DNA from: Tubiluchus corallicola | Taxonomy: Eukaryota; Priapulida; Priapulimorpha; Priapulimorphida; Tubiluchidae | NCBI GenBank assembly: GCA_030141605.1 | Contig: JAQGDQ010000078.1 | Span: forward strand, 310,001 to 374,000 | Reading direction: 5' to 3' | Length of the DNA: 64,000 nt | In this document: positions 1 to 64,000 of the stretch, in pieces | How the letters are laid out: each line of letters begins with the position of its first letter | How positions within the stretch are numbered: position 1 is the first letter of the stretch | Translations under genes and position numbers: made by a program | Notes under the pieces: model-generated | Seen by the model: only the letters and a program-made list of their open reading frames with translations | What the model was told of the DNA's origin: nothing | Database searches by the model: none

Positions 1-140
1 AATATTTAAACCAGTGACTATAAATTTATATTTGAGAAATAGAACTTTCACATGGCTTTTTTGTCAAAGAATTAAAAACTGACTAGTTAAGTAGGAACAG
101 CTAAAGGTCTGCCAAACTCCTCATCAAAGTGCATTCTTAC

Positions 141-2186
141 TGAGAGGGAAAACGGCTTGTTCCCAGCAGCTAGTGCTCTGCTCTGGTGATGTACATATCA
201 CATTCTCAACATCAACAATGAGATCAAACCACATGATGATTGCATCACATCTGCCAGCTTCTATCACACGAGCTTGAATTGATGTGCTCATACCTTTCAA
301 CCAATTGTTTATCTCCTAGAATAAATGAATTTATTCTGAAAATTTACAATGCAATATATTTCATTTTAATAGTTTAGTTAAAGTAAACCCTCATTATAAT
401 ATAAAGTTTTACAACTTAAAATCTAGCTCCCATTTCAAATATTCAATTTATTTTATTATAAACTTACTGTAAAACTTGATCCTTTTGATTTTTTATCAAT
501 TTGTTCTACGCAATATTAAATTTGAAGAAGCGCCATTTTTCATTGCGCGACATGAATGACATAATGATTACAGTCATGAGGTCACCGAAAATCTGTAAAC
601 AAACATTGGTAACCAAAGACGCTTTCTGTACTATCTATGTAATTGTCGCTCACTTGTGCCAAAGAAACATAGTGATCTTTTATGGCAATGCATGCATTCG
701 AAATTTGCCAAAAAAGAGTAAATAATTTAATTTATAAGTTTCATTTATTTAATAATAACCGAATTCGTTGTGCAATCATAATGATGCATTAAAAAAACTT
801 GAATTTTGGGGTTATACAGGCCATTAAATGCTGAACTCTGAACTGTACACACTGTCTTTGGATTCTAGACAAGATGAAAAGACACTATGGCAATTGTAGA
901 ATTTTTACCTTTCAAGATCTAAACACAGAGAATACAAAGAGTTGTTTGCAAAGGTGACAAACCTTTTACATATCTAAATATACAATTGAATAAAAATAAT
1001 TAGATAATAAATACTAGTCTGTACTGTAACTTTTCACACAAATATATAAATGTATGACACAAAAATGCTACATTAAGAAACACTTACCTTTGGTTTATTA
1101 AAATCAATGTCTAGGCATCTGAATGAAGCAGACAACTTCTTATATCCACCTTTGATATGAGGTAATTGTTCAGAAGTGTAAAACCCAGATTCCATGTCAT
1201 CATTAAGAACACTTATAAAACTCACATCTACAGCGCCTGCAGTTTTACACCGGAATCTATATACAGGTAAAATGAGCCAAAATCAATTCCATTCTAATTT
1301 TGTGTACCAGAACCTAACTAAAAAAATTACACGAGTGATAAACAAACCTGCATACAAACAAAATGGTACTTAACATAATTGTTTCAACATATATTATAGT
1401 GCTTTGTTCATTGAAGATGACATAAAAGTAGTAAAAGCTCTCAGATCATACACAAGTGTCTTATTTTATGTAGGTGAAGCAAAAATATTGAGTCAATTAT
1501 GCGGAGTTATTCAAGTCAATTGTCGACAGTTTTTATACACATTTGAATAGAAGCGGCCCACACCAGGTGTTTTTGAGTCAGTTAGGTGACAGATTCTATT
1601 AACTGTAATCTCTGATACATTAAAACGCAAATGCTTAAAATACGTTAACTAATGATTGAAGAACTATATGTAACAATTTCTTATGATGTTGTCTGATATA
1701 CAATTGAATTTTCTTAATAAAAACATTCTCACTTGGTAATATCCTTAAGACGCAAACATGAGAAAGCCAATGTAAGCAATACACAAAAAAATACATAAAT
1801 TTGTTCACCTGTTCATATTTTTAATATGCTGACATTCTACAAGACATGCAAAAGTAACTGCACCACGAGGAATCACACAAGCTTCTTCAGGCGGACGTAA
1901 CAAATGCTCCCATGCATGCTTTAGGGTCACTAAAATCCCCTCACCGAGTAATCCACTGTCTACAGTCTCAGTGACTACCAATGAAACCCTAGTAAATGTA
2001 CAATAAAACTTAAGAAAAAATATTTCAAAAAGCAATATGTTTAAAAGCAAAATATATGTTTCTGCAACAGTGCTCAAATGTGAAAAATATACACATGTAA
2101 AGGAGTGTTAAAAGATATAATTATATTATAATTAAAAGCTATAATTTATATCTACAGTTATAGTTAAATGTAACTTATCTCTATAA

Positions 2187-2233
<47 letters not shown>

Positions 2234-5200
2234 TTTGACACTCCTTTACATGTGTATATTTTTCACATTTTGAGCAAATATATATATATATATATATATT
2301 AATTATAGAGATAAGTTACATTTAACTATAGCTGTAGATATATATTATAGCTTTTAATTATAATATATATATATATCTTTTAACACTCCTTTACATTTGT
2401 ATATATATATATGTATGGCCTATGCAACTTTATGGCTCTCGACCCAACCAAAACTTTATTAGTTAATTAAACAAAACTAATTACAACTCATATTTCCTTC
2501 TATTTTTAAGCATATTAACTTTTTAACTTTTAAAACGCTATCTTTTTCAATAAATTCAACGTGGGCGCCGCCATATTTAGCTGGTGTACGCATACAACGT
2601 CTTGCATGTAAGACTGCACTGCTTCAACACACAGGTCTGACTTGCGTCCAACAATCTGCAGGAACGTATTGTGGCCATAAGTATCAATATATAATATATA
2701 TCTATATAGTATATAATATATCAAAGCCGGATGCTGAATTTGCAATATTCAAAGGTGCGGTGTTCAGATATGTAATATTTAAGATTTATGATTTTACACT
2801 TACATGTAGTACATGCAAATAAGATAACAGGCTTATTCCAGTAAAAAGCAAGCAAACAAACCTTCTTGGAATATCCTCTGGGACTGAGAGTGAACTAGAT
2901 GGTAAACACATGAAATTAATTATATGAGACTTGCAGTGCGCTGTCAGTACATCACAAGCAACATTGTACATTGTTGAAGATTTTTCACAAGCGTAAACAC
3001 GTTTAGCTCCGGCTCTCAAGGCATACATACTAAAAATGCAAAAACATAAAAGATAATAGGGATTATAGCAAAGCAATATAATTACTAATACAATCGGCAA
3101 TTCACAAAGGACAAATTCTGATATACAACTTAAAAAGGCTGGTTTTAACAGAACTTCTACTGGTGCATTTTAAGTGGTGTTACTGTTTTTTTTGCGGAGT
3201 AAAAACAAAAGAGACATTATACCATACATGTTTCGTCCTAAAAGTGGATCAGGATTGCATGATAATGGCTCCGGGCCACACTGTTTATCAGAATTTATTA
3301 CATGAACTATCTCTAAACATGGCTTACAGTATAATTTACTACTATACTTAAAAAGTGGCTAGACTGTATTTCAGTTAAAAAACCTTGACAATAAATTATG
3401 AACTTGGAACACGTTCAGTTTTTCTGTGTCTACAAAAAACTTAAACTGTAACAGTGTAGTGAAAAATTAAGCAGGCATCCGTATAACCGGCACTACCTTT
3501 AAGTGAAAAACTTCCTGAATTAAGAGCAGAAACCAATAAGCTATTTCACAGTTTTGCTATGCTCATGCAGAGTTGCTGTAGGTGAAAAGTCAAACCAGCG
3601 TGTCTTACATAACTACTGATCTTACGCACGTAACATGTAGGTGAAATGGGTGTAACACGAGGCTGTTTTTTGTTATTATACTACATGCGTGTAGTTTTAA
3701 ACTAACATGTTATTCCTATCCGAAAACAGCTAGCAAAATAGCAACAGCAATCCATGTAAACTGAAATAAACGAAGCGAAAATTAACGCCAAGAGCTGTTA
3801 CTAATACAATAGCATGGGTTGCAAAGCAATGTCAAGTGTAAACAAATGCATTGTTTGGTTCAGATAACGTTGTTAGATTCACTTAACCTTTGACCTTTTC
3901 ATGATCATCATCAAGTGCTGGAACTGTGAAAAAGCTTATTCCTAGTCATCACACACGGCCTACCTTAAGAGACCAGTACCAGCACCGATGTCAAGGACGT
4001 ATTTGTAGCCATCTCGCACTGTGTTCGTTATTGCATTGTTAAACGCTTCGTTTCTACTCCGATCGTTCAACATCTTAAAATGCCATCTTTCGATCAAATG
4101 GCTAAACAAATTTTGCAAACCCTCCTTTGCAGCTAAGTGACGAGGATTTTTAAACAATGCTGTTTGCAAACTTGAAGAAGCTTCATCTATAAATCCCAAG
4201 CTGCAATGTAAGGAATAAGCTGTGATTACAATAGCTGAAAGTAACAATCGAAACATTCAAAATAAAATAAAATGTTCATTTGAACTGATGTGATAATTTA
4301 AGTATTTAGCAAAACTGATGTTCAAACAGAAAGCTAAACCATTTCCTTAATGAATATTAGTATGTTTCAATTACAAATACATCATTTTAAATCTAATTAC
4401 TGAGAACCCAAAATATATTTTTACAAGGTTCAATGAATATCATTTCCTTATTAATGTACAAATAGTGCCAGGAGTTTAATTAAATTCGCAGCCCCGCAAC
4501 AACTGGAATAAAATACAGTAGGCGCCGCTTAATAGACTCATGGTTAATAGACTCAACCGCTTAATTGACTCAAAAAAGCCTGGAACTGACTGCTTCTATT
4601 CAAATACACATAAAAACTATCGGTAATTGACTCAAATAACTCCGCTTAATTGACCCAATATTTTTCTTTCACTTACTTAATATAAGATATTTGTATGTGC
4701 CCAAAGAGCCTTTCCTACTTTTCTGTCATCTTTACTTCCCTTTAGTGCACTATGTATGCAGAAACAATCATGTTAAGTACAGTTTTGTTTATAAGCAGGT
4801 ACGTTTATCATGCGCTAATACGCTAGTGTAGCAGTTTTGCTTTGAATCTGTTAACCGCTTGCCCACTGTTACCCAAAGAATTTCTGGATGCTAAACATTT
4901 AATCACTTGCCTAGCGGTTTCCTTTTGATGCTGTCTTTGCAATTGCGCGCTTTCAGCCTTAATCAGTTAACAGTCAAACAGCTGGTACAGTAATCAACCG
5001 GTATTCCTTGTGACTTACAAGACTAAACATCGTACAACAAATAAGAACAAAGTGAGTGAGCAAATGATTCAGAACTGTTTAGTCACACACAACAACGGAT
5101 TATCAACGTTTTTATAATTCTTGGTTCTAATGTAATAGGTAAAAAATTTTGTACATTTCTCTGCAATTTCTTCCATTACAATCTAGTTCATTTTGATAAG

Positions 5201-8200
5201 TTAAATTCTAATTTGTTGTTTTGTAATTTCAGATTTTGCCTTTGTATCATTAATGTATTATTTATTCTTCTTTTTGGCTTGATTTATTAAAGTTTAATAA
5301 TAGCTCCAGTAGCAGAAACGATCGTCGCTCAACAAACATGGTGATTCCTAGAAGCTGGCTCTTTCGAGTACGAAATAAATTTACTTTTTATTTTATTTGA
5401 ATATTAAGCTTCCAAGTTGCTTTACTTGGCACAATTAACCGATAGTCAAACACACCACTTTTACATTTTAACAAAAAAACATACTGGTAAAGATGAAGTC
5501 CCATTATGTAATAAACATCTTCACAATTTGGAAATATCTCCCTAGCTTGTTCATAAGCTTTGAATACATCGTCCACTCTCTTGCTGGCTATAAGTTCACT
5601 TGTCCATTCTTGAAAACAATATGCGAAATTGGCCTAAAAGCAAAAACACACAGCAACATTGTAAAATGAATGACACAAGGTCAACTTTAAATGAGCAAAA
5701 TGTCAACAAGTTTTTTGTACAGCTGTATTTCTTACTAATAATGGATCACACATGCAAACTAGTTGGATGATAATGACACTTGCGTCAAGGAAATAAAATT
5801 TCTTGATCAAATATTAATGAATGTAAATTAATTAATATTAATACAAACATTAATTAATGGCTCCTAATTTGGTTAAGTCAAGTTTCAACTGTCTACAACA
5901 AGCCATTTCATCGGAATGGTTTATGAGAATTCTGTGAAGCAACCAACATGGAAAAGTATAGAGAATCGACAACCCTTGTCAATTAATCAACTTGAAGGAA
6001 AACAGGATGATTTTTCCTATTACATCCCATTTTGAAGTATGGTAAAAATATGCATTTCGACATTTATAGTAATGGCAAAGTGTTCCCGGTAAATAAATAA
6101 TAGGTTAATAAATTAGTTAATGGTAAACAGCACAAGCATTCCTTGAGTGTGTTGCATGTGCTTGTGAAAGTGGAAGTACAGTGCTACTATACACATCATC
6201 CAATGTGATATACAAAAACTCAGCAACTTTTAAATATAAAATTAAAATTTCAAGGTCATCCATGTGCTCATGCATGAGCTCTCAAATGTTGGCACTACAT
6301 CACAACCAAACACTTCTGAAATTATAGGTACAGCACCTGTTTTTTTGTGCAACGTGTATCCGAGATGTTAGCGCTAGTACTGTCTAACTAGTGAATGCAT
6401 GTAAGTGCCAAAAACTAGCCGTGCAAATACAAAATTACGTTTCCGTAGTAATAATTCTTTCATGTAAGTCATTCTTGAAAAAAGTATGTTCTCTTCAATA
6501 TTTCACAGAGTAGATTGTTTTGAGTTATAGTTTAAGACAGGATCCGATTTTCTTCTAATCGAAAAACTCATTTAAGAAACCGCAAAATTCTAATTTTAAG
6601 TACCTTCAAAGTATCCTTTACATCATCAGTTGACAGCTGAATGACAACGAGGAAATGTGCAAAAGCCCTTCCAAAGTTTCGTCTCTGCATGTACAACATG
6701 GCATTTTCCCATGAGTCACTTGCAAGCTTCCCTTTTCTATCCATTATATAACGAACCAACTGAAAAAAGACAATTAATTACTGCCTAAACATTGGACTAA
6801 CATTCCTGTATAAAATAAGTGGATAGAATTCTTGCTACCATGCAAAGAGAATGAATCCACGTCAGTCCTTAATCTACATATACTTGCCACTAGTATTGCA
6901 ATGTTAAACAAGTGATACTATATTACAATGTCAATCAAGTAATATTGAAGACTAGTGTATAAGAGCTGATTTTCCAATAATTCATACCAAGCATCATTAC
7001 AAAAATTGTAATGATTCATTTTGAACATCAAATGTTCAAAATTTCTATTCTTTCAGAACAACATGCAACTGAATTATAAATTTCAAATTCGTTTAATGAT
7101 TTATAACCTTAATTTTAATACTATTTATTGTCGATGAAACAAAGTCAGATATACTGAAATTTTTGAACTAATCTTGTCTCAACAGATGTTTGGCACGATT
7201 TCACTCCATCATTAAAGTTTATGAATTGCACATTAATTCCATTGTTTATAAATTTACTAACTAGATCGATAACTAACAGACATTAATAATGGCCCCTTGC
7301 CTTCATCTAAGACTAATTACTCCATTATTTCTCTTAACATGTCATATAATGCACTGAATAACTATAACTGATTGGTTTAAAAACAATCTACAAAGCAACA
7401 TTTGTCAATGAAGACAATAAATAATCCCACTACTATAATTTAGAAAAAAAGGGGACTTAAAAACATAGATTCATACAATTTCATTCTAATTTTAAATAAA
7501 ACAGCTCAGAGTCTATTATTTTACGCATAAATGCAACTTGACACTCTGCAAACTGGAATTAAGCAATCGATAGTAGAATTGTGGCATGAATGCTCTCCAG
7601 TTAATTATCAAGCATAAGCAAACTGACAGACTAATCAGAACTATAATATGTCATGAAGATATGGTCACCCCAGTATTTAACTTTTATTGAACAATTGGGG
7701 CTGGTTAAATAAAGACACCTATAACTGGCTGATGATTTCAACATGAATTCTGTTTCTACATGTATATTAGAGCAACATAATTAGTTTCCCTGGTTCTATT
7801 GAGGTCACACATTGAATATGCAAGTCAATTTTGAAGCCCTCCCTTGGTTTCTTCTCGGGCATTAGCACTTGACATGATGATGTAAGCCTGTCTGTAGCAA
7901 GTGAAGAATTCTCTGGTAATCTAATCTAATCCATCTATGCAGATGCTTCTCCATGACCTCACTTCATTCCTTCTTGTTTGTTGATTTCAGATTTGCTTTG
8001 GCCATTTTATACCAAGCACCTTTCTATACAGATGCCTTTGGAAGGCAACGATTTCATTTTTCTGGGCAACTTTGACTGTTCACAATTCAATATTATATAA
8101 GAATACAGGTTCTATAAGTGATGCTAAAATATGTAGCTTCTGTGGTGAGACTTGGATTTTCAAAGATGGTTGTGAGCTTAGAATATGAGCCAAGTCTAAC

Positions 8201-8598
8201 ATGTGTGCTTGCAAACCAAAACCGTCCATAGGTCAGCATAATTAAAACTATGTTATGATGCTTCAAAGTAGAATTCATCCAAAATTTGGTCAAATGTCAA
8301 TTTTTTTATAAAAACAAATGCTAAATACATTGGACTTTTATATTCTAACATCAAATTATCAAGATGTTCAAAAAATACTAAAAATCTAATTTTATAACCC
8401 TTACCCACTTTTCTGGCTAGAAACTGATACTACAATTGCGAAAAACTTGTATATTGAAACTCCGATAGTAGCTCGTGGAAGCAGTCATTTTGCTGCATTT
8501 TTTTCTGTTGCCAAGCTCAGACCTTCATATGGAAGAGCCATCTACAGGATTTAAACGTAACTTCAGCTCACTCTTGCAAAATCCATAGCAGCCACCAT
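141..8598 (-). CDS. PRMT9: Protein arginine methyltransferase 9 (PRMT9), N-terminal part, cut by left window edge
   Basis: Coding exons on the minus strand, 5' to 3': 8572-8598 (tentative), 6604-6759, 5485-5633, 3964-4200, 2862-3029, 1809-1988, 1088-1256, 141-315. Every internal junction has GT-AG borders and the reading phase is kept across each join. The N-terminus resembles the PRMT9 TPR-like region ([21 protein letters not shown]). The methyltransferase core follows: [11 protein letters not shown], motif [13 protein letters not shown] (about residues 179-190), the post-I acidic residue in ACEKS, and the double-E loop [11 protein letters not shown] (glutamates near 253 and 262). Next come AWEHLL and an exon ending [13 protein letters not shown]. 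Both catalytic glutamates and the glycine-rich SAM loop are intact. In mammals PRMT9 makes symmetric dimethylarginine on SF3B2. The C-terminal half lies beyond base 1. The first exon (MVAAMDFAR, donor GTGAGC) rests only on phase and a plausible start; an in-frame Met also occurs just inside the 6604-6759 exon. Confidence 0.93.
1473..1606 (-). repeat. Copy of a pogo/Tc1-like terminal repeat (minus orientation)
   Basis: This stretch, read on the minus strand, matches 4516-4680 over about 130 bases, including the spaced words TTGACTCA, TTTGAATAGAAGC and GCGGAGTTATT. It lacks about the outermost 25 bases found in the other copy. It lies in a PRMT9 intron. Confidence 0.7.
2071..2395. repeat. Long imperfect hairpin with central AT dinucleotide tracts
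   Basis: The left arm (2073-2195) is AAAGGAGTGTTAAAAGATAT followed by an AT-rich block ending TTATCTCTATAATTAAT. Its reverse complement reappears in order at 2297-2393. A second reverse-complement copy of only the outer block sits between two AT tracts at 2226-2275 (ACTCCTTTACATGTGTATAT). The order is A-B-(AT)n-A'-(AT)n-B'-A''. This is in a PRMT9 intron and has the form of a foldback element. Confidence 0.85.
4516..4680 (+). repeat. Pogo/Tc1-like terminal repeat fragment
   Basis: The sequence starts after a TA with CAGTAGGCGCCGCTTAATAG, then carries repeated words of the type CGCTTAATTGACTCA and TTAATAGACTCA. The CAGTAGGC...CGCTTAAT outline resembles pogo/Tigger-type terminal repeats, and the preceding TA fits their target site. 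No opposite terminus or transposase was found in the following kilobase, so this looks like a single terminus. It lies in the PRMT9 intron between exons 3964-4200 and 5485-5633. Confidence 0.6.
7840..8290 (-). mobile_element. Degenerate reverse-transcriptase C-terminal fragment
   Basis: On the minus strand, interrupted frames read like the end of a non-LTR RT polyprotein: a segment corresponding to [14 protein letters not shown], then [20 protein letters not shown] and [10 protein letters not shown]. This matches the usual 'LLYGSE.W...RIxxFExxxYRRxLxIxW' pattern of this region. Stops and frameshifts interrupt it. It lies in the presumed first PRMT9 intron. The assignment is from recalled family pattern only. 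Confidence 0.45.
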
Positions 8599-8756
8599 TT
8601 CATACGGTTGCTAAGAGCTCTTGTAGAAGTTCGACAAAAACAATGGCTAACTTTAACAGCAATTTTCTCAAGGTTAAGATTTTCAATGTGTACCCTGCAC
8701 CGCAACTTCAACGTGGATTACCTCAGCTTATAAATAACATAGAGCGATGTACTTGG

Positions 8757-9326
8757 GCGCACTTGCAGTTTAGGTGGCTCTCCTCACATGTTACTACCTT
8801 CCTATATCAGTCCAATCGCCGACACCCTATCACCCTCACGCTCCAAACCTGCCAAGCGGCAAAGAATGCATAGTCACCAAGAATGCCAAACTGCCACAAA
8901 TGCCAAGTCACCAACAGTGCCAACCCGCCAAGATGCTGTAAAAAAGCGTACGTTGAGAAAATTCGCCCTTTTTAACTTTTTAGTAAATTTCCAATTTGGT
9001 TCTTTTTTGTGAAGCGTTGTGAAGAGATTTTCTAGGCTGTAGCACACATTAGCAAATAAAGAATTCTGCTCTCTGCTAACTCCTAAATGAAAATATTTCA
9101 TGAAATTGCTCAATCTTAATCCGTCTCAGTAAACTTTAACACTAACAGTAACAGTAAATTTTTTAAAATTATTTTTTTTATAAATAGGAAGTACGTTTCA
9201 AATTTTCTTTACTCAGTGTGCAGATAAAGGATGCATCTTTCTATTGTAGCACTGCTTTCAGCGATATTTCTGATTTAGGCGATGTGAGAGTGCTTTAAAA
9301 AAGGGCCACCTAAACTGCAATCTACC
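8757..9326. mobile_element. Non-autonomous inverted-repeat DNA transposon, family M1, copy 1
   Basis: The ends are TTGCAGTTTAGGTGGCTC (from 8763) and its inverse CCACCTAAACTGCAA (near 9307-9321). Internal landmarks shared with copies 2 and 3 are ATAAATAGGAAGTA, AAAGGATGCATC and TTTCTGATTTAGGCGATGTG. The left third holds an imperfect short tandem repeat built on GCCAAG. No transposase is encoded. The family was defined by comparing the three copies in this window. Confidence 0.8.
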
Positions 9327-9815
9327 CTGAACGTGGTATCAAAATAATTCTCACGAAAAGGAGATTCAGGATATGTGAATAACTAGGAAAGGGTTAATTG
9401 CCGACTTATAAATGATTTTGCTATGCAAGCACACATTTATTATAATTAATAATAAATTAATGCTAATACTAATAGTAATACTTAAAGTAATAACTAATAT
9501 TTTTCTGCCTGCTGTGTAAGCTTCATTGCCTAGTAACTACTCAAATATTTGCATTTCTTCCAAGAAGGATCACAACAACGCCGTGTTACTCTATTTTGAT
9601 GTCATTTACCTTCAGATTCTTAGACGGCTAGTTGCATATTCTTTCACGGCCACTATTTCGCAAATTCCAGTTGCTGTTGTCCATCATTACCTTTGCCTAG
9701 CAATATGACAACTCTTAATTAAAGCGAGGGCTTACCAAAGCAGAGGTCCTACAGCCAATCTCCACGTGCAATCGTCACCCGTTCAGAGGGGCGCCAGTAC
9801 TCAAACTACTGAAGA

Positions 9816-9941
<126 letters not shown>

Positions 9942-10048
9942 AGAGGTCAAATAGTAATTATTAGGCAATCTCAACTGTAAGTGAATACTGATTATTATTT
10001 TGATTTGTAACATTATGACATGTATACAGTCAGAACTTAGTTAGTGTA

Positions 10049-13000
10049 ATGCCAGTCTGCATGTCGCAGAGCTGTATGATATTACTGTTATGTACAATGA
10101 TGGGAAGGAAGAAGAGGAACGTAATACGGGAAAACATGGGAAATTTACTATATAATAACTGCAAAAAAACAAAGAAAAATACAGAAATACTAAAGAGAAT
10201 TACTTACAATAGAAAACGAAAATTCTTAAGTTGAAGAAATGAAGTAATACTTAACCATATACATGTAGTTGAACTAGGAAATGAACGAGAAATTAGAGAT
10301 ATTACAATGAAAGAAGTAGAAGATGCTGCTAAGAATTCCAAAAAACGGAAAAATCGATAAATGAAATGATTATAATTATATGCAAGATATGATTTGAAAC
10401 ATGCAGTAGTACTAGATTAAGTAGCACCTGTTTACAAGTTAAGCGGTTTACATAGTGGCTGGTGAACCTTCACTAATTATTTGACATTAATAAAGTTAAT
10501 CATTTTGCTAAAAACTATGAGTGAAGCATAATCATTACAAAACGAAGTATAATTAAAATGCTTAATGGAATAAAAAAACAAGTAGTTTCAAGCCAGTAAA
10601 AAGAAATGAAAGATAAAATCGTTACCTAAAAAAGGTAGACACAGCATGACTAATAAAAGAGGGATATTTTTAACAAATGGATTAATTAAGTTATTCGAAA
10701 CAATTCTGGTGAAAAGAAAATGAAAAGTTTTCGAAAATGGAATAACAGAACGTCAACATGATGGACGAAAAAATGGGAGAAGTGTATCGCATATAGCATA
10801 ATAGGATAAGTAAGTATCATAAATGAGTAGGACAGGGACGTAAAAATAATTTTTTCACATGCTGAAAAGTGTTTTGATAAATGATGGCTGAGGGACAGTT
10901 TAATTAAACTATGAATGAAACGAGTATCATCTGAAGAAAAAAATATGATACATGATATGAGAAGGGAATGCGGAAATTGAGACACCAGTGAGAGAAACAC
11001 TGTTGGTAGAATTAGGTGAAATTTTGCAGCACGGAACAATCTGGGGACAAAGACAGTGTAGTGCGTCAACAGATGGAAGAAAAACGAATAAATGCCAAAG
11101 TATATTGATGATAATAATGAACAGATGATCAGTATGGCACAAATTTGCAAATACTTTGAAAAAAGAAAAACTTCACTTTTGATACTAACAATCGCAGTAG
11201 ATTATATCTACTAGCAATTATAGTAGAAAGGAAACAAAGAAAGGTAAAGAAAATGACACAATAGTTGTAAGAGAAAAATGGAATTATCTGTGGAACAAAA
11301 TGCTACAACTACCTAGGAGAACACATATAAGAAAATGGCAAAAAAGACAAGAACATTAAAAGGAAAGACTGGTCGGAATTGTGGCTAAAGAAGTTTTAGC
11401 GCAGAGAAACAAAAATAGACTTGGGAAATATGCCATAAAGCAAGATTACATTTTATTGAGACAGTAATTAAAGAGAATGGAAAAAATACAAAAAGACATG
11501 TTACAAAGGATATTCCTGCAGAAAATATTAGCAAGTTATTGGAGAATGTTGATAGAAGCGGGAATTTGGCGAATGGAGTACTGAATTTGAATTTGAATTT
11601 AACTTTTCATTTCACACTCAAGGTGTATAGTATAACACATACAATCACCCACAAATTATAGATACTACTTACAAACAAACAAAAAATACTAAACCATCTG
11701 TAACCTAATTCCCTACCATATAAAGAAAAAATAATAATAATCATGTATATAAGATTGATCGCCATTTAGCACGTATATTTGACGGGTACCTAATATCACT
11801 ATTACACAGCTAGTTCACAATGGCATTACTACTGTTTATTATCCTTACATACAGGCTAAACACACATTTTCTTCTAATAAAGTCAGAGCATTTTAATACA
11901 CATAATTGTATTGCACTAAAGTAGAACGGTTTTCCAAAAAGTTTACGCAGTAATACACTGTATGCTACTTTTAGTTTTTTAATATTGTAAAGATTGCAAT
12001 TTCTCCATGTAGCCATATAGCAATAGTTACTACAGTAGCCATTTATCAAATATCTTTTTACATCATCACTACGATTTTTAAATGTATTTAGCAGTTTGTT
12101 TGCTCTACAATAAAATGGAGAACGTTGCCTTAAGATGTCTACATCATCTTTGTTGTCTGAAGCTACAATATGTCCTAAGTATTTTTCTTGGTAACATGAG
12201 CTTATGCCACAATTGTTTACATATAATGAGCTAAACGACGCTTGTGACATGGTACTTGATTTAACAGAGATTAATTTTATTTTACTCTCATTCACTTGTA
12301 TGTCATGAAAAAATACTTCATATATATTATCAACTAGCTGTTGTAAAGCACTCATTGTTGTTGCCAGGACACAGACGTCATCGGCATACATCAAATGGTT
12401 AACATATTTTTCACCAAAGCAACATCTTTTTTGTGTTTCACTTAAATTAACACTAAGCTCCCTGAAATAAAGGTTGAAAAAACAGGAAAAAACAGGTGAA
12501 AAAACAGTAATCCACTTTGTTTTACACAGTTCCCTACTTTAAAGACTTGGGAATTAAACTTACTCCATTTAACAGTAAGCGCCTGCTCTGAATAAAGAAA
12601 GTACAACACACGTACAATAATTTTTGGAACTGTAGTTTGTAGTAATTTCAAAGAATAGCTTGTGGTACTTCATTAAGTCTTCGAGGCTTCCATGAACAAT
12701 AGATGCACAGTGCTTTGCTTATTCAGATTTGAATCTACAACTTCCTTCATTGTGTAAATACAAAGTTCAGTGCTGCACTTTTCCATGAAGCCAAACTGTA
12801 CAGATGTTCCTGCAAAGTTCTCACTGTATCTGTTGAGTATTAATCTTTCCAATAATTTACTACACATGGTCGAGATGGCTATCAGTTTGTAGTTATTTTT
12901 TAACATTAAATCTTCATTCTTGTTTCTAGCAATTGGTACTAAAATAGACACCATCAATGGCTCAGGTAGGTAACCATGTTTTACACATGCAGAAAATAGG

Positions 13001-13590
13001 AGTGATAGATGTATAGATGAGTAGAATATAAAAGTTAAATGTTACTAAACAGTTTAGTAAATTGAAAAATCTAGAGATGCTTATAAAGTTAGGAAAGAGA
13101 TGTGGAAAATAAAATTGACAGTAGTTGGACTCAGATAATGGAACATTACACTAGAAAAATATAAACAAGAAAATGAAAAGTGATTATTCAATGCAAGTAA
13201 AACAAATAATTATGGAAAAAACGAGTTAAAGAAATTAAGGAAAGTAATAAATTTTAAAGCAAATTAGCGTCTATAAGATTAAAAGCAAAGTTAGGATTTC
13301 TGTGACATGAACAAGCCAAAGCAAAACAGTACACCATAGACTGGGTTTAAAAAGAGTGTAGAAATTAAATTAAATTATGCTACCAATCAGGAATAATTAC
13401 AAGAGTTCAGTTTAAAGAGGTTTGAGGTGTCCATTAAGCAGAAAGGAAGAAGATACTACCGAGCATGTCTTTGATTATGATGTGGTTAAAAAACTGTACC
13501 AGAACAAGATGGTAATGGACACACGGAAAAGAGAGGGCTGGAGATAAAGCTTCAAAAAGAAGAATAAAGGAAAATAGATTAAAAATAAAT
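10049..13590 (+). mobile_element. Decayed non-LTR retrotransposon, interrupted at 11581-13019
   Basis: Plus-strand conceptual fragments in shifting frames give the skeleton of a non-LTR RT polyprotein: RGIFLTNGLIKLFETILVKR (10660-10725), a GTIWGQRQCSASTD block (11030-11075), YWRMLIEAGIWRME (11535-11580) and, after the interruption, CPLSRKEEDTTEHV with FDYDVVKKLYQNK (13430-13520). The last resembles the C-terminal zinc-finger-like segment of such proteins, with its second cysteine lost. Many stops and indels show it is dead. Clade assignment is uncertain. Confidence 0.65.
11581..13019 (-). mobile_element. Second non-LTR retrotransposon fragment, inserted in the first
   Basis: On the minus strand the RT fingers/palm segment (12957-12673: VSILVPIARNKNEDL, NNYKLIAISTMCSKLLERLI, then FGFMEKCSTE) is followed by the catalytic-box frame at 12394-11810 (MMYADDVCVLA). 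The Y-A-D-D catalytic motif is intact. The 3' end is an AAATTC hexamer tail (11583-11602 on the plus strand as GAATTTGAATTTG), typical of non-LTR 3' termini. The 5' part is missing. Frames are broken between the segments. GAGTA flanks both sides (near 11576 and 13019), a possible short target duplication. Confidence 0.8.
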
Positions 13591-13829
13591 TCGCGTTACT
13601 TGTATCTGGCGCTGGTCATTGCACTTCACTGCCTATTTGCGGAGTACTTGGCTATTGGTTACTGAGGAACAAAGAAACATCGCACTAGTCGAAAACCATA
13701 GATAAATGCTTGAATCGTAAAAAGCCTTTCAGAAAAAATTTCCCGTATTGCGCGAATCTGTCATTGGGTTTCATTAAATTATTTATTTACTTTTTAACAT
13801 TGCTGTAGCTTCTTTGTATAATTTCAAAA

Positions 13830-16800
13830 ATGGGAAGAGTAGGTGGCTTGTTTGGAGAATATTTTTATCCAGTTTTTTTCGGCACTGTTAGTGTAGGATG
13901 TTTTTGTTTAGCAAATTATGTTAACAGAAAACCCATGTTTACAGGTGAGGTTTCCTACTGAACTCTGAATTAATTTTAATTTAATATCCAAAATTAGGAA
14001 TAATGAATATTTAACACTAATAGAAAATCTAGAAAGTAGCCTTGCATTACAATGCATTGTAGAATGCAATGCAGCATACTAAAGGCAGATCTAGCGAAGA
14101 ATCATTTAGAATTGAACAGCACATGCAGCTGTGTGCATAACAACGAAGATGCTAGTCATTACTTATTACATTATGAAAAGTACGATGACATTCTAAAGTT
14201 TTAAAAGAAACTAGAAGCGCAATAGCAATACCCTTCGCAAAAATCTTCCAGAAGTCAATAAACTCCGGCCAAATACCTAAACAATGGAAAGAAGCTATCA
14301 TTACTCCGATACATAAAAAGGGCATAAGATCAGAAGTAGAAAACTACCATCCTGCATGTCTGACTTCAGTAACTTGTAAAGTATTAGAATCTGTTATACG
14401 CTGACGACCTGATGAAATATTTAGAGGAAAACAATTTACTAAGCATCGAATAATATGGATTCTGAAAGGGAAGATCCTGTATCCTACAGCTGCTAGAAGT
14501 GCTAGAAGAATGGACAGATATCACTGACTGTGGGGAAGCAATCGATACTCTCTAGTTAGATTTCAAAAAAGCTGTTGACTCAGTTCCACATGATCATCTG
14601 CTAAGGAAACTTTAGGTAGATTGCAGCTAAGGTGGTTCTTTAAAGCACTCTCACATATTTTAAGGCACTCTCACATCGCCTAAATCAGAAATATCGCTGA
14701 AAGCAGAGCTACAATAGAAAGATGCATCCTTTATCTGCACACTGATGTAAAGAAAAGTTGAAACATACCTCCTATTTATATAAAAAAACTATTTTATACT
14801 GTTAGCATCGCGAGACAGACTAAGATTGACCGATTTGATGAAATATTTTCATTTGGGAGTTAGCAGAGAGCGATATTTTTTATCTACTACTGTGTGCCAC
14901 AGCCTAGAAAATCTCTTCACAAAAAAGAACCAAATTGTAAACTTAATGAAAAGTTAAAAAGATGCCCATTTTGCAGCACCTATGCGTGCCAGTAAGTGGC
15001 GTACTCTACTGGCGTTGTTTTGTAACTTTTGTTTGCGAAACGTGGTGCAACCAGCAAAGCAGGGTTGCAGTTTATACAACATAATAATTAATATTGGAAT
15101 ATATGATAACTTAAGGCTTCATACCATGCAAAAAAGGTGCTGTACGAAGATTATTAGTTAGTTAGTTAGTTAGCTAGCTAAGCTAGTCATTTAGTCAATC
15201 AATTAGTTTTGACGAGTTTGCGGTATGGCAGGTTGGCTTAGGCGGTTTGGCGTTCTTGGCAGCTTGGAGTTCTTGGCGGCTTGGCACTCTTTGCGGCTTG
15301 TCATTCGTGGTGGCTTGGCGTTCTTGGTGATGGAGCGGGAGAGGGAGGGGATGTTTGGAGTGGGAAGGAGGTAGAGCGTTGGCAGTGGGACTGATAAAGG
15401 AAGGTAGAAGGGTGTGAGGAGAACCACCTAAACTGCAAATGCATCGAAACTTTACGCATATGGAATTAGAGACCCTCTACTTAAATGGTTGCAAAATTTC
15501 TTGAACTCATTTCTCATTCCTTGAAGGACATGCAGTAAAATTTAGCGGTTGTCTTACCAATGAAGCAAATGTCATTAGTGGCATACCACAAGGGAGTATC
15601 TTGGGACCCATCCTTTTCATCACCTTCATTAACAACCTACCAGATATAGTGAGTTAAAGCACTGTGAACATTTTTGCGGATAACACAAAAACATATGGAC
15701 GAAGAGAAAAAGAAGATAATCATGTAAAACTGCAAAGCAACTTGCTTAATTTGTGTAAATTGGCTGAAGACTGGCAACTAAAATTCAACGTGTCAAAATG
15801 CAAAGTATTTCCTTGTGAAAATAGGAACCCAAAACTTAATTACCTCATGATGGAAAATGGAAGGATGAGCATTCTAGAGGAAGGGGAAGAGGAAAAAGAC
15901 CTGGGAGTTATATTTGACATGACACTAAAACCAAGTCAACATATAGCAGACGTGAGAAAGAAAGCCAACCAAAGAGTTGGTCTGATACGCAGAAGCTTTA
16001 CTTACTTAGACAAAGCGATGCTATCCCAGCCATACAAATCAATTGTAAGGAATGCGCAAATGTTTTTTGTTATCCAACTTAACTCGGCAAATCAAGGAAA
16101 ATGGAAGCAGTACAACGCAGAGCATCAAAACTATTAGAAGATATACAAAAGATGTGCCCTACACACCAAGATGGAGTATCTAAATTGGCCATTGCTGAAC
16201 TACAGGAGAATCAGGGGAGACCTGATATAAGTTAAACGTATATTAAACAACACTGCTAAAATTGCTACTGAAAATTTCTTCATGAAAGCCACATGCACCA
16301 GAACTCGAGAGCACACACGAAAACTATTCAAAAAGCAAAGTAGACTGAACTTGAAAGTAAACTCTTTCTCGAGGAGAGTGATAAACATATGGAACGAGCT
16401 ACCACAGGAGACCATAGATGCTAAGAACATAAACTGTTTTAAAGGAAAAATAGACAAAGCCCTACATTATCTTAGACACACATACATGTAAACACCAGTG
16501 AAAAGCCACCTCATTTTTGTGCAAATCAAATTATCCTATCTTTAATTGATATAAAGTATGGGGCAGAATAAGGTTTGGACTTAAAGAGGAGCCCAAAGAC
16601 AAAGGTATCAAGTATATTAGGCCAGTAATGCTAGCAAGCAAAGCCAAAGTCTAGATTTCATTCACTGAAGAATTCCCAAGGGAAGGCACAAATTTTGAAT
16701 GATTTTTTTCATTAGTGTGTTCAGTCCCAATGCTGCTCACTATGAAGTAACTACAGTGCAACAACATCCTGATATCAACAATGTTTGCATAACTGAAGAA

Positions 16801-19078
16801 CAGGAGCTGTATGAGTTACAAAATCTCAATGTAAACAAATCTGCTCCAGATAGTTGCCATCCATGTATGAATGAATTAGTAGGCTTGCACCAGCACTAAC
16901 ACCATTTTGAGAGGTAAAGGGTTTCGCTGAGATTTTACATTGAGCGTTGTATGAAATTTCAATGGTAAATTACAAATACATTTTGCGTTAATATCTTGTC
17001 TGGCCAATTACCCCGTTTTTAATTAATACATTTGGTTGGGTAATCAGCATTAGTTTAGTCAGACAGACTTCAAATTTGTAAATATTAAAAACCTCCACTC
17101 AGTCAAATGAGGACAATGTGATTTGGTAGTTTAATTTCCTGATGTCTTACTGAACAATTACATAATGCCCCTAACACATTTTTATTAGTTAATATTTTTT
17201 TATTGTTATTTTCCTTATATACAAGCCAATTTATTAGATGTTTGCACCCATATAGGCTTGTTTTTTTGTAGTGCCTATGTCTTTGTAGGACAATGAATGT
17301 TGCATTACAGCTAGTCTTTGTAATTTGCATGTAAAGAATAAATCTACTTACAAAAGTATTTTTACATAGGAGTACATCGTCACATGCTCATTGGCATTGC
17401 TGCAGTGAGTTTTGGTGTTTGGTTAGAAAACAAAAGTAGAACAGCAGCAGCAGAGCGAGATGCTATCATGCATCATTACATGTCTCTACATCCTGAAGAT
17501 TTTGAAGAGCCTCGTAAGTATTTACTCTATGGACAATAATGGTTCTTATTTTTTAATAGGTGTGAGATGGATTTATAATTAATTAGATATATTGTGTGTA
17601 AAAATGTTTGGAACACGACATATTTAGCCATCTTCCTAGCCATTTATATTTTTGTACTAACTTGTCTCATTTCCGTCTTCAACTCCTTATTTATGTTCTT
17701 GCTGTCATATAACCCTTATATTAATATCACATATGCTTAAAGTTGATGTTTCAGATTAAGTTGATACCTTTACATAGTTTTGTAAATATTAGATTGTAAC
17801 ATATCTAGAAATTTTCAGTTTCTTAGTATTGTTATATAGTTTAAATTCTTTCATCTGTGTTGCAACTTTAATGCTAGATGATGTCAAAACATAATACTGG
17901 TTTAGAAACAAATGACATTGTAACATCATCGTAGTGAAACTTCTAGGGACCCAGTTAAAAAGATTCTATAACCAAGGTACTCTGTAAGCATCTTTGGCTA
18001 ATAATGGACAAGCACGTTTAACAATAAAAGTGTATAAATAATGTACAATGTGTGGCTTCATAGAAGGTGTAAAACATTTCTAGATGCTATCAAGTATGGC
18101 CTATTTTGCAGCAGTATATGCAAATCTGATGAGTTCGGTAAACTAAAAATTAACGAATTATTGAATATTAATATCGAATTCAATTCATATTGAAATGCGT
18201 GTGCACATTCAGTTGTAAATTTATGCAACATGTTTAGTAAAGTCGTTGAGATTCAAAAAGTTAGTTAATATGAATAAAACGTTGAATGCTGTTTAGTTCC
18301 ACAATAGATTATTTTTCTCAGAAGCTTTTGCCTAACGGGCCTCACCAGCTAGAAATTACACATTAATGTTAAAACAGTATGTACCAGTTTGCAAATAAAG
18401 ACTAAAATAGTAGCTAAGCATCACAGATTTCAAAATGACAATAGCAAGTTAGAGAAAGGTTGAAAACGACTGCATCGAAAAAAAGCCAAGCACTATACAA
18501 TTGATCTTGCCAGAATATAAGTGTAATTAAAGATGTAAAACGAATTAATGGAGTTAAAATTGTGAGTTAAAATGCTTAATGTACCAGGGTTCATTTCAAG
18601 TCTCTGTCAAGTGAACCAAGTGACAAATAAATTTAAAGAACATTTTATTGTGCCCTGTGTGGTAATTTAAAACACAATATCATAGAGCTACATAAGTTAG
18701 TCTAAAATAGTTTAAGGAGTACATATACATTAAAAGAGAATGTTTAACTCTAATTAGCAAGAATAACATGCCCTGAGTTAATTACCTATGCGCCTACTGG
18801 TACACGGACATGCTATTTGCTGCACATGTCAAGAGATGGTATCTACCAGCTTTTGAGTTACAAAGCTTACGTATACAGGTTTGTTTTGCACCAAGACTGG
18901 TTGGAGCAGATTGGCATGTCAGTTCTGCCTCTTGGGTTCTTTCCATTCATCTTGAGTCACTGCTGGTTTATTATAGAATGCCAGTTTTTTGACCCTACAA
19001 TTCACTTGTCTGTTTTCACTTTTTTCAGCACGGAAGAAGTACGGAGACGTACTCCAAAAATGGTATCCCATCCGCTGA
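13830..19078 (+). CDS. NDUFC2: NADH:ubiquinone oxidoreductase subunit C2 (NDUFC2, B14.5b)
   Basis: Coding exons are 13830-13944, 17370-17513 and 19029-19078, with GT-AG borders and phases 1 and 1. They give 102 aa, against about 119 in human. Exon 1 encodes MGRVGGLFGEYFYP and a hydrophobic helix (FFGTVSVGCFCLANYV, about residues 16-31). Exon 2 holds a second hydrophobic helix (MLIGIAAVSFGVWL) and the family signature YMSLHPEDF. Exon 3 ends in KKYGDVLQKWYPIR, matching the vertebrate C-terminus KKTYGEIFEKFHPIR. NDUFC2 is an accessory subunit of the membrane arm of mitochondrial complex I. The protein is shorter at its N-terminus; the ATG chosen is the first one opening this frame. Intron 1 (3.4 kb) is filled with transposons. 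An AATAAA follows at 19462. Confidence 0.93.
14215..16500 (+). mobile_element. CR1-like non-LTR retrotransposon relic, interrupted by an 831-bp DNA transposon
   Basis: RT segments in order on the plus strand: INSGQIPKQWKEAIITPIHK and a broken 'NYHPACLTSVTCKVLE' (14250-14400), DFKKAVDSVPHDHLLRKL (14560-14614), the interruption, then YAYGIRDPLLKWLQNF (15455-15500), a decayed GIPQGSILGP-like block (15580-15610), the catalytic box read as FADN (from 15664, normally YADD), DLGVIFD (15898-15920), and a C-terminal NSFSRRVINIWNELPQETID (16360-16420). Frames are broken in several places. It lies in NDUFC2 intron 1. Confidence 0.85.
14615..15445. mobile_element. Family M1 DNA transposon, copy 2, with 9-bp target duplication
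   Basis: The termini are GGTAGATTGCAG...GGTGGTTC and the inverse GAACCACCTAAACTGCAAAT. GAAACTTTA flanks the element on both sides (14606-14614 and 15446-15454), and removing the element restores the RT reading across HDHLLRKL/YAYGIRD. It is inverted relative to copy 1. It contains a GCTTGGCGTTCTTGGCG-type minisatellite (15230-15330) and a TTAGTTAG tract (15155-15180). No transposase is encoded. Confidence 0.88.
16560..16880 (+). mobile_element. RT upstream-linker fragment of a non-LTR element
   Basis: The frame at 16760-16890 (ITEEQELYELQNLNVNKSAP) matches the linker just before the RT domain of CR1/Jockey-type elements, normally 'ITEEEVxxxLxxLNxNKAPGPD'. Upstream frames recall ILNDFF. It lies after, not before, the longer CR1-like relic, so it is a separate insertion. 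Confidence 0.5.
17514..19028 (+). other. NDUFC2 intron 2, no further feature seen
   Basis: This is AT-rich intron sequence with short spurious open frames. No repeat copy, RNA gene or coding match was recognised. Confidence 0.7.
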
Positions 19079-19461
19079 ATATTTTTACTTTAACAACTTG
19101 ATGCATCATTACAAAAGAACAAAGCTTTGTAGAAGTTATAGCATAAATGCCTTTTATGAAGTGTTATTAGGCAGTTGACTGCAAAGTTGTGTGTTTGTTA
19201 GAACTCTCTAAATCAAGAGAAGCATGGCATTAATTAGCATCTTTGTTCAATGTGCACATACTCCTTTTGTTAAAAATGTAAATATGTACTAATAACAGAA
19301 AAAATTCAAACTCACTGAATATTGTGGGTTGCAAGAAAAAACTTTCCAGTGTAACTAATAAGTCAATGTTAGACTGTTATTTTTTACTTTATTGTCAATT
19401 TTTCACTTTGATTACATTATAAATTGACAACACCACCAAAAAATCAATACGTAAAATTTTT

Positions 19462-19467
19462 AATAAA
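19462..19467 (+). promoter_or_regulatory. Candidate polyadenylation signal of NDUFC2
   Basis: AATAAA lies 384 bases after the NDUFC2 stop and is followed by a T/G-containing stretch. It is the first full hexamer noted downstream. Confidence 0.5.
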
Positions 19468-20462
19468 TGTTGTTACAAAAAGTATTAAAAATTTACTGTT
19501 GAATTCATTGTTCAGATCATTGTTCAAGTAACGTGGAACTTAAAGCAGTTGTGGGTAGATTATCTGTACTTTTTACACACAAATTATCGTACAACCTATA
19601 AAAAATTTACACCACTTTAAATTCTTAGAAAAATTATAAACAACTTACTATGACATGAAATAAAAAATAGTATTTTAGTACTTTGTTTGCTCTTTTTCCT
19701 CCTATCTGAAAATGGTAAACAGTGACTTTCTAAATTATGTCTTTTAATTTGCTTCATTATGGAGTTTTTATTTAGTTGTTCCAGTCACCATTTAGAATTT
19801 CTTTCTCTGTTGTTTGTTCACAAATTGATGTTTGTCTCAGTTTGAAACTATGTTGTGATTATAATATGGCTTAGACGCTAGACTATGCAACAAAATGCCC
19901 TGACAACAAGTCTGGTGTTGTAACAGTATCGATTTTGGCATCTTAATTGTTAACAATGACATTTCAGTCATATTAGTTAGCAATGTTAATGTTACCGATA
20001 AAACATAATTAATTTTATAACAATCATTATTTATAACATTAAATATACATACAGTGGGAATCAGCAGTGAAAAATACTGACATAGTAGGATGATCAATCT
20101 GTGAGTTTAGTTATGGGGCAAGTCAGGTAATTCTGATAAGAAGTCGTTGGTGTTGCCGTTCGTCGATACAAGAAGTAGTGCATAAAGTAGTAGTTTTTAT
20201 ATTCACTGCCACTGTTAATGCTTTAAACTATTTCTAATAGTTTGGGTGGTAAATTTCTCTGTGAAATCTTGTACTCATCATTTTATGATCACAGTAATTT
20301 GGAACAACCACCGATTATTATTCCCTGATCACAACTAGTCAGCAACTTTCACCTATCACTGTCCTGTCAACCAATCACCAATTTCATCTCCTTTGCAGTA
20401 ATCAAGCAACATCGATTAGTATTTTGTACAGTCAATGTCATTATAAACTACTACAAAAACTT

Positions 20463-23400
20463 TCAAGTATTATCAGTACACGTGTTACAATGTTGTATCA
20501 AACTACGCTGTAAAACTGGCAGGAGGAGATGTAATCCATCTTGAATGTACGAAGTACTGTTCGTTGCTTCAAAATATACATTAGTAATGAGTGGAGTAAT
20601 AAGATCTGGTTCTTCTGCATCATCCTGCAAAATACAAAAAGTTAATGACATTTCCAATAAACGGCCGTTGCTTAGGTGATTTACCGCATTTAGACACATT
20701 TTCCAGTTTCCGATGACCATCGGGTGTATCAATCACTGTCATGCTAAAAATTTGGTGGAAGCATGGCTTGCAAAAATTATTATGAATTTCTCAGGAAGAG
20801 AAAAATGTGGTGAGCTTTGTTAATGTTCAAACTAACAAGCATTTAATTACATGTTGGTTTCTAAAACAAATCACCGTGTAGAACCCTGTTCACCAAATTC
20901 TCACTTCACAGAGGCAGAGAACTGACAGCAAGAATGAAAAGGTAGGATTGTAATATCACCACCTACTGAGTTGTCAATATACCATAGCATTCATGGACAT
21001 ATGGAAACAGTCAATACAGATCACGCATTACGTGCATGTAGACAGAGTCCTAGCTTAAGACATAGCATTATTTTTGTATTCGTTCCCAAAAAAAGCTGTT
21101 GCCATGCACTGGAAACAATAAAAACATTTCTTGCAGTAGTCTGTTTTAAATATGTGTACTATGTACCATTGGAGGAAGAGAGAACAAGAAAATTATTCAA
21201 ACAACCTTATAAATAACTCTTTTTCATTTTTTTGCATGTAAAGTAAAGTGAACCAATTTTATAATTATGTGCAATATGCAGCAATACTCACTAAATTCTG
21301 TACGATAATAATGTCAACATAAAACTAATTTTTCCTATTGATACAATAATCAATAATCATCAATACGTGTCATCGTTAACATCTCTATGTTAATATATGT
21401 TCAACAAACTTACAGCAGACGTGCTTAGGCACTGAGAAAATTTAGCTGCGACAATGGCTGTTTCTGTACAAAGCAGTAAACATAATCTGAAAAATGAAAC
21501 AAAATAAACTGTAACATTTCTTTGCTTTATTTACAATTTTCTGCTTGTCTGTCTTGAAACTATAAAATGTGAAGCAAAAATTAACAAAACTTAGAAGGCT
21601 GCACACTATAAGAATGTTCTCAATAAAAATACTAAAGTTTAAAGCTAAGTTATTTTTAAACAGTTCAGTATACTTTTCGACTACAAAATATAAATATAAA
21701 CTCACTGAGGTCCAAATCATATTATCTGGACTGGAAAGATACAACTTGTGACAACTAACTGGTTATGAAACATGAACTGCTGTGCAGTGAAGTAAGGACT
21801 TACCGTCTGCTTATATGAAGGCAAACAGAAACACAACAGTTTTTATGTACCTTTTAAGAGTGGTAGCTTTTATCAAGTGAGAAGTAAAATCCATTTTGTT
21901 GGCGTTGGCCAATAGAAGCTCTCCCGATTTATGAAATGTTTCCATTCCAATAGCCGTCAGTTCAGCCAAACACTTGATGGCTTCCTTGTGTACATCCTGA
22001 AAATCAGACATTACACTGCAGCAAACAACCAAAAAACCACTCCAGCTGGTAGGGATCAATTTGGAGCTGAAAAAGAAGGCAGTCACCGGCCCCACATTTT
22101 ACTGCATTTCAGCACAATTTGCAGGCATCCAAGGGTACTTCATTGCAGTTTTTATGGCCTCAAAATTTTGTTGAAATAAATGAGCATTTTCAGTGTTTTT
22201 GCAAGTCTTGAATCATTATTTTCAAAACATAATTTAATCAACTTTTCATTGCAGATAATATAAAAAAATCTAAAGTTAAACTAAGATGTTTTAGTAAAAT
22301 AGTTTTAGTTTTAGTATTTAGTAATTAAACTATCAATTATGCAGCAAACACAATTAAAAGCAAACACAATCGAGTGAGCATACGCTGTATAACTGTACCA
22401 TAAGAAGACTTGGGTGCTACTTGAATTAAAGTGGGATGGGTGGACATATGTAGATTGCATGTAAAGGGCCCTAGCAGAAAGTAATGCTGGCGGTACTCCG
22501 CGCTCATTCTTTTGGCTATTTATTGTGCAAATGAAAAAAGCCTTTGCATTATACTTTGAACCTATGAGGCAGAAAATGTATGATTTATCTGGCACGTTCA
22601 CTTCTCTCAAACCCACTCCTGAGAATTGGAATTAGATAGACCTAGGCGCAATACAACAACAACTAAATTCAATCCCAAATACCATGGCCTTTTCAGCTTA
22701 CATGCCTATCACAAACTGATTTCCAGGTCTTAGAAACCGAGTAAGTGGAATTATCAACTAACAACTTAGTGCAATACATCATTTTTGTACCCTCAAATAC
22801 CTCTTTTAATGATGATTTATTTATAAGCAAGTCTAGAATATATCACGTATCTTGCGCTACTGGATGGAAATCTCATCCAAACATTGAAAAATACAACCAA
22901 TAATAACAAGATATTTCGAATTCTGTAAGGCGCATATTATAGTTAGTTTACCGTAAATTATTACATCCTTTTTATTGATTGTAGAAATTAACTACATGAG
23001 TTGATAACAAATCTGTGCACACTCGAAATGTCTCATAATTAAACTCCAAGAAGATGTTCAAGAAAATTGTGGCAGACAACTTTCATCCTTTACACGAAGA
23101 ATTTAATAAGTTTCTCCAGCACAAAATAAGATCAAACGTTCCTTTTTCAAAAACAAATCGCTTTAAATTTTCATTTGTTCCCACTTCAATTAAAGCATTC
23201 AACAGGAGTTAAACACTTTTAAATTTTTTAAGCTCTATCTTAATTGTAACATTTAGATTTATATGTACAACTGAATTTAATTCAGTTGCAAACTTTTTGT
23301 GCTAATTGCTTCTTAATTAGTCTGTGTAAAGTATCAAGGAAATTTCATGTATACCAATAGTATATGTGGCCAATAAAGATGTCTATGTCTGTGTTATTAT

Positions 23401-26400
23401 TGCCATTATATAACTTACATGACCACTCCTTTGTTCTCCTTTGTCCTGTGCAGATTTTATTTCCCTCACATTTGCTCTTATGCTCATCTGTGAGGAGACA
23501 AGTTTTTCTAGGTTCTTTTCTGTTCCTAAATCCGAGGTACAGCTTTGTACTTCAGTCACAAAATCATGATCTGTTTCGTCATCTGTTAAACAAATGCAAC
23601 AGATGTACAAAGTTAAAAGCAATACAATTATTGGTTGTATAAAGTTGAATCTATCATACACTTCCAATTATGAAATAGAATAAAGTGGAAATATAAAAAA
23701 CTGCTCAATTACACATAATACTTGTGCCGAAAATTAAGAATTATGACATTCAATATGCAAAAATTATAGCCTTTTTAAAGAAAACTTGCACGATTTACCT
23801 TGCAGCAACCACTCACTTTGTGGAAAGAAGGTAGCATGTAAATTGTTGTACATTACTTTGTGTTTTGTGCTTTGCATGCTGTTGCACATTATTTTATGCA
23901 TTACGCTCTGCTACAAGTTGTTTTAAGCTGTGCAAACTTTATGCGCATTGTTTTACATGCTGAACACTAGCTGCAGTACATTGTATTACGCACTGCACAC
24001 TGTTTCATGCTCTGTACGCTGCTGCACATTGTTTTTGATCTATGTATTGACACTTTTGCACACAATAAGCCCTGCTTTAGTGATGGAACATCAGTTTCAT
24101 AAGCTTTAATTTTCATAATTGAATAATTGGACATAAAATTGATTTGACAAACAACTAACTGGAATTCGATAATCAATTATAATTGGTTTTCATATATAAA
24201 AAGTCAGTAATTTGGAAGTTTTCAATAAATAACCCTATGAGTATAACAGGCTTGTTACATTATAAATAGGTACTTTACTTATAAAGTTGGTAGAAAAAAT
24301 AAAAACCATAAAATAAACAATAAGTCTTAAATAAGTTTATTTTATTAGTGTGGAGCTTGCAAAACAGTCCAACAAAACTGAGTTGTTCTTTTTACAAAAA
24401 CCAAGTACTTGTGTTTAGGAGAAACCTTCACATCTCAGCAACATCGTAATGGTGATAAGTTACCACGTAAAGGTAGTACTATATAGCTTAATTTCACCAC
24501 AATGACAGCCATGTTTTTGATTTTCTGGTCATTCAAAAAATAAGTGCAAATGGCATCGTCAATTCGGTCCACTTACATTGGCAGATGAAAGAAAAGCCAA
24601 TTATCAGAAATAAAAGTCTAAATTGATTATAATCGATTAAATGTATCAAGCAGTCCCAACAACTCTGCACAATGCTGCTCATATTTCACTAAGTGACTCA
24701 CCTATATTGTCATCCACATCGTCGACTACAAAAATGTCACTCAGTTGCTTAAACTCTTGATTAACTGACTCTTGTTTGCTAGGTGAAAGTGACTGCATTG
24801 TGTTCTGCATTGCTGACTCGCTCTGACTGGACAGCATCTCTAAAGCCTCTAAGTGAGCAAGGCCTGTGAATCAAATCATAAAATTTAAAAAAAAATCATT
24901 AATAAAAAGACGACCTACAACTCAATGATAGTACTAGCGCACAATTAATCAGATTTTCAAACTAACTTGAAAAACAGCCAATATTAAAAAGTACACAGCA
25001 TAGATTTGAACCACAAACCTTCTGCTTATAAAACAGATGCCTTAAACACCTAAGTCAGTTGAAAATTCATCCCTATAACTGGCCAGCCAGTTCAGCATTT
25101 TCAAAATTAGGTCACATGCACTGTAGCGACTGCAGCCAATTAGATTATTTTTATTTTAATTAATTACTGCAGCTCAGGTAAATCACAGGTTAATTAACAC
25201 ACTGCTATAGAATTACATAACAACTAATTTAAAGTTTTGTTTAACACTTACGGAAGAAAAGCATCAGAATTCTGCAACTTTGTCAATGAATTTAGCAGTT
25301 AATGATTTCAAAGAAAATGAATGTGCCCAGTTAAATGAGAAGTAGATTTCGTAACTAATAAATTTTAGTATTTTATTGAAGGAAAAGATGCAATACATGA
25401 ATATAAAAAAATATTTTTTTGTATATATCTTAATAAATTAAAAAAATACAGTCAAACTTCTTTACACTGCCTACTTTGGGACTGTAAAAAAATTGGCATT
25501 GTAATGAAGTGCATTAATACATACATGTCTATGCAAACATATACATTTTGTTTTGCTAAAAATTTGGGTGCTATGAGAAGTTGGATGTTATAACGAGGTA
25601 CTTGCTGACCTTGAAATTCATCAAATAAAAAGCTAAAATTTGCTTGCTGTCTTTCTACTTCCTCCTTCTTGTTCTCTGCTTCCTGTTCTGCTTTCTCTTT
25701 TGCTTCCCTGAGTACCTGTAAATTGGCCATCATTTGGGTAAAAAAAACTTGTGAATGCGCAAGGGCAACAAAAAGTAGTAGATTCTCTACAGTATACTTG
25801 AATTGCAGCTTTGGGATTGCAGTCTCATAGCATGACATAATATATCATAACATAACATAATATAAATTTTATTGGCCAAAAAAGTATGCAATTAAACATA
25901 CTTTTAAGCATACAGTTCATAGTAATTAGCTAGTCTGCAACCATCCTCTACCTTTAATAATGCTTCGCAATTTAGAATAAGAAGATACAATAGATCAGAT
26001 AAGTACACAAATTACAAAAACATTTCATACTTATTTCAAATTACCATTACCATGTGCATGCCATATGAAACAATAGAATTCCTAAACCTAGATGTTTGAG
26101 AAAACAAAAATAAAAAATCATGTAGTGAATAATGACTATCTGACATCATATTAGAAACTGCATTAAAAGTTCTATTTATCATACATATCTCCATGTTCAA
26201 TAATAGTGCAAGTCTCACCAATTAATCTAAAACCATACTTCCTGGGCTTATTTAAATCCTTTTTCAAAATGACACTCAGACAGTTGTAAAATATAAAAAT
26301 TAATCAGCACAAAACACAAAATTGGTGAGATGGCAGCATTAGGCTCATGTCACACAGAGCAGGACATAATCGTAAGGCATAAGCCATGAGGAGAAAAAGA

Positions 26401-29400
26401 CACCTCATGAAAAATGAACGTACGCTAACCAATGGTCCCTGTCACACAGATTATCCATTTGCCATCTTCTTCCTCCTACCATGGGTTGCCCACCATAAGA
26501 CGTCAGCCAAAAGCCGCAGTAAGGTTCCAATACATCGCTTTGAGCAATTCGTAAGGCGCCTTATATGAGTTTGGCCATTAATTAGCCATAAGACATTTTG
26601 GGTGATTGGTAATGCAGTAATTAGCATGTTTACATTTTTTGCAGTGCACAATTCAATTATGTAATAAGAATGCACAACAGAATGGTCTCGTAAACATGAA
26701 AATGCAATTTTTAAGCACGACATTTTAATAATACTGCAATTTGATACCGGTATTGCCGAAAAGGATTATGTGCAAAATACCTTACTATTTATACAGTGTA
26801 AGAAGTGTACCGCGGATTATCAAATGCACCTTAATGAAGGCACCTCACAGATTATGGATTATGGCTTGCTCCGTACACCAATCTCTGTGCGACAAGGACC
26901 TTATAAAATATTGTTAGAAGATTACTACTGACACAAAGGCCATCCGTTATTTGCATAAAGTACAAGGTTTTTACTTTTTAAAACTATGTTTTCTTATACG
27001 TTGAGAAAAAGTTAGACTAACAATCGACGAAAGTTAGATGAAAAAGAAACCTGAGACAAGTTGGGTTTTGATGAACCAGCAAAATAGCTCCTCTTTTTCC
27101 TCAGTCCGGGATCTCCTGCAGTTAATTGCTCCATGGTTTTTTTACCAACAGTTTCCAGGGCTTCCAAACCAACTTCAACCTGCATTAGAAAACAAAACAG
27201 CAGCTGTTACCTTGCTACTGAACCATCTATGTAACAATGCATTAATGCAGAAAAGCCATTAAACACAATTTCAAGGCATTTAAGTATTAAACTTGCAATA
27301 AGCATGTCGTAATCATGTGCTAGTGTACATTATCAGGCTTACGATCACTGTTACACTTGCTTATAAGTAGCGAATACGAGCAAGTATCTAACTTTACAAG
27401 TACATAAATTAAGCTTAATGGAATTACCATAACGTAAAAAAATAGGTAGTTCAACAAAAAAGACCAAAACGAGAAATTTTGCTACATGAACTGGTAAAGT
27501 TTTACAAGTTTTTGTGACATTACAAAAATTAGCTTCATAGAAGTCAGGCAACAACAGTGCTAGCAAAATTGTTTATTTACATAAAACATGACTAACCGTA
27601 TTTTCAACGATATTACTCAAACCGTGCGTAATTTCACTGAAAAAGCCTTGCTTCACAAAAAATCCTTCTCCACCATCCTTACTAGAATCTTCTTTACATT
27701 CCTCTGCTGGCATTTCAGAAGGTGATGCTGATTCAGGTTCCTCTTTACTAGAGCAATCTAAATTTAGTACAAGAGCTTGAAAATAAGCTGCTTCACTTTG
27801 TGCGACTATTTCTACCTGAACATTACACCTTTAACTCCACAGCCTTATCAAGTCTGTGGTTGTTATATAACTTTGTGTAAATTTATCTCTTTCCAATTGT
27901 TGAAGCTTTGTCCGCAAAATTCTACTTACATGAGAAACCCCTTGCACATGGCATTACGTATATTCGCTTGAGTCACCTTTTTACATACAAAAGTAGCACG
28001 TGACAGTTTAGAATGCCAACTCTTTATTCTCTAAGAGGAAGTCGGATAACATACACAAGAGGAAGGAAGAAAACAGCCTCAGATCTCAAATCACTCTCAG
28101 TCACTCCTTCAAAATCATGCTGCCTCGTCAAAATTATTCATTTAAAGAGTACTACAAACTATACGAGTTCACATCTCCTGATAGCTTCGGAATTACTTTG
28201 CTGAAAAAATATCTTCTGATTCTGCTCAACCATTCCGTGATCAACACAGTCTCCAGTCAACACATTCAGGGGAACAAGTTGTGTAAAATATCCCTTTTGA
28301 ATCTTTGAGTAATTTGGACTGATTGTATATCGAAAAACACTAGTTTACCACATACTCACTAATGCCAGCACCACCACACACATTCCCTCAATCATCACTC
28401 GCCTTCCCATCCCTTTACTCACTCATTCACAACATCACTAGTACGTTTGTACCACTGGGTTTCTTAATTCTGCTATGCTAAGCAATAGACAAAAGACTGT
28501 TCAAAACAGATAGGGGTTTTGAAATCACTGACTTAACAGACATCAAACAAAGCCAATAAACTTGCTTACAAATTTCGTTTCTTAAGCTTGTTAAGTCTTG
28601 GATTATTCAGTACAAGTCCCTAATAAAAGTAGATGGAAAATAAGTATCATTATAACTGCTTTGCCAGCACATGGGTAAAAATCTATAGCATACCACCACG
28701 CAAAAATCAGCTCAATGCAAAGTGGAATTAAGCACATCACCCAAATATTTTCTACAAGTTTAAGTTTAAGACAGCAAGACATTATATACAAGTGCAAGGT
28801 AGTATAATCAATGGTTACCAATGCTTTCAGCTGCATCTGTGGCCTCATCACTATATGCAAGCTCCTCGGGCGAGGGTATGTCAAGACCGTGTTCCACAGT
28901 TTCCAGTACTGCACTCACACCGTGTCCTAGAGTTAAAAATCATTATTTCCATAATTACAAACTGATGATACATTTAGTAATTACAGTGTAATTAAAGTTA
29001 CCTATTTAAATATCATTAATGTCTGCAAAACCATAATTATTACAGAGAAAAATAAATCTCTAAAATGTCCCAGCTCAGGAAGTGAATACCTAAATCGCTG
29101 AACACTAAACCTCTTTTCTCTCCGTTCTGTTTTTCTATTTTAACAATAATAATTAATTTATTGAATATTTAAAATGCATTAACGTTAAAAATGGACAAAT
29201 GCATTTTACATACTTAAAACATTAACACATAAATAGTACACACACAGTAGGCTATTATAAATAAAACTAAAATCGTAATACATGAATATAAAAATCAGCC
29301 GAAATTAAATCCATAAGTCCATATTAAATTTCTAATTAATTAAAAAGCCTTCTTTACAAAAATAAGTTTTAAGGAATGATTTATGTGCATGAATTGGTAA

Positions 29401-31440
29401 ATCACTCCATAATTTTGGTGCCGCTACGCTAAAAACTTTATTAACTTGACTTAAGTTATAGATGGCACAGTTGAGTGGGATGACCATGAATTTAATTTTA
29501 GCCATTGTTCTTTGTAACCTGCAACTGCATTTTAAAAACAAACTTATTACACTGCAATACATTTATATCATTCACCCTCAGGAACCACTTTCCTACTTGG
29601 GCACTAGACCCAGTTGTATTTGTGAGTCGCGCAGATGTGCCATTTTCTGTTTGCTATTTACTAAAAATGAGTTAATCTTTTTAATTTGGAAATAAATGTA
29701 GAAAAATGCTTTGCACTTTTAAACATGTTTAGTCGATATATAATTAGGCACATTGAATAGTGACTGAACAATAATGACAGATTTTAAAGATCTAAATAAA
29801 AAAATTCTTCCAATATTAGTTGCTGAAAAGGCTTTCAAAAAATATCTAAACCGCAGGAAATGCACAGGAAAGCTATAGGAAAATATTTCAAATACTTACC
29901 AACACTTTTTGTGAACGTTGATACACTTGCACTAGCACTGGATAACAACGATGAGCTCCAGCTACCCCATGTACCCCATGACGAAGAACCCTGCTATAAA
30001 AACACGTCTTACTCTACATTATACACTCCTGTTACCTATTATATTATTTTTATAAACTACAAATAATAATTGCTGTTAGCAAATGACTATATAAACAAAA
30101 CGGCTCAAATTAATGAAATGGTAGATTCTAGACTGCAGTTCAGTCAGAACAAATCAGTATTTGAATAACTGTATACCACAGGTAACCACTTGAATTGACG
30201 CAATTATAGTGCATAAATTATTAGGCAAAGACAACACTACTAGACAAAGTTAACAAACATATTATTAGCCAAAACCTTTTTGTCAGCTGCCTCTCCCAAT
30301 TTTTCCAAAACATCATTCTCTCTTTCAGAGGGCAAATCTTTGACTTCCTCTCGATGAAGCCTGCGAGTAGGTGTACTCTCACGTTCAGTTTTAACCTAGA
30401 AAAAACTCAAATGCACTGTGAAATTATTTCAATAGAAAGAAACCATTTCTAAGAAAACAAAATTACACTGCCATATATATCCAAAAAGACATTGATTCAA
30501 TTCTTTAAAGTGTGTTTTCTCTCTTTAATCACTTAATATTAATCTAATTATTAAATATTTAGGATTTTGTTGATTATTGCTATACTTTGACAGTAATAAC
30601 TATTTGTAACACATATTAGTTATTACTGTACATCAGCATGAGTAGAAATAGTAACCATTCAAACCACTAACTAATGCTAATTTCAATGGTACCAATCCAC
30701 CAGACAAAATTAGCGAGGGAACAAAACTAACAGCTGTAGGTTACTAGTACACAGTTTGCTGTAAATACTCTGTGTGAGATTAATTTTGAAATCAATGCGC
30801 ACTATCGAAATTAGTCTGTGTTAGACTAATTTTCCACACAGACTAATAACACCAAACAGTGCAATTAGATTAATTCTGAAGAAGTGGACTGGAGGTTTTT
30901 GTCTACCATATGTTTGTTACTTTCTTCGAAAAATGAGTTAAGGCAGACCTATTTTTAATTTAAGTACTCAACAATACAAACACAAATTTCAGGTGAGATG
31001 GCTTGATAATTTGTAGAAATGAGAAAAATCAAATTGGCAAAAGTGATAATCTTATAGGTTTAAGTAACATAGTTCACGTTACAATGCACAAGTTACTCCA
31101 ATAGAATCTTCAATGCTTCATAATTAAGGCTGACATTAACTAGTCTACAGCATACCTTGTCACCTTCTTCTGCTTCATGACTAGTAGATTTCGCAACCTC
31201 TGTTTGCTCTCCAAATGCATCAATCTGAGTGTCTGTCAGTTCTTGAGTGTCAGTACCGCTTGTAACATCTTTAATCTCTTCAGCTTCACCGTCTGCCTGT
31301 CCAGAGCCATCCACTCCAGATTCTGCTGTACTCAACGAAAAGCCTGGGTCACTTGGTATCACAGTTGGGGAAATTTTCCCTCCATCATCACTGCCCTCAT
31401 CAGCACTTTCAAATTCTGCATCACTCTCTGTATCAGCCAT
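20463..31440 (-). CDS. FAM114A family protein (Noxp20/FAM114A1-FAM114A2 homologue)
   Basis: Twelve coding exons, 5' to 3': 31156-31440, 30276-30395, 29900-29990, 28819-28926, 27597-27757, 27051-27179, 25610-25715, 24702-24863, 23419-23582, 21851-21996, 21414-21486, 20463-20624. All joins are GT-AG and in phase, giving 568 aa, close to the human length. Residues 1-95 are acidic and disordered (MADTESDAEFESADEGSDD). A tryptophan motif WGTWGSW with SSSLLSSASASVSTF (about 136-160) matches the family's WGYWGSW...SLLSSASATV. Then come LEALETVGKKTMEQL, VLREAKEKAEQEAENKK, FLFDEFQGLAHLEALEML, AIKCLAELTAIGMETFHKSG and a C-terminus PLITNVYFEATNSTSYIQDG. The human proteins are cytosolic with Golgi/Rab2-linked roles; molecular function is not settled. 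GTG at 31443 is in frame but ATG at 31440 is the natural start. It represents both vertebrate paralogues equally, so no single symbol is given. Confidence 0.94.
23010..23395 (+). mobile_element. Non-LTR retrotransposon 3' fragment in a FAM114A intron
   Basis: The plus-strand frame reads HPLHEEFNKFLQHKIRSN then RFKFSFVPTSIKAFN, the typical extreme C-terminus of non-LTR RT proteins ('HPLHxxL...RTxRFxxSFIPxxIxxxN'). A polyadenylation-like CAATAAAG and a short ATGTCT tandem tail (near 23378-23392) follow. It ends only about 25 bases from FAM114A exon 23419-23582. Confidence 0.65.
23842..24045. repeat. Degenerate minisatellite in a FAM114A intron
   Basis: Loosely repeated units resembling GCTGCTGCACATTGTTTTATGC recur at roughly 25-30 base spacing (GTTGCACATTATTTTATGC, GTGCAAACTTTATGCGCATTG, CTGCAGTACATTGTATTACGC, CTGCTGCACATTGTTTTTG). 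Unit boundaries are blurred. Confidence 0.65.
25000..25076 (-). repeat. tRNA-like sequence (SINE-type or tRNA pseudogene)
   Basis: Read on the minus strand, ACTGACTTAGGTGTTTAAGGC gives a D-arm/A-box-like part, TCTGTTTTATAAGCAGA forms an anticodon-arm-like hairpin whose loop centre would be TAT, and GGTTCAAATC (25003-25012) is a canonical B box. It is intronic and acceptor-stem pairing is poor, so it is more likely a SINE head than a working gene. Confidence 0.55.
26347..26895. mobile_element. Candidate inverted-repeat DNA transposon in a FAM114A intron
   Basis: The left end ATGTCACACAGAGCAGGACA and the inverse of the right end (CTTGTCGCACAGAGATTGG) share GTCNCACAGAG. Further inside, both ends share AAGCCAT. 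The word GTCACACAGATTAT recurs internally. No coding capacity was seen and the target duplication is unclear. Confidence 0.5.
29332..29565 (-). mobile_element. Non-LTR retrotransposon C-terminal fragment in a FAM114A intron
   Basis: The minus-strand frame reads VNKVFSVAAPKLWSDLPI then SFLKTYFCKEGF, the widespread C-terminal pattern 'RAFSVAAPKLWNxLP...SFKxxLKTxLF' of non-LTR RT proteins. Nothing recognisable precedes it. Confidence 0.72.
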
Positions 31441-31477
31441 CACTGGAAAAGTGTATCCTTAATGGCATATTTAACGA

Positions 31478-32340
31478 ATGATGCCCTGTTATAGTGGCAT
31501 CCCCCAAGGAACCATGAGTGGCCTATGCTGCCTTTTGATCATTATTTTTGATATCACTGATTGTATTTCCCCAGGCACTAACATCCCTTTATTTGTTGAC
31601 GATTTAAAGTCCTTTTGTGTGATCTTGATTGTTACATTTTACAACATGAACATGACTTGGATGAAATTTTAGGCAGGTGCAACAAATGGTTGATCGTCCT
31701 TAAACCTGATAAATGGGCTTTACTTAAAATACGGTCTACATCTACGACACCTTACTTTCTAAACAATGTACAAATAGCAGGAAAAAGTTGTATCACAGAC
31801 TTGGGAGTAATGACTTCCAACAACCTAAAATGAAATTCTCGTGTGAATCATATAATTGCAAAAGCAAATCGCAATATTGATATATCAAGAAATGCAGCTG
31901 TTATTCTTCTTCTCTATAAAGTTGCAGTTCCACCCAATTTTTGCACACGCGTCGATTGTATGGTCACCATAGTATGCTACTCTCAAGAATGCTCTTGGAA
32001 GAACTCGGTGATAGATGTACTTGTCTTGTTATTGACATGGATCCCACTTCAATTGCTACTCAGGAGCAAAAGCATGAGACTGCAGACCTTGTGAACTGCT
32101 TCAAAATAATTAGTGGAAATACAGTTCTGACAGAAATAGACTTTTATTCCAAGCTTCACAGATTTCATCGTAGTAACAAGTCCAAGTTATTTGTGCAACC
32201 AGCTAGAACCATTCAGCTCATTTCTTCGAGCATCAAATCTCACATCTTACATCATCAATCATCAGTGCTTCATCAGACGACAGCTTTAAAAGGCATTTGA
32301 GAAGGATCGTTTGCAGATAGTTACCAGCTAACCTTGAATA
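31478..32340 (+). mobile_element. Non-LTR reverse-transcriptase fragment abutting the FAM114A start
   Basis: Plus-strand broken frames give SGIPQGTMSGLCC (31493-31530), an IIFDITDCI segment, a catalytic box decayed to FVDDLKSF (31590-31615, normally YADDLK), CNKWLIVLKPDK, ITDLGVMTSNNL (31796-31830), and a C-terminal part VNCFKIISGNTVLTEIDF (32080-32145). Stops interrupt the series. Its 5' end lies about 40 bases upstream of the FAM114A start codon, on the opposite strand. Confidence 0.78.
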
Positions 32341-33015
32341 AGGTATTCTTGGACAGAATTCTTCACAACAAGATACAATTAAATTTCAATTTCAGTTGAG
32401 TTTACTAATACTGCATTCAAGTACGTTGACAATATAATAAAAACAAGGTAATACAAGCATACAAGGTATTATATGACAAAAACTGATGTACTGTGAAAAA
32501 ACTTTCACAAAAACAAATAAGCAGCTTCAAATGAAGCCTAATCCATTAAGATAGGTGATATGGTAATACTTCATACATATAATACACACAAGGTATATTA
32601 CACATAGTTATTTCCTTGAGATTACAACTTATAAGTCTGTTTTAATCATTTGTTTATAATAACAGTACAGAATTATGAAAAATGTGAAAAAAGGACTTTC
32701 ACTAATGCAAACTTTATTAGTTTGAATAAATGCACATTGATAATTTATTGTTTCTCACAAGATAATCTGACGATGAAAAAAATTCCAATCAAAAAAGGAC
32801 TAGATATTAAATTTTGTAAATAATACAATACTGATAGTGTTTAACATGGTGCCAGCCAGCTTAGCATGTTTTTTGTTTAAGTGATTATTTGAGCGCTTCT
32901 TTTTTCAAAACATTTTGTGAAAAATTCTCCAAGTAAATTTATGTCCATTATATTTTCTCTATTGCATTGATAATCCATGATAAAAATAATTATACATGTG
33001 TTCATTATTGTTCAA

Positions 33016-34355
33016 CAGTAAGTTGCTAACAGTAAGTTTTTTAAAATTATTTTTTTATAAATAGGAAGTATGTTACAACTTTTCCTTACAGAAGTATGTG
33101 TATAAAGGATGCATCTAATGCAATTTGACGCTACAATCTACATAGCCCATGAAAATGTCCAAACTACAAAAAATTATTTAGAAGAAGATATAAAAAATAT
33201 AAATATGGCATTTAGTCATTACAAGCTAAACATGAATAATGACAAAACAGAATTCATCATCAACCACTTTGACAATAGATAATGCTGTAATCAAACAAAC
33301 TAACAATGTTAAATTCCTGGGCATACAAGTAGACAATAATCTTTCATGGGATGAACACTTTAATAACATATACACAAAAATGGTATATGTCATATCTCCG
33401 ACAAGTTAAAGGGCAACTAACAAAGGAAACTAAAACACTAATATATAAAACTTTAGTTCTACCACACTTCTTATATGGATGTACGCTACTTCAAAAAACC
33501 AAAAGAGAAAATTACTTAAAATTAAATCTCCTTCAAAACTATGCGTTGAGATAGATAGCTGGGTACTCATACAAACATAAGGCAGGTAGACAAAAATTCA
33601 AAGCTTCAACAACTAACCTGAGAAAAACTTTAAAATTCCCAATCATTGGAGCACACAAAGAATATTTTACTCTGCTTTTTATATTTAAATACATTAACAA
33701 CATCAGCAAACCATTCCAGAATAACAGATTTACCTTTTTTCCAAATCCTATCATTAATTCCAGAACAAGCAATCTAAAACAAATTAGGACAAATACCCAC
33801 TATGGAACAAACTCTGTAATCAAACAAGCAATTTTACTTTGGAATTCTCTACCATTACAGGTTAAACAAATCAAGTCCCTATCAGCATTTAAAACAAAAT
33901 TAAAATCACTAATATTAACCAGATATGAAATACCATCACACCAGTACGACAACATACACACTAATTCAGAATTCATATACCCACAGCCATATTAATTAAA
34001 TCATAATTTGTTTTTTTTGTGTATGGTTGTAAATATGTTTGATTTTATTCGTCATTACTGTACAGTAGTTTAGATTGCACTGACGCATTTGCCTTCAGCA
34101 GTGTAAGTTTTTATTAACTAACACTGATTGATTTATGTAAAGTTTTTAAGAGTCTAATCTCTGTAAAGAGTCTAATCTCTGTAAAGTTTTTATCAGTGAT
34201 TATCAATGTTTTAATGGCAAATAAAGATTATTATATATATATATATATATCTTTCTATTGTACTGTATTTGTAGCCCTTTTCAGCGCTATTTCTGATCTG
34301 GGCGATGTGAGAATGCTAAAAATGTTAAAAAAGAACCACCTAAACTGCAATCTAG
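33016..34355. mobile_element. Family M1 DNA transposon, copy 3, split by a retroelement
   Basis: The left piece (33016-33118) carries ATAAATAGGAAGTATG and AAAGGATGCATCT. The right piece (34249-34355) resumes at TTTCTATTGTACTG and carries TTTCTGATCTGGGCGATGTG, ending AACCACCTAAACTGCAATC. Joined, the two parallel copy 1. The true left terminus is missing. The intervening 33119-34248 is described separately. Confidence 0.82.
33119..34248 (+). mobile_element. 5'-truncated non-LTR retrotransposon inserted in M1 copy 3
   Basis: Plus-strand frames begin just before the RT D-loop region (ATIYIAHENVQ) and continue MAFSHYKLNMNNDKTEF, NVKFLGIQVDNNLSWDEHF, LVLPHFLYGCTL, GAHKEYFTLLFIFKYI and IKQAILLWNSLPLQVKQIKS. 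These are in order but with frameshifts and stops. The 3' end is an AT dinucleotide tail (34231-34248) after AAATAAAGATTATT. Both edges fall inside M1 sequence. Confidence 0.82.
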
Positions 34356-34625
34356 CCTTCATTTTTAGTTGCAAAGTTACATCTTGGCAAGAACAGATAG
34401 GGCCTGGATTGTGCTGCTATACTTGCCCCTCTCTAAATCAAATTAATAATGTTGTGTAGGAAAGTCCTCGCAAGCACATGTCTGCCCACACCTACGAACC
34501 GCATTAATCAGAACAATCATAGCTAACTAGGTCACTAAATAAAAGTAAAAAACTAAAAATTAATGTAAAAACAGAAATCTACTAACGTAAACAGAACTCA
34601 TGCAGACACCTCTTTAAAAACTTAT

Positions 34626-35537
34626 GTTGGGAGCCGTTTGGACCACTGCGCCAAGTAGACCAAATGGTCTACTTGGGCTGCCCAAGTAGGACACTAGAGA
34701 CAGGTCGTGAATTCAGTCGTTAAGTGTACTGACACCGTCCGTTGTGCTCGTTTATGTAATAATAATAATTAAAAACGTTAATACACGTTGAATAATTTAT
34801 TATACATCTAATAAAATAAAAGAATTTTATTCTGAGCTGGTAGAACGGACAATATTAAATTTGGTTTCGATATTAATGTTGTTGAAGTGAAAAAAACCCA
34901 CTTTTTCACAATTTAATTAAACATTTGTTTAAGGTATATCATTTTTGATTTTGTCTCACTTCACAAACAGGTGACCCGTTTCACTACCTCTTGGGTAAAT
35001 AATTGTTTTCTTATAAGTAAATGTTCTAGCGATCTATGTGTCCTACATGGGCTAGCGAGCCATGTAGGACAGTGCCCTACATGTTACAATACTACTGATA
35101 ATATTAAAACTAATTATCCTTTTCTTAAATGTTAAAAATTACTTTTTGGTGTTGTGAAGGCTTAACAGCATCTGTCTCATTTTTAAATTTGCAATTATTT
35201 CTGTAATAACTGTGTGCAGAATTTCTCTCTTTAAAGCATTAGATACTAGGTTTAATGTTATGATATATTAATGGAGTTAATCATAATGATGAAATTATTG
35301 TAAGAAATGCATTTGTAAATTGCCAAGGAATATCCATTTCTAAAAGAAATTTTGTTTTATGCTTTATTATGTCATAACAATACTTATAAACAATGGTAAT
35401 ATAAACTGGAAACAAGTTTTGCCAGAGCAAGTTTCTCGACAAAAATCGCTAGTGTCCTACTTGGGCTGCCCATGTAGGACACTACTTTTAGCGCATCAAG
35501 TGGTCTACTTGGCGCAGTGGTCCAAACGGCTCCCAAC
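34626..35537. mobile_element. Inverted-repeat DNA transposon, family M2, copy 1 (912 bp)
   Basis: The termini are GTTGGGAGCCGTTTGGACCA and its exact inverse, extending through ACTGCGCCAAGTAGACCA. ACTTAT flanks both ends (34620-34625 and 35538-35543). Inside each end lies a near-perfect palindrome of the type CTACTTGGGCTGCCCAAGTAG. A further inverted pair, CCTACATGGGCTAGCGAGCC / CCATGTAGGAC, lies near 35043-35072. No transposase is encoded. Confidence 0.93.
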
Positions 35538-35800
35538 ACTTATACACTTTGCAGACACCAGGTGGCGCAAACAGAAAGATCAAAGTTTCTGTTATTGCTA
35601 ATTCGCTCAACGCGAAAAAGCGAAAATATAAGTTTTTATTGTTGAGAACAGAATTCGGTAATAAACATTTTCACTGATTTTCGCAGATACACCTACACTA
35701 TATCCGTATATCTAATTCGTGTAGTTAATGTGCTTCTGGGTCCTTCTGTTTTAGTTAGTTTTTTACTTTAGGTTTTACAGCGTACAGATGCATATATATG

Positions 35801-36566
35801 TTAGGCGTCGAGTAAACCACTACTAGCCTAAGTTACCCTAAGTAGGACAATTGGCGTACATGGGCTAGCCTAAGTAGGACGCGTCGTACACGGACTGCCC
35901 AAGTAGGACAATAGAGATAGGTCGCGAATTGAGTCGTTAAGCGTACTGGCACTGTCCGTTTATGTAAAACTAATAATATTAATAAATAAAAAACGTCAAT
36001 ACATGTTGAATAATTTATTATCCATCTGATAAAATAAAAGAATTTTATTCTGAGCTAGAAGAATTAATATTTGCCAATATTAATCTTCTCTGAAGTGAAA
36101 TAAGTGCACTTTTTAGGCGATTCAACATTTTCATAAGGTATATCATTTTTTTATTTTGTCTTGTTTCACAGACAGGTGATCCTTTTCACTCGCTCTTGGA
36201 CAAATAATTGTTCTCTACTAAGTAAACGGGTTAACGAGTTATGTGCCCTAACATAGTTTTTCTCTTTAAAGCATTAGATACTTAGTTAAATGTTATGATG
36301 ATATTAATGGAGCTAATAATAATGAAGATATTGTTGTAAAAAATACATTTGTAAATTGTCAAGGACTATCCATCATTATTATAAAGTTACTTTTTTCTAA
36401 AACAAATTTAGTTTTATGTTTTATTATGTCATAAACCTCGATTCTCGACAGAAATCGCCAGGGTCTTACTTGGGCTGCCCATGTACGACACTGCTTTTCC
36501 GCAAATTTAGCACATGCGTTTTACCGGAAGTGACCTATTTTGGCTAGTTGATTACTCGGCACCCTA
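35801..36566. mobile_element. Related inverted-repeat transposon, family M2, copy 2
   Basis: The outer ends TTAGGCGTCGAGTAAACCAC and the inverse of GGCTAGTTGATTACTCGGCA pair imperfectly. Internal sequence (GGACTGCCCAAGTAGGACAA, GATAGGTCGCGAATTGAGTCG, AAAATAAAAGAATTTTATTCT, CTTACTTGGGCTGCCCATGTA) is homologous to copy 1, but the outer terminal repeat differs from it. An AT tract (36565-36592) adjoins. Confidence 0.75.
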
Positions 36567-36592
36567 CATATATATATATATATATATATATA

Positions 36593-38179
36593 TGTACTTA
36601 ATTTTTCACAAATCACCTTAGAGTACAGTTTTACTTGAGTGTCGAAAAGTTGTAAAAGCTGCGTGAATAAATGAAGTTGTTCTTACTATTTTCTGTAAAT
36701 AACAGTGCTGCTTTAAACTTAGATTTATTTCGGTCAGCAAACATGAAAGTACTGAACAACAAAATTTTCAAATTAGATAAATCTTGTGATTAAATAATAA
36801 ATCTACAGTTAAGTTTTCTAAATCAGTCTTTTGCTTAAAGCAATCGATCTACAGTAGTAATAGTAATATAGTAATAGTAATACAGTAATAATACTGTTAC
36901 GCTTTCAGCTTGTTCAAAATCTATTGCAACTAAACAACTTCATGACAAAAGACAATATATTGGTGCACAGTTGCATGCCTTACTATACGTTATTAGCTGT
37001 AACTGTACTATATGTTACTTACTGCACTGATCATGCCGGGAGTTCTGGCTGTCAGTTCAATAACCAGAGCAGGGCAGTTTCACTTGTAGCAAAGATTGCA
37101 TACCTATACAAATTTCTTAATGTCTTAACGCATTTGAACAGCTGTCAAATGTACAAACTTAGAGTGATTTGAATGCTTCTTGCAAAATTTTGTGCAGAAA
37201 TGAATGCTCTACAGTTTTTATGTTGAACAATTTTAGATACAAGCTATCACTGCGAATCAGAAGATTTTTTGCAAACTTTTCGAATTAACCTGCTAAATAC
37301 TCAATTGAATAAAAAATATAAAAATGAAATTTAGAATGCTAGAAAGGTAATTTAATTCCCTTGCGGAAAATATATAGGTTTACGCTAGTAGTTCATACAG
37401 TTAGGCCAATATGGGCAGTTGTATCCGAAGATGACAAACCACCATAATATACATAGTCGTTAAGGAATTAAGTCTTGGACAGTTTTTTCTGTTGTGTTTT
37501 GTTTCTCTCGGAAGGCTTGTAGAGAAAACCAGAAAACACGTCATCAAATTAAACTAGTTTATTAAGAGAGATTTCTACAACACAAAAGTATGAAGGAACA
37601 CAAAATGATTACACTAAACGTGAAAATCTGGAAAACGTTTGAGTGTATCTGAAAATGTAAGTATACAAGAGAATATGTAAGTGGCGTCCGTGTGTCTGCC
37701 ACTCAGCGGCCTGCTTCGTAAGACGATTATTCCAACGGAACATTCTGCAATGTTCTATGTAATTCTAATAGATGCCAGCGATCTCCACAACAATTTCAAA
37801 ATCTTTTCCTGGTGCAGTTGTTAGTGCATTTACAACATCTGCTATGCACTGCTGTCAGCAATTTCTAAGATTAGCCACTCGTAGAAAAAATTTAATATGA
37901 GTACTGGATTCCTTATAGTTACTGCTAACCTAAATTTGACAGCTACACTTAAGTGACTTTGCATTGTAAATTCTTGTAGATGATGTGGACTATTGGCATA
38001 TATGAAGTGTAATGTTCAACGTGAGTACATGTAAAATTGTGCTGGCAAGACTGATAATTCACACAGATGTCTTTTCATAATCTTTTTCATCTTTCTAGAA
38101 ACAGTGATGTACTAAAATTTGTTAATTAAATACTGTAGCTACCTAACAAGATTTTCAAGGGAAAAGCAAGAGCTACAAA
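36593..38179. other. Intergenic region upstream of ZMAT2
   Basis: There is a short AGTAAT-type tract at 36850-36890 and a few open frames with no recognisable similarity. No promoter motif could be assigned with confidence. Confidence 0.5.
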
Positions 38180-41100
38180 ATGGCTTCAAATCAGGTTAGT
38201 TATTTGAAAGTAATCAAGTTTATCTATGTTTGCCTAGTTAACTTTTATATGACTCAGCTTACAGTTGCAGATTATTTGATTCCTTGCATAATATTTACAG
38301 CTTACAGAGAGGGTTGTGATGCTATATATATTACAGAAAGCCCAGCAGTTTTTTACTCACTTCATTATTGCACAGTTGAATATTATTTAGGCTCAACATT
38401 TTGGCTTGTTACACAGATCTATTTGCTTAGAATAGGTCGTTCGGCTTTGTCTAAAAATTGTACTCGGATGCGTTTTGTGTTTGAATGACAGAAAGTAGAG
38501 CTTTGTATGATTCATTGCACTTCATTACATTGTTTTTCTGAATTTAAACAAAGCAAATTCTTAGTTGTAATTCGATTAGTAATTAATGCTGCACGTAAAA
38601 CTGTACTATCACTTCATTCACTTAGAGGAAAGGCCAAGCCTTCTGGGAAGTTAAGCTTACTTCAGTGTTTGCAAAAATTGGTAGAAGGATTTAGTAATGA
38701 AAGTGTGATGAGCGCCTCGTGCGATGCGCTTACAAAAACCATGAAGTCCACCAGTTACTTCATCATTTTTAAGTGGATGGTGCTAATATTAACTTTTGGC
38801 TTTACTACATGCTTTTGCAAATTTCTTTGTTATATGTTGCTAATTAGTTTAAATGATTACACTAAACTGAATGCAACATTCTAAGTGACTTGTCTTTTCC
38901 CTTAAGATAAATGGGAAATGAGATACTGTATCTTTTTCAACATGTGCGTAAAAATGACATTTGAAACAAGAGGATTACTAACTACTAGTGTAAGATATTA
39001 TATGGCAGAGACTTCCTTTCATACTTTAGGCTTATAAAAAAGTTTGCACTCCCAGCGGCTATGCGAATTACATAAGATGTCAGCATTTTCGTGTCTTGTG
39101 TAATAATGTGCATTTTATTTTACCGAAATTTAGAGACCAGATGATCATAGAAGGAAGTGGGATACAGAAGAATATGAGAAGATTGCTTTGGAGAGGATTG
39201 AGGCCGAACAGCGGCTAGCTCTGGGACTCGATAAAAAAGAGAAGCCAGTCAAACGAGAACTTTTGCAAAAAAGAGATTACAAGGTTTGTAAAGAAACCTG
39301 CCTTGTAGGTACTTTGAAGACAGATTTTTTTTATACATTTGTTATTTGCTTCTGGAGAATCTAAAGTTTTAATAAAATTAGATGTCCTAATTCGTATGTA
39401 AATTATATTATCTTTGAAATAAAACGGGAACTCATTTTTTTACCAGTTTCTGTAAATTTTGGCAACATTAATCTTCACAGCAACATTCTGATAACCAGCA
39501 ACTAATAAGCTGCAGGTGAAATATTCATAGTGCAACATTACATTAGTAATGCCAATAAATTTGACTGCAAAAATCAGTTGAAAGCTCGTTATGATTAAAC
39601 TAGTGACTCTGTTTTCTAACTTAACAGCTTATCTACAATTGTTTTCACTGTTTGTGCATAGAACAAGTTTCATGATTTTTATTATGTTGCCTAAGATATG
39701 CATCAGTGTATCAGTAACAGTTCTATTATCATTGAAACATGATGTCTTAAATAAAAATGTATTTCATAAAAAAGTGTTCCTATGTTTTTGACTAATGCCT
39801 TCTGTTCTTCATATAGTTAATGCAATAATTGGTATTTGAAAGTTCCTTTTAACATTTTAAATAAGAAAACTGCTTCTTTTTTAATTTTTATGTCATCTCA
39901 TTCTGTACTATTATCACTATGATTATTTTTAGGTTGATCTGGAATCAAAGTTAGGAAAGTCACAAGTGATCACAAAAACTACACCTGCTTCACAGCAGGG
40001 CGGGTAGGTTCCCTTTATTTGATACTTGATCTTCATTATAATTTTTTTATTAATTTGTGTGCGTTTTTTATTTTAATTCTTATTGTACATTTTCTTGTAC
40101 AAATTTTTAATTATAACGTGTAAATTATTTTATGGTTACCTGGGCTGAAATAAAATTCTAATAAACTTATAATTAATTTTGGTGGTATGGTGTTTATGTA
40201 TTCATGAAATTCGAGGCTACAGCTTCAATGACGACACCATTTTGGGCGATCTGCATATCAAACCAAAGGTCTCAATCTAGTGTCATCTCATTGATGGTTT
40301 ATTTTTTTAATCGGGTCCACAGAAAGGAACCAGGGAGGAAAAACTTCCAAAAATTGACGTTTTTTGCACAACTTTTACGTCTTATTCCTGGAGAACAGCA
40401 ATGTGCCTGGCATAATGCCGGTAATGGTTAAATAATCTGTTCAATGGTGGGTGTAATAGGCATATTTGTAACTGCAACAGGCATTTTCCTGGACCAAACT
40501 CCAGATTTTTTCGAAATTTCACCAAACATAATAATAACATTTTTTAAGGCACGTGCCATGATCTAGGTGTTTCAGATTCTCTGAACCTGAAAAACTTTCT
40601 TCATTTCTATTTTTAGTTTTAAAAATAAGCCAATGTTTGGTTTGCTCAAAATATTCAGTACCAAATATGAATCACCTGGAAAAAATCAGAATACTACAGC
40701 TCACCTAATTCAAACTCACTACTAATTATCTACAAAATAAACTCATATTATTTTTATTTATACATACGTTGTTCATTGTTTTTATTAAAATTTTTTTTAC
40801 TCGGCTTTACATTTCTATGTTTTCCATATCCACTTGCCCAGCAATGTGAACTTCTACTAATAACTGTTACCAAAATCTATGGCCGTGCCACATTTAATCA
40901 CTGATTGTTACAATTTAGAGTGTATTTCATGCAAAAGTTATTGCAACGCTGACAGTATTTCTTTCTTAGGTATTATTGCAATGTTTGTGACTGTGTGGTA
41001 AAAGATTCTATCAACTTTCTGGACCACATTAATGGGAAAAAACGTATGTATTTTTGCCATTTTACTAATTCAATGCCTTAACAAAATCTGCTCAAGAAAA

Positions 41101-44100
41101 TTCTTTATTTTCATTTATTTTTATCTATCAATAATTCGCTTGTTGCAGGTAGGGATGTTAATGATAACGATACGTATCGATAATTGTAGATTATTGTATT
41201 GATATGAAAAATTGGCTTTTAGCTTATCTGTATCCTAGGAATATCGTTATCGTATCGAATTTGGCAGGTATCGTTGCTTATCGATTGCCTTTATAAAATC
41301 GCTTCACATTTCTTTTCTGTTTATCTACAGTAATTGAGCAAAGAAGTGGATAAAAAGAATTATTTAAAAGTATAAGCTTGTCAGATGCCGAATCATTTTC
41401 GTGTACTTGCGCCTGGCATTTTATTCTAAATCATACCGACAATGAGACCCCTTACACACTTTGTTACTTTGCAGATGTTAAATAGCACTGTAACGTATGT
41501 TTAGTGTCCTTTCCCAGTCATGTGCTGATCGCATAGATAATTATTTTTATCACAGTAGTGTTCTTTATCCATTGCAGCTTACTTATTTATGAATCATTAT
41601 GACAAACAAACTTGTGTTTCAAAACGAGCAGCCATTTAAGTGTACATCACTGAAAGCACTAAAGCACTTAATAATTTTCATTATTAATGATACTTTTTCC
41701 GTTGTTGTATAAATTGTCTAATTTCAGTATCGTTTTTATCGCTCGAAATAATTTATCGTACCGTATTGTCTAAAAACAATTTATCATTATCGTCTCATTA
41801 GAAAAAAGTATCGTATCGCCAAATTTGTGTTGTTAAACATCTCTAGTTGCACACGCAAGTACTACAGTACTACAGGTTTCTATTAACAGCTTTAACTTTC
41901 TTCTAGATCAGAGAAATCTTGGGATGTCCATGCGTGTAGAGCGCTCATCACTAGACCAAGTAAAAAAGCGATTTGAACTAAATAAAAAGAAAAAAGAAGA
42001 ACGGTTAAAAGAATATGATTTTGAGCAGCGGGTTCAGGAACTCAGGGAAGAGGTAACAATCAAGTTGTTAATTATCAAAAATTGTATTTACGGTCTGTCT
42101 GATAAATTTGTACTGCGTAACATGGAATAATGCCAGAGGCGTAACAAGGTGAGCGCAACGGGGCAATCGTTCCATGGCGCAAAATTTTTCTAGAATTCAA
42201 TGACTGTTAATTATTAATTACACAGCCAACATTAACAAAACAATTAGCAACAGTTTTCAAACAACAACAAAATTCCTTAGCCAAAGATCGTCGTACCTGA
42301 CTTAATTACTACATACAACCTAGAAAAAAAGGCTAGTGTTGTTACTTAATGGTGTGTTGAAGGTGAAAATGTTGATAATTTTGGAAGAAACAGTGGCGTT
42401 TTTCTAAACGTCGATTGTATTATTGTGAAGACCTATAGTGTTCTGTATCTTTCATAATTATCTTTGCATGCTTTAATGCTGGAGCAGAATGTTTAAGAAC
42501 TGTCGTGTTATGCACAACTAATGCATAGAAAAAAGTTAATATGGTGCAGTAGCACAAATCAAACTCATGGTGCTTTTTGGAAAAAAATTATTTGTCTTTA
42601 TCCCATCATGTCGAAAAAGGAAAGTCGAGATCAGGGACGCAAAAAAACGGGCACAATTTGTGGCTTCGCCCACGAAACAAAGGGCGCCAGAAGTTTTTTA
42701 TCCCCGCGCACCACAAGCACTTGCTATACTAGTGAATAATGCTCAGTTCAGACAAATTCTGATGGCTGTATTTGTTCTTATATCTTTTCACACTGAAAAT
42801 CACTAACTGTAACTTGGATCATGATTCCAACTTGTTAAATATTTTTGATGCTTTTAGAAAAAAATCAACTATTCTGTTATCTGTGTTCACCTCACACCCA
42901 AGAACTGAAAGAATGAGCAGTACCTTTAGATTATCAATAAATAAAAGTCATTTCATAGGTCTGAACATTAGGTTTTCTGGTAGCCACTGGCTGCCTGTTA
43001 AGCAATATCCTACATATAAAAACAAACAGTAAGCGAGTATAAATCCATCTATAGCATTTTGTTGGCATGTTTGTTGACATGTTTCAATCAGCCTAGCATA
43101 AAATTAATGTCTTAAAGTATGCACCTGCTTTTCTTCCAAAAGTGGTAAGAAAATTTTGTGATCATAATTAACAAAAAATATATTGGTATTAAATTTATGG
43201 TACATTAACTTTAGCTGGAAGAGAAAAGATTGCATTTTTTTGATATATTGATACTTCTCAGGTACAAGTGTTCGTTGAACTACTTGTCCATTTAATACCT
43301 AGTTGATCAGCCAACTAAATGATCCTTTGCTTGAATAGTCACTTGTGTTAGTGACTAATTAGTTATTAATTTTTGTTTGTTTTTTTGCATTTTAACTGCA
43401 ATAATAATTTATATTTGCTTTTTTGCCATCAGGATTCATCAGCATTATTTCTTAAGGATAGTGTCCATTGCAAAAACTGGTGTAAAAAATTTTGACCCAT
43501 TTTTGACGTTTGTGGTGAAAACTTTGAAAGTTCGTGAACACTCGTGTGTTAAGGTCACGGGCTAGAATTTTATATAAACTTATGTAGTGTTATTGCAAAT
43601 GCCTTGACTTTGAAATTACAGTTAATGAGCCATCCATGTCTGTGAAACATAAATGGAAGTGTTATATCTAATTACATAAATAGCACAACTGTGCTGCCAC
43701 AACATGACACAATTGTGCCAGAATTTATTGAATGTAATCAAGAATAGTGTAATCAATACATACATACTCCAACAATATCAGGATTGTTTACCTAGGCGGC
43801 TAATTCAGAAAATGTACCATTAGTTGTAGACTATATTATATTACAAAAATGTTGTTATTCGCTTTTGACATGGTTGATTAATTCTGATAATATTACTTGC
43901 TGTTTAAGTATTCAGATATTCATGTTACATCAAAATTACATAACTTTTGGCAGTCAAGATTGTACAGGTAATTCATTTATTTTTACAAAAATTCTGACTT
44001 GTAAACATTTAATTATTTTGTTAGTTTAATCTCATAATTTTTATAAATTTTAACTTTTCACTGTAAGTGTTTTATGAATCTCATGTTGGAAATAAAATCC

Positions 44101-44297
44101 TGTTTACAATAAGCTGTTGCGCATATTTCATCTCGATGATTTCCTTTGCACAGGAAGAGCGACAGAAACAGTACAAGAAGGAAAAGCGAAAGGAAAGAAA
44201 ACGCAAAGCTGACGAGTCTTTAGAAAGAATATCTGGCTCCGACGACATGGCATCTCTGATGGGCTTTTCAGGCTTTGGAGGCAGCAAAAAACATTAA
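38180..44297 (+). CDS. ZMAT2: ZMAT2 (Snu23) spliceosomal matrin-type zinc finger protein
   Basis: Coding exons are 38180-38194, 39134-39283, 39933-40003, 40970-41043, 41907-42052 and 44154-44297. All have GT-AG borders and correct phase. The product is 199 aa, the same length as human ZMAT2. Exon 1 is only 15 bases (MASNQ). Conserved blocks are [25 protein letters not shown], the matrin C2H2 finger (Cys82, Cys85, His98, His104 in [20 protein letters not shown]), [34 protein letters not shown] and a basic lysine-rich segment. The C-terminus is [12 protein letters not shown]. In yeast and human this protein sits in the pre-catalytic B complex near the U6/5' splice site. The gene stands alone on the plus strand. 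Introns 4 and 5 hold transposon-like inserts. Confidence 0.97.
41150..41845. mobile_element. hAT-like non-autonomous element in ZMAT2 intron 4
   Basis: The left end TAGGGATGTTAATGATAACG and the inverse of the right end TTAAACATCTCTA share TAGNGATGTTNA. Flanks are GTTGCAGG and GTTGCACA, an 8-base duplication with two changes, as expected for hAT elements. The interior is rich in overlapping ATCGAT, CGATAC and TATCGT words near both ends. There is no transposase. Confidence 0.8.
42133..42735. mobile_element. Possible inverted-repeat element in ZMAT2 intron 5
   Basis: The left part AACAAGGTGAGCGCAACGGGG and the inverse of the right part (GCAAGTGCTTGTGGTGCGCGGGG), then TTCCATGGCGC against TTCTGGCGC, look like decayed inverted ends. 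Identity is low and no target duplication was established. Confidence 0.3.
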
Positions 44298-45067
44298 TTG
44301 CACGTAATTTTTAAAGATTACTGTTTTATAGTAATTACTATTTGACAAGTTGTTTATTATATAAGCAATTTATTATGGAATGCTCATCTGTAAGATGCAT
44401 GCTTGCACAGCAAAAACGTCCATAACTCTGCAATTAAGCTTTTCTAGTTATTCACATATGAATCACCATTTCATGAGAATCACTTTGATAGCAAGTTCAA
44501 TGCCCTATGTCATTTCTAAGCTGAGATGATCCACATTGATGTTGAGGTGCAGGCTGGGCACTGAAAAACATAATGTTGAAAAAATCGCTGCAAGTTTGCC
44601 ATTGTTTTTTGCCATATTTCTACAAAACACTTAGAAACCGTAGGAACGGGTGGTTGCTATGGACTTGTAAGTGCACATTGAAGTAATGTATGAATCCAGT
44701 AAATGGCTTTCCAGGCGAAGATAATGCCACAAGCTACTATCAAAGAGTTTTCACAATTGTAGTACTACTTTTTAGACAAGGAAGTGGGTAACAGGTTAAT
44801 AAAATTAAATTTTTAGAATTTTTGAACAATTTCCTGACGTCATTTTGATGCAAAAACATAAATGTCCAATATATTTAGCATTTGTAAGTGTAAAAAACAA
44901 AAAACTGACATTTGACCCAATTTCTAGTGCATTTTACTTAGAAGCATGAATGTATTTAACTGTGCTGACTTACGGACGGTTTGGGTTTGCAAGCACACAT
45001 GTAGTACTGATGTGACAAGCGATGTCACAGAAGATGAAATTTTATTGAATTTTTCAATTTCCTTGTA

Positions 45068-45090
45068 AATAAACTAGTGCCGTAAATAAA
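45068..45090 (+). promoter_or_regulatory. Candidate ZMAT2 polyadenylation signals
   Basis: Two AATAAA hexamers (45068-45073 and 45085-45090) are followed by a GT-rich stretch (GTGGTTTGTGTGTCGTTGTG). This is the classic layout of an animal poly(A) site. It implies a 3' UTR of roughly 0.8 kb. Confidence 0.65.
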
Positions 45091-45797
45091 GTGGTTTGTG
45101 TGTCGTTGTGTTTATTGAAAATTGTAACAAAATTGTTTCGTTCCCGGTGCTCAAGCCATTTTTTTATTAATGAAGCGGGAAAGGCAGTTACTGCCAGCAT
45201 TCAAAATGAGCAATATTAGTAAGCAATATAGAAGCCTAAATTTCTGCTAAAAATTTCTTAAATGTGATTAAAGCCGTCTAAAATTCAGAAAACTTGATTA
45301 CATGTAGCACATGCTAAACTTGAAACTAAAAGCAAAACTAAAACAGTTAAATATACAGTTTTTAAAATATCTAAAAAATCCATATTGCAATGGGTTTATA
45401 GAACTACAGAGCCATTTGTTCACAAGCCCTACTCTCATCGTAGTTATAATTCCTCCATGCCTAAGATTGTTCCGTGCCGAATCTTTATCACATTTGACAT
45501 TGTAGATGCACGTTTTGGGAAATAATGATCATACAATATTCATTGGTAAATTACATGTTGTAATGTGGATCATTTAAAAACCCAAGCATGTCGAGTTGTA
45601 AATACATATTTGGTATAAAACGGTGACAAAATTCGGAGCATCTCATGAAAAAAATTATCATATCACACTTCACATGAGCCACATAAGCTGCAACGAGTGG
45701 TCAAAGCAAACAAAAACTTGCAAGATTTAATAACAGGTTAAGAACATCTTCACAAAGCAGATTACCCTAACCATCTTCTTTCATGAACACCTCTGTG

Positions 45798-45870
45798 CAA
45801 TAACACAGGACCGATTTGAACCGAGGATCACTTCTTGTGACTATGGCTCGATGCTGCAGACCAGTTCTTC
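45798..45870 (-). repeat. tRNA-like sequence with canonical B box
   Basis: The minus strand reads GGTCTGCAGCATCGAGCCAT, a TCAC...GTGA hairpin, then GGTTCAAATCGG. The B box is perfect but the overall cloverleaf is poor, suggesting a SINE remnant. Confidence 0.35.
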
Positions 45871-48800
45871 CTGGTGGACTTAAGCAAACGACTACCAAAT
45901 GTGTTAGTGCACTGCCATAAACCCTTTTATGTTTTCACAGAGAAACATCCAGTCATCTTAGACCTATATGTGCTATGGATTCCCTATGGGCTTGCAAGTA
46001 TTACCCAGGATCCACCAGAAACCTCACGGTATGTGAGCAAAAACAGGCTCCTCTAATTTTGACAGTGCTGTTGTAAGTCAAATTGAATGTTCCCCCAATA
46101 GAAGGACCATGCTCTTTTTCAGATTGTAACAATAGTGACTTTTTTGAACTTCATGAAACAAGCATTACACAATACACAGACATTTTAGAGACAGAAAAAT
46201 ATGCTAACTGTTGCACGTTTTGATCAAGAGAAAACTATATGAACACAATAATTTTGAAACTCTCGTATTTTTTCATATAATGAAAGAACAAAATAGCTTT
46301 GTCAGACTAGACTAGTTTTTGTACTTATCAGGAATCATTTGTTGTACATAGGTACTAACTGGCTAAATGCTTGTTTTACACTTAACAGTTCACTGATTTG
46401 GTGGCATTTTGCATGGAAACGCAGACAAGTTTCGATCATGATGGTTTTAATGACATGTAGTAGTAATCAGAACTATGCCCTGGTAACAATTTATTGTTCA
46501 TGTATAACAATGTGTAGTTCTCAAAGACATTTTTTCAAAGATGATAAAACAGATTCAAGTACTTCTGCATGCTTTCACCATTGGTTGCTAGTTAGCCGAA
46601 TATTAATTTTAGTATATAGTAAGGTAAGCCTACTGGCAATTGAATGCACAACAGACAATGTCTTCCGCAATGTGAATTTGGTAAGTTGTATGAGTAATGT
46701 GTAATAATTGTATATGTATTTCAGTACTAACTTGGTTTAAAGTTTTGTATGACATGCCTACACATACGCTGGCAAAAAAATCAGTGTACAATTTGCCTGA
46801 TTAATAAGTGCATTACTTTACAAGTAATTAAACACAACTTCTTTTAATGTAAAAGCAGCACAGTGACTAAACGCATACGACATATCATACAGTATTTTAC
46901 ATTGATATAGACATTATTTTATATTAATAAAAAATCAGAAGCAAACTACTTCATGCAGCATCCACAACAAATCTAGAAGAGAACAAAATTTCGCTGAAGC
47001 ATGTGCTTAGCAATACTGAGTCTGGTTAGTAAATGAACAGGTGAATGCTGGGAAAATCTGTTTCAGCTACCACACTGCCTCTGGATATTTCTTTCATTCA
47101 GAGTGGGTGTACATGAATCAGAATGCGGCCAAGACATTTCAATTCTTTCAGTATTCACTGTTCATTATCTTATCTTAGGGGATTATCTTTGACAGTCAGC
47201 TAGATTTTGGTCCCGTAACAACTACTTAAATTAAGTAACCCTGCTTTTGAGTGTTTAATATTTGCTTGCAGTTTGTTAAAACCATGTAAAAACTTCATGC
47301 TTGCCGTTTTTTTAACTTAGGCAATTTTGTAATTAATTACTTTAGTTTATGTCATCAAACAGTCTAAAACAAGACGAATTGCATTAAAACACTAAAAACA
47401 GTTTTACCAAAACCAACTAGTTTGATAAATGTAAAAAAACAATCGATAAGGTAATAAATAACTGTTCGTGACTATCATTAAGGTTTGCCATTCAAACAAA
47501 GTGTAACTAAATTTGCAAAATTCAATGTAAAACCTAATTTCGTTTATAATGACATACATTTGAAAGGAATGAAAACCTGAGTTACATAAAAATCAGAAGC
47601 TAATAAAAAACATACCTGACATAAAATGAGAATTTACATAATTTCCCTTTTGCTTTTAAAAAAAGTTATTAAAATTGCACAGTACAGTTTATGAGAAGTT
47701 TTATAATAACTGGTTGATCGTCTATACTTGAAAACTAAAAGCTTTAGTTCGTGCTAACATCAATGTATCTCTGGGTATAGTATAATTTATAATATTAATG
47801 GGTATTTTGGTTCACTGTTGAAGTGCAAATGAAAGATTTTCAATTAAAAGTTTGGTTTATAAAAACAAATACAAAACAAGCAGAAAATTAATAATTGTAA
47901 AAAAATTAAAATACACAATTCCAAGCTAAATGCAAATTTATAAAAAAGCCTTGCATTACACTGCAAACATTTTTGAATGAAGTCTCACCTAAACACCACT
48001 CTGTTGTCTGACTACTCTAACTGCATTCACTCATTAACTCATCACCTACTGGCATTGAAAAAGCCATCAACAGAATAAGCTATCCCATTCCGACTCTGCC
48101 ACACAAGATTCTCCTAAAAACCTGAAACAAGCACAGAAAATTGAGAACCAAGAGACCTTATTTTTCCCACTGACTACTAATAACAATGACCAACAACTAC
48201 GTATAGCATGATGGCGATATGTATATGGATTTCATCACCTTTTATTTTTTTTAATTACTAATAAAAATTTTTTTGTATTAATTGTTTATACTAAAACTGC
48301 ATTGCTGTATAAAAATTTTTATATGAATAAAAGAATAATAATAGTTTATACATTGAGCTTGACACTGGAAAACTGAAGTTTAGTTTTCGCACAATCGACA
48401 CTGGATAGCACAGCTACAAGGCATGTAGAAGGCCCGGCTTTCAATCACAGTAGAAAACAAAATTTTTCAGACTTTCTAATTTAATTTCCATAACAAACAG
48501 TGATAAATATACACTAGAAATAGTGATACCATGGGAACCATTTTCACAATGAAAGAAAGATTCAGGCCCTCTATAGAAGTGTGTGTCAGATAGCACACTC
48601 TGGCTTGCCTTATGATATACACTTTAGCATATCCAGTCTATTTTTTGTTCAACTAATAATTATGTTCAATGAATTAATCTAATTATTTTAGATAACTTGT
48701 TATTTGACTAAACTTATTAATAGAGTTGTTTGATTTCGTGGTAAAAGTTAAGATTTCTGCATAATGAGTCTAATAACAGATTAAAAAGATAGCTAATTTC

Positions 48801-49141
48801 TGATTTGGCAGTTATCTGACTAGAGGACTATTTATTATCTGTGGATGCTGCCCACAAATATTTCTTGAAATAGTGTAACTTTGTGTAATCTAGATGCTAG
48901 CAGAGTAGCAGTAAGCGGTTTCTTCAAGACTAGTTCAATAGGTGTTTACTTCTGTAAAAATATATTAAAAAGATTTTGAAAAACATAGTTTATACTAATG
49001 AGTTTCACAATTAATAACTGTATGCAAAATTGTATGGGTTTTGTTCAGCAACACACAAATCATAAAAAGTGTAATTATTTAAAAAACTCAGCTCCTAAAT
49101 TGTGATCCAAATATTTAAACAGTTTGTTCCACAAAGGTTCA

Positions 49142-52100
49142 TCAATTAACATACCTCGACTGTTTTGTTCCGTTCACTTGGAAGAGATCAACACGGGGAG
49201 AACTAAAAAGGTCCATTAGCAAATCCTCTTTCTGCAAAACGTCAAATAATAACATACTTAAATCAAATACATTGCATTCAATTTGCCAAACATTATCATC
49301 TTTCCAGCAACTATTAAGATATTAATCATTTATAATTTTGTTTCAAGAAAGAATGCAATTAATAGTCGATTCAGCCTATAGCTATTAAGTTAAAAATCAA
49401 AACCGAAAAATGTGAAAAAGCTTGGTCCAAACATGGATATGAACCAGTGACTTGTGTATTACAAGTTCAGCACCATGACCACAAGACTACTCAGCCTCTT
49501 GTGATTAAGAATAATCTTAGTAACTCACCAATCAATCTAGTATTTCCAAGTAAAAGTTCACTTACACTAGAGTGATTATACATTTTTCTAATTTTAATGT
49601 TTTTAAAAGTCATTTAAAAATGATTAGTTTTTTATTGGACATTCAGATAAAATGTTCATCAGCAAGAACCAGTAAGGGTTCAAGAATGAAACTGCTATGT
49701 TTGCAGCACTAACACAAAACTGTTTGTTATTCAGCCTGGATTTTGATATTTCTATTTAGTTATGCACTGCTGCATTAAGACTGATGTCTGATCTTGAATC
49801 ATAATAGAATTAGAAATTTACCACTGTAGCTACTGCACGGGCTACCCACATACACAGGTACGGATGTAAAAATCAATTACATACTAAAGATGGCTACCGT
49901 AAAGTATCTGGAATGTATTTATAGTTTTGACTTTTCCTTTCAAGATTTCAGCAATAAAATTTCATTTTAAAAATATTATATTTTTCCTTTATAAATTGGC
50001 ACGTAAAAATCTTGTTTTACAAAGCAATACTCACTTTACTACAAAGTTTCCACCAGGTGTCTCAATAATATGCAATTAATAATATTTGCTCTGTTAATAC
50101 GTATCCAAAAAATACTATTTAGAAATGTGTAGTGTAACATCACATATTTTTCAGAGTTCATTGTGGCATTTTTCATTAAAAGCATCAACCTGTTGTAGAT
50201 CTAAGAATTTATCTTGCTGCAAGCACAGTTCATCTACAACTTTCACTAATATATTTCGTAATTGCTATGCCAAATTCAAATGCAAGAGCCGGTATCCTGA
50301 TACTTGTACAGAAAGTAAAGAAGATCAACGTAAGTGTAAACACCAGTTATTGCTGAATACCTTTTCACTCTCAGTTGTTTCAGTTGCTTGCAGTTTCTTT
50401 CTTCTTTGGTTTTGCTTCTTCTTATCTTTGATTACAGTTCCGTTGCCTTGAGTTACTTTCCGAAATATGCGTTTGCTCGAAACTCTCTTCCTGTTTTCTT
50501 TGCTGTTTGTGTGTATATTTTCACCATTATAATTTGTTTGCGCTCTACGTTGTCGCAGAGTTCTGCTTCGAGAAGAACTCAAACCATTACACTTGTTTGG
50601 AGCCTATAAAAGAATGATGAGATTACACAAATTGCACAATCATTAAAAATTGTTTGAATGTACCTATCAAAAAAACATACGCATAGATATAAAAGAATGG
50701 CACAAGATAACATAAATGTGATATTACATATTAAGAAAACATGCAAATAATTCCCATCGGATGTGTACTAAAGGCGACAGACACGTGAAAGCAGGCATAC
50801 AAGAATAAAGTTCTTGGCTCAAAATAGAGCCAATAACCATCCCATTTTAGCTAAGACTTAGAAAGTAGATGCTTAGAAAACCAACAGTAAAATACAAACA
50901 TGAATAAATCAAAGCATCACCAAGGATTTGAGATATCACATATACTGACTAATTTTATCAACAAGCTTAAACAATATTAACTCGCATCATGGACACAACC
51001 ACTAACAATTTCAACTTTTAACAAAGACATGACTGTATTGAAACAAATATCATCCCACTTGAGTCAATGGTTGGCAATTTATTGTACACCTGACACAAAA
51101 AATATTTTCCCAGGATTCAATTTACAGTGAAATGTTCTGTCATTAAATACCTTCTGTAAAGGCAAAACTGGTCCCAAAACAGCTTGCTTCTTTTGCCTAT
51201 TTTGAGCTGTTACTCTTTTTGTCAATCCTGCAAAACCAAATTTGTTACGTTAGCAAAAGTTAACATTCAAAAAATACACTCAATTATCAATTACATATAG
51301 TGTAACACCAATAACCACATACAAAATGCACTTAAATTATCTGCAAGGCTGGTTCATAAGTGTTCTTTAAATAAAGAACAAAAACAGAACTGCATCACCT
51401 ACAACCAAAAACCGATAAATGATAAATATGTTGCAAGTTTTTTTGTGAAAAATTGATTGCATTCGTAATTATAACTACCACTAACAAAAAGCAATTTGTG
51501 TTTTTTAAATAAAAAATATGCAAGTGAAAATTGAAATTGTAACATTTCCAACTGGTAGTGCCATGTAATTTTGTTTTGAAAGGCATCACATTTTGCATTT
51601 TGTAGCAACAAATTTTACACATTTCCATGTTCTAATTCTTACTCTTTGAGAATACTCCCTTGTGTTATTGCCACAACAAAGATGATTTCATTACCTTTAT
51701 AATGCACATTCTGAGGCTGGTTTTCAATTTCATCAAAATTATGACCATCGGGTGTTCCAGTTTTGGTCTTTTTTCTTTGCTTCCATTTGTTGGTAAGAAA
51801 ATTAGTTTTATCAACTAAATGTGCATTGCTGCTGTTCAAGAACTTGGTTAATTTGATCTTTCTCCTAGGGCTAGTAACTGGAGATATTGATTGGTTTATA
51901 TGTACAATACTTCCATTGGCAGAGAAGTGCTTTTGTCTGTGCCACTGCAGCATCTGCAAACTTGAATCATCCTGCTTTTCTGGTGTTGAATGATTTCCAT
52001 CGTTATGCACTTCGGCCGAGACAGTAATGACATTAGCCTCAGCATTGGGTGTTTTACTCAAATTCTCAAATGAAATTGGAGCAATATCCAATTTTATATT

Positions 52101-55100
52101 TTGCTCTGTATGAGAAAATGGCGTGCTTGTCATAAAACCACAAGCCTTAGTTGAACTGAATTTCTTCTCTACCGAACGCAAAGGACACCCGCCTGCTGCC
52201 AAATCTTCTCCAATTTTCAACATACATGCAAATACTGTATCTTTCACTGTGCATGTATTCGGAGAAACATGTTCCAGAGATTGAGTAGCCATGTTTTCAA
52301 TGATTTCTTGCATTGCATTTTCAGCATTTCTTACAACTTCCTTACTATCTACCAAACTAAATTTATCCGAAGCAATGTGGTCACATGTTTCTGAAACTAG
52401 AGGTGAAATTTTTTTTTTCACGAACACACAATTTCTCATCTCACTATCTGTATTAGAAATACACTTAGCATTGGTATCATCAGAAGCAGCATCACTTTCG
52501 TCCTCACCCAATTTTGTTGTTGCACTACTAATATCTTCTTCACTCATCTTTGTTGCACCACCAGTGCCTTCCTCGCCCATCCTTGTTGCACCATCAGCAC
52601 CTTCCTCACCCATCTTTGTTGCAGCATCAGTACCTTCCTCACTCATCTCTGTTGCAGCATCAGCACCTTCCTCACCCATCTTTGTTGCAGCATCAGTACC
52701 CTCCTCACCCATCTTTGTTGCACCATCAGTACCTTCCTCATCCATCTTTGTTGCAGCATCAGCACCTTCCTCACCCATCTTTGTTGCAGCATCAGTACCT
52801 TCCTCACTCATCTCTGTTGCAGCATCAGCACCTTCCTCACCCATCTTTGTTGCAGCATCAGTACCCTCCTCACCCATCTTTGTTGCACCATCAGTACCTT
52901 CCTCATCCATCTTTGTTGCAGCATCAGCACCTTCCTCACCCATCTTTGTTGCAGCATCAGTACCTTCCTCACTCATCTCTGTTGCAGCATCAGCACCTTC
53001 CTCACCCATCTTTGTTGCAGCATCAGTACCCTCCTCACCCATCTTTGTTGCAGTATCAGTACCTTCCTCATCCATCTTTGTTGCAGCATCAGCACCTTCC
53101 TTACCCATCTTTGTTGCGGCATCAGTACCTTTCTCACCCATCTCTGCTGCAGTATTAATATCTTCCTCAAGCAACATTATGGCAGTATCAGTACCTTCTT
53201 CACTTGCCATTATTATAACGCTTTCTGAAGGACTGAAGTTTGATACACCTATTTCTGATTCAGACATTTCTCTAACATTTTGAGTTTGTGGTATAGGTTC
53301 TAGCTTTTCATCCATCTCAGAATTAACTGCATCATCACTTAAATTTCCACCTTTTGCTTCATCTGTATGTTGTGAGCTAAGGCTGGCTGTCGGTGAACCA
53401 ATGTGCTGTGTATCATTAGAATAAGAATCTTTCTGAGACGAATCTTCATCTTCCTCTTTTGCACGTACCGTGGAAAGGTAGTATTCGTAAGTTTCGGGCT
53501 CCACACACAATTCAACATTATCACAGTCAGAATCCTGTGATTCATTAAACTGACCACCTCCATTTTCAGTTCTGTTTTGGGCTTCTTCATGAGCACATTT
53601 TGCTATTAACAATGATCTTTGCTCACGACATGATCTAGAGTAAGTCAACGGAGATTTCAACTTCAATGCTTGCTGAGACAACAGCTCTGTATCGGTGTTA
53701 TCATCGACTGCTTTAATATTATCGTACTCCTTCATTTGTGTACTGTCGTCAATTTCTTTTATTTCATCGTCTGACAAGTCAAACAATGCTGGAACACTTT
53801 CACCCATAGGCTTACTCTGTTTTCTCCACGTTTGAGCCTTACTTTCTTTTTCTATACCACTACATAGCTCATCATTTTTCTTATCTGACACTGAAATTTT
53901 CTGGTCTAATTTCCCATTTAGATCATATAAAGAATTCATGCTACTAACTGCTAAGTTCTGTTGACAAGCCTCTAATATCACTGCTTGTGCTATTTTTGGG
54001 GACTTCAAATGTTCTAGTTGCCGCTCCTTAATTGATTTGATGCAAGTTCCTTTATTGTCCTTAAATTCCTCATTTGAATTTGAATCAAGAGAAGCACAGA
54101 TATATAAATTTTGACTAGAATCTTTACCAATACTGTCTTTACTTACAGAGACTTTTACCAAATCTTTAGAATCACTTTCAACAGGTTGCTGCGAATCCAT
54201 AAACCTTTTCTCTTTTAAGTGAATTGCTTGATCAACAAATCCACTTCTTTCTAAAAAATCAGTATCTTTTAACACAGTTTTTTCCCTTTTACTATGGGCA
54301 GAATTTGTACCACTCTGTGAGTTTGCATTTTCTTCTGGTTTTACATCATTTAAGCTCCTCAGGCATGCCAATCTAGCCGATTGTCTAAGAGGAACACACT
54401 TTTTTTGTTTGCGGCCCTTCTTTCCTTTACATGCACCACTAGCGTCACTGGTCTGATTAGTTGGCACAATGCTCCTATAAAAAACAAAACAACAAACTTA
54501 CTAAAGTTTACTTACTGAAGCAAAAATTTTTTTATATTTCTTATAAACATGCAGCTCATTCCGATTGTTAATTTGGGGTTTTGTTTATCGAGGAGCTACT
54601 GGCAATGGTACAACCACGATTTTGCAGTTTGCATTAAACTAGGAAGCTCCCACTTAATAATTGAATCTATTATCTGCAATAATGCAAAATTAATGTCTAG
54701 CAAATTTAAAATGGTTGTTTCTGTTCATACAAATCTGCAGGTAGTGGTTATTTTTCTCTCCATAAAGTACAGAAATCTACACTGCACATTGCGCAAAGCA
54801 ATTAATGTGTATATACTTGGATTTTTCTTGTCCCTTTCCTCATCCCTCTAGAAAGTTTTGCATAAAGTGGTTTTTGCATAATTTGGTTAACTAACTGACA
54901 AACCAACGGTGACGAAAACATAGCCGCCTTGGTGGAGATAATTATTTGAGTAAATGCCACCAAAACAGTGTTAAAGTCAAATACATGAACACCAGCTATA
55001 GCGTCAGAAGAAATTTCCTTTTTAAGCTACACTCCAGTGGTGGTTACTGATTGGGGCAACATTACTATTTCTTACAGGAACTCAATCCACCAATCATCAT

Positions 55101-55516
55101 TTTTTATCATCATTTAAGAAAATCGGCAAATTTTACTCGCGAAACTGCTCAACACACTCTACAGATAATGTGTTCTAGCACATTATCCAATCTTGTGTAC
55201 ATTATTTAAAAATCAGCGACAAGTCTGTAACATCATCTAACCGATGTGTTAGATAATATTATTTTCTTCCGAAGCAAACCTACATATGACTAGACAAAAA
55301 AACATAAATTACAAAATCAGCTAGCAATGTTTAAAACGTGTCTGTCTTGTCTTTCAGTATTAAAACACTAGAAAACTCTTCACTTACATAAAGCTTCAAA
55401 AACTCGTCTTGAAATTTTACATCATGCCTTTTTGCATATACAGGGCTTGCATCGACAGTAACGGTGTATAAAACTTGTAAATTTAAACTCCCGTGATGAC
55501 CCTTAGACGCAGCCAT
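49142..55516 (-). CDS. 1,130-aa nuclear-looking protein with an 11-residue repeat array; family not recognised
   Basis: Six coding exons, 5' to 3': 55388-55516, 54600-54673, 51695-54474, 51151-51227, 50361-50603, 49142-49231. All joins are in phase with GT-AG borders; the last exon reads on to a TGA at 49142-49144. Residues 1-67 are hydrophobic-mixed (MAASKGHHGSLNLQVLYTVT; IKWELPSLMQTAKSWLYHC) and may be the only folded part. Then comes a basic patch (KGKKGRKQKKCVPLRQSARL), a long Ser/Asp/Glu-rich disordered region, about twenty copies of an 11-residue unit like MGEEGTDAATK (about residues 499-717), and a second basic tail (SPRRKIKLTKFL; SRSRTLRQRRAQTNYNG; KKKQNQRRKK). Polybasic clusters suggest nuclear or chromatin association, which is inference only. 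The 74-base second exon was placed by phase and gives a convincing hydrophobic peptide. I do not recognise the family. Confidence 0.8.
49425..49500 (-). repeat. tRNA-Thr-like sequence (SINE head or pseudogene)
   Basis: The minus strand reads GTGGTCATGGTGCTGAACTTG (A-box-like D arm), an anticodon-arm-like ACTTGTAATACACAAGT with loop centre TGT, then CACTGGTTCATATCC (B box, plus-strand 49436-49445). The loop triplet TGT would read threonine. The acceptor stem is not convincing. It lies in the intron between the last two exons of the repeat-protein gene. Confidence 0.6.
52526..53180 (-). repeat. Coding minisatellite: 33-bp units in a 165-bp higher-order repeat
   Basis: About twenty tandem 33-base units encode 11-residue peptides alternating EEGTDAATKMG, EEGADAATEMS, EEGADAATKMD and EEGTDGATKMG. 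The pattern repeats every five units: the marker ACTCATCTCT occurs at 52641, 52806 and 52971, exactly 165 bases apart. No stop or frameshift occurs in the array. The outer units are more diverged (INTAAEMG, ISSATTKL), the usual sign of expansion from the centre. Confidence 0.97.
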
Positions 55517-56012
55517 TTTGATGATAAGTCATTTGAAACGATTTTAGATAACACTGAGTAAAGTTCGAAAAAATGACGAGAGTATCCCTAGCGCACATGT
55601 CACTAACTAAGTAAAATTTTAAATTAGTGTATCTTGTCAATAAGATCAAAAATATGTTTTCGGTTAGTGAGTGGTGCACCCTGGAGGTAAGTCAACAACA
55701 TTTCACCAATTAGTGAAAACATTTTAAATAATTAATAATTTTCTTTTCTAGTTACATACGTCTTTCAAACATGTAAGCGAAATGCTAAGTAATATAACTT
55801 TGCATGGACAGTTTTTTGGGACATAATTTAACACTTGCTTTTCTTACCCTGATTTACGTTTTATGTACATGACGTCACATAATGGAGCGGTCAGAACCGT
55901 ATTCCAGGAGATTTAAAATGAAAACAACAAAAAATCCTTTAAAGCAATATTGTTTTTTAGGTGATTTTTCTAAAACCTACTTCAGATACCCTTTTTCTTG
56001 TCCTTTAAAACA

Positions 56013-57977
56013 TCACCTGATAGGTTTAGTCAGTTCTGTTTTTTTATCTTCAGTTTGATCACCAATCTGTGGGTTGAATCTTATTTCGTAAGTATCTTCT
56101 GAGAGCTGAGTACCATTTGCATATGATTGAACAACATCATATTCTGCAATAAACATACAATATTTGACATGACATCTATTTAACAAGACCGTAAGTAACG
56201 GCTAACATATAAACTAGTCTACAGAATTTATAAATGCATTAGTCTTAAATTAGGTTAAAAAATGGTAAGCTTAGCACTTTCTTTATATTGCACAAAGTTC
56301 TAATTGCACATAACAATTTTTTGAGACAATTTATCTACAAAAGGAAAATGAACAAATACATAATTGTTGCTAAAATTCTTCAACCAATAAAGAATTAGCA
56401 GGTGGGTAATGCTTGCTTAAGGCATGCCCTACATCTTCAACATCTTTTTTACATCTGTTAATGTGAATGGCAAACATCGTAACAAACTAACTAAAAAGGC
56501 CCGAAAAATGTTTGCGACAATAATTAATAAACGACAAAGAAAGATTTTTTGCCATAATCAAAGTACAGAATGAACGGCTGAAATGGAAAGGAATACTGAA
56601 TGGGTGTCCTTTCAAAGGAAAGGACAGGTCATTTAACATGTTGGGTTTATTTTACTGTTATCACTTAAACTTAAAAAATGTAGCAAAGAAATTTTCAAGC
56701 GCAGTGGTAGCCGCTATTCATTTGAAAATTACGACATAACTGGCGGACTTCGTGGCTTTTCATAAGCACATAGTGACTGTCCGTAAACGCACTGCTGAAA
56801 CTAATCCAAACGTCTGCAGCTCATCTATTGCTTAAGTAGAAATATCTCAAAATTATCTATCTGATACTGGAAGAATGGGAGTGCCTAAGCATGGAAATAT
56901 TACAACTTCAAAGTGATTTTACTAATTAATTACAGAAGGCTCTTATAACATTTTATTATTAAATCTTTCTAACATTCTTTGCAAACATTTAGATAAACCT
57001 AATTTCCAGGAATGCTTGGCCTTTCCTTTAACGAGTAAGTCTACAAGTGACAAGAGGTCATGGTGACGTCACTTTTTTAGTGAGGCAGAAAAATGTCATG
57101 AAGTGCAAAGTAAGATGCTTTCACATAAGTGATTTTGAAAATTGTACTGTTAACACTTGCTCAATTACAAATACTACAGCATTTATTCCGGATGGGACAT
57201 GCTATGTCATCGTCTTCCGCGATTTTTCGCCAACTATCAAACCAATCAATGTCAATCATTGATGTACAGAACGTAATTTACATGTGCTATTTTGGAAAAA
57301 ATGCAAAAGCAAACACCATAAATTAGATTTGAAACTGTTTATGTATCATTTGAAATCGAGTATCAGGTTAAATGTTTTTGTTACTAAGCAACTTAATCTG
57401 ACAAAACTAACAATGCATTGGAAAATAACTGTATTTTTCTACCCGATAAAACTGGAGAGGAACAAGGAAGGTGTTGAACTACAGTGCCTTCCTGAATCAC
57501 ATCTCTGTAAGACATCCGCATACTCCCAGGATCAACACTGCAAACAGTACTTGGAGAAATTCCACTTGGTGAATATACTGATGATGGCTTAGCAACCATA
57601 CTCGCTTGTTTTCTATAACATTCATAAAGCCTGTTTATGCTACAAGATTTCATGTTCAGTATTTCAAAAAGAAACCAAAAGGTAAACATTCTTTATACTA
57701 ACACTTTACCTGCAGCATGTGTACAGATATTTCTGATGAAAACGAATTCTCACCCTTGTCCATTATTTCTTTTTGCATTTGGTTTCTTTTCACAAGCATA
57801 CAACATCTTCTCACTTTCCGAAAGCTTAAGCCACATATCTTGCATTTTGTGACGTATCTGCGGTGCAGTGAGAAACGGATACAGTCTCTTCACATCATGC
57901 TGGTGTTGCAACGCGTATCGCTTGAAACTGCCGGCAGCTTTCCCTCTTGGTTTTCTAATTCGACTTGTTGGTGGCAT
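56013..57977 (-). CDS. Small HMG-box protein (159 aa)
   Basis: Coding exons, 5' to 3': 57754-57977, 57488-57612, 56013-56143. Exon 1 opens MPPTSRIRKPRGKAAGSFKR and holds an HMG-box-like domain at about residues 8-66. The pattern is aromatic FKRYALQHQ, VKRLYPFLTAPQI, then MWLKLSESEKMLY, with the W and the E-K-x-x-Y end typical of the fold. The rest is Ser-rich (KPSSVYSPSGISPS) and ends TEDKKTELTKPIR. The ATG follows an acceptor (ATTGCAG|AATG), so a non-coding 5' exon is likely. The exon 2 to exon 3 join keeps phase only if the intron starts with GC (GAAG|GCACTG) or if an unseen exon lies between. The specific HMG subfamily is not recognised. It is adjacent to, and on the same strand as, the 1,130-aa repeat protein. 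Confidence 0.72.
56616..57027. mobile_element. TTAA-type inverted-repeat element, family P, copy A (412 bp)
   Basis: The ends are AGGAAAGGACAGGTC and the inverse of GGCCTTTCCT. Flanks are TCAA (left, a changed TTAA) and TTAA (right). It shares about 250 bases of left-end and 200 of right-end sequence with copy B, including GGCAGTGGTAGCCGC-like and GGAAGAATGGG words. It lies in intron 2 of the HMG-box gene. TTAA targets are characteristic of piggyBac-type elements; no transposase is present. Confidence 0.85.
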
Positions 57978-58178
57978 TCTGCAATCACATCATATTATAA
58001 TCAAGTTATTAACATTGCCAATCTCAATATATGATTTACTTCTGTGTCACTTTAAAGTTAAGTACCACTGGAGGTGCAAAAGTTTTCAGACCTTCCAACT
58101 AAGTAAACTGCTTTCACGTGCTTACTGTATGATTTACATCACACTATCAGCAACAACAATTTAATAGCAAAACATTAA

Positions 58179-61100
58179 AGGAAAGGACAAGTCACTTGGC
58201 ATGTTAGGTTTATTATATTGTTATCACTTAAACCTAGAAAAACATAACAAAGAATTGTGCATGACACCTGTCTATAAAGTATAAAGTCAATTTATACTGC
58301 TGCTGCATAAAATTCTTCAGGGGCAGTGGTAGCCGCCACTCACTTGAAAATTATGACGCAAGTGGTGAATTTTCGTAGGCACATCGTGGCTTTCCATTAG
58401 CATGGGCTGCTTAAAGTAATACAAACGTCTCGCTGCTTAAGAACGCGTCTGCAAGAAGACAATGCAAAATCGAAAAATTCCGGCACAAGGTTAGGTAAAC
58501 CGATTCAGACCAAAGTTCGGGTATGAGGTCCACTAGTCACTAGTATTCACTATGTGAATCCGCTTGGCCCAACTCCTCATAGTAGCAGAGGTACGGCATA
58601 GGCCCACTTTCACGAAAAAATACCTGTTTTTCTCTATTTTTACTCATATTTGAAGGAGTAGCCATGCAGCAACCACTGAGTTTGAATAGACCTAACTCTG
58701 CACAGTAGTGGATCTTGTTATCTTCTCCAAAATGACTTTTCGACTTTTGTCCCAAACCCACCTCTTTCGGCTCTACTGGGGGTCTTTAAGCTCGCATTAC
58801 GCACAAGATGCAATTACTCAGTCATTTCAAAGTTTTATATCTCACCCACTGCGGGGGTGGGGACAAACATATCGATATGTATGTGAATAGAGCATCCCAT
58901 CCCACTATGCTGCAGTGACAATTTCGATGGAGCGAATTTCCACCCTATTGTAAATGACCCCTGAAAGAGGCATATATCAGGGTGAAAATATAGGTAACAA
59001 CGTTCATCAAAAAGCTTTGTGTAGGTAAACATGAGTTGTCAAATCTTGTCAAAATACTTCAAAACGTCATAAATATTCATCTTTGGCAACTAGGGGCCTG
59101 GCCAGCACATTGGTTAAACTACCGACAGGACTGGACTCTAGCATTCAAGATGGCGGCCACTGCTGAACTAAAATGTTCGTTTTCTGGGCTGTTTACCAGC
59201 GTCAAATGCGGTATTCTGACTAGTTATCCGCACGAAACGAATATTGTGAATCTATTAGCCTGTACTAAAGACACTGGACCGCATCCATCTTCAAAAAAAT
59301 GAAATATCTACGGAATGGAAATTGCTTCTTGCAAGGAATGGAAAATGTTTTATGCATTGTTTATTTTCTATGCTTTGTAAATGTTATGTACAGGTTATTG
59401 CCTAGTTATTACTCATTGTCTTACATAGGCGTACAAGCCAGGACACAAAGAAAATTGCCCTAAATCTGAGCGAATGCCCAAAAAATATGGGACAGACTTC
59501 CCCCAAAATATCATTTGTCCGGTGATTTTTTGACTGTAAAACATCGAAAATTTTTGTGCCATTGGCGCATTCATTCAATCACACTATTAGTATTTTTTGT
59601 CAGAAGTGTCGATTTTGTGCCACAAATAAATTTTGGGAGAAGAAAAATTTTCTGAGCTAAATATCACCGCCATCCCCCTGGCCTATACGCTTATATTGTC
59701 TCATGTTTAGACTGTAAGATTTTCGCTTTATCACTTTCCCCATGATATATTTGTCTATATTTCTGTATCTATCTTCTACCTGCATCGATAATTCTTTCTC
59801 TATTATTTAGATATTATGGTTTTGATTACTTGTACTACTGTTCAGTGATAGGATTATGCTGCTACAATAGGAACAGTATTTTGGACTTAGAGAAATTAAT
59901 TCTGAATAAGTTTTGTAGTTTTCCATTTTTGTACTAATATTCATAATCTTCTATGTATAGCCATGAAGCTTATACGTATAAAAAGTATAAAAAATGAACG
60001 GATTTCTATTTTATATGTATATACCGAATGTTGTCAGATTCTTTTGCTAGCAATGACTCTCACAACAATCGGTACTTGTTTTCTAATACAGGGCTTATTG
60101 TTTAGTCTTTCCTGGTATCCATTAGCGATTTAGTGTGCAGAGAATGCCCTGAATCAGGGTCGGACTCGGTACTAGGGGCATGCATGATGTCCTGTCCTGA
60201 AATCCATGAGAAGAGGCAATTATTCATATTTGTAGTCATATGAAAATTCCGACATAACTAAACCAATTTTAGATGAAATTCGCAAATTTCTAGCAATTTC
60301 TATGGCAAAGGAATCTATTGCTACTAGGAAATGAGAGCACTAGTCACAGAAAATGCAGGTTAAACGTGGCTAAATGTCTACTGTCATATACGACCTGAGC
60401 CAAGTATGTCTACTTTTTACACATGGACGGAATTACTATGGAAAGTAAAAAAGTGTGTTGATATGGCAGTTTTTTCTAACAGTGCCCCCATTATATAATG
60501 TCATTCATGATATTATCTCAGCTCGTGCGTTTCATGAAATTTAGAATACAGATTTGTCACTTATAATCCAGCATATAGATAGAAAAAATATTGAAAAACT
60601 ACAAAAAAGGCGAATTTTGCTGATTTTTGTGAAATTTTAAAGTGCCAATACTAAATACTGAAACAGGCTCCAGCGAATTTTCTTTTTTATATTATTAGTA
60701 AGGATGATGGTTAACACACATGAAAACCAGAAGTTCTGCAGCCCCGCAGTGGGCGAGTTATGAGCCTTACAACTTAACCTCTCCCTAGACTCTTAACACA
60801 GAGCCGAATTTGAAAAATCCCGTTCTCTGATACTATTAATAGTATGTCAGAAAACGTTAGGATATCAGAAGACAATGTATGGGTCTATGTACCAGCCAAC
60901 TTACATAGACCCATCTATAATAGTTTATACAAGAGAAAAAGTTAAAATAACCCCCCAAAATAGCGATTTTCGCCTCTTTTGAGGTCAATTTCTTGATGTG
61001 GCCATTTCTCTGCTAATAGTAGCTCGATCGATTTGATATCTTGGTTACATGGTTTTGGGGGGTCGCCCTTCATGTCAGAAAAAAATGATATAAATTCGTC

Positions 61101-61422
61101 ACCCCTTATGTGCCACCACATGCATGGTGCTCTCGCGGACTCGTTCTTAACTGTACACGCAAAAATATCACAAAATTAGCTATCTAATTTTTCGTAAAAA
61201 TTTATTATGCTTAAAACTGAAGTTGACATGTGCTACAAGTGATGTCATTGGTGGAAGAATGGGCATTCAAAATGGAATCACTGAAGCATGTAATGATTGC
61301 AACTTTAAAGGGAATTTACTAATTATACCAGGCACTTATCACACTTTTTTTACTAAATCCTAACATTTTTCGCACTGAAATACTGAAATAAGCCTAACTT
61401 CCCAGAAGTGTTGGCCTTTCCT
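58179..61422. mobile_element. TTAA-type element, family P, copy B, carrying a nested element
   Basis: TTAA flanks both ends (58175-58178 and 61423-61426). The termini AGGAAAGGAC and GGCCTTTCCT are inverted. Left homology to copy A runs to about 58436 and right homology resumes at about 61151, so its own sequence is about 534 bases. The rest is the insert at 58441-61146. Confidence 0.85.
58441..61146. mobile_element. TTAA-type element nested in copy B (2.7 kb)
   Basis: The terminal GAACGCGTCTGC and the inverse of GCGGACTCGTTC match at 10 of 12 bases. TTAA lies immediately outside both ends (58437-58440 and 61147-61150). Copy A still has one intact TTAA at the corresponding point (TTGCTTAAGTAG), so this is an insertion with TTAA duplication. 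The interior has an inverted pair around CACCCACTGCGGGG (58841-58857) and CCCCGCAGTGGGCGAG (60742-60757). Only short open frames are present and no transposase was recognised. Confidence 0.82.
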
Positions 61423-61426
61423 TTAA

Positions 61427-62399
61427 GCTGTGGAATAACATTCTTAGTTTACCTTAATCGCTATTAATGATTTCTTCTTCAAAAACGTTCATCAAACTTC
61501 TTTAAATAATGCCAACTCAATCAAATAGCCCGAAGGTAAATGGTATTCATGAGCTATCTGTCAGTTATCTAAAAATAAATCAACAAACATTAGTGATGCA
61601 ATTACTAATTAACATTTTTATTATTTATACAGTAATTTCGTACCCTACTTTATTTTAAGTAAAATTTATGACAGATGTTTTTTAAACTAGCATCCATCTA
61701 ATAATTATACATGAAAACAGCGAGCAATGTTCCGGTTCCAACTAGCATCAATAATCTAAAGTACCTAGACCTTCGATAAATATGCTTATTATTATTAAGA
61801 ACATGTAGTATAATCAAAGTCAGACCACTAAATTCAGGCTGCTAGCTCGAAGATTTTGTACTGTAAAGCCACATACTAGTCATGGACGATTAATAGATTA
61901 ATCGAGATTACAGCCATATATAAATTGATATAATCGGCGATTGACCAGTAATTCATTTACTTGAGAGCAAAATAAGTGTTACACAAGTTACACAAAAGAC
62001 AGTGTTTTAGCACAAATAAACAAAATCCTTACATTTTGGTTCATTTTTCTCTGCAAAAGATTAACTGTGATATGAAATTACAAGAACAAGATTATAGTTG
62101 AACCACAAAATTTTTAAAATCACCTATCACTACAGTATGTACTGACCGCACCTAACTGTAGTCACTAATCGCTAAGCACACCATGACTTGCTGCTCAGCT
62201 ATTACTCTTCCTTATACAAAAAATGAGGATTTGTGCTACGAAGACTATGTTGCTGAGAACTGCTTATAAAGTTGTAACTGAGTGAAAACCGAAGGACTCC
62301 TACTGGTGGACAACATTGAACCAGTACTAGAAGCCAGTAAATGATTATCCTATCCCTATTATTATTATTTTACATTAATGAGTTTGTAATCCATAATTA
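61427..62399. other. Intergenic stretch, nothing recognised
   Basis: This is AT-rich sequence without a convincing open frame, repeat end or RNA gene. Confidence 0.5.
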
Positions 62400-63485
62400 T
62401 TCACTAGGGATTTTAACAAGTTTGATACTGATCCCTCTATTACGAATTCTCCAGGAATAAATCAGTGTAAATGTTGAGCGCTGTCAAGAAATGCAGACAG
62501 CCTGTAGGCAAAGGCAGTTTTAGAAAATATTCCAAATTTGAGAAAATCTACAGGAACATTAAAGCATGTCACTGTCTTCCAACTCAAGTCGAAAAGTAGA
62601 CTGGCTGGAAGTCTGTTGCAATTGTGCCTATGATAATGCTTGGCTGTGCTTTTAGGATTGTCGGATTTTTTTTATCAAGAGTGAAAGTTATGATACCATG
62701 CATGACGAATTTGCAAGATAGATGATAGGATATATAAAACATAAGGATGTAAGGGAGCGGCTATGAGAAAAGAGGTCCTTTGAAGAGAGAGAGGCAAAAG
62801 CAAGTTTAAAGATTTGAATCTATATAATAGAATTATTTTTTTGGATAATGACAGACTGCTTAAAAGAGTAATATCCTTTGCAATGCCTATCAAGATAAGG
62901 ATAAGTGGGTTAGAAAAATAACCTTTTTAGCAAATAAATTTAATTTAGAAGTTTTTGGAAACATTTTGTTCCTAGGAGAAATTTCATATGATGGGTTGAA
63001 GAAAATAACTGACATAAATCTTAGTGAAAAGGTAGGAGACAAACCAACTAATTGAACAAGAGATGAGGGGAAAAGATTTACAACTGTGGCAGAACAAACT
63101 TGAAGCATGTTCCAGGGCTAGCCTAATAGATATTTGAAAAACAAACCACAACCCCCGGTTGAAAGCTGGATGAACGATGTGCATAATACAGAGCTGCAGA
63201 TAATAAATGAGAGCTGGTACATTAGAAATCAATGGGAATCCTTTATTTAGAAGTAGGAAGCCATTTAACTTCGTAGCAGATTCTGTTCATAAATAAAACG
63301 AATATATTTACTAATACTAATTACTATACTTATAATAGTAATAGAAATTTAAAATCTCAATATAATTTAAATAATCAATTAAATATAAATTAGTATACAT
63401 TCCATAAAGTAAAACATCACTGACTCCTTTCCTGTGACTTTATTACAGGTCCCTGAATAATAAAATCGAATCAAATCAAATATTT
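62400..63485 (+). mobile_element. Possible non-LTR retrotransposon 3' fragment
   Basis: Broken plus-strand frames contain LLKRVISFAMPIKIRISGL and QNKLEACSRASL. The stretch ends with AATAAAATCGAATCAAATCAAA, a short AATCAAAT-type tandem tail as seen at non-LTR 3' ends. Stops are frequent and the protein pattern is weak. Confidence 0.35.
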
Positions 63486-64000
63486 TAATTTTTATTGTTA
63501 TCCCTGGCATAAAAAACAAGCAAGTTAATATACAAGTCAAATCCATCTACATGCGAAGAGCCCTTTCATTACTCATAGAATGTAATAGTAAATAACACGC
63601 GAAGCTACAATAATCTTAAATAACTAAAATAGATACTCTACCAAACCTACAGCTAGGCTGTTACTGTACAGCAGAGGCTAACTTATTTTTAGAATTTTTG
63701 TCATAATCACGCATGCACTTATTCCGTGATGTCAAATATTGCTCTGAAAACTTCAAATAGATATATTACAAATAATTTCATTAAAAAAATATTCGCTGAG
63801 TAAGTGCACACATATGTCAACTAAGATTAAACTCAAAGGCAGTAAATAAACACTTTGCAAAAGTTTCAATATCGCGCCATTATTGCTACACTTTCTAGCA
63901 ATTCAAAATCAGCTTTTAATTCAGTCTCCCAAAATAAAGGTATTTTCAAGTTTATTCCTGGGTACCATGACTACTATCATATCTTGTCGCAAACTATCTG
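63486..64000. other. Right window end, nothing recognised
   Basis: AT-rich sequence with no supported gene or repeat. Confidence 0.5.

Follow-up and report, generated by a model that had tools for sequence, protein, structure and literature searches.

What does an array of 33-bp units encode when it lies inside a long open reading frame of the priapulid Tubiluchus corallicola, and by what history did its units come to be arranged in blocks? The locus lies on contig JAQGDQ010000078.1 (assembly GCA_030141605.1), and the window is the stretch of 64,000 nucleotides from position 310,001 to 374,000 that was analysed as a whole; the coordinates below count from its first letter. Here we describe the anatomy of the array and the gene that probably contains it, and weigh a disordered spacer against readings in which the repeat would form a helix or bind basic partners.

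Anatomy of the array

Tandem Repeats Finder reports a period of 33 with 21.7 copies at 52486-53203, and the score of 1010 is the top of its 18 rows in the window. The array resolves into the following parts.

52545..53138, minus strand: core array, 18 units of 33 bp / 11 aa, consensus GEEGTDAATKM
52611..53039, minus strand: interior in exact five-unit (165-bp) order DEFGH DEFGH DEF, 0/264 mismatches at a 165-base offset
53139..53204, minus strand: two decayed units on the N-terminal side (SEEGTDTAIML, LEEDINTAAEM)
52479..52544, minus strand: two decayed units on the C-terminal side (SEEDISSATTK, LGEDESDAASD)

The original prediction of twenty repeats is in agreement with this anatomy, as its interval 52526-53180 amounts to 19.8 unit lengths and the 18 core units are joined by two decayed ones on each side. 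Each core unit matches the unit consensus at 29 to 32 of 33 bases. When the units are lettered by exact DNA type they read ABC DEFGH DEFGH DEF IJ, with 13 of the 18 following the exact pattern. Units five apart (lag 5) share a mean identity of 0.972 over 13 pairs, and those ten apart (lag 10) one of 0.955 over 8 pairs; lags 1-4 and 6-9 give 0.902-0.915, and the lag-5 identity was reached by none of 100,000 permutations of unit order. The drop to 0.879 at lag 15, where all three pairs include an edge unit, identifies the five-unit order as a property of the interior and not of the whole array.

The comparison of bases gives a similar picture. An offset of 165 bases yields a single exact run of 296 bases (52592-52887), and the core as a whole has 12 mismatches in 429 positions, six of them against edge units I and J and six against A, B and C; at an offset of 330 bases an exact run of 131 bases is found in the array. 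Outside the array the best 264-base stretch in the window at the 165-base offset is 42% identical, while a 23-base unit word, allowing up to three mismatches, occurs 18 times in the window, always within the array, and not once in 100 shuffles. A five-unit super-repeat of 165 bases had been proposed for the array, and the lag-5 identity and the 296-base run uphold it for the interior but not for the array as a whole, the edges of which are off the pattern.

Open frame and predicted gene

The array is contained in a minus-strand open frame of 952 codons (51639-54497 including the stop), so that units of a length divisible by three (33 bp) sit in tandem inside a long open frame. The openness of the array itself is uninformative on coding, because all three plus-strand frames are stop-free over the core as well; the other two minus-strand frames contain 3 and 34 stops. 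That the array is coding is argued instead from its surroundings, since the flanks are open for 445 and 282 codons, 727 in all, which would happen by chance with a probability of about 1e-22 given a background stop frequency of 0.067. The plus strand also has an antisense frame of 332 stop-free codons (52285-53283), of which 198 overlap the core and 134 lie next to it; we set this frame aside because no plus-strand frame of the array has a stop; it is probably a by-product of the codon pattern of the array, with a purine at every first codon position. The predicted gene model has the following exons, the splice sites of which are putative.

51695..54474, minus strand: main exon (exon 2), 2,780 bases, TATAG acceptor 10.7 and AAAG/GTAATG donor 6.9
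51151..51227, minus strand: probable next exon, 77 bases, in phase, acceptor 7.1 and weak donor 4.8
50325..50603, minus strand: probable last exon, 279 bases with the stop, encoding a basic C-terminal tail, acceptor 10.0
55388..55516, minus strand: possible first coding exon (MAASKGHH...LKLY), start at 55516 and donor at 55388

Splice-site scores of 6-7 are no exception in this sequence: of the 3867 GT sites on the minus strand, 148 score at least 6.1. The exon of 2,780 bases that had been predicted fits the splice-like signals at 54474-51695. A protein of 1,130 aa, however, is not recovered: exons 2-4 are mutually in phase and give 1,044 aa, and the possible first exon would add 43 but is out of phase. 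Its donor at 55388 has the wrong phase for the main exon, barring a further exon or another donor, and this mismatch makes the place of the first exon in the gene doubtful. Two candidates of the right phase for a missing exon between the first and the main exon (20 and 80 bases) were rejected, neither being convincing. The G+C content falls from the first to the third codon position in both flanks and in the array, and does not in the last exon. We infer that the gene is expressed.

The remainder of the window contains further coding fragments. A minus-strand frame at 57753-57989 looks like an exon and includes a stretch resembling an HMG box (20.6 bits, short of the cutoff of 25.4); the frame seems to belong to a neighbouring gene on the same strand as the array. 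A reverse-transcriptase fragment at 11813-12538 on the minus strand (RVT_1, 23.1 bits, below the cutoff of 29.6) is likely a LINE remnant, and a plus-strand frame at 15658-16134, by eye similar to the RVT_1 frame, had no match at E up to 0.01. Frames at 3963-4256 (minus), 31096-31458 (minus) and 39134-44294 (plus) resemble exons of PRMT9, FAM114A and ZMAT2, a likeness that points to an animal genome; four single frames tested among them had no Pfam match at E up to 0.01. Adjoining AAC and AAT microsatellites (16.7 and 23.7 copies) lie at 9818-9937, and neither Rfam nor tRNA scans gave a hit in the window.

Homology searches

The whole 952-aa frame has no Pfam family above cutoff. Phasin_2 (PF09361, cutoff 24.9 bits), which scores 15.8 bits with the whole frame, reaches 30.3 bits (218 aa) and 28.9 bits (198 aa) with the array alone. 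These scores were compared with 19 column-scrambled arrays, which keep the 11-residue period and some of which may be amphipathic themselves. Four of the scrambles exceed a family cutoff, three of them that of Mucin-like and one that of HSP9_HSP12, and Phasin_2 is listed for two of the 19, both times below cutoff. Because column-scrambled arrays also pass cutoffs, we put the Pfam matches of the array down to its period and composition, and membership in Phasin_2 is rejected despite the score of the array alone, as column scrambles give scores of like size.

Apolipoproteins and LEA proteins contain 11-residue amphipathic helices, and the array shares its 11-residue periodicity with apolipoprotein and group-3 LEA repeats. 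Apolipoprotein A1/A4/E (PF01442) was nevertheless rejected, with 14.6, 20.1 and 19.8 bits against a cutoff of 90; the family is listed for six of the 19 scrambles, one of them at 54.3 bits compared with 20.1 for the true array. LEA_4 (PF02987) is unlisted for the true array at E up to 10, and is listed for one of the 19 scrambles, below cutoff. In the PDB the 952-aa frame has no match at E up to 1 and the first exon none at E up to 10, and the array (E up to 10) retrieves two designed helical proteins at E 0.071 and 0.3. Prokaryote and viral contigs were searched with the 412 residues that precede the repeats on the N-terminal side, by way of six short peptide patterns, and none of the pattern matches in bacterial or archaeal (18) and viral (2) contigs was confirmed by tblastn.

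The first exon has a by-eye likeness to the ZGRF1-like N-terminal domain (PF10382; ZGRF1/Dbl2/Mte1; PMC4909299) which the tests do not support. Five forms of the first-exon sequence matched 0 Pfam families, and the pairwise scores were equalled by 252-716 of 2000 shuffles; as a control for PF10382, 28 residues from a human ZGRF1 fragment gave 39.8 bits. The first exon may contain a very diverged ZGRF1-like domain.

A probable disordered acidic spacer

The core array has a net charge of -40 in 198 residues, and the 145 residues directly before it are also acidic (net -28); over residues 301-660 the net charge is -73 (array -40, rest -33). The last 184 residues carry a net +32, and a basic cluster, KGKKGRKQKK, is found at residue 16, near the start of exon 2 and some 420 residues ahead of the array. 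The basic clusters that had been predicted on both sides are thus present, strongly in the C-terminal tail and once near the exon 2 start, but the segment that adjoins the array N-terminally is acidic. In charge-hydropathy terms the array, its N-terminal flank and the C-terminal tail all fall on the disordered side, and the 283-residue rest of the main exon falls barely on the ordered side (0.425 vs 0.420).

Variation among the units gives little sign of constraint. The 18 core units show 14 kinds of single-base variant, 10 amino-acid-changing and four silent, and four in 14 is close to chance, the silent fraction expected without selection being 23-27%, depending on transition weight. The variants of the array, small in number, offer no evidence of purifying selection. 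Positions 4, 8, 9 and 11 (Gly, Ala, Thr, Met) are invariant in the 18 units, and all 22 units, the decayed ones among them, have the alanine at position 8, which runs counter to a lack of constraint; this alanine and a modest 3/11-helix pattern are the sole points for selection in the array. The frame would be kept without any need for selection because 33 is 3 x 11. Of the suggestion that the array is a frame-keeping spacer, either length-tolerant or selected, the length-tolerant part stands, as no constraint is visible, whereas 'selected' finds little support.

We consider it probable, with moderate confidence, that the array is an in-frame minisatellite coding a length-tolerant, acidic and mostly disordered spacer, in a host protein that is long, of low complexity and equipped with a strongly basic C-terminal tail. 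We infer that this protein is probably nuclear. The array segment would serve as a flexible, negatively charged linker, possibly touching the basic tail.

A possible conditional helix and other readings

The best surviving alternative to a disordered spacer, which we nonetheless regard as unlikely, is that the repeats fold conditionally, into an amphipathic 3/11 helix or a hendecad (11-residue) coiled coil, and bind a surface or partner in that state, with length tuning avidity in a manner like that of perilipin-4. Such a helix would set a face of small apolar residues (Met, Gly, Ala) against a charged one; the hendecad register is our own reading and not a computed one. Consistent with a 3/11 helix, the 3/11 harmonic is the strongest of five on three hydrophobicity scales, but the permutation support is modest, with an equally strong harmonic in 2.3%, 0.4% and 6.3% of column permutations. 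On the 3/11 wheel the four charged columns lie side by side, an arrangement that 11 of 330 choices would give, and this result is not independent of the harmonic. Over the array (starts 419-573), 88-residue windows have a hydrophobic moment above 1.0, with angles of 97-99 degrees. Angles of 96-97 degrees are also the best in three other windows (starts 166, 177 and 375), where the moments are 0.67-0.76. Mean helix propensity, in which lower is better, is only somewhat better in the array (0.473) than in the flanks (0.532 and 0.575), which speaks little for a helix.

AlphaFold2 often renders repeats as helices. Run without an alignment, it places long helices over the array, which favours the helical reading, but the five models of a 264-residue piece vary from 40.7 to 72.3 in mean pLDDT, the best being 72.3. 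The blocks reach 56-87 when the core array is given short flanks. For the main exon, mean pLDDT is 42.8, with 679 of 925 residues below 50, and the array blocks are at about 56-70, mostly below 70, which counts against the helical reading. Taken as models, these results suggest a possible conditional helix in a disordered protein and not a demonstrated fold.

The four decayed units have Leu or Ile at six of 16 places on positions 1, 5, 9 and 11, which belong to the apolar face of such a helix, and the edge units are perhaps traces of an older, more hydrophobic repeat. Against this, each of Glu, Lys and Asp also turns up once in the same 16 places, and three of the four decayed units have Asp at position 4.

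A comparison with perilipin-4, the nearest published architecture known to us, bears on the same alternative. Perilipin-4 is described as 11-mers in 33-mer blocks that form a 3/11 helix unfolded in solution; droplet targeting was lost when the net charge per 33-mer was changed from +1 to -1, and this mutant was rescued by added hydrophobicity, positive charge being deemed advantageous and not essential (PMC5889406). Measured against this charge effect, the strongly acidic polar face of the array speaks against a helix of that kind. In one myopathy family the coding repeat of perilipin-4 has grown from 31 to 40 copies (PMC7360652). The perilipin-4 repeat consists of conserved 33-mers in 29 or 31 copies, a coding 99-base repeat. 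Both it and the array are coding arrays with 11-residue periodicity, a block of several 11-mers, weak hydrophobicity and, with modest permutation support in the array, a 3/11 wheel. The array differs in having a block of five where perilipin-4 has a block of three, in being strongly acidic where perilipin-4 has +1 per 33-mer, and in belonging to a chain that is probably nuclear. The weak face of perilipin-4 is made of Val/Thr, and that of the array is Gly/Ala/Met. No Pfam perilipin match is listed for the main, first or last exons at E up to 10, a setting at which the HMMER filters discard most matches above about 0.1. By analogy, the array would work like perilipin-4 at most, and is not a member of its family.

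Somewhat less probable than a conditional helix is a role in the nucleus as a multivalent acidic segment, with electrostatic binding to basic tails of the protein itself or of histones, and with charge and copy number selected and not the exact sequence. The occurrence of net -73 (residues 301-660) and net +32 (last 184 residues) in one chain would agree with such a role, but the units themselves argue otherwise, two of them having changed Glu to Lys and three Lys to Glu. We give only a slim chance to a bolder proposal, in which the array of a nuclear protein would form a very long, acidic helix of the amphipathic 3/11 type or a hendecad coiled coil, its length tuned by five-unit exchange, perilipin-4-like with charge reversed and with a non-lipid partner.

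Amplification history

The disordered spacer that we prefer would have arisen in two steps. An 11-residue unit would first have been amplified in tandem, and a five-unit block would then have spread via unequal exchange or slippage, the interior being homogenised while the edges decayed. Copying in the interior thus appears recent and the edges older. Exchange is taken to be recent because the inner copies are identical over 296 bases while the edge units diverge; for 0 differences in 296 the 95% upper bound on divergence is 1%, with overlapping comparisons treated as independent. The recent homogenisation in five-unit blocks that had been proposed is supported by the 0/264 mismatches of the inner comparison. 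Unequal crossing-over, slippage and gene conversion are all compatible with the array, and its sequence does not tell them apart. As the inner copies are identical, polymorphism in repeat number is plausible from this one sequence.

That the copy number or five-unit order is partly an assembly artefact is very improbable: the 296-base exact repeat is close to short-read length, but ordered inner blocks between distinct decayed edges are the usual product of real unequal exchange, the 131-base exact run at a 330-base offset is likewise typical of it, and an artefact would alter the copy count and not generate 33-bp units.

Implications

The array resembles coding VNTRs and minisatellites in its in-frame unit, near-identical inner copies, decayed edges and low-complexity host region. 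No essential difference from them was found, the clear five-unit block being the sole marked feature, and we regard the array as an ordinary kind of coding repeat. It provides a clean example of block-wise interior homogenisation in a coding repeat with ageing edges, and is a candidate for length polymorphism. If the helical reading were true, it would be an acidic, possibly nuclear addition to the long 11-mer amphipathic arrays.
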